This document shows, in pieces, positions 1 to 64,000 of a stretch of DNA of 64,000 nucleotides. The stretch spans positions 744,001-808,000 of the forward strand of contig OY101118.1 of NCBI GenBank assembly GCA_956465555.1, read 5' to 3'. The notes beneath the pieces are model-generated. The model saw nothing but the letters and a program-made list of their open reading frames with translations. It searched no databases and was not told the origin of the DNA. The stretch is from Nitzschia sp. pyKryTriq1. Taxonomy: Eukaryota; Bacillariophyta; Bacillariophyceae; Bacillariales; Bacillariaceae. Position numbers and translations under genes: made by a program. Within the stretch, counting starts at the first letter, position 1. Every line of letters begins with the position of its first letter.

Positions 1-391
1 CAACAATGACATAGATTCCCGCTTCTTGGAGAGCGCACATAAAGTTATCATGATTCCGACTGGGGTCGACGGCGTATATACGAATAGTGTTGACTCCGAG
101 TCGTCGGAAATATTCGACATCGGCTGCCCATAGATCTCTGTACTCGTCAGTAAAAAAGTCCACAGAATTGGATATTGATAAATCCCCATCGTTGGGGCGA
201 GGGTAATATGCAATACCTTTGATTGGAAAATATCCTCCCGTGACAGAATGGAAGAATCGTTTCCCTTTTTGGATCACTGGGTCGAGCGTCACTGTCGGGC
301 ACTGCACATATTGTGCATATGCAGAAATATGTTGCGTCGCGAGTAGAGCAGTCAACCTCAAAAGTAAGCTAGCAAACGTCCGACCATTCAT
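1..391 (-). CDS. GH72-like beta-1,3-glucanosyltransferase, N-terminal part
   Basis: The reading frame opens at the ATG at 391 and stays open for 130 codons to the window edge, so the gene continues beyond base 1. A hydrophobic N-terminus (about residues 5-25, ending near SAYAQ) looks like a signal peptide. The visible domain matches the start of the Gas/Gel/Epd (GH72) fold: FFHSVTGGYFPIKGIAYYPR, then a Leu/Trp/Asp-rich stretch, LGVNTIRIYAVDPSRNHD and a GIYVIV strand. GH72 enzymes cut and rejoin beta-1,3-glucan chains at the cell surface, usually with a GPI anchor. The catalytic glutamates lie outside the window. Diatoms store and deposit beta-1,3-glucans (chrysolaminarin, callose-like wall glucan), so glucan remodelling is plausible. 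The family call rests on recalled motif similarity; the exact substrate is inference. Confidence 0.72.
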   Translation of the reverse strand, partial: MNGRTFASLLLRLTALLATQHISAYAQYVQCPTVTLDPVIQKGKRFFHSVTGGYFPIKGIAYYPRPNDGDLSISNSVDFFTDEYRDLWAADVEYFRRLGVNTIRIYAVDPSRNHDNFMCALQEAGIYVIV

Positions 392-861
392 GTTGAGCAA
401 GCGACAACTTAGAATGGCCTGCTTTACTCTATTGTAGCTTGAAGGTTGTTCTTCAGATGACGAGAAGATCAAACGCCGATCCCTTTTTCTCATTTATTTT
501 GTGGCCGGAATGATGAATGACGCGAGATCCATTCGGAAGAAAACAATCCAATACCTGAAAAATAAGCGCGGTCGGTCGGTGAGAAAGCCTGCTGGATCGT
601 GGATTTGAATTTTTACATGTTGGTCATGGACTCATCGGACCTTTACGCCGGCACTCGCGAAATTGGCGTGACTGGCTAGCTTTCAACGGCTCGAAGCGCG
701 CACGCCGGCATAGCGTTTTCTCATCATATTTTTGGCACCCGAGGTGCGTTAGGGCAAAATTTTGGCCGCTCCAAGTTGAAGGTTCCGCCAGTTGCAAACA
801 AAATCATTGTCACCCTCCTAGTCAAAGGCTAAAACATTAACATCAAAAACGTGAATTGGCA
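392..861. other. Intergenic, divergent promoter region
   Basis: This gap separates the divergently transcribed GH72-like gene (-) and the Cys-repeat/beta-helix gene (+). I see no convincing ORF, RNA gene or repeat. Both flanking genes encode secreted-type proteins, so shared regulation is possible but nothing in the sequence proves it. Confidence 0.4.
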
Positions 862-3226
862 ATGAAGATGTTTTGTTCGAAATCGCAGCTTCTGTGGCTC
901 GCTCTCTTGTGGGTACCGGGGTCCTGTGACGATCTTGGAGGTGGATCTGCTTCCGGCAGTGCCCAGCAAGCGGAGCCGGATAATGTGTGCCTAGTATGTG
1001 GAGAAGCAGGGCAGATTGAAAGTACGAACAGGATGGTCTATACAGCGTTCGGGATGTATACTTGTAGCAGCTTAGCCGGTGCTGGTATCCATGGGAATAT
1101 TCCTCAAGGACAGTGCGGTGCTGCGCAGGCAATTGCGATCGAAAAATGTGGGTGCATCTTGGACGATGGAACATCTTTGAATCAAGATTCTTTATCTGGA
1201 GATATCTGTCACATCTGCCCCAATGAAGGACTAGTGACCATTCCCGAAGGCGTTGTATCGATGCCTGGTGACGTACAGAACATAACTTGCGGTCAATACC
1301 TGGAGTTGGCGGCAAGTGGGAATCTGGAAAAGGAACAGTGCGCAGCTCTCCAAGATTATACCAATGAAACTTGTGGATGTATCGATGCTGGCGAAGTGGA
1401 AGATGTGAATCGTCCAGAAACATCTAATGGAACCTTTGTCTGTCCCGTCTGTGGAGATGGAATGCGGTCATCGACACCAGATGCATTCGTGACCACCCCT
1501 TCTGGGAACGTTCGTGCCTGTGCCGAATTTGAGAGGGCTGCCTCTCTAGGTCGAATTTCGCAGCAGCAGTGCGGCATCGTAAGGTCATTCGTGGAAGAAG
1601 CATGTAGCTGTGAAGCCGGGGCACCCGTCGCACCTCCACCGACCATGCCTCCGGGCGCGTATGATTGTTCCATCTGTGGAACTGGAAATATAGTCACAAT
1701 CCCCGATGGCACTGTGTCTATTCCAACGCAACCCGACAGGACCTGTGCCGAGCTACTATACGCGAACTCGATTGGAAATATTCAACAGAGTCAGTGCAGT
1801 CTATTGCAACCTTTCGTCTTTGAACCCTGTGGATGCATGCCCAAGGCAGACACCTTGAAACCATCCGCCAAGCCCACAGATTCCCCAACTCTGGCTCCGA
1901 CAAAGCCAAGAGAGCCCACCACGAGTCCAGCTCCAACAGGTTGGGCGACACAAAAGCCTGGATGCTTTGATAACTTGATGGATATCTATGACATCGAAAA
2001 GGCAGTCAAGGATCCCTCCGAGCGTCGACGATATATCCTATGTCCCAGTACCACATTTAATTTGGGTACTTTAACCAGCGATGGACGCATCAACTATGGA
2101 GATGCATTCTTGATGCTCCGTCCTAATGTAATGTATCAATGTGGTGACGATGGTAGTCGTCTCAACAATTGCATTCTAAAGGGAGGTGACTTCGGTTTGA
2201 CTTCGTTCTATGGAGTATATGACGGAATCTATGAGACAGTGGAAAATGTTCGAATCTTGGGTTTGACATTCCAGTCGCAAAAACTATTTGCAGCTGTGAT
2301 GGAGGCTGCGGGAGACATTGAGTTTATTGACTGTGCCTTCAAGGTAAGAACGATTCGAGTCCATACTAGTACCAGTGTGCTTGCCTTTCAAGTCATCTCA
2401 CTTTGATCTTGACATTTCATAGGACCACGGAAATATGGCCCCAGTTTTGATGCAATGGAGAGGTGATGGACCAACGATTCCAGTGGAGTCAACGACACGA
2501 GAGCGCAAGCTCCGATCTTCGGCTGGATCCGTCGCCGCCCAACTCTTCAAACATCGAGTCTTGAGCGGTCCACCTAGTCGAGACGAAGTGGAAGCTGTTG
2601 TCGGGACTAGAAAACTTCAGGAGGAGGAACCCGAGTTCCACCAGCAAGTGACATTCCGTAATTGTGTGTTCCGAGGAAACTATGTTACCGACAAGATGGG
2701 TTTCCCAGGAGTTATTGAGAACTCCTTTGGAAGTGATCTCAAAATCATCAATTGCCTCTTCCAAGACAATAAGTATGGTCAAGACAACAATGCTGCACCG
2801 TTTGGATATGCGATCCGAAGTTATGGACCGATTCATATCGAGTCCTCGTGTTTCATGGACAATACGTTCCTAGCCCACGGTCCAGTCCAAGTATTTGGCG
2901 CCCCTCACACAAGCGTGGATAACTATGTGCGGTCATCGCAGGAGGACACGACTTGTGACTTCCTAGCCGTCTTCTCGACTCGGGATGATACCAGCACTGA
3001 CAAGCCTATTTGCTTCAACTCGGATGCTACCTCGTGTTCATTCACTCAACCACCCACCATGGCCCCTACTTTTGGACCACCCACGGATCCCCCTGTCGCC
3101 AGCAATCCCACTGAGGATAAAACGAACAATAAGACTCCTTCGTCCAGTGGGTCGTCAATACAGGGTTACTTGACTGGCTTTGTAACAGTCTGTGCCATGG
3201 CACTATTGGGCGCATTTACATGCTAG
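862..3226 (+). CDS. Secreted Cys-repeat / beta-helix surface protein, GPI-type tail
   Basis: Two exons. Exon 1 (862-2343) joins exon 2 (2423-3226) in phase 0 across a 79-nt GTAAGA...TAG intron, giving about 761 residues. I chose ATG 862; the frame upstream offers only TTG. A signal peptide (about 1-22, LLWLALLWVPGSC) is followed by four copies of a ~70-residue module. Each module begins CxxCG, has TCxxY/F and QC in the middle, and ends CxC. A Pro/Thr-rich linker (about 325-355) leads to a domain with repeated F.NC.F / I.NCLF rungs, typical of right-handed parallel beta-helix (pectate-lyase-like) folds. The protein ends with a Ser/Asn-rich spacer and a hydrophobic tail with no charged residues after it (GYLTGFVTVCAMALLGAFTC), as in GPI-anchored proteins. 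Similar modular proteins are common in diatom genomes. Function unknown; a cell-surface or frustule-associated role is inference. Confidence 0.8.
2344..2422 (+). other. Intron of the beta-helix protein gene
   Basis: The donor AAG|GTAAGA and acceptor CATAG|GAC are both visible. Translation through the intron hits a stop, whereas the splice restores the beta-helix rung motif DCAFK-DHGNM in phase 0. Confidence 0.85.
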
Positions 3227-4072
3227 AAAAGACGGAATTGAATGAAATTGCTATCTTTACCCTGCTGACATCGCACACGTTTTACATTTCACTTTTAAAA
3301 ACTACACATACGTACTAATAGTACAATACAAAATATGAAAGCCATACGAGCCATTCTGCAGTATGATTGTCTACTCGGGTAGTTAATCTTGTTCCGCTTA
3401 TTGCTGCTATCTTGGATGAGAGCATCTTCTTGTCTCCATCTACAAAAACGTACGAGTACAGGCTGAGCTAGCTATAGATTTCATTCCCGTTGCTTGGACC
3501 TTTTTCGTGGGACCGCCTCGGATAGTACTGTACCATCAGGTACGGTACCAGGTATAGCTACTGTACTTGTAGCAATAGTAGAGCGAGTACAGTGCGCAGC
3601 ACGACGACCAGTCCAGTCGATTGTTGATTTTTTCGAGGATACGGAGTTTCATATTTATGGGCGGTCCTGTTGGGCTATTTGAAGGGCATATTTAATCCGG
3701 AGAGGTTTGAGTCTTGATTTGGATTTGCGTGCTTCCATCCGGCTCCCGCCCGCCCCGTGTGTCGTCTCGCCGAACAGAATTATACTCGTATCTCCTCTCA
3801 CCGACCGCCGAAAATTCAAACTTCTTGCTTGCCGTCTTTGTTGCTTTTGCGTGATGTTACGAGAGCATACAGTAGTAGGTCATCCGTTTTGCTCGTTGCT
3901 CGTTGCCATTTTACATCCAAGCTTCCACCCTCCTGCTCTTGTCGACACATTCCAGTGTGATCTTGACAATACATAGGTTCTGATTCGATTATATTACACA
4001 GTCTGCAAGGATCCGATCTTGCATTTCATCGCACCATCCAATCGATTCACATTCACATCGACAAACATCATC
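3227..4072. other. Intergenic region with GTAC-type palindromes
   Basis: No supportable gene. Around 3535-3600 there is a cluster of palindromic words (GGTACGGTACC, ACTGTACTTGTAG, GAGTACAG) typical of the intergenic DNA of this window. Two short open frames near 3700-3970 have no protein-like composition. The end of this stretch is the 5' leader of the MORN gene. Confidence 0.4.
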
Positions 4073-4134
4073 ATGGCAAACAGTCTAACCGGCAGCAGCA
4101 GCTCCACGCCCGATGGGATTGCGCCATCACAACA

Positions 4135-4165
<31 letters not shown>

Positions 4166-6229
4166 AAACAAAAACATGATCGTGGACAACAATCCCCACA
4201 CTCCAACTTGCAACTGCTGCAAAAAGAGAATCAACACTTACGAAAAGAATTAGCCAAAGCTCGTGGTATCATTGACCGTCAAACGCGCGAGCTGGAGACT
4301 CTGAGACAAAAAGTAGTGATTTCATCATCATCATCATCATCAGCAGCAGCGGGCAGCAACAATACAAGGACGAGTAGTATGTCTGGTGCACACTCTCCTA
4401 CATCTGTCATTGTGGACGGTCACGAGGAAGCACCATCGTCGTCACCAGCATCGTCGTCGACCACTTGCCGCTCCGTTCCGACTTCCGAACAGACTTCTTG
4501 TTCTGTCATTTTCATTGAAGGGAGAACAATCCCCGAGATCAATGTTCACGGTGGGTTGTCGACCAATGACACTGCAGCTGGTGAGGATGCTTCACCATCA
4601 CCTCCTAGTGCCGAAGTTCGTTTTGTACATCGTCGCCGCCATCATCACGAGGAAGAGGGTGGTGATTGTGATTGTTGTGATTCGTCCGTCTTGACGGCCC
4701 ACGTTTCGCGTCGAATGTCCAGCATCACCATGCCGGGTACGCCTACTGCTGCTACTACTACACCCAGCAGCATCAACAGCAACAATAATAATAATCCTAT
4801 CAGCCCACTGTTGGTACACGGAATAAAAATTCCCTTGGAGGCCACTCAAATTCGGGAGGATGATGTGCTGGGAGCCACGAACAACAACACCATGGGGGCT
4901 CACGCCGCACTGTCCGAGAAGGGTCACGGCGATGATGACAACGACCACAAGACCAAGAAAGGTTTGCTGATGCGCCGAGGACCGACTCCAATTTCTTCGG
5001 CCAGCGAACGAAATTGGACCTTCGAAGAAGAAGAAAGGAGCAGTATTTGTAGTGGGGACGAAGACTGTCGGACGACGACGACTCCTCATAGTACTGCTAC
5101 TACGTGTACTCGTACCCAACAACAAAAGACGAGAAAAGAGCTGACACTGGTCTTGTGGCCTCATCTGTTTAGCGTCCAGGAAGACGACTCTTCAGATCAT
5201 AATAATACCACTGCAGAAAGTCATGTACCTGTTGCGTCTTTCCAGAAAAAGACTAGATCCATTCCTCAAGCGGAAGAACAAGAAGGACACCACACTCGAG
5301 TAGACAGTGAAGTCACTACCAAGGCGTCCAACACAACCGAAAACGTAGTGGATTGTGTATTGCAGGGACGGAGAAAGAAGCAACGTGATCCGATGTTGAC
5401 GACGACGACGTCCTCCCCAAGGCCTTCGCCACAGCAGGGTTCCCGCAAATTCCCAAGGGATGCACCGGGTCTGGCTCCACCCAAACGGGTCGATTCCCCA
5501 CTACCAAAGCGAACTTTACAAGATGTACCGGAAGTATCGGTAGGTAATGCTTGCGCTATACGAGTAGTGAAGAATCATCATCATCATCATCAACGGCCCA
5601 CTCCGACAATCGAAGTTGAGAATCGATTGCTACGAGACGCTTCCAACGAACCTGGATTGTATACGGGGTCCATGGACACCCATACTTTGTTGCCAGATGG
5701 ATTTGGAACCATGATCTATAATCGACACGGTCAGGAGTATACTGGAGACTGGGAACAAGGTATATTTCACGGCTACGGAAAACATATCAATGCCCGTGTT
5801 GGGGATATCTACGATGGTCCCTTTGTGAATGGCATCAAGGAGGGCAAAGAAGATGGAATCATGATCTTTCGTGACGGCCGCCGATTCCATGGTCGATTCC
5901 ATGCGGATAAGATGCGAGAAGGCGTTTTGCAATTCAAGGATGGATCCTACTATGAAGGGTTGCTGGAAAATGACAAGCGCAACGGATTTGGTCTCTATTG
6001 CTTTGAAAACGGCGATCAATATGAAGGACAGTGGAAGAATGACAAGATGCACGGTCGTGGACGAATGGAATGGACAGTAGACGGTATTTCGTACAATGGC
6101 GAATGGGAAGCCGGTATTCAACAAGGAATGGGCACCGAAGTCGACGCCAAAGGCAGGATCATTCATCAAGGTCGCTTCCATCACGGAAAACCAGTTACTA
6201 TCGCCGAACCAGTTTATGCAGATGCCTAG
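4073..6229 (+). CDS. PolyQ / coiled-coil / MORN-repeat protein
   Basis: Single-exon frame of 718 residues from ATG 4073 (context ATCATGGCA); upstream in-frame TTG codons are not needed. The N-terminus has a run of about 12 Gln encoded almost purely by CAG/CAA, then a short leucine-heptad coiled coil (LQLLQKENQHLRKELAKARG), Ser, His and Asn homopolymers, and a long low-complexity middle with scattered basic/acidic clusters. The last ~200 residues hold about seven MORN repeats (YTGDWEQGIFHGYGKH, YEGLLENDKRNGFGLY, YEGQWKNDKMHGRGRMEW). MORN repeats usually bind membranes or scaffold proteins; here no catalytic domain is attached. The CAG tract is a likely length-polymorphic microsatellite. A scaffold or cortical role is inference from the repeat type only. 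Confidence 0.85.
4131..4180 (+). repeat. CAG/CAA microsatellite inside the MORN gene
   Basis: A run of CAG triplets followed by CAA, in frame, encodes the poly-Gln segment. It is flanked by serine codons on one side and a Lys/Gln segment on the other. Length variation between alleles is expected but not seen here. Confidence 0.85.
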
Positions 6230-6904
6230 CTGCAGACAGTAGACACAACATTCTACTTTCTTTGGACTGCAGTGCAGTGAGAATTGCAAGTCCACTTAGT
6301 CTTCGTCTCTGGACTCCTCCCAGGAGTCCCCCAAGCATTCGAGGAAGCCGGCTTCGAAGCCATAATAGTACGAAGGCAAACTCTTGCCTTTTTGTATAGA
6401 TCAACCAATACAAATATATACGTCAACGTATAGAGCTATTTAGATATGTGAAATACTACTAGAGTACTTTGTGGCAGGAGTCTGTCCTTGCTAAACGAGT
6501 AATCGCCACAATCGAAGGTAGCAGCTGATGTCATGGCTGAAAATGACACGAATGGGCCGTTAGAAGTTATCGCAATCTATTCCTTTTGCCTATATGCCCA
6601 CGCCTTCTTTCCGAAATGAACGAGGATTTTTGGTTTTAAACCGTATTTACTCTGATCATCTGGGTCATCCAGAGGCTTCAAAGAACGACCAAGCATTGCA
6701 TTGTATGAAGAAATGAACGAAGAGCACTCTCCCCACCAAGAGAATCAAGAACCTTACTTGGGAGAGGAAAAGATCGTGTCATCATTCCCAGAGATGGATG
6801 GCAAAGAAGATCTTGGATTGTCCACGTTGAAACAGACGCCGTGCGCATTCTTATTGTCGTTGTGACGATCCAGGGGGAAAAGAAATTTGTGGGTACGTAT
6901 ACTG
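6230..6904. other. Convergent intergenic region
   Basis: This is the 3' side of the MORN gene (+) and of the ParB-fold gene (-). It holds CT-rich stretches and the palindromic AGACTCCTCCCAGGAGTC-like segment near 6310-6330. No gene or mobile element is recognisable. Confidence 0.35.
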
Positions 6905-7558
6905 TTAGAAAAGTGCACTGAATCGATTTGTAGACCCCCGTTGCTCATCCGAACAATCTGAATCATCGCTATCGTCTTGGACATCCGACACGGCATCATT
7001 GTCCACTGAAGGCGTGATGGATAATTTTTTGTCTGCAGTTCGAGCGAGATCTTCCGCCCCATTATTCTCCTCGGCTGGTTCCTTTTCCGCAGAAGCCCCT
7101 TTGCCCCCCCCTCCGCGAGTCTTTTCGGGTATGATTTTGGCTTCCAGCGCACAGTTCTCGACCGTATAACGGCATGCTTCTTGTTCGCTTTTCGGCTTTC
7201 GAACTCTTGCATATATTTGATTATTCGGTAGTAGTAGACCCTCTTCACGGCAGCGTTTCAGCACCCATAAACGTCGATTATTCAAAGAAAAATACCAGGG
7301 TTGTCCTGTTTCTTCCTCAATCGGCCCCAACAATATCTTAATCGGGGGCAAGTCAGATGGTTTCGTTTTGCCTTGGCGTATTTCTTCCAACGTATCTTCG
7401 ACACCCCTGCCACATCCGCTGAAGAAGGGACGAATGCGGGCATGTTGAAATCGGACACGTGCTGGATCTACCATGATGCCATCACCAGCAGCACCGCCGC
7501 CGCCACTGGAAGCGTTCTTATTACTCGCATTTTTCTTGTTGGGCTTCTTCTTGGCCAT
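6905..7558 (-). CDS. ParB/sulfiredoxin-fold-like conserved protist protein
   Basis: 217 residues from ATG 7558. A Lys/Asn-rich start (MAKKKPNKKNASNKN) is followed by a compact domain (about 30-135): VRFQHARIRPFFSGCGRGVEDTLEEI, then LPPIKILLGP, WYFSLNNRRLWVLKRCREEG and an Arg/Lys-rich strand ending CRYTVENCALEAKIIP. The order of a G-x-G-rich turn, a short strand and the LNNRRLWVLK helix is what I know from ParB-N/sulfiredoxin-like proteins of many algae and oomycetes, where a nucleotide or phosphate binds. The C-terminus is acidic, with DDSDDSDCSDEQ near 200, a possible CK2 target. No function is established for this group to my knowledge. A degenerate copy of the 5' end lies at about 11270-11560. 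Confidence 0.7.
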   Translation of the reverse strand: MAKKKPNKKNASNKNASSGGGGAAGDGIMVDPARVRFQHARIRPFFSGCGRGVEDTLEEIRQGKTKPSDLPPIKILLGPIEEETGQPWYFSLNNRRLWVLKRCREEGLLLPNNQIYARVRKPKSEQEACRYTVENCALEAKIIPEKTRGGGGKGASAEKEPAEENNGAEDLARTADKKLSITPSVDNDAVSDVQDDSDDSDCSDEQRGSTNRFSALF

Positions 7559-8123
7559 GTTGGGAGATATGTTTTCTGATCAATCTGATTAAGGTTTCAT
7601 CACCGATCGCAGTGCCTTGACCGCCTTTATTGTTTGTTGTCATCATCGTCTTTCAACCTTGAAACGAGGACGATGGTGAAAGAGAAAAATGGGTGGTCAT
7701 TGTTATCCACGTCTGAGATGATTGTTTCAGTCGTGATCGTGACAGGCACAGACAGTATTACACATATGCCTGGTACCGTTGTTGGAGTGAGACAGCGGGT
7801 GCGTTGAACGACGGCCAGGGTCTCACCGGCGCCGATGAATTCCTTGGACAAGAATTCAAACAGCGACAGCGAGAGGCCGGACGCCTCCATCTATCAAACC
7901 TCTCACAAATCAGACGCTCTCGGTATTGAAAGCTCAAGGTGTAGCATCAACGCTCCACCTATCGATTTGTGGCAACCAAGTAGTTTATAGTAAAAGCTAA
8001 ATTACTACACCGCCGGCCACCTCGATCATCATGGCACCAGCACCGCCACCATCGACAAGAGGCGGCCCGCTTGGGTGGAGCGAATCGTCCATCATACGGC
8101 ACCCATTTTGGACACAATACCAT
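7559..8123. other. Intergenic region upstream of the ParB-fold gene
   Basis: 5' flank of the ParB-fold gene and 3' flank of the GT49-like fragment. An 87-codon open frame at 7627-7890 (-) has no recognisable domain and I do not call it. The first ~200 bases here (7559-7760) have a diverged second copy at about 11330-11560. Confidence 0.4.
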
Positions 8124-8759
8124 TCAGTTCTTGGAGCCTAAAGGTAGTAGAATCCATCTCAACCCTATTAATAGCAACATATCTGCTTGGGGCTTCTTGT
8201 TGCCATGTCTGAGCAACAAAACAAGGCTGTGGCAATCACTCTGCCCATATTGGCAGCGGCAAGGATTGGGATATTGATGAATGGGACTGTCTGGACTTGC
8301 CTGAAAGAAGGTAATTTTCATCCGCGTCAAATCGCACTTCATCTCGTGTTCGAGCCGATTTAGAATTTTCGAGTCTTGGTTGGGTGGGGCGTTTGGCGGA
8401 AGATAGACAACAATCGCAATCGGCAGTGGTGATGGCCAACGTTCACACTGATGTTTCATGATCCAAAGTCGATCCACAGAAAGCTGAGTTGTCAAGGTAA
8501 AGGAAACATCACTCGGAGTCAACGGCGTACATGGCGACATGGAAGAAAAGTATTCGATCGAAAAAGTAGTCTGGTTCGGAACGAACGCAGGGGGCAAGTC
8601 CTCTTCTCTGACAATAACCACATTCGGCCTTGCCGTTTTGGACGGTACTTGTATTCTGGGCTGCTTGACTGGTGCTGCTGGTGGTGGTGGTGCTGCTGCT
8701 GCTGGTGACACATCAGCAGTCTTTGTTGTATCACTTGTACCATTGTGGCTCGACGACAT
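8124..8759 (-). pseudogene. GT49 (LARGE/B4GAT1-like) glycosyltransferase fragment, truncated
   Basis: From ATG 8759 the frame runs 211 codons: a Pro/Ala-rich spacer, then FTLTTQLSVDRLWIMKHQCE and RWPSPLPIAIVVYLPP. This is the characteristic opening of the glycosyltransferase-49 domain (V.LVTQ.S.DRL..L...C.RW.GPI...VY). It continues to HQYPNPCR, where the family normally has the YPvN.LRN helix and then the DxD metal motif. From about codon 170 the frame loses all similarity and ends without any DxD, so the catalytic core is absent. No GT-AG intron that would restore it is obvious within the next few hundred bases. I read it as a 3'-truncated gene, most likely a pseudogene. Alternatives are a gene interrupted by an assembly error or an unrecognised long intron. 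Confidence 0.55.
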
Positions 8760-9649
8760 CGAAAGGTTGACGAAAGAGTTCAAAACTCATCGATCAGCCT
8801 TTGATTTTGATCGTGGTTTTCTCCGTGCTTGTGGAAGGAATATTTCGGGGGACACGTAGGAATTTGGTAGGATTTCAACGTGTAGTATTAAATTTGTGTA
8901 CAATTCTACGAAAAAAGAGATGCGAATGTTGCCAGCCATACCGGTACGAGCTCAGTGCCACACCGAAGGAGGACAGACGCACGGGGCTAAATAAACCGTG
9001 CGGAAGCAAGTCACAAAATAATAAACCGAGGGAAACCGAAAACATAATATCTCGGACACGCTAGCTAGTAGTATGAAACCGAAAACTCGGACACACGCTC
9101 TACTAGTAGAGTAGCATGAGAAGTCACCACAGCATCATCGCAAGCCCCGCCGTCACAGTGCACGTTCCTGCGACAGGCTACGAGTAGAGATTGTTGACAA
9201 AGAGAATGCCGAAAGAAGTACAGTAGAGTCGTCTCAACAATTCGACTAAACTCACAAAACCCTGTGGACCTTGGCATATTGAAAATATGTATGGGTGTCA
9301 CGGGATGAGAGCCCTCCGCTTACAACTAGATACAATATGTACAATGCTTCGCATCTGCAATCCCAGAATGCTTCGCATTCCATACCTCGGTACTGTACAG
9401 CACCGTGTAACCTGTGACCTAGTCCTGGTATAGTACAGGTATTCTCGTTCAGAGTAGTGGAGTGTGTGTTCTTTATCCTCCGAGGAAATCTGTATGCTTC
9501 GCTTCCATGCTTGCTTTGCTCAAGCTAGTAGCGGTCGGTATGCATGCTTTATTATGCAGAAAGTTGGGAAGGTTGATGATGGGATGGGGTCATAAAATTA
9601 AACGAAGACACCAAACATCTCAACGAGAACTCAACACGAAAATACTAGC
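8760..9649. other. Divergent intergenic region
   Basis: Lies between the GT49-like fragment (-) and the LNR membrane protein (+). No gene seen. It contains the repeated word AATGCTTCGCAT near 9340-9380 and a block of tandem-like CTAGTAGTA words near 9060-9110. Confidence 0.35.
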
Positions 9650-10678
9650 ATGAACGATAACACTTCAAACCCGCCGAAAGAAACAACGGAGCCGAGAAGT
9701 GAACAGCCGTTGGCTGATGGATCAAACCCTGTCGACGACGATGTCCCGGTAATGCTTGAGGAAGCCAAACTTACTCCGGCGGGAGAAATCAACGTTGAAG
9801 AAGAATCAGCCGTAATGGTCATGAAGAGGACACAGTACAAGCGTATCCTATGGTGGGCCATGGTCCTATATGCCATGGCCGTCCTTTGTAATATTGTCAG
9901 TTTCGTCCTCTTTTTTATCAATCCGCCTCCAGCTGCTGGGCGGCTATACGCTCCATTCCTTAATGGATTGGCGTACGCAGCCATACTTCTCTTCATTGCA
10001 ACTATTCTCATTTTCCTCCCAACGATGCGCTGCTGCTCTTCCACAGTAAGCCTTGAGGAATACGCACCCGATGACAAGGGACTCTTGCGAGACGCACAGA
10101 TAGCCTCGGCTGCCTCCGTTTGTCTCTTTGCTTTTGTCGCTACTCCAATCATCGTCAAGCTTCCCGATCTTCAATGGCTTGGGTATGCTTTTATGACATG
10201 CTTCTTTGCTGGAACTGTCTTTGCACTGTTGCGTGTTCAGCTTTTGCGACGTTCGAAAGAAACGCGACAGAAGAAGCCCAAGGTTGTATGGGTTATATTT
10301 GCGGCATTTTTCTTTGCTCTCTGCGGCGTCACTATCTGGCTTTGCTTGAACCCCACCTATCCCGACTGCAATGTGGAATATGCATCTTGGATTGGGGATG
10401 GAGAGTGTGATGGCCCAGCCTATCACGGTGAGGAGTGTGGCTATGACGATGGTGACTGCCTCAGCTTTCTTGAAACCTACCCAAACTGCAGTGTTGAATA
10501 TCCCATGTGGATTAACGATGGTTATTGTGATGGTGGACCTTATGCAAGGGAAGAATGTGGCTTCGATGGGGGGGACTGTTTGAAACTTGGTGAGCCGTGT
10601 TCGCTGGATTCCGAGTGCGCTTCAGCATGGTGCAGTGCGGACACTAAGGTCTGCGACTTGGGCGTCCTCGGAAACTAG
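9650..10678 (+). CDS. Polytopic membrane protein with Notch-like LNR modules
   Basis: 342 residues from ATG 9650. After an acidic cytosolic-type N-terminus come about five hydrophobic helices (roughly 65-90, 105-125, 150-165, 175-195 and 213-235). The C-terminal part is extracellular-type and Cys-rich: two LNR (Lin-12/Notch repeat) modules, YPDCNVEYASWIGDGECDGP...CGYDDGDC and YPNCSVEYPMWINDGYCDGG...CGFDGGDC, each with the Ca-binding D/N ladder. They are followed by a small module, PCSLDSECASAWCSADTKVC. The frame stops with TAG at 10676, and a third, decayed LNR module follows immediately in the same frame (see findings). LNR modules fused to multi-pass membrane domains are frequent in diatoms; ligand and role are unknown. 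Confidence 0.8.
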   Translation: MNDNTSNPPKETTEPRSEQPLADGSNPVDDDVPVMLEEAKLTPAGEINVEEESAVMVMKRTQYKRILWWAMVLYAMAVLCNIVSFVLFFINPPPAAGRLYAPFLNGLAYAAILLFIATILIFLPTMRCCSSTVSLEEYAPDDKGLLRDAQIASAASVCLFAFVATPIIVKLPDLQWLGYAFMTCFFAGTVFALLRVQLLRRSKETRQKKPKVVWVIFAAFFFALCGVTIWLCLNPTYPDCNVEYASWIGDGECDGPAYHGEECGYDDGDCLSFLETYPNCSVEYPMWINDGYCDGGPYAREECGFDGGDCLKLGEPCSLDSECASAWCSADTKVCDLGVLGN

Positions 10679-10783
10679 TATCCTGATTGCGTCGTGGAAT
10701 ACCCGAGGAGGATTGGGGATGGAGAGTGCAACGGTGGAACCTATGCAATGGAAAATTTTAGTGCTGGCGGTGACCACTGCTAG
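10679..10783 (+). pseudogene. Decayed third LNR module after the stop codon
   Basis: Directly after TAG 10676-10678, in the same frame, the sequence reads YPDCVVEYPRRIGDGECNGG, then TYAMENFSAGGDHC and a stop at about 10781. This aligns along its length with the two upstream LNR modules but has lost the ECG cysteine (now NFS) and the last DGDC spacing. It is a remnant of a longer ectodomain, or a read-through extension. The loss of conserved cysteines argues for decay. Confidence 0.75.
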
Positions 10784-11269
10784 TTCGTTGTTTTTTAAGC
10801 TCCACCAGCAAGGATGCATGGTAAATCAAAGACTCAAAGACAACAATGACTGCGTATCGCGTATCAACAATGGATTATCCTTGGATTACGGGAAGCAAAG
10901 CTTGCAGCCAAGCCATCCGAATGAAGAAGAAGAAGAGTCTCAATCATCATCATCATCATCATCATCGGAGATTTGGTCACGACGAGTTCCTATCCCGTCA
11001 ACCCGAATCCTACTATTTCATATTATAATACCGGTAGTAGACTACTTTATGTCATCTACTAGCTTGATGTAGTCTCGTACATTAGTAGTCTTCTATTGTC
11101 CTACTAGATAGCTGCGTTGTCACCGAGTTCGATTGGAGATCCCTCTTTTGACTCGAGGTAGTGATTGATCATTTCCATTGAATTCTTGTCTAGTGGTCTG
11201 ACTCGTCCATAGTACACCACTTGGCTGCCCGCCTTTCTTTAGCAGAAGAAGCTCGTCAAACATCTCACA
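10784..11269. other. Intergenic region
   Basis: No gene seen. It contains an (ATC)n microsatellite near 10938-10965 and short CTAGTAG-type words near 11030-11110. Confidence 0.35.
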
Positions 11270-11560
11270 AGCCTGGTGGTGGAAGCGGTATTACTGATCA
11301 CTTTTTTCTTATTGGCTTTCTTCTTGACCATGTTGGGAGATATCATGCTTTCTGATCAATCTTACGGTACCAGGTACCATCATTAATCGCAGTGCCTTGG
11401 ACGACTACTTGTTTGTTATCATCATCATCATCATCATCGTATTCTTCAACGACCGAGCGAGGACAAAACAATGTGAGTGAGTGAGTGATCGATGGTTCTA
11501 CGATAGCTATCGATCCACGTCTGAGATTAAAGTTTCAATTATGAGGAGGACACAAATACG
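11270..11560 (-). pseudogene. Degenerate copy of the ParB-fold gene 5' end and leader
   Basis: The + strand text here tracks that of about 7495-7760: TTCTTATT(G)GGCTTTCTTCTT-x-CCATGTTGGGAGATAT, then TTTCTGATCAATCT, TCGCAGTGCCTTG, TTTGTT(G/A)TCATCATC and TATCCACGTCTGAGAT. On the - strand the copy opens ATG at about 11331 with MVKKKANKKK (compare MAKKKPNKKN) and soon diverges to a stop. It therefore holds only the first codons and about 200 bases of upstream DNA. An expanded (ATC)n tract sits inside. A partial, ancient segmental duplication with no coding potential. Confidence 0.7.
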
Positions 11561-11935
11561 ACACAACTTCCGACATTCGACTCCGATCAACGTCATTCGA
11601 AACTTCGCTTTGCAGTGATTGAACTTTGAAACTCCGGGTACAAAGAACGCGCGGAGAATACGAGTACTCGTAACCCAGACAAACGCGAAAAGTACGAATA
11701 TCGTATGTGCGAATGTGTACAGTACTTGTACATACTTCCTGTAGAGTAGTGTACTTGTACCGTACACGTATGTACCAGATGGCTGTAAGCAGCAGACCTC
11801 CCTGCCTTCGCTAACACGCCTCTTCCGATCTCTGCAAATTACAGTAGTCTAAATGGTTTGAAGTTGTTTCGATCTCCCGAATACAACACTAAACGCCACA
11901 AGTATATCCTCTCCTGTTCCTATTGTGGCTTGAAC
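11561..11935. other. Intergenic / 5' leader of the metalloprotease gene
   Basis: Contains a dense cluster of palindromic GTAC words at 11650-11780 (TACGAGTACTCGTA, TGTACAGTACTTGTACA, GTACTTGTACCGTACACGTA). The protease frame is open upstream of its first ATG from about 11858, so a 5' exon or leader may lie here. Confidence 0.4.
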
Positions 11936-13171
11936 ATGGGAGATGGACGCTGCTCCCTCACCGAGAGGCCCTCGAATGCCGTGGATATGATCCAGCCGCT
12001 GCTTGATCACCACCAAGCGGAAAAAGAAGAGCAAAAACCCAACTTGTTCGATGACACGGTTGATTTTGGCACGGAAGGGACCAGTATTGCGTCCCCCCTC
12101 TCTGCCAGTCGACACAGTATGAGCAGTGTCACGCCATCAACGCAGCCAGAATTTGAGCACATTGACAACACGCGACTGGTTTACATACCAATAACTTTGC
12201 CCTGTGGCATCCAGGTTCAGTGCGCCCCCGATGTTCTGTCGAACTGTCCGATGATTTTGCGAAGCATACAAGCCGACTTGACACAAATCCTTAAAATCCT
12301 TCCATGGTCCGTTCATAGTTTGATCAAACGAACGAAGATCTGGGTGAACGCTTCCTACTCGTACGGACCGGGAGACGATCCTCGAGTCCTCCGTCACTCC
12401 ACAGCTCATCACGAAGAAGGCTGGTTAGTCCACTGCGCACGAGATCGACCCGAAAAGGCTCGCAGCATTGAGATTTACAGCTGCTTTGACTTTGAACGAA
12501 TGAGGCTACATTGGAATGGATGCGGCCTATTGCTCCATGAATTCTGCCATCTGATTCATCAATTTTGCCTGGGCTTGGATCATCCCGTGGTGGAGCAATT
12601 TTATGTCGAAGCCTACAAATCGGGGAGGTACGAAGAAACGCTGCGGAGGGACTGGGCTGGAAAGGCACAAGATTTTGATATGGCGTATGCTATGGTAGAT
12701 TTGAAGGAATTCTTTGCCGAGATGTCAGTGACGTATCTGAGCAACGGCTACACAGATTTGGATAAGTCGAACAAGTTTGTCATGGAAGATGGCTGTCCTC
12801 CGTTGCTGGAACCTGTTGTTACAAAACGAGTTTCGCGAAAGCATGGTTTGGAGGACAATCCCTATCACGACGAATCATCAGATGATAAATGCTCTTTTCT
12901 GTCAATACTGCGTAGAAGAAAAGCCGTGCCCAAACTACGAATGCTCGACCCCATCTGGCAGGAAGCTGCTATTGGACGTGGTTGTAGAGACATTACCCAC
13001 TGCAACAAATTTTACCCATTTACTCGAGGGCAATTAAAGTACCACGACCCAGCACTGTATATCGCTATGCGAAATTTGTGGAATGAAATTGCCATGTACG
13101 ACGATCCAGAAGAAGAATCATCGTCGTGCTGCCTAAGGCTTGCCAAATTCTTGCCCTCCATCACTCGATGA
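11936..13171 (+). CDS. Zincin-type metalloprotease (HExxH), uncharacterised
   Basis: 411 residues from the first in-frame ATG (11936). The frame is open for 26 more codons upstream without an ATG, so a spliced 5' exon cannot be excluded. After a low-complexity N-terminus, the domain contains GLLLHEFCHLIHQFCLGLDH (residues about 197-216), with a textbook HEFCH zinc motif. About 50 residues later comes DLKEFFAEMSVTYLSNGY, where the Glu of EFFAE could be the third zinc ligand of a gluzincin. This pairing (HExxH, then EFFAE plus Asn-Gly) is seen in secreted or cytosolic zincins of fungi and protists, but I cannot assign a MEROPS family with certainty. No signal peptide is visible. A catalytically competent peptidase is inferred from the intact motifs; the substrate is unknown. 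Confidence 0.75.
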   Translation: MGDGRCSLTERPSNAVDMIQPLLDHHQAEKEEQKPNLFDDTVDFGTEGTSIASPLSASRHSMSSVTPSTQPEFEHIDNTRLVYIPITLPCGIQVQCAPDVLSNCPMILRSIQADLTQILKILPWSVHSLIKRTKIWVNASYSYGPGDDPRVLRHSTAHHEEGWLVHCARDRPEKARSIEIYSCFDFERMRLHWNGCGLLLHEFCHLIHQFCLGLDHPVVEQFYVEAYKSGRYEETLRRDWAGKAQDFDMAYAMVDLKEFFAEMSVTYLSNGYTDLDKSNKFVMEDGCPPLLEPVVTKRVSRKHGLEDNPYHDESSDDKCSFLSILRRRKAVPKLRMLDPIWQEAAIGRGCRDITHCNKFYPFTRGQLKYHDPALYIAMRNLWNEIAMYDDPEEESSSCCLRLAKFLPSITR

Positions 13172-13284
13172 GAAAACGGATGCAACTGACAAGTATTTCG
13201 GTGCAGCGAAGATATTTGGATCATTGATTTCAGTACCTGGGAGGAGTCTATGTTTAAAGGTCTTCTGCATAGCTATCATCGCCA

Positions 13285-14951
13285 CTATCGTCTCCGTCTG
13301 GGCATTGGGAAAGTTGCAAGCATGGCGAACGAGAATTGTGAGATATCCTGTATGATGATTCTGAGCACACGACACGACACATCATCCTTACAGTATTGAA
13401 AGAATTGGTCCAACTCATAGACATTCTCTACGCTTCCCAAGAACACGGGGGTGCGCCCATGTATCTCTGTGGGTCGGACGTCGAGTATTCTACCCGTTCC
13501 CGTCGACCCAGCTCCGCCGGCTTGTTCCATGATCATCGACATGGGGGCACACTCATATAGAAGTCGAAGCTTGCCATTTGGATTTAACCGCGTGGCAGGG
13601 TATGCGTAAATACCACCGTTGATCAGAATGTTGTGAACATCAGCTACCAACGCACCAACGTAACGAGCAGTAGCCCTTTTTGTTGTTGTCAAGGTATTCA
13701 TATATTATGGTGTCAGCCACTCCATTTTTTAATGTCATAGAACAATCCAGTTTTGTTTTTGCGAAGGCACTTACTTCATCCCTGTGGAACTGGAGCCCGA
13801 CTTGATGGCGGTAAGGTACCGTTGGACCGGCTCCTCGAAGTCTCGGTAGTTTGCCTCGTTTAAACTGTAAATGTTCCCTTTGCGAGGGATACGAATATCT
13901 TTCAAAGTGTGAAGAAACCTACCACTGTCTGGGTCGAGAGTGAATCCATCCACACCGGATCCCATGGTCAGCACGAGGACCGTAGTGGCACTAAACAGAA
14001 AGGCATTAGAGATGAGACGGACAGCGCCCCTCAAAACAGATACATACAACTACCCAAATGATAGAATGGCACTACGAGTACTTACGAAAATAGGCAATAT
14101 CCCGAAGCAACTAGAGAGCTGCCGTCCTGCAGAAATGTGGAAGTGTCTACTGTCGACCCTGGTTGCTTTTTGTAAATGCCAAAAATACTTCCGACGGGCA
14201 AGGATGAATCAATATTCTTCGACCCATCGATTGGATCAAAGACGGCAATATAATCACCGACCGCAAATGCAGAATCCATCTATATACATAGAAGGAACAA
14301 ATATTGTGAATCACAAAAAAGGAAAGAAACAATGCCGTATCATGGAATGTCATTCTCTCGTTTTCAAAGTAGTCGTACCATAACGTCGGAGCAGCACCTC
14401 GGTTCGTCTTCCTCCTCAGATGCCACCGAATGAATCGAAGAGCTACTCCCACAGAACGCTCGTAACATGATAGTATTGCACAAAACATCCAGTTGCTGCT
14501 GCACTTCTCCCTGAATATTTGCATCTAATTGTTCGCCATCCTTGCCGACGGCGGCTCCATACAAGTCATCAGTTTGTGCCCGCTGTACGATTCGATTGAT
14601 TTGTTTGCAAGATTCTGCCACTGACAATAGGACGCGTTCCAGGTCTCTCAGATCAGCCCGTTTCCAGCATTCAATTTCTAGGTACCGTTGGAAGGTTTTG
14701 AGATTTTTCTTCTTGGGGCTCAAAATGGCCGGAGGACTCGGCCCGGACGACATCCGAAGCTGATGAGAGGAAAAGGGACGGGAGGATTGCAACATATTGT
14801 GCGTGCCGTACTCGAGATTGCTCTTTGATGTCTTACTCATGGAGCGACATCCATAGTTAGTAGAAGATTGAGAAATTTGAAAGCCATTGACCACGCCCAA
14901 AAATGCGAGCAAGAAGAATGGAAGAATGACGACCATCACTTGACAAATCAT
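13285..14951 (-). CDS. FBP: Plastid fructose-1,6-bisphosphatase
   Basis: Four exons on the minus strand: 14951-14379, 14279-14086, 13990-13775 and 13675-13285, with introns of 99, 95 and 99 nt; the GTAAGT donors of introns 2 and 3 are clear. This gives about 457 residues. The start is [20 protein letters not shown], a signal peptide ending GVVNG|F, the phenylalanine cleavage context of diatom plastid presequences. The FBPase fold is continuous over the splices: [27 protein letters not shown] (metal-binding Glu pair), [15 protein letters not shown] (metal/phosphate loop), [35 protein letters not shown], and [20 protein letters not shown] (sugar-phosphate lysine). It hydrolyses fructose-1,6-bisphosphate in the Calvin cycle. 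The loop reads DGSKNID where most enzymes have DGSSNID. The last ~25 codons after [16 protein letters not shown] are atypical; a further intron with donor GTAAGG near 13390 is possible. Confidence 0.88.
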
Positions 14952-15728
14952 GGCTTTGATCGGATAATAATGTTGGGTGATGATGTGCTGCCGATGAAAG
15001 CTTTTCGTGCGTGCTTCTACCAAAGCAAGAGAGGAACTCGATGCAAATCTTCTTGGAGACAGGAAATCACAGGAAAATGTGACGCAAGGAAAGAATCCCG
15101 TCCAACAGATAAACAAGGATTGTCACTCTCTTGCTGCAGCACCATCATCCCCATCATCCATCATTGTCTTTCGTTTGATGAGTGCGGCAAAACCACGAAT
15201 TTTTTCTCCTAGTGATGTTGTGCGTGTTTTGTGCGTGTCAGGTTGTATGAGTACGTCCATCGTACGTCCGTCCTGCGTAATACAGTCTCGCGCCAAAAAA
15301 GAAAAAAGATATTCTTGCGGACAAAGAACAGACGATATAAATTCCGTCCGCGTGGAACCGGCGCGACTACGAATGAACGAATGAATCCAGCAGACAACCC
15401 ATAGTTCTATTCCAGACCTCTCTACTCGTAGTCATCTAAGAATAGCTTGTCCTCCGTATGATAGCTACTCGAACACTACATTGAGGGGAAGAAACTTTGC
15501 CTTCATTCACGCATACAGGAACATGAAGACTAAAGTAGAGGCAATTTAGTACTTTAGAGTACTAGATCATGGATCATGTACGTTTTCTCGACTGCCAAAA
15601 AATACGTTTGGCAAGAAGATTTCAGTCTACTGTATGGTATCCGAGAGACACCGATCGATCTTTCACTATGCCTGCCTTCATGGCAGCCAAGGAAAACACG
15701 AGCTCTCTCTCTCTCTCTCTCTTCTGCT
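14952..15728. other. Intergenic region between FBPase and CAAX protease
   Basis: 5' region of the FBPase gene. A (CT)n run at about 15702-15722 and CTCGTAG/TACTAGA words are visible. No gene is supported; the 90- to 125-codon frames here are non-protein-like. Confidence 0.35.
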
Positions 15729-16751
15729 CTACTTGACCGAGGACCCATAGACAGCCAACGGGAGTTGAGCAGGCAAGGGTAGCAGCAATCCACTAGAGAA
15801 ACCCCACTTGAAAGCAAAAACTCCAATGATAAAAGCAGCCAAGAGAATCACTTTGTGTCGATACATTGGGTGATTTGGTTGAACAAAATTGAAATCAGGA
15901 AGTCCCATCCAGTTGCAGTATGCATGACTCATAGTTACAGCTGTCACAGACCCAGTTCGGATAAAAGCGTACGCCGAGTAGGATCCGAACAACGAGGTGT
16001 ACACAAATTGAAATGCAGTGACAATCAACACCGATTGCAGACGCTCACCCTTGGAGAGTCGAGCCATGGCATGGTGAATATGGGCCACTCCAAAACACAA
16101 TGGCGACACCAGAGTAACCCGCAGTGGAGACATCCCCGATCCAAGCAATGCAGGGACCATCACACCTCGAAAAACTACCTCCTCGGTCCACGGGGCGACT
16201 ACCAGATTTCGGATGTTCTTCCATCTTTCCTCAGGCGTGAGAGGAGCTATGAATGAGAACAAAGTCGGCTGTATCAGGCGTTGAAAGACTTCTTGGACGT
16301 AAGACTGTGTTGGTTTCTTTCCTCGAACTAGGGCCGCGTTTCGAATTTCTGATACTCGGAGCAAACCTGCCACAATCGAGCCAAAATACAAAAGGATAGT
16401 ATGCATCAAAACGCCCAGGATGAATTTTCGGTCAAACACAAGCTTGAAGATATCAAAGGTTGCTGAATCATTGTCCTCGTCGAAATCTGCACAAAAGAAA
16501 AGCGGATATGTAGCGATGGCTCCCGCGGAGACAACCAAAGAAGCGAGTGATCTGTACTGGATATGCCGAGCATGATCTCTGTCCAATTTCCGAACTTTCC
16601 TAGGAACCAAAAGATACAGTGCACCGACATAGGCAGAGGCCAATCCCAAACAGTATAACACCGCGAGGGTTTGGCTGTAGCCGCCGCGATGGTTACATCG
16701 TTGACCAAAATGCCAGCTTGACAGCAGAATCCTCTTGATCTTGCCGATCAT
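15729..16751 (-). CDS. RCE1: CAAX prenyl endopeptidase, RCE1/CPBP type
   Basis: Single exon, 340 residues from ATG 16751. Multi-pass membrane protein with about eight hydrophobic helices. The ABI/CPBP motifs are complete: motif 1 APWTEEVVFRGVMVPAL (Glu-Glu pair plus Arg), motif 2 FGVAHIHHA (catalytic His), and motif 3 MSHAYCNWMGLPDF (His and Asn). These match the RCE1 branch, including the GLP after the Asn. RCE1 acts in the ER membrane and removes the AAX tripeptide from farnesylated or geranylgeranylated CAAX proteins such as Ras/Rho-like GTPases, after prenyltransferase and before ICMT. Length agrees with yeast and animal RCE1 (about 310-330). No intron is needed. Confidence 0.9.
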   Translation of the reverse strand: MIGKIKRILLSSWHFGQRCNHRGGYSQTLAVLYCLGLASAYVGALYLLVPRKVRKLDRDHARHIQYRSLASLVVSAGAIATYPLFFCADFDEDNDSATFDIFKLVFDRKFILGVLMHTILLYFGSIVAGLLRVSEIRNAALVRGKKPTQSYVQEVFQRLIQPTLFSFIAPLTPEERWKNIRNLVVAPWTEEVVFRGVMVPALLGSGMSPLRVTLVSPLCFGVAHIHHAMARLSKGERLQSVLIVTAFQFVYTSLFGSYSAYAFIRTGSVTAVTMSHAYCNWMGLPDFNFVQPNHPMYRHKVILLAAFIIGVFAFKWGFSSGLLLPLPAQLPLAVYGSSVK

Positions 16752-17125
16752 CGTATCATACGTGATTATAAGCTGTCTTCTGGTTCAGTTGATTTGCTGT
16801 TCCAAGGGCAAAAGTACTACCGGTAGACTACAATATCATGTTGAGTAGGGATGAATTTGTGCTCAAGGGAGTGGAAGATGGAAATGGATGACTTTGAGGT
16901 TTGAGGTTTGAGGGAAGTCAGGTCAAGGGTCAAAGGGGTCATCGCGTGGATCATCGAGGCAGATCCAGGCGAGATCCTCGCGAATTGGATCCAGTCGTGC
17001 GTGAAAAAGATTACTGTACTGGTGCACATGCAGTACCGGTACACACGTACGCTCGTAGGTTTTAGTCTCGAGTTGGCATGTAGTCGTAGTAGTCATCACC
17101 AGACGCAACTATAACTCCTAGGTAA
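16752..17125. other. Intergenic region
   Basis: Between RCE1 (-) and the end of the SETD9-like gene (-). It carries short direct repeats (GAGGTTTGAGGTTTGAGG at 16892-16911; GGTCAAGGGTCAAAGGGGTC at 16921-16940) and a GTAC palindrome cluster (TACTGTACTGGTGC, GCAGTACCGGTACAC) at 17015-17050. Confidence 0.4.
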
Positions 17126-18863
17126 CTATGATGTACCCGTATGGTTCATACCTCTATCGTTTATCGGGAATGCAGGAGTAAGGTAGTAGAGAGCTTGTCC
17201 GAGTGCAATAGCAAGACCCATCGTAATTACTCCTAATGTGTTACTCTGTACAGTACCATCATTGACCGGCTGCAGGATCGCAAACAGCTGTTTCGTCAAC
17301 TGCGGTCGACCAGCACGTCTGTGATCAACTTTGAATATACGAAACGTAGTATGGTCAAATCTTACTTTGGTCTTCGGGTTCCGGTTCGTCGTAGGTATTG
17401 TCCTCAACTGTGTGATACCATGATGGTAGCCTCGACGTCATGAGGCGGTAGTCATAGAATATTTCCTCATTGCAGATATCTCTTGTCGCGATCAAGCACA
17501 TCCCATGCATATCCACCGCCTCGCGATCCCAGAGGCTACCCGCGAGGGTCAACGCCCGTGGCCTTGCATACGTATTGGGAATGTAATGCTTCAATGATGA
17601 GCCCAGATCCATACCTTGAGTGAAATTGACCATGATACACCGGCAATTTGGGGGTTTGGTTGGCGTTGGATGGTTCACGACATGACCGAGTGCCATCATG
17701 TTTGTGTTATTACCCGTCAAGACAGTATAGGGCGACTTACGAGAGTCAATCATAAAGTCGTCAGCTCGCAGAGACATCTGGTAGTGATCATTCTTTTCCA
17801 GCTGTCGTTCCACTTCTACAGGTAAATTCACCAGATGCTCCTTGGACCATACCTCACCAGGCTGGAACGCCAAGATGGATCCCGCCTTGGCGTATCCATC
17901 GACAAATACCCCTCGTCCGGCTCCAGCAATCGAAGATCGAAGAGCAACAACAGAAAACCCCCATTCGCTCCTCATTTTTGTGGCTCTACAAATGTTGATT
18001 GCTTGATAGTGCCGTATCAGTTGATTTCGATCAGCGTCGATGGTCTCATGGTACCCGAAATTGTCTGCATCGACCCAACTCACTTGTTTGGCGCCCGTTG
18101 ATACCACGCCCTCCGAGTCCTCTCCTTCCATGACTTGAGACGCATCCTTATTTCGTGCTTCTCGGTATTCCGTACGCTTTTGGATCAAAGTTTCCAGAGC
18201 TCCTCGTCGAATTTCAAAATAGGCCGCCGGCGAGGCTCCCTTGGGTGCTTGCTGGGGCGTTGGATTTGCGAGTTCATCAATGGTTCGTTCCAGCTCAAGC
18301 TGTAAAGTTTGATCCAAAACGCCACTCCCTGTAACGTCACTAGTATCATCCAAATCAAAGGCTAGACTTTCATCAACCCTTCGCATGGCTCGAAACAGCT
18401 CTACCACTTGCGTTTCCAAGGTCGTTTGAAGTTCATGTCGCAGTTGCAAAATAGTCTTACCATCCAAATCTTTCAATTCCAAACTTTCGAAGGCCATATC
18501 AATGACCTCTTCTCGGTCTTTTGCAGGATTTTCCAATGAAATCCGACGAAACTCGAGGGCCAACAAGGCGAGCGTCGCATCTTTACGTTCTTGGATCCGC
18601 CGTGGGCTATCGGCATCATCTCCTCCTCGAGTACGAGCTGAACCTAGCTGAGCACCACTGTCTCGCCCCGAATCGGGACGAGAAAAGGGATTCCACCATG
18701 CATGAGGCGACCGCGAAGAAGAGTAGTCGCGATACAGCGAGGAGCATTGTTTGGATCGCGGTGGGGGTGTTGGCGGCGATGGCAAGAACGTCGAGGCACT
18801 TCCTAAAAGTCGTCGTCGTGGTAGAATCCCAGCAAGGTTCCTCGTCACTGAAGTGATGGGCAT
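17126..18863 (-). CDS. SETD9-like SET-domain protein with predicted C-terminal membrane exon
   Basis: Main exon 18863-17366 (ATG 18863). It begins with an Arg/Ser-rich, acid-free stretch (RNLAGILPRRRLLGSAST) typical of a mitochondrial or organellar presequence. A helical region follows (100-250), then a SET domain: SSIAGAGRGVFVDGYAKAGS, VLAFQPGEVW-like, GNNTNMMALGHVVNHPTP (SET NH motif), CLIATRDICNEEIFYDYRL (ELxxDY-type motif) and PSWYH. This arrangement matches SETD9 proteins. The frame would stop 3 codons after a perfect donor (AA|GTAAGA at 17365). Splicing to TTAG|GA at 17233/17232 keeps phase and adds VITMGLAIALGQALYYLTPA, a clear membrane helix, before a stop at 17126, for about 534 residues. 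The SET call is firm; the added tail exon is my inference from phase and composition. Its methylation substrate is unknown. Confidence 0.75.
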
Positions 18864-19410
18864 GTTTTGATCATCTCTATATTCGTAAAGAAAAGGTATA
18901 AGACTAAAAGATTACTCAGCCCGGCGTCTCAAGTCTTTCTGGCCTTTCTTATTTGTCATCATCGATGATGCTTCCATCATCCATATCCCCCTCGAGGCGT
19001 GAGAAACGTGTGGCTCTCAGCTTTTTTCATCGAAGGTCAGAGACCTCTTCGGCTTCGTCTCTAGTCTAGTTGATTGCGACGACTACTCGACCGACGGTCC
19101 CCCTTATAGAATCAAATGAATCAATCGTCCACCAGATATGATAGCGAGAGTGATTCCGCGTCGGACAGATGTGCGAGATGTCTCGCTCGATCCGGTCGCA
19201 TCTCAGCGCGGTCACATGACCCGCGACGGACTTTATTTCCCATGCGACCGTCTATTATTACCGGTATGCATGTACTCGCATACGAGTACTGGTACCAGTA
19301 CCGTCTCCTCATAAAAACACAACCCTAAATGAACAATTCGTAGAGGTTGAAGGTAGTGGTGCGGTATACCAACCCAACATTTGTATTGCAAGTCCAGTAG
19401 AATTGCAACA
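18864..19410. other. Divergent intergenic region between SETD9-like and sulfatase 1
   Basis: No gene. It holds an inverted-repeat-like segment (TCATCATCGATGATGCTTCCATCATCC at about 18957-18983) and a palindrome cluster at 19258-19305 (CATACGAGTACTGGTACCAGTACCG) close to the likely sulfatase 1 promoter. Confidence 0.4.
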
Positions 19411-21054
19411 ATGGCGGTACCGGTAACTCCACGTCGTGGTGTACTTTCACCTCGTGGCAGACGTACTTTTTCTAGTAGTACCGTGAAGCAGTTATATGGA
19501 GTGGTTGCAATCTTAGCGCTGGTAAATCTGATGCTTACCGTGTTGCAGTATGGTTCCCAGGTCGAAGTCAGCATGGGGGGTATGTCGTCAGCACGTTTAA
19601 TGGATAATGTGATTTCCACTCCCGCCGCATCTGACTTTCGACGACGCGAAAAGGAGCAAGAGAAGCAAGAAGAACCCCCCGCGCTCGACGAGCCCTTGAA
19701 TATCATGTTTTTCTACGCGGATGATTGGACGATGAAAGTGCTGGGGAAATTGAATCCATTAGTGCAAACACCAAACATCGATAAAATGGCAGACAATGGA
19801 ATTCTATTTACGAACAACTGCGTAACCACAAGCACGTGCTGGATCTCGCGAGCTACTATGCTCACTGGAACCTATGCGAGTCGGCATCAGTTTCTCTCCC
19901 CTCACCAAGATACATTATTTCGAACTCATCCTTGGAATGAAACCGTCTTCCCACTATTGAAATCCAACGGCTATTACACCGGTATTGTGGGGAAGTGGCA
20001 TTCGCCGCAACCAAAGGCAGAGATGGAAATGGCGTTTAATTCCAAACGCTGCTATTTTGGAAGCCACTGGGTGCCTAGAAGAGACGGCCAACTGCATCAC
20101 GTCACGGATCTGAATTTGCAAGATTCTTTGGAGTTTTTGCAGAAACGTCCCAAGGACAAGAAGTTTGCCCTCGTGGTCTCCTTTTTTGCAACCCACGCCT
20201 GGGACGGCCATGTTCCTACGTATCAGAACACCAATGAAACGAATGCTCGTTATTACAATGATGTGACCATTCCGACACCCAAGACGAACACGGACTCGCA
20301 TTGGAAGCGCATGCCATACTTTTTTCACACGAAGCAAAATGCCGGACACCGTCGGTATCGCGAGCGATTTGATCCTCCCAATTTTCAGGAGAATATCAAG
20401 GGATTGTATCGTATGGCTACTCATGTTGACGAAGCGGTGGGGAAACTCATCCAAACTCTCAAGGATCAAGGAGTTTACGACAAGACACTTCTCATCTTTA
20501 GCACCGATAACGGTAATCTACATGGCGAGCACGAGCTCGCCGAAAAGTGGGTTCCATATGAAGAGTCGATTCGAGTACCATTGATTATCGTTGATCCTCG
20601 AATGCACAAGTCGCAGCACGGAACGCGCAACGAAGAGTTTACACTGAGCATCGACTTGGCGCCTACGATGTTGGGTGCGGCAAAGATAAGTCCGAGTGGT
20701 TTCATGCAGGGCCGAGATATGGCTAGTCTATATTTACCGAAGAGGGACTCGGAGCCGGTGCGATGGCGGCAGGATTGGTTTTATGAATACAATCGAGGAG
20801 ATCCCATCACTGCTGAGGGACACCAAGTAAAAGACGGGATCGATGCTTCTTTTGCTCTGATTACGAAAGAATGGAAGTACATCTACTGGCCGCACCACAA
20901 GTACGAGCAAATCTTCCACCTAAGTGAGGACCCATTTGAAGAGTACGATGTTTTCAACAGGTCTCAAATAATTCCTACGGATGATGTATATTTCAAGTTG
21001 CGTGCTCGGTATGAAGTCCTGAAGAGCTGGGTGCAAAGTGGCAATCGGGTATAA
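19411..21054 (+). CDS. Sulfatase 1 of the tandem array (type II membrane anchor)
   Basis: 547 residues from ATG 19411 (the MAVP start conserved in paralogues 3 and 4). A basic N-terminus and one hydrophobic helix (about 30-48) form a signal anchor, so the enzyme faces the lumen or outside. The alkaline-phosphatase-superfamily sulfatase fold is complete. Metal Asp pair: YADDW. Nucleophile region: TSTCWISRATMLTGTYASRH, with Cys in the C-x-x-S-R-x4-TG frame (Pro of CxPxR replaced by Ile). Lys/His: VGKWH. Catalytic His: FFATHAWDGH. Second metal pair: FSTDNGNLHGEHELAEKW. C-terminal KYIYWPHHKYEQ is the family's closing strand. The Cys must be converted to formylglycine. Such enzymes hydrolyse sulfate esters, probably of sulfated polysaccharides or small sulfate esters; substrate unknown. 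Confidence 0.88.
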   Translation: MAVPVTPRRGVLSPRGRRTFSSSTVKQLYGVVAILALVNLMLTVLQYGSQVEVSMGGMSSARLMDNVISTPAASDFRRREKEQEKQEEPPALDEPLNIMFFYADDWTMKVLGKLNPLVQTPNIDKMADNGILFTNNCVTTSTCWISRATMLTGTYASRHQFLSPHQDTLFRTHPWNETVFPLLKSNGYYTGIVGKWHSPQPKAEMEMAFNSKRCYFGSHWVPRRDGQLHHVTDLNLQDSLEFLQKRPKDKKFALVVSFFATHAWDGHVPTYQNTNETNARYYNDVTIPTPKTNTDSHWKRMPYFFHTKQNAGHRRYRERFDPPNFQENIKGLYRMATHVDEAVGKLIQTLKDQGVYDKTLLIFSTDNGNLHGEHELAEKWVPYEESIRVPLIIVDPRMHKSQHGTRNEEFTLSIDLAPTMLGAAKISPSGFMQGRDMASLYLPKRDSEPVRWRQDWFYEYNRGDPITAEGHQVKDGIDASFALITKEWKYIYWPHHKYEQIFHLSEDPFEEYDVFNRSQIIPTDDVYFKLRARYEVLKSWVQSGNRV

Positions 21055-21938
21055 TTACGCTATGGGTTTTTGGCCTGACGCTTTGGTTCTGTCGGTCCAT
21101 CCATATGGTGTTGCCGGTACTTCTACAGTCACCAATCCTTGGCTGTCCATCGCATGCACAGAGTCAGTCCGTGAGAGAAAATTTCTGGTCCGCTTTTTGA
21201 TCAGGAATACCTATGGTTTTTCACTAGGAGTTCAGTTTGCACTCACTTCTTCGAATACATGTCACCAACTTCGTTGTCATAGTAGCTCCTTTCATCTTGT
21301 CTACGTAGACTACCGGTAGTCTACCTGTAAGTACGTACCGGTGCCACAGTGAAACAGTAAAATACAGTCCTTCACGTCTAAGCAAAAGCTGTGGAAGAGC
21401 CCGGATATGGCCTACTGGTCTAAGTAGTCCACTTTGTGCCAGGAATGAACTCGTAACTGTCCATGAGCGCAATGAGCAGACCTATTATTTCTCTGCAGCT
21501 AGCTCTCTACTACCGGTAGATAAAGAGCCTGCTTGTGACTTACTACAAGAGGTAATATGGCAAGCCTTTTTAACTCTTGCTTACTGTACGGTACTGTAGG
21601 TCACACGGAGCCACGGTCACGCCCAATAAAAAACAAAGGCAAAATGCTCGTAGCGCAACCGCGCGACGACGAGCGACACCGACGACTCCCTCGACTTGAA
21701 CTCTTCACAACTCTCGTCCGCCGCTCCGTCCGCCCGCCTTCACCTCTCCCTCTCTGTGCTTCACGATATTGTATAGAAGTAGTCTGAGCAAGATGATTAC
21801 ATAATAACACACAACAGCAGCAATCTCTAACGGTGTTTGATGATTGGTGATGTAGATACCTAGAGCTAGCCCAATGTGAAGCACACATTGATTCACATTT
21901 TATTCCGGCTTTCCGCGGCTTCCTGAAGGATTGCAGCC
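21055..21938. other. Spacer between sulfatases 1 and 2
   Basis: The first ~105 bases (21058-21155, from CTATGGGTTTTTGGCCTGAC to GGCTGTCCATCGCA) are nearly identical to the 3' flank of sulfatase 2 (23541-23633), marking the duplication unit. The remainder shows GTAC/CCGG palindromes (CTACCGGTAGTCTACC at 21307-21322; TCTACTACCGGTAGA at 21507-21521) and no gene. Confidence 0.6.
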
Positions 21939-23534
21939 ATGGCAGCACATCTCGTCAAACCTTCCGTCTCCCGGAACAGACAAGTATTTGGGTTGGCTGC
22001 ATTCTCGGTGCTCCTGCTTCTGGTGATTGCTGCGTTGCAGAATGGTTCCAAAGTCGAAATCACCATCGGGAATATGTTCTCGTCAGCGCGTTTGATGGAT
22101 GTGCTTTCCACTCCCGCTGGAACGGACTTTATGCGACGCGACAAGGAGCAGGAGGAAGAAGAAGCCCCCGCGATCGACGAGCCCTTGAATATCATGTTGT
22201 TCTACGCTGACGATTGGACGATGAAAGTACTAGGGAAATTGAACCCGTTGGTGCATACACCAAACATCGATAAAATGGCAGACAATGGAATTCTATTTAC
22301 GAACAACTGCGTTACCACCAGCGTGTGCTGGATGTCGCGCGCTACTTTGTTCACTGGAACCTATGCAAGCCGGCACATGCACCGAAAACCATTTCAAGAT
22401 GCACTATTTCGAACTCATCCCTGGAACGAAACCGTCTTCCCTCTATTGAAATCCAATGGATATTACACCGGTATTGTGGGGAAGTGGCAGGCGCCGCAAC
22501 CCAAAGCAGAGATGGAAATGGCTTTTGATCACAGGCGCTGCTATTATGGACGTCACTGGGAGCAAAGAGACGGCCGTCTCCAGCATGTCACGGATCTGAA
22601 TATGCAGGATGCTATCGAGTTTTTGCAAAAGCGTCCCAAGGACAAAAAATTTGCACTCAAGGTTTCCTTTTTTGCAACCCACGCCTGGAACAATCATGTC
22701 CCTGCATATGATACCAATAATGAAACGAAGGCTTACTACAATGATGTGACCATCCCGACACCCAAGTCGAATACGAACTCGCATTGGAAGCGGATGCCAT
22801 ATTTTTTCCACGAGAACAATCCGGGACACCGTCTGTACCGGAAACTCTTCGATCCTTCGAACTATCAGGAGAATATCAGGGAATTGTATCGTATGGCTAC
22901 TCAAATGGATCATGCGGTGGGGGAAATTCTCCAAACACTCAAGGAACAAGGAGTATACAACAAGACAATATTTATATTTACCACAGATAACGGCGATCTG
23001 CATGGCGAGCACGAGCTCGCCGGAAAGTGGGTTCCATATGAAGAGTCGATTCGCGTACCGCTGGTCATTGTGGATCCTCGAATGCACAAGTCTCAGCACG
23101 GAACGCGCAACGAAGAGTTTACGCTGAGCATCGACTTGGCGCCCACCATGCTGGGCGCTGCAAAGATAAGTCCGAGTGGTTTCATGCAGGGCCGAGATAT
23201 GGCTCGTCTATATTTACGGAAGAAGGGCGCGGAGCCGGTGCGATGGCGGCAGGATTGGTTTTATGAATACAATCGAGGAGATCCCATCACTGCCAAGGGA
23301 CACCCAGTAAAAGACGAGATCGATGCTTCTTTTGCTCTGATTACGAAAGAATGGAAGTACATCTACTGGCCGGAGCATAAGTACGAGCAAATCTTCCACC
23401 TAAGTGAGGACCCATTTGAAGAGTACGATGTTTTCAACAGGTCTCAAATAATTCCCACGGATGATGTATATTTCACGCTGCGTGCTCGGTATGAAGTACT
23501 GAAGAATTGGGCGCAAAGTGGCAATCGGGTGTAA
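21939..23534 (+). CDS. Sulfatase 2 of the tandem array (catalytic His replaced by Gln)
   Basis: 531 residues from ATG 21939. Signal anchor at about 20-38 (LAAFSVLLLLVIAALQNGSK). Same fold and motifs as its neighbours: YADDW, TSVCWMSRATLFTGTYASRH (Cys nucleophile; Met in the Pro position), FTTDNGDLHGEHELAGKW. The second sulfatase signature reads GIVGKWQAPQPK, where paralogues 1, 3 and 4 have GKWH. In characterised sulfatases (arylsulfatase A numbering) K123 and H125 of this motif contact the sulfate and the formylglycine, so replacing His by Gln should impair or alter catalysis. The gene is otherwise intact and shares its 3' flank with sulfatase 1. It could be a pseudoenzyme, or have shifted specificity. 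Confidence 0.86.
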   Translation: MAAHLVKPSVSRNRQVFGLAAFSVLLLLVIAALQNGSKVEITIGNMFSSARLMDVLSTPAGTDFMRRDKEQEEEEAPAIDEPLNIMLFYADDWTMKVLGKLNPLVHTPNIDKMADNGILFTNNCVTTSVCWMSRATLFTGTYASRHMHRKPFQDALFRTHPWNETVFPLLKSNGYYTGIVGKWQAPQPKAEMEMAFDHRRCYYGRHWEQRDGRLQHVTDLNMQDAIEFLQKRPKDKKFALKVSFFATHAWNNHVPAYDTNNETKAYYNDVTIPTPKSNTNSHWKRMPYFFHENNPGHRLYRKLFDPSNYQENIRELYRMATQMDHAVGEILQTLKEQGVYNKTIFIFTTDNGDLHGEHELAGKWVPYEESIRVPLVIVDPRMHKSQHGTRNEEFTLSIDLAPTMLGAAKISPSGFMQGRDMARLYLRKKGAEPVRWRQDWFYEYNRGDPITAKGHPVKDEIDASFALITKEWKYIYWPEHKYEQIFHLSEDPFEEYDVFNRSQIIPTDDVYFTLRARYEVLKNWAQSGNRV

Positions 23535-24290
23535 ATCCGCTATGGGTTTTTGGCCTGACGCTTTGGTTCTGTCGGTCCATCCATATGGTGTTGCCGGTAC
23601 TTCTACAGGCACCAATCCTTGGCTGTCCATCGCATTTTTTACACCGGATGAGGATTCGTCAGAAGCTGTGCTTTCTTTGTTTGCCTTCTGCCATTTCAAC
23701 TATTGTACCAGGTACGGCGTTACCTGTTCCTGCACTGCCACGAGTCACTACCGAGTATTCGCTGCTCTCCATCGCACGCACGGATTCCAGGAAAGAAAAG
23801 CTCTTCTCCGTAATTGTGAGCTATGGACTGCTGGTCTTGTCGTTGCTGGTGCCGTCGCGTCTCGTCGTCACTTCCCCTCTATCCTCTCCTCGTCAATTAG
23901 CTTTTTCTAGAGTGTAGAGAGGGAGTGGTCAGTCGAAGCCTGTTTGTGACTCCTTGCAATATTAACATGGATGTATGGGTGATTTAGGGAGAGGAGAGAC
24001 GAGAAATAGGGGAAGGGCGGGCCGATAAATCTATGCTCTACTACTATTAGTCGTAGCTCTCTCTCTCTACTCGACTCTCGACTACTAGTAGTAGCTAGAG
24101 AGTAGTAGTAGAGCAGTAGAGTCTACTGGATGGCTACGACCCGTAGAGTACAGTTGGATACAGTATCAGTATTGCAGTATTGTATTGGTACACAGCAATT
24201 CGTGCTAACTGTACTCGTACGTTTCGTACCGGTATCATACTGCACAGTGTCGTCGAAGCAGGGGGGCGGATGGTGCCCTTGCCCCTTGAT
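23535..24290. other. Spacer after sulfatase 2
   Basis: Starts with the duplicated ~100 bp 3' flank (to about 23633). At 24045-24125 there is a low-complexity CTA/TAG tract (CTCTCTCTCTACTCGACTC, ACTACTAGTAGTAGCTAGAG, AGTAGTAGTAGAGCAGTAGAG). Palindromic GTAC words follow (24150-24240). No gene. Confidence 0.5.
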
Positions 24291-24427
24291 ATGGCTCCAC
24301 TACGTTCTGCCACCTACGTTGCTTGTTGAGTTGGGTCCGGTCTAGTAATGCGAATCCGGGGTGTGGCAAAAAGGGGGATTTACTGTTGTCAGGATCCCTG
24401 CCCTTCCATCCGATTCGCTTGATTCGC
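24291..24427. repeat. Left terminal direct repeat of element A
   Basis: 137 bp, identical to 24681-24817 apart from one base near the end (CATCCGATTCG versus CATCTGATTCG). It starts ATGGCTCCACTACG and ends GCTTGATTCGC. Confidence 0.9.
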
Positions 24428-24680
24428 GAGGGTCGGCGGGGGCGGGCAGGTGGGTCAGCATTAAAACTCTATCTAAGCGTCTCTTCTGCACGATAGCAGG
24501 GATCGAACGATATCGATCCGGACGAAACAAAGAAAGTGCCATCGTCATGGTCACTCTCCTGTCTGTTGCTTTCTTGCTAGGCGGATCGGCCGTTAGCCAT
24601 CTGCGATAACTGGCTGGCGTCCGATCCTCCGGGCGATAATTCAATCTCCATCTGACCGTCCCCTCAAGCTTGCAACTGGG

Positions 24681-24817
24681 ATGGCTCCACTACGTTCTGC
24701 CACCTACGTTGCTTGTTGAGTTGGGTCCGGTCTAGTAATGCGAATCCGGGGTGTGGCAAAAAGGGGGATTTACTGTTGTCAGGATCCCTGCCCTTCCATC
24801 TGATTCGCTTGATTCGC
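24681..24817. repeat. Right terminal direct repeat of element A
   Basis: Copy of 24291-24427 displaced by exactly 390 bp. The block GTGTGGCAAAAAGGGGGATT in its second half resembles GTGTGGGAAAAAGGGCAG in the repeats of element B at the window end. Confidence 0.9.
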
Positions 24818-25663
24818 TCCATTTTGGCCCAGCCAAGGGTGGGTTAGGGGCCGGAGGCTCCGGGTGGGAAGCTAGGTGGCGGCCTTGAGGGGGACGCCGG
24901 CATTTGCGTTGGCAGCGGGGGGTGCGCCGGCTGCTATGCAAAATCAATTGTTGAGAAAAGATATTGCGCTGACTTGGCGAAATATTAATCTTGCATGACT
25001 TTCACATGGTTGACCAGATGAATCTATTTCATGTGGTATGAATCTCATTTTGTGTGGTGAGCTATTTTCGGTGCCTGTTTGGCAGTTGTAGTCTAGCACT
25101 TAGACTTGTAGTTTCTGTTGAGTCTTTGCAACGGACGGGGGCCAGTCGTACGTCGCGCGTCTCACACGCACCCGAGTCAATACGGGCCGACCACGTCATC
25201 GACTGGTCGTGGCTAGGGCGTCTGCGCATGCACGGCGCGCACTAGCGTGGAAGATCCTTCAGGACATTATCTACCGACGACGGGCAGACTATGGTCGTAC
25301 GAGTCGCGTAGACCGTGTGTATTGCAAATTCAATCTCCGTCTGACCGTCCCCTCAAGCTCGCAACTGGGATTTACCCCGATTTCTACCCCCACTAAAAAA
25401 GTCCGGAAATCGAAGAACTATGTCCCTTTCTCGCTTTCTCGCTTCGTCTCGCACGCGCCTCTGGAAATGGATAGCTCAACATCAACATCATTCAACATCG
25501 TACCAGTACTTGTACCGTAGTAAAAGCACGCGACGTGATTTGTCCTGCTTCGCCATTCCTACTCCGTATACCAGACAGTTGGGTACAGTACCAGTACTGG
25601 TACCCTATGATGGCTTTGTGAACATCAAAACATTTGAATCGCTACTAGAGTAAAATTGTAACC
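24818..25663. other. Spacer before sulfatase 3, with an element-A-related fragment
   Basis: GC-rich stretch 24830-24930, then ordinary spacer. At 25327-25370 a 44-bp segment repeats the last 44 bases of element A's internal region (24638-24681) with two changes (AATTCAATCTCC, TCTGACCGTCCCCTCAAGCT), then diverges to ATTTACCCCG. This is a third, partial copy of the element family. GTAC palindromes occur at 25500-25610. Confidence 0.55.
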
Positions 25664-27256
25664 ATGGCGGTACCTCTCATGAAACGTCCCGCACCTCGTA
25701 ACAGACAGTTATTTGGGCTGGCTGCACTGTCGGTGCTCGCGCTTCTTGTGATTGTTGCGTTGCAGAATGGCTCCCAAGTGGAAGTCAGTGTTGGGGAGAT
25801 GTCGTCAGCGCGTTTGATGGATATGCTTTCCACTCCCACCGCATCTGGCTTTCGACGACGCGACAAGGAGCAGGAGGAAGAAGAAGCCCCCGCGATCGAC
25901 GAGCCCTTGAATATCATGTTGTTCTACGCTGACGATTGGACGATGAAAGTACTAGGGAAATTGAACCCGTTGGTGCATACTCCAAACATCGATAAAATGG
26001 CAGACAATGGAATTCTATTTACGAACAACTGCGTTACCACCAGCATGTGCTGGATCTCAAGAGGCACTATGCTTACGGGAACCTATCCAAGCCGGCATAA
26101 GTTTCTTGAACCTCCCCAAGAAACATTGTTTCAGACTCATCCTTGGAACGGAACAGTCTTTCCACTCTTGAAATCCAACGGCTATTACACCGGTATTGTG
26201 GGGAAGTGGCATGCACCGCAACCCCATGCAGAAATGGAAATGGCGTTTGATCACAGGCTGTTATATTATGGACACCACTGGGAGCATAGAGACGGCCGTC
26301 TCCAGCATGTCACGGATCTGAATATGCAGGATGCTATCGACTTTTTGCAGAAGCGTCCCAAAGATAAAAAATTTGCACTCAAGGTCGCTTTTTTTGCAAC
26401 CCACGCCTGGGACGGTCATGTTCCTGCATATGATACCAATAATGAAACGAAGGCTTACTACAATAATTTGACTATTCCAACACCCAAGACGAACACGGAG
26501 TCGCATTGGAAGCGCATGCCATACTTTTTCCGAGAGAACAATGAGGGCCGCAATCGGTATCGGAACCGATTTGATCCTCCCAGCTACCAGGAGAATATCA
26601 GGGAATTGTATCGCATGGCTACTCAAGTGGATCATGCGGTGGGGGAAATCATACAAACTCTCAAGGATCAAGGAGTATACAACAAGACACTTCTGATGTT
26701 TACCACCGATAACGGCAATATGCATGGCGAGCATGGTCTTGCCGAAAAGTGGTATCCGTATGAAGAGTCTATTCGAGTACCGCTTGTCATTGTGGATCCT
26801 CGAATGCACAAGTCTCAGCACGGAACACGTAACGACGAGTTTACTCTGAGCATCGACTTGGCGCCCACCATGCTGGGTGCGGCAAAGATAAGTCCAAGTG
26901 ATTTCATGCAGGGCCGGGATATGGCTAGCCTGTATTTACGGAAGAAGGGCGCGGAGCCGGTGCGATGGCGGCAGGATTGGTTTTATGAATACAATCGAGG
27001 AGATCCTATCACTGCCGCTGGGCACGGAGGAACTTTTTGGATTGATGCCTCTTTTGCTCTGATTACGAAAGAATGGAAGTACATCTACTGGCCGGAGCAT
27101 AAGTACGAGCAAATCTTCCATACAAGCGTGGACCCTTTTGAAGAGAATGATGTTCTCAACAGCTCTCAAATACTTCCCACTGATGACGTATATTTAAAGT
27201 TGCGTGCTCGGTATGAATTTCTGAAGAATTGGGTGCAAAGCGGAAAGCCGGTGTAA
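25664..27256 (+). CDS. Sulfatase 3 of the tandem array
   Basis: 530 residues from ATG 25664 (ACCATGGCG). Signal anchor about 20-38 (LFGLAALSVLALLVIVALQN). All catalytic elements are present: YADDW, TSMCWISRGTMLTGTYPSRH (Cys nucleophile, Ile in the Pro position, Ala to Gly after Arg), GIVGKWHAPQPH, FFATHAWDGHVP, FTTDNGNMHGEHGLAEKW and RVPLVIVDPR. The N-terminal 60 codons and the C-terminal ~100 residues (GTFWIDASFALITKEW, HTSVDPFEE, NSSQILPTDD) are closest to sulfatase 4. The segment just after the nucleophile (ISRxTMLTGTYxSRHxFL) is closest to sulfatase 1, which suggests recombination between copies. A membrane-tethered sulfate ester hydrolase is likely; the substrate is unknown. Confidence 0.88.
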   Translation: MAVPLMKRPAPRNRQLFGLAALSVLALLVIVALQNGSQVEVSVGEMSSARLMDMLSTPTASGFRRRDKEQEEEEAPAIDEPLNIMLFYADDWTMKVLGKLNPLVHTPNIDKMADNGILFTNNCVTTSMCWISRGTMLTGTYPSRHKFLEPPQETLFQTHPWNGTVFPLLKSNGYYTGIVGKWHAPQPHAEMEMAFDHRLLYYGHHWEHRDGRLQHVTDLNMQDAIDFLQKRPKDKKFALKVAFFATHAWDGHVPAYDTNNETKAYYNNLTIPTPKTNTESHWKRMPYFFRENNEGRNRYRNRFDPPSYQENIRELYRMATQVDHAVGEIIQTLKDQGVYNKTLLMFTTDNGNMHGEHGLAEKWYPYEESIRVPLVIVDPRMHKSQHGTRNDEFTLSIDLAPTMLGAAKISPSDFMQGRDMASLYLRKKGAEPVRWRQDWFYEYNRGDPITAAGHGGTFWIDASFALITKEWKYIYWPEHKYEQIFHTSVDPFEENDVLNSSQILPTDDVYLKLRARYEFLKNWVQSGKPV

Positions 27257-28014
27257 ATGTGCTATGAGCTTTTACCCGACGAGGAGTGGTCAGAAGTTAC
27301 GCCTTCTGTTTTTTTCTCTTGATCCAAGTACATATTTATATATTATGCCGGTTTCGGTACTTGCACTGTCTGCATTCCTTCGGTGTCCATTGTACCAGGT
27401 ACACATTGAGTGTAGGAAACAGAGATTTTTTCCTATTTTGTCGACTACAACTGCCCCTACAGTACCGATAGGGTTAGTCACTTTTGATATTCAAACTCAC
27501 AATACTTAGAATACATGTGACTACTTGCAACTACGAATAAATCACAACGTGCCGCCGGTTCGATACAGATTACATAGGCAATTGTAAAGCAAGAGCAAGA
27601 CTCGCTAGCTCTAGAGATATTCTCAATTGAGTGTATCATAGCTGCCAAGGGCTTTACGAAACCAAATTATCAGGTGCTGGCAGTTTTAGGAAACTGTCTT
27701 AGCCGAACATGGATCAATAGTACTTCGTAGATAGAACCACCGCCGGCCAGATAGATTAGTTCGGGGGATATTTGTGGGGGAGGATTTTCAGAGCAAGTAA
27801 GATTGAATATTCGTTTTCCCTTCTTTCCCCATGGAAATTTGAACGTGAAATTCTTCACGGTCTTCTACAAGTGTGTATAATACTCGTAAAATGCCGGTAC
27901 TCGTACTGTACAGGACAGGACGAGTATGCACTGTTTATATGTTGCAGTTTGCGGCAAACCAATTTGCATTTTGCATTGCCCTCTAGCTCTAGAGTTGGAA
28001 TAGCATTGTAAACC
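27257..28014. other. Spacer between sulfatases 3 and 4
   Basis: No gene supported; a 62-codon frame at 27670-27858 (-) is not convincing. It contains a GTAC palindrome cluster at 27885-27925 (GCCGGTACTCGTACTGTACAG), placed like those upstream of the other sulfatases. Confidence 0.4.
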
Positions 28015-29610
28015 ATGGCGGTACCTCTCGTGAAACGTCCCGCACCTCGTAACAGACAGTTATTTGGGCTGGCTGCACTCTCGATCCTACTGCTTCTGGT
28101 GATTGTTGCGTTGCAGAATGGCTCCCAAGTGGAAGTCAGCATTGGGGAGATGTCGTCAGCGCGTTTGATGGATATGATTTCCACTCCCGCCGCATCTGAC
28201 TTTCGACGACGCGACAAGGAGCAGGACACGGAAGAAGAACAGCCCGCGATCGACGAGCCCTTGAATATCATGTTGTTCTACGCGGACGATTGGACGATGA
28301 AAGTACTAGGGAAATTGAACCCGTTGGTGCATACTCCAAACATCGATAGAATGGCAGACAATGGAATTCTATTTACGAACAACTGCGTTACCACCAGCGT
28401 GTGCTGGATGTCGCGCGCTACTATGGTCACTGGAACCTATGCAAGCCGGCACATGCAGCAGAAACCATCTCAAGATGCACTATTTCGAACTCATCCTTGG
28501 AACGAAACCGTCTTTCCACTTTTAAAATCCAACAGCTATTACACTGGTATTGTTGGGAAGTGGCACGCCCCATCGCCCAAACCTGAGATGGAAATGGCGT
28601 TTAATCATAGACGCTGCTATTATGGACACCACTGGTGCCATAGAGACGGCCGTCTCCAGCATGTCACGGATCTGAATATGCAGGATGCTATCGACTTTTT
28701 GCAGAAGCGTCCCAAAGATAAAAAATTTGCCCTCGTGGTCTCCTTTTTTGCAACCCACGCCTGGGACGGTCATGTTCCTGCATACGATACCAATAATGAA
28801 ACGAAGGCTTACTACAATGATGTGACCATCCCGACACCCAAGACGAACACGGAGTCGCATTGGAAGCGCATGCCATACTTTTTCCGAGAGAACAATGAGG
28901 GCCGCAATCGGTATCGGAAGCGATTTGATCCTCCTAGCTACCAGGAGAATGTCAAGGAATTGTATCGTATGGCTACTCAAGTGGATCATGCGGTGGGGGA
29001 AATCATACAAACTCTCAAGGATCAAGGTGTATACAACAAGACGCTGCTTATATTTACCACAGATAACGGCAATCTGCATGGCGAGCACGGCCTTGCCGAA
29101 AAGTGGTATCCGTATGAAGAGTCTATTCGAGTACCGCTGGTTATTGTGGATCCTCGAATGCACAAGTCTCAGCACGGAACGCGCAACGAAGAGTTTACAC
29201 TCAGCATCGACTTGGCGCCCACCATGCTGGGTGCGGCAAAGATAAGTCCAAGTGATTTCATGCAAGGCCGGGATATGGCTAGCCTGTATTTACCAAAGAA
29301 GGGCGCGGAGCCGGTGCGATGGCGACAAGATTGGTTTTATGAATACAATCGAGGAGATCCTATCACTGCTGCTGGACACCAAGGAACGTTCTGGATCGAT
29401 GCCTCTTTTGCTCTCGTTACGAAAGAATGGAAGTACATCTACTGGCCGGAGCATAAGTACGAGCAAATCTTCCATACAAGTGTGGACCCATTTGACGAGC
29501 ACGATCTTCTCAACAGCTCTCAAATACTTCCCACCGATGATTTGTATTTCAAGCTGCGCCTTCGATACGAGTTTCTGAAGAGTTGGGTGCAAAGTGGAAA
29601 GCGGGTGTAA
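28015..29610 (+). CDS. Sulfatase 4 of the tandem array
   Basis: 531 residues from ATG 28015 (ACCATGGCG). Signal anchor about 20-38 (LFGLAALSILLLLVIVALQN). Motifs: YADDW, TSVCWMSRATMVTGTYASRH, GIVGKWHAPSPKPEMEM, FFATHAWDGHVP, FTTDNGNLHGEHGLAEKW. The N-terminus and the whole C-terminal half match sulfatase 3, while the nucleophile segment (VCWMSRAT, SRHM.QKP.QDALFRTHPWN) matches sulfatase 2. Reading lengths and motif spacing are the same in all four, so none is truncated. The array probably arose by repeated unequal crossing-over, followed by gene conversion. It is convergent with the DUF1499 gene, only about 190 bases downstream. Confidence 0.88.
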   Translation: MAVPLVKRPAPRNRQLFGLAALSILLLLVIVALQNGSQVEVSIGEMSSARLMDMISTPAASDFRRRDKEQDTEEEQPAIDEPLNIMLFYADDWTMKVLGKLNPLVHTPNIDRMADNGILFTNNCVTTSVCWMSRATMVTGTYASRHMQQKPSQDALFRTHPWNETVFPLLKSNSYYTGIVGKWHAPSPKPEMEMAFNHRRCYYGHHWCHRDGRLQHVTDLNMQDAIDFLQKRPKDKKFALVVSFFATHAWDGHVPAYDTNNETKAYYNDVTIPTPKTNTESHWKRMPYFFRENNEGRNRYRKRFDPPSYQENVKELYRMATQVDHAVGEIIQTLKDQGVYNKTLLIFTTDNGNLHGEHGLAEKWYPYEESIRVPLVIVDPRMHKSQHGTRNEEFTLSIDLAPTMLGAAKISPSDFMQGRDMASLYLPKKGAEPVRWRQDWFYEYNRGDPITAAGHQGTFWIDASFALVTKEWKYIYWPEHKYEQIFHTSVDPFDEHDLLNSSQILPTDDLYFKLRLRYEFLKSWVQSGKRV

Positions 29611-29799
29611 ATACGCCATGAACTGCGACCCGACGAGTTAGAAGCCACATTTCTTTTCCTTGTTCGGTCGATCCAAGAACATACATCGCGTCATTGGTAC
29701 GGTCTGCAGCAAGTCGCCAATGCTTCAGAGAAATTTCTCTTGTCGGATTATTCCATTTGCATATCCTACGGTTTTTCACTATCTCTCAACTTAGAATTC

Positions 29800-30441
29800 T
29801 TAGAATTCATCATCAAAGCCTGGGACACGATCCGAATTCAGGAATATGGGAGTCCATTTAGCCCCATTCATTTGCTCTCGATCAGATGCTGGAAGTCCCA
29901 ACACGTCAAATGCCAGATTTTCGACTCTTGACCTTTGATCCATGTTTCCATTTATACAGTTCTTTTTCACACAATATGGTGGAGGTGGCAACGTTACTCG
30001 TGCCTCGCACTTGACATTCACAATGTCGTCTTTAAATATTAGTTCCAAATCATCTAGTGAAGCAGGTGCTGTGCCGGGCACTGTGAGATGAATGTAGTAA
30101 TCTGTTGGCACAATTTCTACAATCGACATATCGTCGCCTTGATGCTGTTTCAGATCTCGTATGGCTCTTTGAAATGCCATGTCGCGGTCATTCACAATCA
30201 TCAAGGGAGAAATATATCGATTCGGTGGCTCTTTGTAGTTGCTGGACACGCAGTTACTGTTGGGACTACAGGATCTAAGGAGACGGGCAGTATTTGTGGC
30301 CGGATTCTTATTGTTTGCCATGTTTTCTGGCACGGCATCGCTCGCAATGGATAGATTGGGGTCTGCATAAATGGCGGCACAGATGATCACAGACGTTTGT
30401 GCTGTAGCCAGTATGTTCCTAGCGGAACTCAACAATAGCAT
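29800..30441 (-). CDS. DUF1499 family protein
   Basis: 213 residues from ATG 30441. The N-terminus carries a hydrophobic stretch ending CAAIYADPN, compatible with a signal or organellar targeting sequence. The domain signature is intact: CSPNSNCVSSNYKEPPNRYI (the SCvSS block after a Cys), IVEIVPTDYYIHLTVPGTAP, LDDLELIFKDDIVNVKCEAR and SRVENLAFDVLG. DUF1499 proteins occur in bacteria, plant plastids (often thylakoid lumen) and algae; no biochemical function is agreed. The usual R-S-A-S-R block is replaced by KCEAR, and a PPPPYCVKKNCINGN insert follows, so this is a divergent member. Confidence 0.78.
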   Translation of the reverse strand: MLLLSSARNILATAQTSVIICAAIYADPNLSIASDAVPENMANNKNPATNTARLLRSCSPNSNCVSSNYKEPPNRYISPLMIVNDRDMAFQRAIRDLKQHQGDDMSIVEIVPTDYYIHLTVPGTAPASLDDLELIFKDDIVNVKCEARVTLPPPPYCVKKNCINGNMDQRSRVENLAFDVLGLPASDREQMNGAKWTPIFLNSDRVPGFDDEF

Positions 30442-30845
30442 GATGAAAGACTTCTAACCACAGTACAAGTAGACTACAAATAATAATGAAACAAACAATA
30501 ACAATGACACCGCATATGCCAGATGCAAAACAGTATCAGTACTCAGTACTGTACTGTAGTTATTGGACAACGCATCATTCGGGGGCGAAAAAAGTGGGGG
30601 TTCAGTACAGTCGCAGTAGACACGCGGCGCGCCCATCTTTTGTGTCGACTTCCTGCCTCCATCCTTCATCCTATAAAATGTACCGGTACGAGTACCGGTA
30701 TTACCCGGTACCTACTAGAGCTAGTAATATGTCTTGGGTCTTGCTGCATGTTGAATGATGTGCGGTTTCTACCTGTATGATGTTGGTAATGCCACCACCT
30801 TCTTGAGAAGCGGCGCTATCCATATCATTTAACTTCATATTCCAG
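30442..30845. other. Divergent intergenic region
   Basis: Between DUF1499 (-) and the Kir channel (+). Clusters of palindromes at 30535-30555 (CAGTACTCAGTACTGTACTG) and 30678-30715 (CCGGTACGAGTACCGGTATT) could be bidirectional promoter elements or small cruciforms. No gene. Confidence 0.4.
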
Positions 30846-32142
30846 ATGAGCAATCAAGCCAAAGGAGGCAGGGCAAGTGCATCGCCATGGAACCTGCGCA
30901 GCTACTACGAACGGACCGACCACAAATACCAACGAAATCCAAACAATGATATCAAGGCACCGCTAGCAGATGATGATTCAGGGCCTCCCTCCTCCTGTGC
31001 AAAAGATTTATTTATGTTCAGCAATGGCGGAGACAGTAAGACCAGGATCGGGATGATTGACGGACGAGAAGTAGAATTCGAATTACAAGAAGACGTGAAC
31101 TCCAGGCCCACCACCAGTCGAGACGAAAGACAACAGCGCACATGTGAACTCTTGAATGCAATAGGATCTCCCCTTGAAATTCGGTGTCGTTGGTGGCTCA
31201 TGAGATACAGTTTGGCTAGTATAACGATTCTGTATTTTGCTATCTTCGTGGCTCTCAACTTCGTCTTTGCTGGGCTATGGAGCATTCAAGACGGAAAATG
31301 TTGCGACAATGAATCGTTGACATATACGCAATTATTTGACTTTTCCATCCAAACATCAACCACTATTGGCTATGGCGGTGAGTCGTTTTCGCTTTCTAGC
31401 ATTCTGGCCTTCTCCCATTTTCACATTGGCTGTGGACTCATCATCAGAGAATGTCAATTCAAAAGGCTTTGTTCCACAGGGGCACTTTGCCAATTTTCTG
31501 GTCGTCATGTTGAGTTGCTGTACACTGATTCTGAACACGGTTTATGCTGGACTTTTGTTCCTCAAATTTGTGGCACCCAGTGCCAGGTTAGAGTTTAGTG
31601 AAGTGGTAACCCTGTCCAATGTGAACGGAGTACCCTGTCTCGAATTTCGAATCGGCAATGCGGATGGATCCTGGAATCTTTTGAAAGACGTCAATGCTCG
31701 GCTTACTTACAGTTTCGACGTTGACTACACAGACGAAAAGGGTGCCCCACAACACGTAATGCAGACGCAAGAGCTTAGATTGCTACACGACAAGCGAATG
31801 AGATTGGCAGACTTTGTGTGGACGTTACGGCATATGATTGATGAACATAGTCCCTTATTCGGCTTGGACTTTCGAGAATTCCCGGGTAAAAGCATAGTAC
31901 ACTTCGAAGCATGTGTCAACGCCACTCAAGAGCATACGGGTGCGTCCGTTTTCTGTCAAACCGTTTACATGCTCGAGGATGTCTTGATTGGACACCGATT
32001 TGTGGATCAAATGAGCTGGAGTGAGGACAAAACGAGTTTCAAAATTGATTACGCTAATTTCAGTAAGACAACCCCCCATCCAGTATGGTATCCAGTCCAC
32101 CGAAACCAGCACATTTCTTTCCATCCTTCGTCGAGGAATTGA
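30846..32142 (+). CDS. Inward-rectifier (Kir) potassium channel
   Basis: Two exons: 30846-31377 and 31448-32142, with a 70-nt intron (G|GTGAGT...ATCAG|AG, phase 1), giving 408 residues from ATG 30846. M1 is SLASITILYFAIFVALNFVF (about 120-140). The pore has FDFSIQTSTTIGYG, the K+ selectivity filter, which ends right at the exon junction; splicing gives TIGYGENVNSKGFVPQG. M2 is FLVVMLSCCTLILNTVYAGL. The cytoplasmic Kir domain follows: LEFSEVVTLSNVNGVPCLEF, RIGNADGS, an Ig-like strand series, and DQMSW...FKIDYANFSKTTP. This is the classical Kir layout (M1-P-M2-IRK C domain). It should set membrane potential or K+ conductance at the plasma membrane or an endomembrane. Usual Kir length is about 390-430. 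Confidence 0.88.
31378..31447 (+). other. Intron of the Kir channel gene
   Basis: GTGAGT donor immediately after the GYG filter codons and CATCAG acceptor. Without removal, the two halves of the channel are in different frames. Confidence 0.85.
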
Positions 32143-32800
32143 ATGAGGTCTTTGATGCGCTGTCTTCAAGGAAGAAAAAATCACTATTCTGTGGCATGCT
32201 GCCTTGTCTCAATTCACGTATTTTCTCTACTTGTACTACGAGTAGGTCGTCCATCAATTCTATCAAACAATAGAAACGAGCTTGTTAGGCCATGCTTCAA
32301 ACAGTGTATCTATACAAAATCCTGATTATAGCCTCTGGTTGTACTATGCACAGCAGTGAGTAGTGTAGGGGAGTCATTGCTGTCCCTCACTTGCGACGCT
32401 GCACTCTACCTTACGAGAAATAGTTCTCGTACGATGAGCGCCCGCAATAATGCGGGCGCTCATGTCCCAGTCCCGAGTCGTCAGACCCGAACGATTCGAT
32501 CTAATGTCTACCGCGGTACTTGTAATACTACTACCATTAGTGCAAACTACGAGTACACCATACTGGTAGTAACCTTGAATCGATGATCGGTGATGATGCA
32601 AGGCAGATACTGTAGCCATAATGACTGCATCTAATCTCTCTCCTCACTCTATCAATCGTACCGGTAGACCAGCAATGGCATAGGTCGGAGGATGTCTTTC
32701 ACGCTACAAGTACCGGTATGAGAAAACTGGGGCCAAAGGAAAACGAAAGGGAGGAGAGGCATAACATTATTTCACTCTGCGGTGGTGGTGAATTCACCCA
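32143..32800. other. Intergenic region with two adjacent perfect hairpins
   Basis: Between the Kir channel and the BMT5-like gene, both on +. Besides the hairpin pair at 32412-32463 (separate entry), there are palindromic GTAC/CCGG words at 32510-32530 and 32658-32670. No coding region. Confidence 0.5.
32412..32463. other. Tandem stem-loops
   Basis: Hairpin 1: TACGAGAA-ATAG-TTCTCGTA (32412-32431), 8-bp perfect stem. Hairpin 2: ATGAGCGCCCGCA-ATAA-TGCGGGCGCTCAT (32434-32463), 13-bp perfect GC-rich stem. Both have 4-nt loops and only 2 bases lie between them. It could be a structured 3' end, a processing signal, a small ncRNA or a mobile-element terminus; nothing in the sequence decides this. 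Confidence 0.75.
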
Positions 32801-34033
32801 ATGGCCGACACCGACTGCACCACGTCGATTCTGACGCTAGGGGACGGGGACTTTACGTACTCCTTGGACCTTGCACACTATATCGCTGGCAGTATTAAGG
32901 CAAATGTTCAGCTCGTCGCCACTGGTATTGATACCAAAGCGGAACTGTTGTCGAAATACAAGGATTCGCCCCATATTCTCGATCAGCTCGACGCTGCTGC
33001 CAAGTCGCCACGACTTTCTATCTCAGTCAAACACGGGATCAATGCGATTATTCTAGACACCACAGATCACGATGGTATTCAATCAGCTGGTATCGGTAAA
33101 GTTGATCATGTGATCTTTAACCATCCACATTTGGGCACCGAAGATGCTGCTTTGCATGGTCGCTTTCTCGGCCACTTCTTCCATTCATGTGTTCACAGAT
33201 GGTTGAACCCAAAGAGAGGAGCCCTGGTATATTTGACACTGGTAGATGGTCAATACGAAAGATGGAACTGTGAACAAGCCGCTAAGCGCCAAGGTCTGAT
33301 ATTGTTGCAACGCGCACCATTTACTTCGCCTCCTGTCATGAATCCAAGCTATCATTACCGTCGACATCAAACGGGAAAATCCTTTGAATCCCGCCGTCCA
33401 AGCGGTAGCGAAACGTTTGTTTTTGCGCAAGAAAAGGATAGAGACGTAGATGTATCGACGAGTATCTTATCATGGCAAACAATTCCATCCAGAAATGTTG
33501 CGCCTACTACGGGGGGATCGGAGGCCAATCAACCACAGCCGTCACCACCGACGGCTCTTTCTTGTCCTTATTGCGACCGCGTCTTCAAAGAGGAGCGATC
33601 GCGAACATGCCATCTTCGAGCTAAACATCCAAATGGACCAGCGAAAAAGACGAGACTTATAGAGAATCCGAATTCGTTCGAGTGCATTCTCTGCAAGAAC
33701 GAGACGGGTGAACCAAGAAGTTTTGAAAGCGAGCAAGCGCTACAAGACCATGCACGGGCTAAGCATTCGGCAATCCACAAGACGATTCTCCCCGATTGGT
33801 GTCCGGGCATACAGAATCCATCAAGCCCCAAAGAGACGATAAAGGATGTGGCTATCAGTAGTACGGGTACTTGTGAAGTTTGTGCTGCCACGTTTGTCAG
33901 TATGGACAAACACATGGACGAATTCAAGCCGTCCACCTCTGGTGAAAAGTTCAGTTGTCAGTTCTGCAAGAAATGGTTTCGGGAAGAACGAGCAAAGCGA
34001 CAGCACGAAAATTTTTGTAAAGAGCGACTATAG
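32801..34033 (+). CDS. BMT5-like Rossmann methyltransferase (DUF2431) with C-terminal C2H2 zinc fingers
   Basis: Single exon, 410 residues from ATG 32801. Residues about 8-190 match the 25S rRNA (uridine-N3) methyltransferase BMT5-like domain: SILTLGDGDFTYSLDLAHYI (SAM-binding GDGdFS motif), VATGIDTKAELLSKY, and VDHVIFNHPHLGTEDAALHG followed by RFLGHFFHSC and GALVYLTLVDGQYERW. The C-terminal part adds zinc-finger units: CPYCDRVFKEERSRTCHLRAKH, CILCKN...LQDHARAKH, CEVCAATFVSMDKHMDEF and CQFCKKWFREERAKRQH. The family methylates U in large-subunit rRNA in yeast. The fusion to RNA/DNA-binding fingers suggests a nucleolar RNA methyltransferase, but the target in this organism is inference. Confidence 0.82.
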   Translation: MADTDCTTSILTLGDGDFTYSLDLAHYIAGSIKANVQLVATGIDTKAELLSKYKDSPHILDQLDAAAKSPRLSISVKHGINAIILDTTDHDGIQSAGIGKVDHVIFNHPHLGTEDAALHGRFLGHFFHSCVHRWLNPKRGALVYLTLVDGQYERWNCEQAAKRQGLILLQRAPFTSPPVMNPSYHYRRHQTGKSFESRRPSGSETFVFAQEKDRDVDVSTSILSWQTIPSRNVAPTTGGSEANQPQPSPPTALSCPYCDRVFKEERSRTCHLRAKHPNGPAKKTRLIENPNSFECILCKNETGEPRSFESEQALQDHARAKHSAIHKTILPDWCPGIQNPSSPKETIKDVAISSTGTCEVCAATFVSMDKHMDEFKPSTSGEKFSCQFCKKWFREERAKRQHENFCKERL

Positions 34034-34266
34034 AGAAACTCCTAACACTCTTACATCTACACGTACGGAGGACACCCCAAAGCCTCGAACGTCAATCGAT
34101 GAAGTACGCGCTATCTCCAGCAAGCTTCACGAAGTGAAACGAGAACGTAGCTAGAAGTACAGTGCATGCAACGAGCACGGAAGGACGGATGCCGGTCTGC
34201 TAGAACCGAAACACTTGAACAAAGAAGGAATACGTGAAGTAGACCTGGGCATCAAACAAGAACCTT

Positions 34267-35499
34267 TTACCCAGCGGATTGAGGTTCCTGTATTTGATCA
34301 GCAACATAGGGAAGCGGTTCCTGAGATTCCTCATAGTCCTGAGGAGGGCCAGAGTATGAGGTTGGTGGAGCCGGTGGCCTCGGCGCATAACGAGGCATTC
34401 CATTAGGGCCAAGAATAATTGGCTGTTTCCCGTTGGTTGGGTATTGGTAGGGCCCAGGAAGTGGGTATTGCGGGGCTGAAAGGATGGGTTAGATTTTTCA
34501 ACCAGCAAATGGAAAGGGGCTCCTGGGCCACGACGTGTGTGACTTACCATAATAATGATGTGGCGGCGGGGGTGGTGCGTAGTGTCCGTAATGATGCTGC
34601 GACGAGGGCGGCGGCATACCGTAGGGTGGATGCTGAGCGTAATGCATAGGTACGTTCTGACCATGGTAATCTCCGCTTTCTGGCGGAGGATAGTGCGGAG
34701 CATGCTGGACCCACTGAGGTTGCTGTGTCATTTCCGCAGCTTGTTGCTTCTGCTGCTCCTCCTTCTTCCTCTCGAAGTCTACGCGCCACTCCGATATCGC
34801 TTTCTTGTACTTTTCGCGTTCTTCCTTTTCCTTCTCAACATGGGGCCTGCGCTCCTCTTCAGTTGAATTTCTCCACATCTCACCCAAAAGCCTCGAGATT
34901 TCAGTGTTTTTCATATCAGGGTTCTTATCCGAGATGGACTTCCTCTTGCCCTGAGAAAAGTACAAGAATGCAGACATGGGTCTCTTCGGAGCACTGGGAT
35001 CTTTCTTCGCTCGCTTGTAAGGAACCTGCCAAGGACCAGTGTAGGTTGACTTTTCTGCAATGTAGCGTTGCTTGTCTTTCGCCGCTACTTCATCCCAATG
35101 TCCCCTTTGATCCGCCGGGAGATTGCGCCTAATAGTATGCAGTAAAACGAGCTATTAGACAAAGTGCTGCCGACGCTTCGTGGGGCGACACATCCAAACA
35201 ATACTATGGTGTGATGGAACTTACCACATTTCTGCCGAGCGCTTCGAAATATCCGTTACTGTAGCCTTGTCACCAAGTTCCTCCTTGATTTCCGGTTGTT
35301 TGGCCATGAAGAAACAGATGTAGCTACTCTTGAATCGTTTCGGCGCCTGTGGCGCCTTTCGCAAAGTTGAGTTGTCTCGTTTCTTCTTGCCGCGCTTGGG
35401 AGAACTAGACAACGAATCGACACTTTCGTCGCCCTCGCCAGCATCCTCAAACGGCGCCAGCTTGCCTGGTGATGCGTGTACCATGTCGGAATTCGGCAT
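34267..35499 (-). CDS. Two-HMG-box protein with Pro/Tyr-rich tail
   Basis: Three exons: 35499-35225, 35128-34548 and 34475-34267, with introns of 96 and 72 nt; both donors are GTAAGT and the acceptors TTAG and TTTCAG. This gives 354 residues. I start at ATG 35499 (MPNSDMVHASPGK). The open frame continues upstream, but a T-rich tract ending ACAAACAGAACAG just before it looks like an intron end, so the first exon may be a leader. HMG box 1 spans the first splice (APKRFKSSYICFFMAKQ, then AEMWRNLPADQRGHW, KDKQRYIAEK). HMG box 2 is in exon 2 (APKRPMSAFLYFSQGKRKSI, LLGEMWRN, EKEKEEREKYKKAI). The tail is Gln/His/Pro/Tyr-rich and is continued by exon 3 (PQYPLPGPYQYPTNGK). HMGB-like proteins bend DNA in chromatin; a nuclear architectural role is expected. 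Confidence 0.88.
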
Positions 35500-36912
35500 G
35501 ATCTGTTCTGTTTGTGATAAAATAGTAAACAGGAAGAAGAAAATCGAGGTAAGCTTCATAGTCCGAAGAATTAGAATGATGATGTGCACGAAGTAAAATG
35601 GGAGAGGAATGAATGAATCAAGATGGAATTTGACATTCGACCGACCGGACCAGAAACAGGAAAGGATGTGATTGCACGTAGAACTTGTACCAGGACCTAC
35701 AAAAAATTCGAATTGTCTGCACATCGTCCGTCATCACATCTGTCAAAAAGTAGACTTTCTGTGACACCGAAGTTCGGCAATGGTACGAAAACGATGAATG
35801 GCAATGGGCGATGCAGTTCAATGAAGCACCAGAAGGGTAGCAGCTTGGTGTCCATATGCACGATATGGGATAGTGTGCGGCTCCCTGGATCGCCAAGTTG
35901 AGAACAATTTCGCTTGGGAATCACGATGAGCTACGACACATTCTCACTGAAGAGACTGAATGAGGAGGAAGCCGCCGAAGTTGCTTCATAACACGGCTCT
36001 TTCGCAACGGACTGTTCCGGACACATTCTTGCCATTCATATACTTCCGCTTCACATGTTTGAGGGTCGTCATTGTCATCATTGCACACAACTTACAGATG
36101 TTTGGGGAGTAGTTCTTATCGCGCGTGTTTCACACTTCACTCCGATATGAGTACACTTCGAGCCAAGTTGATGATGTGTGCCCTCTCTGCGTCTGTCAGT
36201 TTTTGAAGTGATGTTTCTTTTGACTTTATGACGGCCAAATTCGTCGCTGCTCGGAAATTTGGTGTTATCAATTTTTCTCGAACCTGCCAAATCAATGCAG
36301 CCCGACATACTCCCCAGAGATCTGGATTATTTGTTCCTATGATATTTTTTCTCATACCAATAGCGAACAAAAAGGAGACACATTCGTGGCGAATCAGCAC
36401 GACTGTCCATTTTTATGACAACCTGGCAGCCGGCCGGCCGAGTTGTCAACCACTGACTGTTCTTCATCTTTCCGCCACTTGCCAGAGACGTTAGTACGTA
36501 GGGGCTAAAACATGTCTTTCGCAAACGACCCTTCCGACTCTTACCAGAGATGGGAGAGATCTGAAAGAGAATGCAATACCCGTACGGTACTGTAGCGGTA
36601 CCAGGCACCTGGTACAATTTGAAGTAGTACTTCTACTCTCTACTAGAGTAGAGAGCGAGTAGTAGTAGAGTACCAGGTACCGTACCAGGCATCGTCAATA
36701 GTAGTCAGTCTCTCTACTGCTACCGGTAGTAGCTACTTTAGTGGTAGGGTAGAAGTAGTAGAGAGAGTACTAGAGGAGAGTAGCATGTGCTGCTAGACTA
36801 TTGGCCGTCGTACCGGTACAATCGGTTTAAAGTATCGGTATCGCAGACAACGAAAGCAGACTTCTTTATCACTCCTGGTAGAGTCTTCCCATCCTAGTAG
36901 AGTGGTACTCGT
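35500..36912. other. Long intergenic region
   Basis: 5' region of the HMG-box gene, then ordinary spacer. A 72-codon frame (36355-36137, -; LQKLTDAERAHIINLARSVL) looks protein-like but has no recognised family. At 36590-36850 the DNA turns into CTA/TAG and GTAC low-complexity sequence (CTCTCTACTAGAGTAGAGAG, GTACCAGGTACCGTACCAGG). The LINE inserted right after it. Confidence 0.4.
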
Positions 36913-36926
36913 ACCTACACTGTAGT
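36913..36926. repeat. Left target-site duplication of the LINE
   Basis: ACCTACACTGTAGT, identical to 37594-37607 and lying immediately outside the truncated element. Confidence 0.85.
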
Positions 36927-37593
36927 CGGCCCTACACGTGGCAAGTGTAGCAGCTTTAATTTTTGCCAATACTACTAAGGCTACACCTTAGACACTTCCT
37001 CCCGCGCTCGCCAGAGATGGGGACAGGTCCGCCGCGTGTTAACACGGGACGGCGCAACACCGAGAATCTCAGGGATGTTCTACAAAGCCATCGTACAGTC
37101 GGTCTTACTTTATGGGTGCGAGACGTGGACCATCACGCCGAGGATGTTGAATGCCCTCCGGGGCTTTCACCATCAGGTAGCGCGCAGGATTGCGGTGCGC
37201 CTCCCGAACAAGCTCCGAGACGGTAGTTGGGACTACCCGAGGATCGAAGTTGCCCGTAGTGAAGCAGGGCTTTACACCATCGAGCATTACATCGCAACCC
37301 GACAGAGCAATTTCGTCGACAAAGTGGCAATCCGCCCAATCAAACAGTTATGTGACAATGCAACCCGCCGGAGTGGAGACTCTAGTAGACTCTACTGGTG
37401 GACTCAACCAACCCTGGAGCTAGACGAAGAAGCACAGGCGGCCGTGGTATCCGACCAGGAATCCGACGGGGAACAAGAGTAGGTAGTCTAAGAACGCACT
37501 TAGTAGTCTAGTCTAAGTGCCTGCGAGCCTCTGGTGGGATTGATATCCCGTTCTAACCACGCTCAAAGGGACTGGAGACAGTTAACAACAACA
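36927..37593 (+). mobile_element. 5'-truncated LINE (non-LTR retrotransposon) with target-site duplication
   Basis: A 667-bp insert is bounded by a 14-bp direct repeat, ACCTACACTGTAGT (36913-36926 and 37594-37607). It carries the C-terminal end of a LINE reverse-transcriptase ORF in frame from about 36990 to 37482 (RWGQVRRVLTRDG, FYKAIVQSVLLYGCETWTIT, LRGFHHQVARRIAVRL), then a 3' UTR, and ends GTTAACAACAACAAC, a short AAC-repeat tail. The 5' truncation, simple tail and long TSD are the signature of target-primed reverse transcription. The RT catalytic core is missing, so the copy is dead. The intact TSD and open frame indicate a fairly recent insertion. Confidence 0.88.
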
Positions 37594-37607
37594 ACCTACA
37601 CTGTAGT
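37594..37607. repeat. Right target-site duplication of the LINE
   Basis: ACCTACACTGTAGT directly after the AAC tail of the element. Confidence 0.85.
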
Positions 37608-37969
37608 ACTATTACAATGTCTTTCAAGAAGGTGCCTCAACCACTAAGCAAGTAGATCATTCAAAATTTTAATAGTAATCTGGAAATGCACAAGAACACG
37701 ACATTGGGAAATTTTCGTCTCGGCTCGCTTGGTCTACCGGTAGAGCAGCTCTAGAGCAAAACCTGGTTGCCTCATGTCTAGAGATCCGCGGGGAAGGGTC
37801 TTCCAAAGCATTCGAGATGATTCTCTCCAGATTGTGTACGGATACCGATAGGGCGCCAAAGATTAAAAACAACAAGTTCTCACTACATACCCTCCAGTAG
37901 AGTCGCCCGTAGCCGGCTGTGTATTCACTGAGTGTGCGCTGTTCAGAAAGTTTGAAAGTTGACACGCAG
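37608..37969. other. Intergenic region downstream of the TPR gene
   Basis: 3' flank of the TPR gene (-). No gene or repeat beyond short words such as CTACCGGTAGAGCAGCTCTAGAG near 37735. Confidence 0.35.
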
Positions 37970-39233
37970 TTACGAATGAAAGGCGTTGACAAAGTCAAGA
38001 TTGCTCCGACTGTCATGGATTGCTCGATGATGATGCTCATCCACGAATACAGACTGCTGGACCTGCGCAGGAGACAACAAAAACATTTCTATCAGGAACT
38101 GGGTAACAAAGAAAACGTACGACAATTCAGAGGTGGAACAACTTACCAGCATCGCTTCTTCGAAACACGCCCTTGCTATATCGTACTGTTTCTGCTGAGC
38201 TTTGAGATAGCCATAATTGTTTGCAAGAATCGCCAAGTGCAACAAATCTAGGTCGACCTTAGCACCCGAGTTCTCATTCCGCTCCCTTTGTAATTCCCGA
38301 GCTTCGTGCATAATCAGGGAGGCTCCGACAATATCTCCCATCTGGAATATACAACACGAAATATTGTTCAACAGCATGCACAGCCTTGCGTGTGTAGACC
38401 CGTACCGCTTTGACAGGATCGTTCTCGATTCATTGAAGGCCGCAAGAGCTTCTTCAAATTTTTCAATTGCGAATAGCTGTATACCAAGCTCATCCAATGA
38501 CACGGCTACCTCTGGGTGATCTTCGCCGAACGCTTTCTTTTTCAGTCCTACCGCTTGGTGAAAGTAGGATATTGCTTCTGCATCTCGTCCTGCTAGGATG
38601 TAAACTACCCCAATGTTATGGGCAGTGATTCCACTCAATAAGATGTTATTATTCCGCATCGGACGCCTTTTTTGGTATTCAAATTCCTTTTTGAAATCTT
38701 TCATCGCTCTTTCAAAGTCCCCATCCTAAGGAAGAGAAGCAATTAATGAGTAATTCCAAAAGTAGGTTCGTCACTTTTCCTTACATAGCTATCACTGAAT
38801 CACTACTTGCCTTGATACTGGCGATTGTACGCCTGAGAGGTCGAGACATCGTTCTGTCATTAGGAAAAGTTTTGTTCCAGATGTCAAGGGGTATACTCTC
38901 GGTGATTTTCCTGCCCGGTGCTTTGTCGTCATCAACGAGGTAACCAATCGAGATAAGCCGCTCCGTTCGTTCGGTCAACTGTTCGAGGGTATCGTACACG
39001 CGTTCCTTCGGAGTGAGCTCATCGGTCACAGCACCAAGCCCTATGAACTCAATACCATGAAGCTCAACAAATTGTGTGGTTAGTCCTTTTGGATCGGCTG
39101 GGGCGATGGGCCCACAGAAGCAATCGCCTATTAGCATCTTCACAATAGAAAGGGGGCTCCCCGCAGGATTCTGTCCCTGGGCAGTCGCTGCAGCCTGCCT
39201 TTCGTCGTCGAAACTGGATTCGATCGTGGCCAT
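37970..39233 (-). CDS. Kinesin-light-chain-like TPR protein
   Basis: Three exons: 39233-about 38796, 38725-38147 and 38062-37970; about 369 residues from ATG 39233. Intron 2 (84 nt, GTAAGT...GCGCAG) is clear. For intron 1 the strong donor GTAAGG (38784) would break the frame, while GTGATA (38795) keeps it, so that junction is uncertain. The N-terminal ~140 residues are unfamiliar. From exon 2 on there are KLC-type TPR units: TAHNIGVVYILAGRDAEAIS, FHQAVGLKKKAFGEDHPEVA, SLDELGIQLFAIEKFEEALA, ARLCMLLNNISCCIFQMGDI and ANNYGYLKAQQKQYDIARAC. The last exon supplies the closing repeat (VQQSVFVDEHHHRAIHDSRS-NLDFV). Such expanded TPR proteins are very common in diatoms and mediate protein binding; the partner is unknown. 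Confidence 0.8.
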
Positions 39234-40346
39234 GGTTGTTGTTTGACGGGTGATTATTTTGGACAATTGTTTCCTTTACGAGTATGTACAGGTAGGTCTG
39301 CAGAATTGCTGATGGGTGCACACGAGACACGAGATGATGATAAGAATGCTGACCTGAAACTGAAGGCATGCAGGCAGGACTGAGCAGGCCTGAGGCAGGG
39401 TTCTCTATTTGGCACTCGTAACTTGCTCGTAATGATGATTATTTATACTGTACCAGTACCCTTATTCTCGATCACCTCCCGCCAAGAAAAGTCCACCCGG
39501 CGTGGAATGCTTATCTACGTCAACGAATAGTTTTCAGTTGTCATGTTCTTTCTGAAATCCAAATCTACGGGAATACATGGGACAGACGGACGGTCGAGTT
39601 CTTCACTCTTTACTGCCCTTTTCTCGCCGCGCCGCTCGCCGCTCGCGGGCGGTACTCTGCGCCGGCCTACTCATTTGTTTCTGAGAATTGTGAGCCTATT
39701 TTTATTGTCTACTTTTGCTGTCTTCGCAAGCTTTGTCACAGGCCACAACGTACTCTGATAGAGCCTGCTGCACACCTTCTGTGGTGTAACGGGTGTTGAG
39801 TTTCTTGCCGTGCCGATTTGGATTTGTTCAATGAGCGCTGATGAAATGGGATGGTGAGCGCTGATGCGCTGATGCGATGTTTGAGCTTCGACGACTAGTC
39901 TGTTTACTCTTTTGGGGGTACAGAAAGGGGGTAGGCCTTGGGCCAAGACTAGGCCAAGAAATCTTGGCCCAGGCCAAGCGGGCTTTGCCACGGAGCGTGG
40001 CTAGCGAAAGAGCATTGTCCAAGCGTGCCCGTAAAGCGAGTTCCACGTTAGTGCGCGGTGACCCGCACCCTTGGATGTTCCTGGTACAGAACCTGTATGC
40101 ACAAGTGTGTACCTGGTACTATCCGCCGGTAGGCGTGTCGCCGGGCGAACTCGTCTCATAATATCGCATTCGGACGGGCTCGCAACCAAGACTATCCAAG
40201 ACATCCGAACGTGTACGAGTATCTTCCCAGCGGCATCGCTTCATTCGTCATCGACGAAAAAGACTCTTCGCAGATCGTGCGAAAGCTCATAAAACCCTCA
40301 ACTCAGATTTTATCACTACCCATCCATCCAAGAAAAAGAAACAAAC
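39234..40346. other. Divergent intergenic region
   Basis: Between the TPR gene (-) and the small PDZ-like gene (+). At 39930-39980 there is a GGCCAAG-rich block with an imperfect hairpin (CTTGGGCCAAGA ... TCTTGGCCCAGG). A 71-codon frame (39543-39758, +) with a hydrophobic end is not convincing. A GCGCTGATG repeat occurs at about 39834-39875. Confidence 0.4.
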
Positions 40347-40697
40347 ATGAGCTATGATAAAAAGGATTTCATTGCTGCTTCAATTACGAAGAGCGCCATG
40401 ATGGAAGATGCAGGCCTGAAGCTTTGTGAGTATAATGGTGACATCATCATCTATGAAGTAGGTGGTGTGTTTGATATGTTCACGAACGTGAAGAAGGGTT
40501 CTCGGCTCATCAAGCTTCAAGATAAAGACATTCAAGAATACTCAAGTCTGGATGAAATAAAGGAGGTTATCCAACGGGAGAGGAATGTTAGGATTGAGGC
40601 CGTCAAGATCAAGGACTTCACCGAGATTTTGAATGACTCGTCCATCAGTGAAGCCGAAGCCTTTCAACTTGAAGATGTGATTCCTCCCGAGAAGTAA
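40347..40697 (+). CDS. Small PDZ-like hypothetical protein
   Basis: 116 residues from ATG 40347 with a good A-rich leader (AACAAACATGAG). The core GLKLCEYNGDIIIYEVGGVF, FTNVKKGSRLIKLQDKDIQE, then SSLDEIKEVIQRERNVRIEA, follows the pattern of a PDZ domain: peptide-binding loop, GxxI/LxxLxG-like strand, alpha-2 helix and final strand. The usual GLGF loop is not clear. No signal peptide or membrane helix. The acidic C-terminus (SEAEAFQLEDVIPPEK) is exposed-looking. Composition and codon use are like neighbouring genes, so I regard it as real; function unknown. Confidence 0.6.
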   Translation: MSYDKKDFIAASITKSAMMEDAGLKLCEYNGDIIIYEVGGVFDMFTNVKKGSRLIKLQDKDIQEYSSLDEIKEVIQRERNVRIEAVKIKDFTEILNDSSISEAEAFQLEDVIPPEK

Positions 40698-40978
40698 TAA
40701 GCTCTCGGCCTTCAATCAGCCAAGTGAGGTAGGGACACCCATCAAGGGCAGGTCCCACGAATTCTCGTTTGGAAGAAGCAGCAGCGTTCCAGATATTGTA
40801 CTGTAAAACTAGATAATACACCCTGTCAATTATTAATGACACCGATTGGCTATAACTCGTCGATTTCTTTTCGTATTGCTCAATTGAAAGAGCTGCACAA
40901 TTTATAATCACGTGGACTTACTTTCGGACTTATTCTTCCATCCGTTCCGAACACATCGACCTCTTCCCGCCGTGCGGG

Positions 40979-42101
40979 TTACGTATCGAAAACCACAGTC
41001 TTGTTATCATAGACGATAACTCGATCTTCCAAGTGGGCCTTCACAGCACTCACAAGGGTGTTCTTCTCTAATGTTCGACCCTTTCGAATCAAATCTTCGA
41101 CTGCGTCACGGTGAGATACGCGATTGATGTCCTGATCGATGATCGGTCCTTCGTCAAGATCACTAGTGGCATAGTGTGCTGTGGCTCCAATAAGCTTTAC
41201 ACCGCGTTGGTGGGCTCGATGATAAGGTTTCGCCCCAACAAATGCAGGTAGGAAGGAATGATGAATGTTGATCACCTTGTATGGGAAGGTATCGCAAAAG
41301 TTTCCCGAGATAATTTGCATGTATCTGGCCAGAATGACCAAGTCCACGTCATAGTGTTCTTTCAAGAGCTTTAGTTGTTCGGCCTCGACTTCTGCTTTCG
41401 TTTCCTTGGTCATCTTATACACGTGGAAGGGTACACGGAAAGTGTCGGCTACTTGCTGTAGATCAGGGTGGTTACTGAGGATGCAGGAAATTTCACAGTC
41501 GAGCTCCCCAGCTTGGTGCCGCAACAACAGTTCCCATAAGGCGTGATCGTACTTGGAAACCATAATTGCCACTCTCTTCCGCCGATCATTCCAATTGACT
41601 TCTGCATCCATCTCAAGACGTTCTTTCACTTCTTTGATGCCAAATTCTAGAGTGTGTCGGTCAGTGACCATATCCGAATAGTCAAAGACAATTCGCTGAA
41701 AGAATCTATTGCTCTCTCCATCGGTATGCTGTTCACTTTCAACAATTCCGCAGCCACTGAGAAAAATATAACAAGACGCATTCAAATAATGTTAGTTGGC
41801 ACAAAAATCTGGCAGGCACAGGCTGATTATGAAATCATTCACGAGAAGAACAACGCATATCATGCTGAAATCACACTCACTGTCCATAGAGCACCTGGGC
41901 AAAAGCAGCGACAATTCCTTTGCGGTCCGGACCGTCCACGCGAAGGATCCCGACCTTTCGGCGTTCGGAAGCGTCTTCCTCGTTTGAAGACAACGGGAAT
42001 ATAGTTTTAGGCTCGGTCATTCTGCTCGTTTTTTGAGGTGGCTGAAAGCAAGTGGCGACAGAGAAGATGATTGCGAACAAGATAACCAATCGTTTGATCA
42101 T
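40979..42101 (-). CDS. purU: Formyltetrahydrofolate deformylase (PurU), probably organelle-targeted
   Basis: Two exons: 42101-41881 and 41756-40979, joined across a 124-nt intron (CA|GTGAGT...CTCAG|T, phase 2), giving 332 residues. The N-terminus MIKRLVILFAIIFSVATC|FQ is signal-peptide-like with Phe after the cleavage site, suggesting plastid delivery. An ACT domain follows (VGILRVDGPDRKGIVAAFAQ, then VLYGHGCGIVESEQ across the splice, and FFQRIVFDYS). The formyl-transfer domain holds the catalytic Asn-His pair in KVINIHHSFLPAFVGAKPYH and Asp in DLDEGPIIDQD. PurU releases formate from 10-formyl-THF; in photorespiring organisms it prevents one-carbon overload. Length is a little over bacterial PurU (about 280-290), explained by the presequence. 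Confidence 0.9.
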
Positions 42102-42778
42102 AAGATGATGGCGGCGTCTTGAGGAGGAGAGCCTCTGAAATATGAGCTCTTCACAACCAAATATTATAATATCTTGTAGGAACGACGAAGAACCGTTCCC
42201 TTCGACGACGATCGACAAGCAAGGAGCACGAATATCTCATCCTCTCTATCGATCGGTTGGTGGGTCGAAGAAACATCTTCGCCGCGTGGGCGTGTGTTTG
42301 GCATCTCCTCCGTGCGTCCTATGATGTTAGTTGTGAAGTTCGTACTCGTACTGGTAGTGTTCGTTTTCTTCGTTCTTCATCCGGCGCCATTGATGTCAAA
42401 GATACCAACCCATAACCTATTACTGTACTAAGCGCGCCTTTGTCGTGATACGGACGGACGGCCACAGTCTCAAAGCTCAAAGCCGCAAAAATACATACAT
42501 TGAACACACACCGGTATCAGGTAGTCGACCACGGTACAATACAAGTACCGGTACTGCTACGAGTACTCATACGAGTATGACCGCCGAGGCCGATTGTTGG
42601 CAGTTGGCAATGGCGAGAGATGAGAGATACAGTACATGGCAGTTGAGCGGATGAAGCCAGATCTAGGTAGACAGTATCTCTAGCTAGTCTCATTGAAATC
42701 CTAGAGACCAAGCGGCGGAAGGGGCGTATTATAATTTCGAGCAAGAATCTTATTTGTATTGCTAGACGAAGACTAAGA
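42102..42778. other. Divergent promoter region PurU / PPR
   Basis: No gene. Palindrome-rich around 42525-42585 (CGGTACAATACAAGTACCGGTACTG, ACGAGTACTCATACGAGTA). Confidence 0.4.
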
Positions 42779-44926
42779 ATGATCGGATGTGTCGCTCCAT
42801 CATCGGCATCGGTGACGAGAGTGGCTGGATCCTTGATCCGTCGGAGGTCATGCAGTACAAGTATTTCCCACATGCCTCTTACCTCTGGGTGGGGTCAAGT
42901 TGCAAGAACGAATTATCATCATGATGGAGCGTTGTCTCTGTTGAAGAACAATATTAATATTGGTTTTACACGTCATCGCCGACGGATTTTGACAACGTCG
43001 CGACTGAACTCCACCGCCGTTTTCACAGGGTGGTCGCCTCTGGAGTGGCACAAAGCTTCCTTCTTATCGGAGGCCAGTGTTGATGAGAAGGAGGCCTGGC
43101 TTGAGTCTTTGCTGAGAAGTGGAGACAATAGTGTGGATGTTGAGGCATTTCTGGTGGTACTAAAGGCTTTCAGTACGTCTGCTGATGCAAGAGCACCTCG
43201 CAGAGCAGAACAATGGATGAAGAGGCTCAAGGAGCATCCGCACGTCCAGCCGACCACTAGCGCATATCAGGCTGTGATACTTGCCTGGGCGAATTCCAAT
43301 AAGGAACAGCCCGTTGTGGTAGTAAACCGAGCCGAAAGATGGTTGAATGAAGTTTTGGCATTGCATGAAGCGGATCCCGAATCGGAACGTCTCAAGCCGA
43401 CGATCGAGCTTTACAACGCATTCTTGGATGCTTGTACTCGTGGACGACCAGGCAAGAACAAACGCAACCAGTGGACCGTCGAGCGCCATGCTAAAAAGGC
43501 AGATGCGATTTTGCGGAGGCTTCATTCTGAGTATCATCACCGAGGAGATTCGTTTGGGTTGGCGCCAAACACCGATACTTTCAATTTTGTCCTTAGGGGA
43601 TGGACGCGTTGCCAACAAGACACTGTAGTCTTGCAACAAGTGATGGGCCTATTGAGACTTATGGAAGCCTATCAGCGGAGTAATCCGACAGATTCACGGA
43701 TTAGACCGAACACCAAATCATACGCTTTGGCGATGGATGCTCTTGTCCGCACAGCGAAAGTCAAGGCATATAGGGCTGTTGAGGATGATAAATTCACAAC
43801 AGACACCTCCACGAACGGTATAGATGAAATGAATGAAGCGGAAGCTATCTTGAAGTATATGCATGATCTCTATAACGCAGGCGTGGAAGGAGTCGTTCCG
43901 AATCGCGTTCCATACAATTTGTTGATGACGGGCTGGGCAGCCCTTGCCGGGTCGAAGCATTTCAACGCACCTTTCCGAGCAGAAGAAGTTATACGGCGCA
44001 TGTTCACTCACCAAGACAATGGCTTCACTGAAGCGGCGCCAGATCGGATCTCCTATGAGAAGGTCATGTGTGCGTGGGCAAACTCTCTCAACGGGAATGC
44101 ATGTAGACGTGCTCAATGGTGGCTCAAGAAGCTGTGGAATGACTCAGAACTTCAAGGCAACAAAGATCTACTACCAACCGTTAGCACGTACAACATCATT
44201 ATTAGGGCTTTGGCTCGCTCGGATGGCCCACTTGCTGCCGAAAACCTGCTCTTGGATATGGGCGACAAATACCGAGAAGAGATGGCAGAGTCCTTGTGTC
44301 CCAACTCGGAGTCTTTTGGCCTTGTAATCAAAGCATGGCTTGATAAAGGTCATCGAGATGAACTCATGGACGATCGTCTCAATTCACTTCATCGAGCAGT
44401 TGAGTGGTTGACGAGCCTGCGGGAGATTGAAAACGAAAACAATTTATCGACCACCCCAGAGCAGTATCATGGAGTCCTCAGAGCGGCAAAGGGCTGTGCG
44501 AAAGATCGACCGGAAGTGCTGGAAGTAGCAAAACGAATATTTCATGATCAGAAACAGTCACGGCATGGTCTCGACATCTTTTCCTATTCCGGACTGCTGG
44601 GGATGGGGCTTGAAGCCTTGTCGTCTCCAGATGCGGACGAAGAAAGGACAGCGTTCATTGATGACCTGTTTTATAGGTGCTGTGATGACGGCTTACTTGG
44701 CAAACAATTTGTTAGAACGATCGTTGATAGCGAAATTTTTGACGAGGGGTGGACCTTGGAAGCTTATGAAGACACCATGAAACGCCTATTTCATACGTGG
44801 CCTCTGCTGCCTTCATGGACACGAAATATCCGGAGCGAGTTTCACATGGCGAAAGAGTCTGACTTTCAGCGAAGACGAGCCACAGGGAGAGCAGTTGAAC
44901 AAAGGGGTGATCCAATGAGTGTTTGA
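42779..44926 (+). CDS. Pentatricopeptide-repeat (PPR) organellar RNA-binding protein
   Basis: Single exon, 715 residues from ATG 42779. The N-terminus is rich in Arg/Ser/Thr and poor in acids (RVAGSLIRRRSCSTS..., later HRRRILTTSRLNSTAVFTG), as in mitochondrial presequences. From about residue 115 there are repeated ~35-45-residue helical pairs with the PPR pattern: TTSAYQAVILAWANS, TIELYNAFLDACTRG, NTDTFNFVLRGWTRC, NTKSYALAMDALVRT, NRVPYNLLMTGWAAL, DRISYEKVMCAWANS, TVSTYNIIIRALARS, NSESFGLVIKAWLDKG. These are the long PPR variants usual in diatoms. PPR proteins bind organellar transcripts (processing, stability, translation). No C-terminal editing or nuclease domain is seen. Confidence 0.88.
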   Translation: MIGCVAPSSASVTRVAGSLIRRRSCSTSISHMPLTSGWGQVARTNYHHDGALSLLKNNINIGFTRHRRRILTTSRLNSTAVFTGWSPLEWHKASFLSEASVDEKEAWLESLLRSGDNSVDVEAFLVVLKAFSTSADARAPRRAEQWMKRLKEHPHVQPTTSAYQAVILAWANSNKEQPVVVVNRAERWLNEVLALHEADPESERLKPTIELYNAFLDACTRGRPGKNKRNQWTVERHAKKADAILRRLHSEYHHRGDSFGLAPNTDTFNFVLRGWTRCQQDTVVLQQVMGLLRLMEAYQRSNPTDSRIRPNTKSYALAMDALVRTAKVKAYRAVEDDKFTTDTSTNGIDEMNEAEAILKYMHDLYNAGVEGVVPNRVPYNLLMTGWAALAGSKHFNAPFRAEEVIRRMFTHQDNGFTEAAPDRISYEKVMCAWANSLNGNACRRAQWWLKKLWNDSELQGNKDLLPTVSTYNIIIRALARSDGPLAAENLLLDMGDKYREEMAESLCPNSESFGLVIKAWLDKGHRDELMDDRLNSLHRAVEWLTSLREIENENNLSTTPEQYHGVLRAAKGCAKDRPEVLEVAKRIFHDQKQSRHGLDIFSYSGLLGMGLEALSSPDADEERTAFIDDLFYRCCDDGLLGKQFVRTIVDSEIFDEGWTLEAYEDTMKRLFHTWPLLPSWTRNIRSEFHMAKESDFQRRRATGRAVEQRGDPMSV

Positions 44927-45152
44927 TGATCTAAATTTTACGCTCTACTCCTACGCTATAATGCTCTGAGTAAATTGTGTTAATCTTGCCCGTATTATTT
45001 CCACTTTTGTCTGACAAATAATGTCTGCACACAACATCAGATCATGAGCGTTCACCTTGGAGGGGAAGCGACCCATCATCTTCATTCTGTGGCGACACGT
45101 TGTCAGATCACTTGGAAAAATACTAGGTCTTGAGTAGATTCCTTCTGCACCT

Positions 45153-46031
45153 TTATTCCAACTTGGGAATTTTTCCGTTCAGCGCATAGAGTGCCGCAAA
45201 CAACAACGCACTTGTGACCAAAGGAACACTTGCTGATTGCGGTAAAATGGCGAATGCACCTGCCACTACAAAGCACCGAATAGCCGTATCAGCATTCATG
45301 GCATTGACTTTTTCAAGGATCGCGTTTGCGAGATTGGAGTCTTCAATCTTGGACAGGCCATTGCCGTCCACTGACCACATTCCCGACTGCGCGATATTTC
45401 ATAAGCCCGTCTGGGAGGACAATCGGTAACCCACGGCAAGCATAAGTGGAAGAAAAGTCATAAATCGCAATATGTGTCCTCCCAGATCTCCTTGATCCCC
45501 AATAAGGGCGGCCCAAACGGCGTAGACGGCTGTCCCTACTGCCATCACCTTGGAGGCATTTAGACGACGGTTTCGCTCATCCATATCGATATTCTGAAGA
45601 TTCCGCGCTGCTTCTTCCTGGCGCTTGGCGGCTTCTTGGGGTGGCGTTCGCAGCGATTCTTCCACTTGACCAGTCGTAAACGGCCCGTAAGCAATGGTCT
45701 GCCCTGGAACTATCCCGGCCAAATCCAGATACTGTTGCATCCAAGCCATGGGACCATTGTTGACAAACTCTTTCTCGGCGGCTTTCTCAAAAGAGGACGC
45801 TCCTTCGATTTCAGGTTCTGTGACCGTCGAAGACATTCGGATTTTCCTCCCATTCGATGAAAACGCACCGGCGTTACTGGCACGACCCATGCTTGTGGTT
45901 GACCCATGAATTCTTGTGTGGGGCGGGGAGAATGCTTCCACCGATGACGATGATGACACTGATGATGATGATGATGATGGACCCATGGAGGCTGCCACCA
46001 CGGCAGCCAAAGCTAGTGGTAAAAACTTCAT
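45153..46031 (-). CDS. Plastid-targeted membrane protein, unknown; short intron or internal stop
   Basis: ATG 46031. MKFLPLALAAVVAASMGP plus a Ser run ending VEA|FSPP is a diatom bipartite plastid presequence. The mature part (about 70-) has AEKEFVNNGPMAWMQQYLDL, YGPFTTGQVEESLR and a membrane helix (VMAVGTAVYAVWAALIG), then FLPLMLAVGY. The uninterrupted frame hits TGA at 45399-45401. The same frame continues beyond it with SGMWSVDGNGLSKIEDSN...NADTAIRCFVVAGAFAIL...FAALYALNGKIPKLE to 45153, clearly protein-like with two more helices. A 48-nt in-frame intron (GCC|GTGGGT...GCGCAG|TCG, about 45443-45396) would remove the stop; a 60-nt alternative ending at GTCAG is also in frame. I favour a spliced gene of about 265-270 residues. 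No known domain. Confidence 0.65.
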
Positions 46032-46599
46032 TTTACACGACGGATTTTATTGTCATAAATATATCCTTTCGTGTGAGTTGACAGACAGTACAATCGATGA
46101 TTCTTATGGAGCAACCACTTTCATCGTCATTAGAACATGAGAGAGACACCATAAGAACACATCATCCCATCCATCATCCATCATCTCCGCATCATCCGAC
46201 TGCATACTGGTACGGTATGAACCGTACACGCCAATAACTAACGTGGTGGTTTTCGAAATTGCGAGCGGCAAGCACTCTCGGCCACGTCATCCATTCATTC
46301 TTTGGCAGAATACGGTGTGTCGGACGGACGGAAGTGGTCTGATTTGCAGTCGATGTAGTCATAATCTGAATTTATTGGTGAGACAAAAAATAATTTTTTG
46401 GCGCGGATCAAAAACCTCGCCCCGCGGCGGCAACTTTTCGTGTACCGTACCAGGTATCGTGAATACGTAATGAATGCATGGCAAAAGGAACACGACGACT
46501 TTGCTCTCATCATCATCTCTCCTCTGGTCAGCCGCAAGACTCACTCCTCCTCTTGCATTTTAGTTCAGAAAACCACTATCCATATCCTGACTGTATTCC
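46032..46599. other. Divergent intergenic region
   Basis: Between the plastid membrane protein (-) and the low-complexity protein (+). No gene; CATCATCC repeats at 46166-46200. Confidence 0.35.
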
Positions 46600-47316
46600 A
46601 TGATATGCACCAAGCAACACAACCTTACGAGTAGTGACACGATGCGCGATTTTCTGATTCCGTCGTTTGAGCAATTTCAATATTTCCGCGAGCTGCAAAA
46701 GGCGGAACGAAAAAAGAAGAAGCAAGCCGAAACGAAGAAGGCAGCAGTTCCAGCAGTAGCCGCCACGACGACGACAACGACGACGACTCTCAAACACCCC
46801 GACCCAAAAAAATCACCATTGCAAGTATACATTACAAACCCTCTACTATTGCCCAGCATTGGCAGCAGCCAGCCGATATCGCCAGTTCAAGACAACAACA
46901 ACAACGACGACGACGATGCTGATGATTCGGCGACCGAGGTTGGAACCCCGCTGGCCAAAATTCGCTCGGGGTTGGAAGACGAGGACAACGACGACCACGG
47001 CGACGGTTCCAGTCATGATTATGTATTCACCAGTACTAAAAAGAGGAAACGTCCACCAGATGAAGAAAGCAGCAGTGATGTGGTGGACGAGATGATGATA
47101 CGCGCTGGTGCTGATGGATCTATAAAAGTCGTCGGCATGACGACTGCAGAACCTCTCATGTCTCCCCTTTCGGCAGGCACCGTTTCTCCGCTTCAAGAAG
47201 AAGTACCGAACTCCTCTCCTGACCACCACCACCACCACCACCGAGTGGTGAAACCTTGGTTCCAGCGCAAGCGAAAACCAAAACTACAGCAGACGCGCCT
47301 TTCGTTTTCTGGTTGA
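46600..47316 (+). CDS. Low-complexity charged protein with C-terminal QTRLSF motif
   Basis: 238 residues from ATG 46600; a second ATG at residue 15 (MRDFLIPSFEQF) could also serve. The N-terminal helix FEQFQYFRELQKAERKKKKQ is followed by poly-Thr, Asn/Asp runs (NNNNDDDDADD), two basic clusters fit for nuclear import (KKRKRP; FQRKRKPK), a His6 run and the end QQTRLSFSG. The terminal Q-T-R-L-S-F resembles weak PCNA-interacting (PIP-like) termini of replication and repair proteins, but the double aromatic of a true PIP box is missing. No folded domain is recognised. Probably nuclear; function unknown. Confidence 0.55.
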   Translation: MICTKQHNLTSSDTMRDFLIPSFEQFQYFRELQKAERKKKKQAETKKAAVPAVAATTTTTTTTLKHPDPKKSPLQVYITNPLLLPSIGSSQPISPVQDNNNNDDDDADDSATEVGTPLAKIRSGLEDEDNDDHGDGSSHDYVFTSTKKRKRPPDEESSSDVVDEMMIRAGADGSIKVVGMTTAEPLMSPLSAGTVSPLQEEVPNSSPDHHHHHHRVVKPWFQRKRKPKLQQTRLSFSG

Positions 47317-47733
47317 GCCTCGCTGGAGTAGCAGCAGCAGCAGCAGCAGCAGCAGAACATTGCTTTTGTGTTCTCCGCAGTCTATGGTTTCCTTCTTGGG
47401 ATGATGATTCCATAGTTTCTCTTCTCTCTACTGGCCGCAAACTTTGGATTTTCTTATACCCAAGCCGTTCATTTTGGCGGTATGAGCACCGATCAACTCC
47501 TGCTTCCTGCAACGGAGAAAGATACGTTTGAATTCGCTCTGTGGCCACTTTTGACGACAATCGCCAATGATATCTTCTCCTGGGTGGAGTGTCTTACTTG
47601 CACTAGTCTACTAGCTCCTTGATGCACCGCCATTCCCATGTCGTATACGACATACGACTTCTACTTGGTATCTTCCTATATACTACGAAGTTCGCATAGA
47701 GAATGTCTCTTTAGAGGAGTGAAAGTAACAGAT
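47317..47733. other. Convergent intergenic region
   Basis: 3' ends of the low-complexity gene (+) and AAAP transporter 1 (-). A (CAG)n run at 47330-47355 follows the stop codon of the former. Nothing else seen. Confidence 0.4.
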
Positions 47734-49239
47734 CTAATGCTTAACCTTTCCCATCACAACAAAGTACAATGCAACAGGCATGATCAGACAACCCATTATC
47801 AGCTGAACATAGGCCATGACCTTTGTAGCATCCATAGCAGGCTGAAGTTTCACATAAATGAGACCCGGGAGAACGTAGCTCACAAGTGTGGAACCGGTGG
47901 CACCCACCATGGCTAGAACAACTCCCAGATCATCCACTACAACTGCGATCACAAACGACAGGAAAAGAAAGGATATCGTGATGGCGTCAAACACTCCGTC
48001 ATCGCTCGAAAGATTGTTGTCAACGTTGTCCTCTGACTCTGTGTCGTTTCTGATACCATAGGATTCCGTGGAAGCCGAATATTCAGTATCTGAAAAGCGG
48101 CGCCGAAAGAGACTCCGAGCTCGTCCTACTTTCCACTTGTTCACTACTGTGAGAAGACTAGTGATGCATCGGCGCGATGGGTCGAGTTGTAATGGATAGT
48201 GTAGTGCTAACATGAAGGCAATGCACATCCTCAATATTGTCACGTATCCATTCTCGGGATAGTTCAGAAGAATATCTCCTCGTACATTGGAGCCAAATGT
48301 ATGATATCCTTCAATGGCAACAATGTAGAACAGCACCAGGGCGAATCCAATCGAGGCAAAAATGACAACATTCAATCGTACTTGGGTCCGATCTTGGAGC
48401 TCATTGACGATTGGGAAAATGTTCTGGTGACAAGTAAAGGCAAAGATAAAGATGGGAAGCTTTGACAATGTTGAAGGGGCATCTGTAAATGCAACAATTT
48501 CTCCTCGACAGTCCTCGACTTGATCGGGGCATGCATCGGCGATGTCGTAGGCATAGGCAATGATCCCAAAGGCCAGAAAGAAGACAAAAATCAAGGCTAG
48601 AGCCGACGTCTTTTTGAGATCGTCCAGTGTTCTGTAGAACGAGAATGGCATGACGGCCAAGACGGCACCGACTACCCAGAATTGTCTCGAAAGAACCAAC
48701 TTTAAGAAGAACGTATCATCGTGTTCTGGGTCCCCGTTCAAAAGTATATGATCCAGGGCATCAACCATGCAATCGCCAACTGTAATTAGATATCCCGTCG
48801 CAACACCAAAACACTTCAAGGCGACTGCTAGATCAATCAAAATCGTGTATTGTGGAACTGCTGCACAAGCCACTGAATAAAACGAAGAGGGCAAACCCGC
48901 CCTTTGTGCTGCTTTCGATAATAATACCAGGCCGTGAGCCGAAAAGAAGGAGCCCAGCAGAATTAAAATCGTCCCTCCAACATTTCCCGTCCCAGCAAAC
49001 GCGCCTGGTAGTCCCAACATTCCAGCTCCGACAATTGTGTTGGTTAGATTGATGAAACCGCTCCATAAAGTCGCATTACCACCACTAGCACAACCCATCG
49101 TCTCCGATCTCACAAGGGGAGTTTGAGGCCCCATATCAACTCCAGCCTGCATTGGACGTTCACTGTTCACGACGGGAAGACTAATTTGTGTGTCGAATGT
49201 CTTGTTCGCATCGTTGCGGCCGAAAAAACTTCCATACAT
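47734..49239 (-). CDS. AAAP (SLC38/SNAT-type) amino-acid transporter 1
   Basis: Single exon, 501 residues from ATG 49239. A 55-residue hydrophilic N-terminus leads into TM1 with the AAAP signature LWSGFINLTNTIVGAGMLGLPGAFAGTG. About ten further membrane helices are visible (GGTILILLGSFFSAHGLVLL, YTILIDLAVALKCFGVATGY, FWVVGAVLAVMPFSFYRT, ALALIFVFFLAFGIIAYAYD, IFIFAFTCHQNIFPIVNEL, FASIGFALVLFYIVAIEGY, then YPLQLDPSRRC and three C-terminal helices). The FxFTCHQNIFPIVNEL block in TM6 is highly conserved in SNAT/AVT transporters. Predicted proton- or Na-coupled neutral amino-acid transport at plasma or vacuolar membrane. A large acidic loop (about 390-420) separates the final helices. Confidence 0.9.
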   Translation of the reverse strand: MYGSFFGRNDANKTFDTQISLPVVNSERPMQAGVDMGPQTPLVRSETMGCASGGNATLWSGFINLTNTIVGAGMLGLPGAFAGTGNVGGTILILLGSFFSAHGLVLLSKAAQRAGLPSSFYSVACAAVPQYTILIDLAVALKCFGVATGYLITVGDCMVDALDHILLNGDPEHDDTFFLKLVLSRQFWVVGAVLAVMPFSFYRTLDDLKKTSALALIFVFFLAFGIIAYAYDIADACPDQVEDCRGEIVAFTDAPSTLSKLPIFIFAFTCHQNIFPIVNELQDRTQVRLNVVIFASIGFALVLFYIVAIEGYHTFGSNVRGDILLNYPENGYVTILRMCIAFMLALHYPLQLDPSRRCITSLLTVVNKWKVGRARSLFRRRFSDTEYSASTESYGIRNDTESEDNVDNNLSSDDGVFDAITISFLFLSFVIAVVVDDLGVVLAMVGATGSTLVSYVLPGLIYVKLQPAMDATKVMAYVQLIMGCLIMPVALYFVVMGKVKH

Positions 49240-49814
49240 GGTAGAAGATGGTTTAGTGCAATACCGTTAATCGAATCGTATATGGACAATACTCATGGAT
49301 TATGGCTTGTTGCTAAGATGATGTATTGTATCCTGAACATTTGCAATTGCACTGGCGATCGAGTTCTTGTCGATTGTCGATGGCAATAATAAGAACATGG
49401 AAAATCTTTTTTCTCGTTGTTTCTCGTTTCGTTGTTGTCGATACAGTAGGCGGTGGTGGCAGCGCGCCCGGTAGATTTGATATGCCCATAGCCGTTGGCG
49501 GGTGTCCTACTTCCAACGTCTGTATGTCATGCGGGACATCCATGACTGGGTCATTCATGGCTTTGACTGACGTCACAGATCTTTTTTTCTTCGCGCAGGC
49601 TCAACAATAACCACAACAACACCAACCAGCACCTTGAAACATCGTCTACTGGCGTGATGATGCCGATATGATACCGATATGATGACCATGATGTCGTTCG
49701 GATTGCGGCGTGATGATACCCCACTCATCGTACAGGTAGCGAACAGCAAAAGTTGAGAAAGACATTTTCCAAACTATTTGTACAGGAGAGCTAACACGCT
49801 TGTATACTACAATC
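49240..49814. other. Divergent promoter region
   Basis: Between transporter 1 (-) and the PAP/fibrillin gene (+). Contains ATGATGCCGATATGATACCGATATGATGACC (49656-49686), a short direct repeat of GATATGAT. No gene. Confidence 0.4.
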
Positions 49815-50813
49815 ATGTATTCTTTATTCGCGGTCTCCGCGTTACTGTTCATTGAATTCCATTGTGCTTCAGTGGCTGGCTTCGGTCCCCGCCTGTTGCC
49901 GTCGAGAATCGCTGCGACTGGCAAGTCAACTCCTCTGGTCATTTTGCGTGATTACGTCGATGATTCAGGTCCATCCGATTATGACACTGAAGATCTATTG
50001 CCGGAGCAGAAGGAAGTCACAGTCGATGAAAATGAAGAGGACGCCTTGATCCGTGATGCACTCAAGCGAGAATTGCTCTTGTTGGCAAGTGTGACAAACC
50101 GCGGAGAGTATGCGTCTGGCGACGAACGAGACATTGCGATTGACTTGGTGGCCCAGTTGGAGGCTTTGAATCCGACAGCACAGCCCGCATCGAATTGTCA
50201 AGGAGAATGGGATTTGTGCTTGTCAAGTACTCAATTCTTTCGTTCGAGCCCCTTTTTCCAAGCGATTCGCGTCGTTTTGAATGATCGAGCCATGGCAGAT
50301 AATGCCTTTGATTTGCACGATCGTGCCACCAGCATGTCTCGAGTGGGGAGGGTTCGGCAGACCGTCAAATCGGGAGAGCTAGACAGTGAGGTGGATTTAG
50401 AAGTGGGCATGATGCCGGGAATTCCGATTAGGATTAAGGGGACGGTTGTCACCTCCGCCAAATTGGCCGTAGTTTCCGATCAAAAATGGGAGCTTCAAGT
50501 CCAAAATACCAAGGTCAAGGGGTCCAATATTCCCATTTTTAATCAGATTCTAGAGGACAATCTGCAGATTGAGCTACCAGTTGGAGACTTTTACAGTACA
50601 GTCCAAGGCTCGGTGCCCGTTGTTCCCATGACGGTAAGTCTGTGAAGTTGTGTGTCTGTTTTTAGGTTTGATTTCGATTCCGCGGTAAAGAATTCAACCT
50701 CAATCCTCTATCACCCTTCCTTTATTATACCGGTACAGACATTGTATGTTGATGAAAGTATGCGCATTACGAGGGATATCGACGATAACTTTTTCGTCTT
50801 TACTAGATGCTAG
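49815..50813 (+). CDS. Plastid lipid-associated protein (PAP/fibrillin)
   Basis: Two exons: 49815-50633 and 50739-50813 (intron 105 nt, ACG|GTAAGT...TACAG|ACA, phase 0); 297 residues from ATG 49815. The N-terminus [26 protein letters not shown] is a signal peptide with the F cleavage context for plastid import. The lipocalin-like PAP domain starts [20 protein letters not shown], with [20 protein letters not shown] in the middle (family WRL.YTS.......SPFFQ block). The small second exon gives [20 protein letters not shown], the closing PAP motif (YLDE.LRI.RG..GNLFVL). Fibrillins bind lipids and quinones in plastoglobules and thylakoids. Without splicing the protein would stop at VSL and lose this motif, which supports the intron. 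Confidence 0.88.
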
Positions 50814-51894
50814 AGTTGGTATCACAAGCGCCGTCAAGATCAGCCCCACCAGTACGTAGTGCTGACAGTTAAAAATAGCCAAAGAACGACAACAACCGCA
50901 CTGTTGAAACTACGAGTAGTCGGCAATCTCCTGATTTCCGAATGGTACAAATGAGTCCAGCTAGTCGTACAGCCAAGTTCCTGCCCTGTTATGAAGATTG
51001 GATTTTATGAAAAAAAGTGGCAATAAACTACGGATGATATCATGCAGAAGTATTCATCCTTCAGCGAGCCCTGGCGATGCGTTGTCCAGTGGCGATGTTT
51101 TCACACAATAGAATGTCCAATCGTGATGTCCCATTTCGTCTCACAGTGTGAATCTACTATTGTCAATATATTATTGCTTCCACACGTGCCACACTCTCCC
51201 GTCGATAGTGCTGATCTGGTCCGGTTAGTCATATGCATAATGGTATTATATATGCTATGATGCTCAGCACACTCCTGCAATAATGAGACAACTGGTGAGT
51301 GATGATGTTGTCCTTTCGAAGTCCATCCATGTACGTCCAGCATCACAAACCGGAAAATATCTGGGTGGAAAGTATACCTAGCCACCCCCTAAATATATTA
51401 GGATTTCCTCAAGTGGCAGGAGTAGTCTGGCGATCATTTATATTAGACGGATATATTTTTGTCAGATTCCTTATATTTTTCCTTATCCGGAAACCACCCC
51501 GCTATATACAAACTACTATGTGTAAAACGTGTGAGTTTAGGCTTGTAACATTTTACATTTCTAGATGGATGTGTATTGTCCAAAGATGAACGGGTCGATA
51601 GTAAGCTAGAAAAGTGTGTTTGGAATTGAAAGTGACAATGCTATTTGATTTGAAAATGCTAGAATTGTGAGAAAACCAATGCTGTTGCTGAAGAAAGACG
51701 AAAGCCGAAGAACTAGATTTCGTTTCTTTTAGTCTTGGAAACGATCAAGAGATACGTTTTCCATCAGCGCGCCAGCCCACTCGACTTCGGTCGGTCCGGT
51801 CAGTGGTCAGACGGAACAGTCGCATGAGTCGTCGTCCAGCTGCGATCTCGTTGTTGTTGTTCCTTGATCGACCCCAGGATAAGACGAAACGAAG
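50814..51894. other. Intergenic region
   Basis: About 1.1 kb without a supportable gene. It is more A/T-rich from 51290 to 51720 than the rest of the window. No repeats of note. Confidence 0.4.
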
Positions 51895-53709
51895 ATGCAC
51901 CGCATGCACCGCATGCATCGCATGACACGAGACACGACGAGTGAAGCCGTCGTCGTCAATTGTTTCGTCTCCATTTTAGTCCGTACGAGTAGGAGTAGTG
52001 CACTAAAACAGGTTGACATTGACAGTTCACTTCAAAGGACACCTCATTTGAATTCTTCAATTGATATCATGGGGACTGAAGAATCACCAGCAGCCACCAC
52101 GGTAGTAGCTTCGGAAACTCCTTCCGAAGAATTACCAAGTAGTTCTTCGCCTTCCGTCGCGGACAATGACGTCGTACCAGTACCCAACGGCACCACCGAG
52201 ACGGATGCGTCGCCTGCCGAAACTCAAGTGCACGAGCTCGGTGGTGACGCATCCGACATCTTCCTAGTCCCCCACACTGATGATTCGATTCCCGTCCGCG
52301 TTGGCTCCACATCCAGCGCCCGATTCAACATACTCTCCACCATGGTCGGAGGAGGATGTTTGTCGTTACCTCTTGCTTTCCAACAGTCCGGGAACGGGTT
52401 GCTGGGCCCAGTTATGTTGATTGTTACAGGGTTGATCACGGACTTTTGCTTTCGACTGCTAGTGGCTAGTGCGGTTCAGCTGAACGCTCCAAACTCAACC
52501 ATTCCTGGGAAGGACAGCTTTGAAAGCATCACGAGCGCTGCTTTTGGACCCAGGGCGTACGTCATGAGCATGTCGCTGGTGACAGCCATGTGCTTCTTCG
52601 GAGCGGTTGGATATTCCGTGCTGCTGAGGGATATGATGGAGCCCTTGAATGACTACTGGCCTTTTTTGACGGGCCTCCTCGCGCATGGATGGATCCACAA
52701 GAATTTTACCTTGTTTCTCGTCATTTTCATCGTGACTCCGGCCTGCACGCTCACCAATTTTACGGCGCTGCAAAATTGCGGAGCAGCTAGTATGACGTCC
52801 ATTCTCATTTTGGGGACGTGCATTGTTATTCGAAGTGTCCAGTGCAATATCCATGCCCCGCACCCCTGGTACACCTATGTCACTCTCTGGCCTGAGTCGC
52901 CTCGGGAACTCTTGGATGCCTTGCCTCTATACATTTCCTGCTTTGTATGCCATTACAATATCTTGCCCGTCCATAACGAATTGAAAAACCCGACCCCCGC
53001 ACGAGTCTCATGGTGGTTACGATCCACGACATGGTATGCGGTCGGGCTCTATATGATTATGGGTTTTAGTGGCTCGACCTATGGTCACTGCACAGAATCG
53101 GGGAAAGTCCACGGAAATGTATTATTGGATTTCGATGAAAATGATCCCCTCCTCATGGTAGGCCGTATGTGTTTGGCCTTGACCATCACACTGGCCTTCC
53201 CCATGTTGGTCATTCCAGCTCGAGATATTTTGCTGCGATCTATCATCTTGCCCTATATGAGGAATGAACGCCATAGCAGCACGCCAGCAGCTGCGGCCAC
53301 CATGGAAGATACTACTACTGCGGAGCAACTCCAAGAACCCCTATTGACGGATGAAGAGCGTCCCGCTGCTGAGGGAAATGAGCATGACGCCGAGTCGGAA
53401 GAGGAGGACACGGCCACGGCTTCCTTCTGGCTCCGCTTGGCCACGGCGACTGGAATCTTTTGGACGGCTGGTCTTGTCGCCAGTTGCGTGGCGAGTATTG
53501 ATCTCGTCTGGGATCTTCTAGGGAGCTCGCTGAGTATTTTGTTGAGCTATATTATTCCTTGCGGATGCTATTTGATGATCATGAAAGACGTATCTGGTGA
53601 CTCACGAACGACTTGGTCCAAGGCTCTTTGCTGGCTCTTGATTGTTTTTTTCGTGCCGTTGATGTTCATCTCTACGGGCAACGCGGTGGCAAACACATTT
53701 TTCAGCTAA
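51895..53709 (+). CDS. AAAP (SLC38/SNAT-type) amino-acid transporter 2
   Basis: 604 residues if translation starts at ATG 51895. A second good candidate is ATG 52069 (ATCATGGGGACTG), which gives 546 residues. The first 12 residues of the long form are a repeated MHRMHRMHRM from a 9-bp tandem repeat, which makes the upstream start doubtful. The transporter core has SSARFNILSTMVGGGCLSLP (AAAP TM1 with GxGxLxLP), TDFCFRLLVASAVQL, about nine more helices, LPLYISCFVCHYNILPVHNEL (TM6 block parallel to CHQNIFPIVNEL of transporter 1), and DENDPLLMVGRMCLALTITL. A Glu/Ala-rich loop (about 470-510) separates the last helices. It is the same family as transporter 1 but only distantly related, so the pair is not a recent tandem duplicate. 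Confidence 0.86.
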   Translation: MHRMHRMHRMTRDTTSEAVVVNCFVSILVRTSRSSALKQVDIDSSLQRTPHLNSSIDIMGTEESPAATTVVASETPSEELPSSSSPSVADNDVVPVPNGTTETDASPAETQVHELGGDASDIFLVPHTDDSIPVRVGSTSSARFNILSTMVGGGCLSLPLAFQQSGNGLLGPVMLIVTGLITDFCFRLLVASAVQLNAPNSTIPGKDSFESITSAAFGPRAYVMSMSLVTAMCFFGAVGYSVLLRDMMEPLNDYWPFLTGLLAHGWIHKNFTLFLVIFIVTPACTLTNFTALQNCGAASMTSILILGTCIVIRSVQCNIHAPHPWYTYVTLWPESPRELLDALPLYISCFVCHYNILPVHNELKNPTPARVSWWLRSTTWYAVGLYMIMGFSGSTYGHCTESGKVHGNVLLDFDENDPLLMVGRMCLALTITLAFPMLVIPARDILLRSIILPYMRNERHSSTPAAAATMEDTTTAEQLQEPLLTDEERPAAEGNEHDAESEEEDTATASFWLRLATATGIFWTAGLVASCVASIDLVWDLLGSSLSILLSYIIPCGCYLMIMKDVSGDSRTTWSKALCWLLIVFFVPLMFISTGNAVANTFFS

Positions 53710-54009
53710 ATACTACAGTAATACTACAAGGTATAGAGCTACTCTGATGGGATGTTCTCTCTACTAGAGTCAAGGGTTTTCTACGTCGACTCTGATGGGA
53801 TAGTCTAGTCAAGGGATTTCTAGTAGAAAAGTCAATGAACATAGAACATGTATAATCGTATGGTAAATATGTGTACCATGAAACGTCGACCGCTACATGG
53901 CCGTTGCCTTTCAAAGTAAATAATACATCAAAAAACGACAAGGGTATGAGATGAACAGAAAACATAAAGAAGAAGATGATGACATAAACTTTGTACCCGG
54001 CATGTTTGT
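53710..54009. other. Convergent intergenic region
   Basis: Contains a 20-25-bp direct repeat: ACTCTGATGGGAT at 53742 and 53791, each followed by (T)CTAGTAGA/AGTCAAGGG-type words (AGAGTCAAGGGTTTTCTA; TAGTCAAGGGATTTCTA). No gene. Confidence 0.5.
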
Positions 54010-54984
54010 TTATGACGAAACACTCCCCGACTCGGAGGAAGAATCCGAGTGGATGAATTGCGCGCTCGGTGTGTTGTCAAAGAAAAACTTGACCGTAGTC
54101 TGCTTTCTGTGTTGCATCGAGTGATCTTCGGACACGTAGTAAAAATATTGCCCAGCAATGGCCATTGCACTTTGGAGGTGCCACAGGGAATGACCCTGCC
54201 AGAGACTATCTGGGTGACATAGCGGGCCTGCCGACTCGGAGGATTTCCACGTCAAGACAGCGAATAGGAAAAAGGCAATGTTCGAGAGGAGAATTCTGCG
54301 TGCCTCCTTATTGTATTTGGCGGTATCTTCGTCAATGTTGAACACTTCAATCGCCCAAGACGCCACGACCATCGTTGTGAAAAGACGTCTAGTTTGCTCT
54401 GGAGTGCCGATGCATATGGTCCAGTAAATCAACCATGCACTCAACAAGCAGTAGCTCCAGATTGCCTGCTGTCTATTCAACGTCTTGCTCTTGACAAAGG
54501 GGTAGAGTAGGCTAAATGCTGCGACGAGGTACATGGCAATCATGTCGACTTGGCGACCCCAAGTTGTGAATGACGCATGCAAACAGGTGCTTCCGACTCC
54601 CAAGAGGCAGGAGGCCACTGCATACATAGTAGAATATAGCTTGTTCTCGGTGATTGGGTTCGATCTAGTCTCCCACCATTCCTTCGAAGGGAAACTTCGA
54701 GAATCTGCAGCGTATGCGATTAAAAGTCCAGATACGACGAACCACAAGTTTGAAATTGTGTTCATGGGCTGTGCGAACCAGGCATCCCCAGGCTTCTCGC
54801 CTCGGGGTCTCTCACAGTAACAGTCGGCTGTGACAAGGTAGTCTTCGTAGCAGTTTGATGTGACAGATCCCGGCCAGCCTGCAGCCGCGGCAAGATAAAC
54901 GAGATAAAATGAGTAAGTTGTTACAGCCAAAGTAGTGGATACGGCTGCCCAGTTTTTCTTTTTTGACGATGTCATGGTTTCCAT
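54010..54984 (-). CDS. Alkaline ceramidase-family (CREST) membrane protein
   Basis: 324 residues from ATG 54984 (the in-frame codon at 54990 is TTG). Multi-pass protein: TM1 VSTTLAVTTYSFYLVYLAAA; a loop with CYEDYLVTADCYCERP; AQPMNTISNLWFVVSGLLIA (family Q..NT.SNL.F motif); MYAVASCLLGVGSTCLHASF (G.GS...H, first metal His); GRQVDMIAMYLVAAFSLLYP (Asp of the D....M motif); then three more helices and GHSLWHLQSAMAIAG, the H...H pair of the CREST superfamily. These conserved Ser/His/Asp/His residues form the zinc site of alkaline ceramidases and PAQR-like hydrolases. Predicted amide hydrolase acting on ceramide-like lipids in ER/Golgi; exact substrate unproven. The C-terminus is Ser-rich and acidic. 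Confidence 0.8.
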   Translation of the reverse strand: METMTSSKKKNWAAVSTTLAVTTYSFYLVYLAAAAGWPGSVTSNCYEDYLVTADCYCERPRGEKPGDAWFAQPMNTISNLWFVVSGLLIAYAADSRSFPSKEWWETRSNPITENKLYSTMYAVASCLLGVGSTCLHASFTTWGRQVDMIAMYLVAAFSLLYPFVKSKTLNRQQAIWSYCLLSAWLIYWTICIGTPEQTRRLFTTMVVASWAIEVFNIDEDTAKYNKEARRILLSNIAFFLFAVLTWKSSESAGPLCHPDSLWQGHSLWHLQSAMAIAGQYFYYVSEDHSMQHRKQTTVKFFFDNTPSAQFIHSDSSSESGSVSS

Positions 54985-55694
54985 CTTCAAGTTTTTACTT
55001 TTGATGATCTTCTGTTGGCAACTTTTGTGTTGATGATCCTGACTGTTAGTCTTTATGAGGTTTGCCGGTACAATATGTGGAGTGGCGAAGGTTGTTTGAG
55101 ATCAAATCGAATGGATGTAATATCGTTCCCGTCGATCATAGATGATTCTTGAGAAGCCAAAATTTAGTACGAATACGTAAGTTTGCTTTGATGGCTTTGG
55201 GCTTCGCCGTTGATGCATGGTGTTCGATCGAAATCGATCGCAGAGTTCTCAATTAATTTGCAGTCAGTTTTTCTACTTTATTTACTGTACAAGCACTTGC
55301 CGCCGACGCAGTGTGGTGGTCGGTGTGTCGTGTTTGTTCTCTCATCCAATTCGTTCGTCAAATAAATTCTTTTAGACGCGACCCCTCGACTGTACCCGTG
55401 CTGTACTGTATACTACGTACCTGGTACTGATGCATGGTACAGTACCAGGTACGAAGTTACAGTACCAGTTCTTGCATTCATACGAGCGCAGCCGGCCCCC
55501 GGCGGGTAGCTCTTTCGTAGACTATACTGGTACGGGTACTTGTACCTGGTACCATCATGCATCTACGCAATTTCGTTTGGGGACAGAATGCCGTTAAATG
55601 GAATTGTGTTCATTCAATAAGTAAACATAGTCCACGTGTCAATTGTCACTTAAAGTAATGAATTCCACCGTCAGAATCCAACGACCTCGACAGT

Positions 55695-55930
55695 TAGTAC
55701 TGTACTCGTATTCGTATCTCTACTCTACTACTACTACTACTACTCTCTACAGAGAGAGAAGAGTAGTACTCTACTCTAGCTAGTAGTAGCTACCTACCAG
55801 TTACCTACTACCGGTATCCTAGCTACTACTCTACTACTACTAGTAGAGAGCTACTACTACTAGCTACTAGTAGCTAGTAGAGAGTAGCTACTCTCTAGCT
55901 AGTAGAGAGCTAGAGCTCTACGAAGGAGTA
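55695..55930. repeat. CTA/TAG palindromic low-complexity tract
   Basis: About 235 bases of interleaved (CTA)n, (TAG)n and (CT/GA)n words such as CTACTACTACTACTACTCTC, AGCTAGTAGTAGCTACC and TAGAGAGCTAGAGCTCTACG. Because CTA and TAG are reverse complements, the tract can fold on itself in many registers. Smaller versions occur at 24045-24125 and 36625-36790. Confidence 0.85.
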
Positions 55931-56029
55931 GATGATTAGAGTAGAGTAAGAGAGGGAGGGACGCCTATACAGACAATACTACGTCACATGCAATTGCTAA
56001 CAGGAAAACCATTCAGTCGACCCGACACA

Positions 56030-56058
56030 GGGGTAAATAAGAGTCTTATTTACCCCTG
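56030..56058. terminator. Perfect inverted repeat 3' of PWP1 (possible structured 3' end)
   Basis: GGGGTAAATAAGA and TCTTATTTACCCC form a 13-bp perfect stem with almost no loop (AGAGTCT centre). It lies about 110 bases beyond the PWP1 stop codon. Role as a transcript-end structure is only a guess. Confidence 0.35.
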
Positions 56059-56166
56059 AGCCGACAAGAAGAGAAGAGATCCTTTTAATCAACTTCTCTC
56101 TACTCTGTTACAGCAGGACTTCTCTGAGTGAAGAGTCAAAGCTGATATATCACCAAACTATAAGTT

Positions 56167-58079
56167 TTATCTCCGGACTTTGTGCGCCTTCTTATTCTTG
56201 TTGTCTTTCTTCTTTTTGCTCTTCGTTGTCTGCTTAATTGGCTCCACTTGATCAGTCGTCACTGTGTTGGGTTGCGGAGACATCATGGCATCAAATGATT
56301 CCTTCTGATCGGTAGGAGCTGTTTCTACAGGCTCAGGCACCGTCTCGCTCCCGATCCTGCTGGCGAATCGTTTCTGAATGGAAATTTCGCGCGTCATGTC
56401 CCAAATCGCTAACTCCTTTCCGCCACCCGCACAGCCCATAAGCCATGGGGATGACGGGTAGAAATTCACGGTGTATAGTTTTCCAACACCCATGTCCTTA
56501 TTCCCACAGGCCTGCGGGGGACCTGTTGCGGTATCTTCAGTTGAATTGTAGGTATCCCACAGTGTGACAGACTTATCGACAGAACATGTTGCCAACATTC
56601 CAGGCACACTCGGGTTGTAGGAGAGGTCGCTCACTCCACCAAACTCATTCGCGACCACAGACCACAACGGGGTTTTGTCAGAAAACTTACGCACGTCCCA
56701 GCAAGTAAGTGTTCCATCTTCGCTGGCGGCAGTCAAATACTCAGGTGTAAAGGGATCCCACGCAAGTGCCTCACAATCGGCTGGTATTTTCACCTTCTTG
56801 ATATTCTCCTGAGATCTCGCATCAACCAATGCGACTGTTCGGTCGTACGATCCGGTTGCCAGTAGCGTGCCTTCTTTTGGATGCCACAGGACGGCCTGAA
56901 CCTTGTCCTTGTGATGGGTGTAAGTAGATGCACAGCACTCGTCTGTGTTTGCTCTCGTCACATCCCACAACTTCACTGTACAGTCTGCGGAGCCACTTGC
57001 GATTACCTGTCGGTGCACTTTGTTCCACGAAACAGACATAACAGCGTCAGTGTGGCTCCCTACCCTGAGGGAAGGTCCACGGTTGAGTTTGAGTTTCTTT
57101 TTGTTTTTACTTGATGCGTTCATCATATTGTGTCGCATAATATCATCAGCCATTGAAGTATCTTCTCCACCCAGTACACAAGAGGGTTCTAAAGCATTCA
57201 AAACGTCCAGATTCCAGATTTCAATCCCAGGTGTAAATGTTCCTACCGCGCAGAAGTTACCAGCGGATCCCTGTGGCGAAATATCTCCATGAGCCAGGCA
57301 CAATGGAAACGAAGGAAGTGGAATATCGTGGTGCACAAACAGATTCCCCGTCTTTTGCTCGTATACATGGACCTCCAACGATGCAAAATCCTACATGATT
57401 CAATCCATGTTGGTTGAGAACGATAGGCCCCGAAATCAATACACAACACCTCAATGAAAAAACTCACATCCTCTGTTTTCGCAGATATAATAATGGCATC
57501 GCCATCCTGGATTTGTACGTCTTCCGCATCACTGTCATCATCATCATCATCGTCGTCGTCAGGCATGTCCATGTAAGTCGGTGCATTGGTTCCTACATGA
57601 GACAAACCTAGTGATGTCAAACCCTCCACGTCAATGGGTGTGTATTCTCGAGTATCTGGGACATCGTCCAGATCATCGCTGTCGTCGCTATCATACGAAT
57701 TCATGTCGTCGTCAGTCTTCATCTGATGATTTTCCTCTTCTTCATCTTCGATAAAATCCTCGTTTTCGCTATCTTCGTCATCTTCGACCAACAGATTGCC
57801 GATAGTGGCGCCCTGAACGGCGTCGTTCTCGTCTTCGTCGCTGGAATATTCATCCATTCGTAGGTCCGCGGGTAGAGTATTTTCGATTTTGGGGAGCTTG
57901 GAGCTAGACTTTTTATCAGTCTTGGGTGGGACAGGATCCTTCTCAATCTCCGCGACTTCGCCATCAAGATTTTGCTCTTCCATCATCTTAATCATTTCGA
58001 GCTCTGCCGCACTGAATTCATATTTCTTTGGATTGGGGTCCGCTACTCCGGCGGGGACCCATTCGATCGATGAAATCAT
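56167..58079 (-). CDS. PWP1: PWP1-type WD40 protein (ribosome biogenesis)
   Basis: Two exons: 58079-57468 and 57390-56167, with a 77-nt intron (GAT|GTGAGT...ATGTAG|GAT, phase 0); 611 residues from ATG 58079. The start MISSIEWVPAGVADPNPKKY is typical of PWP1, followed by a long acidic region (DDDDDDDDDSDAED and others, about 85-200). The second exon carries the beta-propeller with PWP1 hallmarks: GIEIWNLDVLNALEPSCVLG, GSHTDAVMSVSWNK, VIASGSADCTVKLWDV, HKDKVQAVLWHP, LLATGSYDRTVALVD, YLTAASEDGTLTCWDVRK and MLATCSVDKSVTLWD. The C-terminus is Lys-rich (KSKKKKDNKNKKAHKVRR), a nuclear/nucleolar signal. PWP1 works in large-subunit rRNA processing and Pol I chromatin in fungi and animals. Confidence 0.93.
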
Positions 58080-58610
58080 CTTGATGCTTTGTTTTCAATC
58101 CTATATGTAGTATACTTTCGAGAGAATGTGAGGTGAATAGTAAGGGGGAACAACTGTTTTCTGTTGATGCTGTTGATGACTTCTTTCTTCTGTCTTAAGC
58201 TATACACATTTTTATAGGTGGGTAGAAGATGCTGCCGATCCTTGAATTTTGGTGGTTCCGAGCGAGGATCTGCATCGGTTGAAAGGCAGACCAACAGAAG
58301 GGATACGGAATACGGACGGACAACTACAGTACAGTAACTGACAATACGGACGATGATGATAATGGTGCTGAGATATGACTCTTCCGACTGCGTTTTGGCC
58401 CCGCTATTTTTCAATTTCAGATACAACTACCGGTAGTAATACTAGACTACTACACTAAGAGTAGCCAGCGAGTACATGTGTAGACAAGGGAGGGTTTCTG
58501 CTTTCTGCATAGCCAACTACGAAGCGGACACTAAGCATTACGTTATGTAAGGTAAATAGTACACTGCTAGTACACCCTTTATTCGAATTTGAGCCATGAC
58601 AAAAATCGGT
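58080..58610. other. Intergenic region
   Basis: Between PWP1 (-) and the multidomain enzyme (-). This is the 5' side of PWP1. No gene; a few GTAC/CCGG words near 58320-58440. Confidence 0.35.
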
Positions 58611-61600
58611 TTAACGACGGTATTTGCGCGTCAACATTTTTCGGAGGGCATCCCATTCACAAGCTCCTGGTAGGAAATCCGGTAATACAGACTGCTCGGC
58701 TGCGTGGGCAAGCACTTTTTCGCTAGGGAAATTGATTTTCTGGCCCGTTTGAAGACAGGTCAATTGTGTCTGGCAAGCCTTGTCGAAATAATACGCCAAG
58801 ACCCACGCTTCTCCAAGTGTTCGGCCGAAGGTACAGAAACCGTGATTTTCCATTAGCAAAGTGTTGACATTCCCTTCCTTGATCGCACTGCCGATTAGCG
58901 CCTGCTCTTCGCGGTCGTTACTGACACCGTGCCACGGGTGGCGGGCCACACGTCCAATGAAAGGCGCAGCCTCCTGAGCTAGTGGTACGAATCCCATCTC
59001 GAGGCAGGAAACGGCAACAGTCGCAGGGGTGTGCAAATGCACGATTGCTTTGATGTCAGATCGAGTCTTGTAGACAGCTTCGTGGATAATGTCTGCGGTG
59101 ACATTCCCGGAGCTCTTGACTAGATCGTTCGGCCCAATATCATCGAACATGCGACTTCCCGGAGTAATCAAGAAGGATCCGTCGGAGAGGAGAACCGAAA
59201 TGTGGTTCCAGACGAGCTCGTCCATATCAAACTCACGAGTGATGCGGTAGCAATCACTCAATTCCAGGCGCATACGTTGCTCCTCCAATCGAAGGATTCC
59301 ACGTTCTTCGAGAGTATCTTCGATCTGGTTTGGAATATCTTCGACCAATTCCTTACGCACATATGTAGTATTGGTTGCGAAGTGAGGTGTAATGGTACAG
59401 TTCTTCATTCCCCAGAGTTTGTGGTCCGGTGGCAACGGTTCGGGATCAGTGGTATCAAGAATGGCATGTCGAATAAGACCTTCATCCAGAGCCTTGAGCA
59501 TTCCAACTGTATCGACGACCTTTCCGCGTGCCATGTTAATGAAGATGGCGCTTTCCTTCATCAGATGGAACGAAGAGTAGTTGATCAAGCCAGTTGTCGC
59601 AGGTGTCAAGGGCGTCATGGGAACGATCACATCGCAAGTACTTAGCAGATCAGCGATCCCAACGTGGTACATATGATGGGTACCGTCTTCAAAGCGGCAC
59701 CGGATGCCTTCCGGAACATGGTAGACAAGTTCACAGCTGTTGGAGAGAGATCGAATTCGTCGAGCGGTTTCAATTGCAATTGCACCCATACCGATAAATC
59801 CGATCTTACTATCGTCAAGATCGACTCCATCAGAGTTCCAGGTCAAGTTCCAGGATGCCCCGGGGAAAGGTACTCCAACATTTTGGAAACCATTTCTGAG
59901 TCCGAAAATAATGTTGGACAATAAATAGTCAGCGACAGATTTAACAATCTGATCACGAGCAGCCCGACGGATTCGGATACCACGCTCTTGAGCAGCGGCG
60001 ACGTCGATGTGATCTAAACCTGCAGACAAGGTTACGATCAATCTTGTCGTACTTGGGAGCGCCATGATTTTATCACGGGGGAGTTTTTCCTTTATGTTCA
60101 CAACAAGGACATCCGTACCGAATTTGAGGTCTCCATCTAGCTCATTGACGGAGTAGTTCATCATGGATCGAGGCTCAGGTGCAACCGGAGGGGTGCTGTA
60201 GAAAACAACGTCGTAGGGTTTTCGGGCAGCGATGATACCCCACTTGAAGACGCCACGGTCCGCTTGTCCGATGCGGCTGCTCAACCGGCTACGGTGGGTT
60301 TTGAGGAGCTGCAAGTTGCGGCCGCTGTATTCACCCGACTCCATCATAGAAATGATCTTCTGCAACAGTCCCTGCAAGGAAACACGGATTTCCGCAGTAC
60401 AGTCAATAAACTTGACTTCGCTCCACCCGGCACTAGTTGCAAGCGCCACGCATTGGGTTGGAGTGGTCCAGTCCGTAATACCATGCTCTTTCACGAACTT
60501 CTCGACCTCTTCCTCTCGGTCCTTTCCATCACCCCTCATCAGATCCGAAATCATCAGCCAACCGCCACCCTTCGTGACGCGGAAAGCTTCCTTGAATGCA
60601 TCAAGTTTGTCGAAAGCGTGGATGAAGGCGTCCTGCGACATGCAGCCGTCAAAATAGTTCGAATAGTCCGAATTTAGACGTTCGAATGTGCCAAGTTGAA
60701 CGTCAATTTGGCTCCCTAGTCCCTGCTCATCAGAGAGATTTCTGTTCTCAGCGCTTTGTTTGGGGTCGATGTCGATGCACGTTAAGTGAATTCGTTTGTC
60801 TTGTTTGCAAATAAATCGAGCTGCTGAACCGTTACCAGATCCGAGGTCGAGGTAGTTGGCCCGCTCCGGCGCGATATTATTAGCACTTTGAGAGGACAAA
60901 GAGCGGAAAACAGGGCACATGCCTCTGGCGCGAGCCCAGAGCCAATCGGTCATTCGATCAGAAGATTGATGCATGACAGTTCCTAGTCCAAAGAGACGAG
61001 CATTCTCGTCCTCTTCAAGGGCATGAAGCATGAGATCATGGAATTTACGCTTGGCGATAACATCATCACTGGTGATGATACCATGAAGATGGAGCTTTTT
61101 GCGCATGACGGTTGATCCAAGCTCAAACGCGTCGTTGAACGAGAGTGTAGACTTTTCGCACATGCTATACGCTTGAGCAATCTCGCCCAAGTCACTCATG
61201 CCATCGACAACCTCAAGGATGTTTCGCTTTTGAAGTTCGAGCATCGCATTTTCTCGTTCGGCATGAGCCGCAGGCAAGAAGTCGTCGGAGAGCGTAATGA
61301 TGGCCTTACAGTGGACTTCGCCGACAGTTTTCTTATCAAGGACTGGGCAGGCTTTAGAGCAAAAGACAATCACGTCCCACTTGTTCTCCTTCGACATGGC
61401 CTTGTCCCATGGAAGAAAGGCTCTGGGCGGGATAGTTGAATCCTCACATTTAGCCTTGCCGGGATCACTCAAGAACACCGTATCTGTTTCTCTAGTGAGC
61501 AAGAAGTATAGCTCACGTGAGAGCGGTGTAACTCCCATCAAGACAATGCGATTTGAGGTCCATTTCTCAGTCTTGACGAGAGTAATAATTGATCCAAACG

Positions 61601-62240
61601 TAGACTGGGCCGCACTTTTGGCAACAGTGTTGTCACGCAAGGCTTCTTCAGAAACCATTGCCGAAGGTACAGGAAACTCAAAATCTTCGGGAAGAGTGGC
61701 AAACGAACTCTTGCGCCTGTGCAGAGTAGGGAAACCCTCCTCGTTTACCTCAGCTTTCTTCTCTTCGTTCTTTTGGTCCGATTGTTGAATCTTTAGTTTT
61801 TCGTTGGCCTTGTACATGCTCATAAGGTCTTCCTTCTCCAGACCGTTCGGCAAACATAGAATGTTTGTTTTGGAAAACTTCTCAAGTTCAGGAACAAGAG
61901 CCGATAGCAGCATGCGCCGATTTTCTGGGATATCCTCGTCCTTGGTGTTAAAGTAGAGCAAGATACCTGCTCCGCCCACTTTCAAGCCCGTTACGGCACA
62001 CTTGGTACTGGTGATACCAGCGGTGCGATGCAGTTCCAAACAAGCAGCATCAACATTCGCCCAGGTCTCGCCAAGTACGCCAAACTCTACCCGAGCGGCA
62101 GAGATGGCGTTTCCACCGTAGTGGTTAACCACGATAAATCCTCCACCGATCCCGTGAACTTTGAAATCCGCCATTTTGAATGGCACCGAAAGGTCGGGCG
62201 CATTCAGGAGATCCACTCCACTATCCGTCCGAGGCAACAT
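58611..62240 (-). CDS. Four-module enzyme: degenerate ELFV dehydrogenase - SAM methyltransferase - D-2-hydroxyacid dehydrogenase - class II aldolase
   Basis: One uninterrupted frame of 1209 residues from ATG 62240. Module 1 (about 20-375) resembles Glu/Leu/Phe/Val dehydrogenase: TKCAVTGLKVGGAGILLYFN aligns with the GLxxGGGK loop but lacks the catalytic Lys, and the Rossmann turn reads LMGVTPLSREL instead of GxGxxG, so it is probably non-catalytic. Module 2 (about 455-675): class I methyltransferase, ANYLDLGSGNGSAARFI, HLTCIDIDPKQSAE, SQDAFIHAFDKLDAFKEAFR, GGGWLMISDLM, nearest by eye to glycine/sarcosine/dimethylglycine-type N- or S-methyltransferases. Module 3 (about 680-985): D-2-hydroxyacid dehydrogenase, IGFIGMGAIAIETARRI (NAD site), FINMARGKVVD (Arg), TITPHFATNT (His). 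Module 4 (about 1000-1205): class II aldolase/adducin fold, GSFLITPGSRMFDDI, AIVHLHTPATVAVS (zinc HxH), LLMENHGFCTFGRTLGEAW (third His). The likely job is multistep processing of an amino-acid-derived 2-oxo/2-hydroxy acid; the exact pathway is inference. Confidence 0.85.
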   Translation of the reverse strand: MLPRTDSGVDLLNAPDLSVPFKMADFKVHGIGGGFIVVNHYGGNAISAARVEFGVLGETWANVDAACLELHRTAGITSTKCAVTGLKVGGAGILLYFNTKDEDIPENRRMLLSALVPELEKFSKTNILCLPNGLEKEDLMSMYKANEKLKIQQSDQKNEEKKAEVNEEGFPTLHRRKSSFATLPEDFEFPVPSAMVSEEALRDNTVAKSAAQSTFGSIITLVKTEKWTSNRIVLMGVTPLSRELYFLLTRETDTVFLSDPGKAKCEDSTIPPRAFLPWDKAMSKENKWDVIVFCSKACPVLDKKTVGEVHCKAIITLSDDFLPAAHAERENAMLELQKRNILEVVDGMSDLGEIAQAYSMCEKSTLSFNDAFELGSTVMRKKLHLHGIITSDDVIAKRKFHDLMLHALEEDENARLFGLGTVMHQSSDRMTDWLWARARGMCPVFRSLSSQSANNIAPERANYLDLGSGNGSAARFICKQDKRIHLTCIDIDPKQSAENRNLSDEQGLGSQIDVQLGTFERLNSDYSNYFDGCMSQDAFIHAFDKLDAFKEAFRVTKGGGWLMISDLMRGDGKDREEEVEKFVKEHGITDWTTPTQCVALATSAGWSEVKFIDCTAEIRVSLQGLLQKIISMMESGEYSGRNLQLLKTHRSRLSSRIGQADRGVFKWGIIAARKPYDVVFYSTPPVAPEPRSMMNYSVNELDGDLKFGTDVLVVNIKEKLPRDKIMALPSTTRLIVTLSAGLDHIDVAAAQERGIRIRRAARDQIVKSVADYLLSNIIFGLRNGFQNVGVPFPGASWNLTWNSDGVDLDDSKIGFIGMGAIAIETARRIRSLSNSCELVYHVPEGIRCRFEDGTHHMYHVGIADLLSTCDVIVPMTPLTPATTGLINYSSFHLMKESAIFINMARGKVVDTVGMLKALDEGLIRHAILDTTDPEPLPPDHKLWGMKNCTITPHFATNTTYVRKELVEDIPNQIEDTLEERGILRLEEQRMRLELSDCYRITREFDMDELVWNHISVLLSDGSFLITPGSRMFDDIGPNDLVKSSGNVTADIIHEAVYKTRSDIKAIVHLHTPATVAVSCLEMGFVPLAQEAAPFIGRVARHPWHGVSNDREEQALIGSAIKEGNVNTLLMENHGFCTFGRTLGEAWVLAYYFDKACQTQLTCLQTGQKINFPSEKVLAHAAEQSVLPDFLPGACEWDALRKMLTRKYRR

Positions 62241-63453
62241 GGTCAAAATTTCTCGATGTATGGGATGCTGCAGACAAAACGACGACGACGAAAACGACGA
62301 CGAATTGACGCCAAAAACCTTCTCACAAATCAGAAAAGCTTCTCAACTATCTAGTTCGAAAAAAATCAACGGGAAACGGAAGACCGTGGAGTGGTGAGAA
62401 AAATGATTGAAAAACAGAGCTGCCACCAAAAGACAGTCAGTGATAACCCTCACTGATGTCGCAAGTTCTGGGTGCCGAAGCGATCAACGACGAGAACAAA
62501 CTGGAATGTTCGAAATGCCTTTTCCACCTACTGTAGTTGCTAACCAAACTTACAAAGTAGGTCTACTTATTCGTACCGATAACACTTGTGACGGCAAGGT
62601 TTTCGTTTCTGGTCTCATCTTCTTTTGTCTGCGCGGGTAGACGAAACCCAGTCCTTCAGCTTTGCAGACTCCAAGAACTCGACAGAATCTTTGATCAATT
62701 CGTACCAGGTACAAGTACAGGTACCCACTGCGCACGTTGGTTTTCAATACGAGGTCTATTTGATGGCTCGAAGTCCCTGTACTCGTAGCAATCGCTATCT
62801 CGGAGCCCACAAAAAATTACCGCCGTGTGTACCGGTACGTACGGGTACAGTACAAAACAGTACAGAACTCCTGGTACCTGTACCAGAACTTGTACCATTA
62901 CCTAGTAGAGAAAACTTGGTTTGTTCTACCCACGCTACCGGTAACAAGCTTCTGCTTTCAAGAGAAGCGTCAGCGGGTTTCATCCTCTCAAACGACCAGG
63001 TATCATAGTTCTACAAGCAGAGATTGTGGTTCTCCTTTCGGTTGCATCATCTGTGACCCATCCAGTGGATCTACTTTACCGTGGTTCCCAGTTTCATGAC
63101 GGAGGTTTGCCGTGCACAGCACCAACAGCAAGGTCGTCGTTCGTCGTGTAGAATGACGAATGACGAATGACGATCTCTATTGGATAATATCCGCGCGCGC
63201 CAAGCAAGAGAACCGCAGGCCCGATCGAGAACTTTCAACTTTAGCTGAATGAATACGCCGCCTTCTCAAAGAGAATTTCCAGTAAGAACGCATCATAAAA
63301 ACTACGTAAAATGGACATTTAACAAGGCAAGTCAGTCGTCAGTTTCCAGGCACAGACGGAGAAGGACTTGCTTGGTAACCACACGTACTTCCAAACGTTC
63401 TCTCAGACAAGCCGACGACGACTGAGAAGCTTTTTGGATACCCGATCCTCTCG
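62241..63453. other. Intergenic region upstream of the multidomain gene
   Basis: Contains the leader/promoter of the four-module enzyme. A strong GTAC palindrome cluster lies at 62700-62950 (CGTACCAGGTACAAGTACAG, CCGGTACGTACGGGTACAGTAC, CTGGTACCTGTACCAG). A GACGAATGACGAATGACGA tandem lies at 63150-63168. The small open frames here are not protein-like. Confidence 0.4.
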
Positions 63454-63599
63454 CGTCTAACAACGGCTGCGTCAGCTCACCGTCCTACGTCATGGCATAC
63501 CATGGAAAGAGATGGGGGATAGTGTGGGAAAAAGGGCAGTCATTTACTGGACCGCACCCTTGCCCCCGAAAGAGTCGAATGACTCGATCGGTTCCTAGC
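63454..63599. repeat. Left terminal direct repeat of element B
   Basis: 146 bp from CGTCTAACAACGGCTGCG to CGATCGGTTCCTAGC, identical to 63843-63988. Confidence 0.92.
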
Positions 63600-63842
63600 T
63601 AGAGGGCTGGGCGGGTGGGTTAACTAAAAAGAAACTTGCTTGTTTTGGTTTTCTCGTAACTGCCAGTCCGAGGAAACAAAACAACAAATTATGCGTTTCA
63701 TGGTCGTCGCTCCCTCTCAGCTCCCTCGCTGCTCGAGAATTCCTCTCTCGCTGCTCGAGGGGGGGCTGGGGGATGATTCGCACGGCGGCTTTCAAAACTA
63801 CCAACGGTCTGACCCTCCTCCGTCCTTGTTCCCCGACTACGA

Positions 63843-63988
63843 CGTCTAACAACGGCTGCGTCAGCTCACCGTCCTACGTCATGGCATACCATGGAAAGAG
63901 ATGGGGGATAGTGTGGGAAAAAGGGCAGTCATTTACTGGACCGCACCCTTGCCCCCGAAAGAGTCGAATGACTCGATCGGTTCCTAGC
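63843..63988. repeat. Right terminal direct repeat of element B
   Basis: 146 bp identical to 63454-63599, ending 12 bases before the window edge. Confidence 0.92.
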
Positions 63989-64000
63989 CTCCAGCGCCTC

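Follow-up and report, generated by a model that had tools for sequence, protein, structure and literature searches.

A four-module diatom protein as a candidate single-chain multienzyme of the DMSP pathway

The window analyzed here, a 64,000-nucleotide stretch of contig OY101118.1 from the diatom Nitzschia sp. pyKryTriq1, contains a long reading frame whose four parts raise the question of which pathway they could serve within one polypeptide. The frame runs uninterrupted on the minus strand from an ATG at 62240 to a stop at 58611 and encodes 1209 residues plus the stop, which bears out the single frame described in the first-pass annotation. The closest upstream in-frame stop is located 35 codons 5' of the ATG. 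By codon position, the four parts have a similar base composition. The chain is composed, in this order, of a leucine-dehydrogenase-like module, a methyltransferase, a 2-hydroxyacid dehydrogenase and a class II aldolase-fold domain (Table 1). Pfam models matched above their cut-offs are Methyltransf_11 (3.6e-12), 2-Hacid_dh_C (1.1e-40), 2-Hacid_dh (5.9e-9) and Aldolase_II (3.3e-31). The four-domain composition proposed earlier therefore holds for modules 2 to 4, whose key motifs (SAM loop, NAD loop, Arg/His, and the zinc HxH and H) were all found as annotated, while the fold of module 1 is probable and sub-threshold in Pfam. We propose, with a probability of roughly 0.6, that the whole protein is a multienzyme of DMSP synthesis that follows the transamination route in one chain, its activities and substrates being predicted.

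Table 1. Location of the reading frame and its modules within the window
Feature	Residues	Coordinates	Strand	Description	Basis
Whole open reading frame	1209 aa	58611..62240	-	no internal stops
Module 1	64-363	61152..62051	-	degenerate leucine/glutamate-dehydrogenase-like domain	profile comparison, weak Pfam
Module 2	about 421-672	60225..60980	-	class I SAM methyltransferase	Pfam, BLAST, profiles, trees
Module 3	about 677-979	59304..60212	-	D-2-hydroxyacid dehydrogenase	Pfam, motifs, tree
Module 4	987-1206	58623..59282	-	class II aldolase/adducin fold; presumed metal-site His 1068, 1070, 1133	Pfam, alignment, model

Module 3 is an intact D-2-hydroxyacid dehydrogenase: it retains the NAD loop as well as R905, E934 and H953, which we take to be the catalytic Arg, Glu and His, and it bears the signature PHFATN. 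Three genomes were found to encode a 2-hydroxyacid dehydrogenase behind dsyG or dsyGD, and in each of them that gene is the best match of module 3. Across 388 Cyanobacteriales genomes the top two matches are the genes directly behind dsyG/dsyGD (142.1 and 133.7 bits), followed by a third match at 104.2 bits; in a Pseudomonadales genome (G1136) the best of seven matches is the gene behind a 494-aa DsyGD (122 vs 74.7 bits). The genes of these bacterial pairs are adjacent and on the same strand, with the methyltransferase preceding the dehydrogenase, which is the order of modules 2 and 3 in the fusion. We also checked 29 methyltransferase loci (L129-L157) for a nearby relative of module 3.

Module 3 and the three dsyG-adjacent dehydrogenases form one clade with support of 100/99, which survives the removal of any single neighbor in quick trees (SH-aLRT 95.6 to 100), and two alternative trees separating its members have p-AU values of 0.008 and 0.007. 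The PHxATN motif is present in 4 of 39 rows, namely in module 3 and these three relatives alone. A first tree containing two dsyG neighbors only had support of 99/94 and did not reject the alternatives (p-AU about 0.06), and quick trees of that two-neighbor set lost support once one neighbor and six long rows were dropped; the clade was settled because the third dsyG neighbor was added. In reverse BLAST from two of the dsyG-adjacent enzymes (36 rows), module 3 is not the best match and occupies the 24th place in both lists, self counted. Its clade and the PHxATN motif identify module 3 as a dsyG-associated dehydrogenase, and we predict that it is an MTOB reductase. In Gynuella, the predicted MTOB reductase was assayed and did not display that activity under the conditions used (PMC11306096).

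Module 2 belongs to the superfamily of DsyG and sarcosine/dimethylglycine N-methyltransferase and carries the SAM loop DLGSGNGSAA and the stretch SQDAFIH at 535-541. Among 115 methyltransferases, DsyG proteins occupy ranks 1, 2, 3, 4 and 9 of its BLAST matches. A profile of five DsyG sequences scores 126.6 bits on module 2, compared with at most 118.5 bits for 60 random five-sequence profiles of betaine-type enzymes; a four-sequence DsyG profile scores 122.9 bits, and the profile of all 110 betaine-type rows comes close with 119.3 bits. The phylogenetic comparison with glycine-betaine enzymes suggested by the first-pass annotation gave a divided result. Without an outgroup (32 of the 110 betaine-type rows used), module 2 and five DsyG proteins are split from the 32 betaine-type enzymes with support of 98/93; with an outgroup (39 rows, loci L094, L015 and L156 being omitted as long or odd) the placement is undecided, at p-AU 0.509 vs 0.505. 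One methyltransferase analysis comprised 45 of 121 rows after thinning, and modules 2 and 3 have long branches in every tree.

A protein of the glycine-betaine type, with module 2 as an N-methyltransferase of sarcosine or dimethylglycine and with glyoxylate or hydroxypyruvate handled by the remaining modules, is the reading suggested by the nearest NCBIfam model (NF041675, sarcosine/dimethylglycine N-methyltransferase, 1.8e-14), by the nearest solved structure (2o57, the same enzyme, 3.5e-19) and by the SQD of betaine N-methyltransferases, which module 2 keeps at the site where DsyG has SEE. However, the NCBIfam score is 54 bits with a curated cut-off of 550, and several Tyr, His and Trp positions that are about 97-100 percent conserved in the 110 betaine-type enzymes are altered or absent. 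Having tested this possibility, we set it lower on account of that shortfall, the residue losses and the tree split; the clustering of module 3 with dsyG-adjacent genes also stands against it, and we regard it as improbable. The residues raise a second alternative, that a multienzyme of the same architecture acts on another 2-oxo/2-hydroxy acid, with module 3 as its reductase, module 2 as its N-, O- or S-methyltransferase, and module 4 cleaving or decarboxylating it to yield a different osmolyte or metabolite. At 30 positions discriminating DsyG from betaine enzymes, module 2 is of the betaine type at 9, of the DsyG type at 5 and of neither at 16, and it lacks many positions conserved in both groups alike, a pattern that a new substrate would explain. 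Module 2 is also only 23-25 percent identical to its relatives from DMSP clusters, and module 3 only 29-33 percent. Yet two modules, each on its own evidence, lead to one and the same pair of bacterial DMSP genes, arranged in the same order, and we consider another substrate rather unlikely.

Module 4 matches PF00596 over the cut-off and has the presumed metal-site His residues, which are conserved in all 30 bacterial homologs aligned. The C-terminal domain of the protein does not match PF04115, the DsyD type, up to an E-value of 1. Its structure model has a pLDDT of 92.5, and Foldseek searches with this model place the E. coli fuculose aldolases below NovR, TqaM and pyruvic oxime dioxygenase, the identity to NovR being 21-22 percent in the structural alignment. 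By sequence the nearest proteins are adducin and the Pseudomonas protein 3ocr. On the strength of the modeled fold, module 4 is a candidate for the algal DMSHB oxidative decarboxylase, the last enzyme of the DMSP pathway. In three of the four dsyG genomes we looked for a homolog of module 4; two contain none and one contains a weak one. Aldolase and dehydrogenase genes are paired among the best plasmid matches, and this pairing looks like a selection effect because none of 30 aldolase homologs from Alphaproteobacteria has a relative of module 3 within about 1.5 kb on each side.

In module 1, ELFV_dehydrog_N is found below threshold (E-value 0.16 within the whole protein and 0.042 for the module alone), and searches of plasmids, the PDB, NCBIfam and nine genomes with this module produced no significant matches; its single-sequence structure model has a pLDDT of only 34. 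An amino-acid dehydrogenase fold, distantly leucine-dehydrogenase-like, is nevertheless probable because in the profile comparison the module aligns with most of the length of leucine dehydrogenase (P 0.0069, against 0.054 in the best of 100 shuffles). In that alignment module 1 keeps the first substrate Lys (STK). The catalytic Lys is lost, GGAG being present where GGGK is expected, the dinucleotide-binding glycines of GxGxxG are replaced by GVTPLS, and both the acidic motif and NAGG, with its Asn, are missing; the roles of these residues are assumed here from general knowledge. The module thus does not have the catalytic Lys and dinucleotide-binding glycines that mark the Glu/Leu/Phe/Val dehydrogenases, and an active amino-acid dehydrogenase is not supported. 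The loss of this active site and the presence of adducin among the sequences nearest to module 4 could mean that one or more of modules 2 to 4 are inactive too, with module 4, for instance, an adducin-like scaffold. We find this highly improbable, since module 2 has an intact SAM loop, module 3 an intact R/E/H set and module 4 all three of the invariant His residues.

Whole-chain pattern-based scans of genome_contigs and viral_contigs and IMG/VR scans with paired alignments revealed no relatives. The same architecture is absent among the matches listed for plasmids and solved structures, and no place among the plasmid matches listed reached 80 percent coverage of the whole chain.

The link to DMSP suggested in the first-pass annotation gains independent support, because modules 2 and 3 match DMSP genes and the structure of module 4 resembles iron oxygenases; an active first module is the part of such a route that is not supported. 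We infer the following scheme. Module 3 would reduce MTOB to MTHB, and module 2 would transfer a methyl group from SAM onto the sulfur of MTHB to yield DMSHB, a role like that of DsyG or DSYE. At its three-His metal site module 4 might then convert DMSHB to DMSP by an oxidative decarboxylation like that of the NovR/CloR iron oxygenases. Module 1 may descend from an amino-acid dehydrogenase, be inactive now, and have been retained because it helps assembly or senses methionine or the corresponding oxo acid. The full version of this proposal is tentative, at somewhat less than even odds: that a single eukaryotic chain catalyzes all three final steps leading from MTOB to DMSP and includes the long-sought algal DMSHB decarboxylase, here an iron- and O2-dependent enzyme of class II aldolase fold in place of the bacterial DsyD, while its inactive amino-acid-dehydrogenase head is left over from the first step or senses it. 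According to Wang et al., knowledge of the algal DMSHB decarboxylase step is still lacking (PMC11306096). If module 4 decarboxylates DMSHB, this open step becomes testable through one gene; the gene could also serve as a genetic marker of DMSP synthesis where algae lack the known methyltransferase genes, and a bacterial gene pair would have turned into part of a single multi-step eukaryotic enzyme.

Several known systems share parts of this organization. Sarcosine/dimethylglycine N-methyltransferase has the superfamily and the SQD..H motif of module 2, but many of its conserved substrate-side residues are missing from the diatom protein, and several of the genomes examined have it fused to, or next to, a second methyltransferase. 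The non-heme iron oxygenases NovR/CloR, which catalyze oxidative decarboxylation of a 2-hydroxy acid on a class II aldolase fold (PMC13111500), share with module 4, as does TqaM, this fold and the three-His metal site; unlike the fusion, NovR/CloR are stand-alone enzymes with an aromatic substrate. DSYE and TpMMT are DsyG-related algal MTHB S-methyltransferases present in diatoms (PMC11306096), and their published description as single-domain proteins sets them apart from the fusion. DsyGD of Gynuella sunshinyii and some Oscillatoriales joins two DMSP steps in one protein and adjoins a predicted MTOB reductase (PMC11306096). Its DsyD part is of the ureidoglycolate-lyase type (PF04115) where the diatom chain has a class II aldolase-fold domain, its reductase is a separate gene where that of the diatom is fused, and the DsyGD system has no leucine-dehydrogenase-like part. 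The two systems nonetheless have in common a methyltransferase of the same superfamily, a decarboxylase in the chain (a candidate one in the diatom) and a 2-hydroxyacid dehydrogenase of the same clade alongside, in identical order.

The four domains that the first-pass annotation had placed in one polypeptide are indeed carried by a single uninterrupted frame (see table), whose ATG has its closest upstream in-frame stop 35 codons away and whose codon-position composition is alike across all four parts. In Pfam searches modules 2 to 4 pass the cut-off: module 2 as a SAM methyltransferase, module 3 with both Pfam parts of a D-2-hydroxyacid dehydrogenase, and module 4 as a class II aldolase domain. 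Module 1, the N-terminal part, stays below it with a weak ELFV dehydrogenase match. The first-pass annotation took the host to be a diatom; the window itself goes no further than eukaryotic genes and one fibrillin-type gene, which suggests a plastid. In searches of the open-access literature we found no paper on a protein of this kind.

Coordinates of the fusion gene, of other features of the window and of features of bacterial comparison loci
Location	Coordinates	Strand	Feature
Window	58611-62240	minus	Fusion gene, 1209 residues; ATG at 62240, stop ends 58611
Window	19381-29607	plus	Four tandem sulfatase genes (PF00884 with SGSH_C), each 530-557 residues
Window	47737-49239 and 51895-53706		Pair of PF01490 amino-acid transporter genes, both no more than ~11 kb from the fusion gene
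Window	63454-63599 and 63843-63988		Two identical copies of a 146-base direct repeat, with starts 389 bases apart, upstream of the fusion gene
L001 (Cupriavidus plasmid)	7632-9695		Grouped genes for NAD(P)-dependent oxidoreductase (module 3 match), RidA protein and class II aldolase/adducin protein
L222 (cyanobacterial locus)	5076-7037		Long aspartase/fumarase-like frame directly upstream of dsyGD (by eye from translation)

Module 3, the dehydrogenase, retains the catalytic Arg, Glu and His. A tblastn search of the collected loci found a dehydrogenase gene directly 3' of dsyG, the gene of the bacterial MTHB S-methyltransferase. Such dsyG neighbors are the top two matches of module 3 both in 8 genomes and in 388 Cyanobacteriales genomes (142.1 and 133.7 bits in the latter, next match 104.2); solved structures reach a maximum of 116.2 bits. 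The neighbor is the sole match at E 1e-10 in genome G228 and the best of three in G353, and in the Pseudomonadales genome G1136 the dsyGD neighbor again ranks first among seven matches (122 vs 74.7 bits). In a tree of 39 rows module 3 and three dsyG-neighbor dehydrogenases form one clade (100/99), which survives removal of any one neighbor; two trees parting module 3 from the neighbors gave p-AU of 0.008 and 0.007. Evidence from a tree built with just two neighbors was weaker. The motif PHxATN occurs in these four rows only. The dehydrogenase gene lies behind dsyG at three of five places; at G353:C770 the contig ends ~320 bases downstream, and in G101 dsyG is followed by some other gene, on the opposite strand. 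Gene order and strand of the pairs match modules 2-3, and the paired frames overlap by 19 to 40 bases when counted from the first possible start codon; with starts at the first internal MK-type methionine they would come to within roughly a dozen bases of one another. Fusion of a gene pair of this type would give the module order of the present protein.

Relatives of module 2, the methyltransferase, were taken from the genome contigs (best 80 of 219) and from the phylum to which locus L018 belongs, which we take to be Planctomycetes (10 of its 294 genomes). Among the matches listed in a search of the 388 Cyanobacteriales genomes for PF04115, the DsyD family, was a 519-aa frame with Methyltransf_11 and Ureidogly_lyase, that is, DsyGD. 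Its methyltransferase part, used as query, identified four places of DsyG type (identity 47 percent or higher, one with an internal stop) in 3 of those genomes. A cyanobacterial DsyG as query identified, at E 1e-45 or better, a single one of 366 Pseudomonadales genomes, G1136, with a 494-aa DsyGD. Among 115 methyltransferases the five DsyG sequences rank 1, 2, 3, 4 and 9 in BLAST with module 2, which scores 126.6 bits with a five-sequence DsyG profile; 60 random five-sequence betaine-type profiles give a median of 95.5 bits and 118.5 at most. A profile built from the full 110 betaine-type rows is not far behind a four-sequence DsyG profile (119.3 vs 122.9 bits). Among solved structures 2o57, described as a putative sarcosine/dimethylglycine methyltransferase, is closest. 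In the proposed phylogeny against betaine-type enzymes, a tree built with no outgroup separates module 2 together with the five DsyG from 32 such enzymes (98/93); trees with outgroups did not settle the branching. Counting against the DsyG reading, module 2 is of betaine type at 9, of DsyG type at 5 and of neither at 16 of 30 positions distinguishing the two groups, and it carries SQD in place of the SEE of all five DsyG. Module 2 is thus a distinct subfamily, with MTHB as its putative methyl acceptor.

In module 4, the aldolase-fold domain, His 1068, 1070 and 1133 are kept in all 30 aligned bacterial homologues. Adducin and 3ocr are nearest by sequence, with a NovR match at 2e-11. With a model predicted from 31 sequences (pLDDT 92.5), Foldseek returned 3ocr and adducin on top, then NovR (TM 0.83), TqaM and pyruvic oxime dioxygenase; E. 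coli fuculose aldolases rank below the last three. One TqaM structure entry contains D-3-phenyllactic acid, a 2-hydroxy acid. NovR/CloR use a three-His iron and O2 for oxidative decarboxylation of a 2-hydroxy acid (PMC13111500), and conversion of DMSHB to DMSP is described as an oxidative decarboxylation in PMC3986220. By analogy, module 4 is a candidate for DMSHB-to-DMSP-type chemistry. At two further loci, L002 and L003, an aldolase gene adjoins a glyoxylate/hydroxypyruvate reductase A gene.

The amino-acid dehydrogenase initially assigned to module 1 persists as a probable, distant fold relation whose active-site residues are lost. Pfam matches residues 1-399 to ELFV_dehydrog_N alone (E 0.042, under cut-off). 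With hhalign, a set of 28 dehydrogenases from this family (30 fetched) gave P 0.0027 (none of 30 shuffles <0.1), and residues 64-363 are collinear with both halves of a second set of seven sequences (eight asked), mostly leucine-dehydrogenase-like (P 0.0069; best of 100 shuffles 0.054). In the latter alignment, with residue roles taken from leucine dehydrogenase, module 1 retains the first substrate lysine, but GGAG replaces GGGK, the acidic motif following it is lost, GVTPLS replaces the dinucleotide motif GxGxxG, and ANN and NAGG are lost. Module 1 is most likely an inactive relic.

The link to DMSP, at first a guess, is now the leading explanation of the fusion protein because two modules independently point to the same bacterial gene pair. 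According to Wang et al. 2024 (PMC11306096), the decarboxylase step is still poorly known, DSYE is a single-domain enzyme of algae including diatoms, and DsyGD has an adjoining predicted MTOB reductase that was inactive as tested. The DsyGD of G1136 has the same length as that given there for Gynuella sunshinyii DsyGD.
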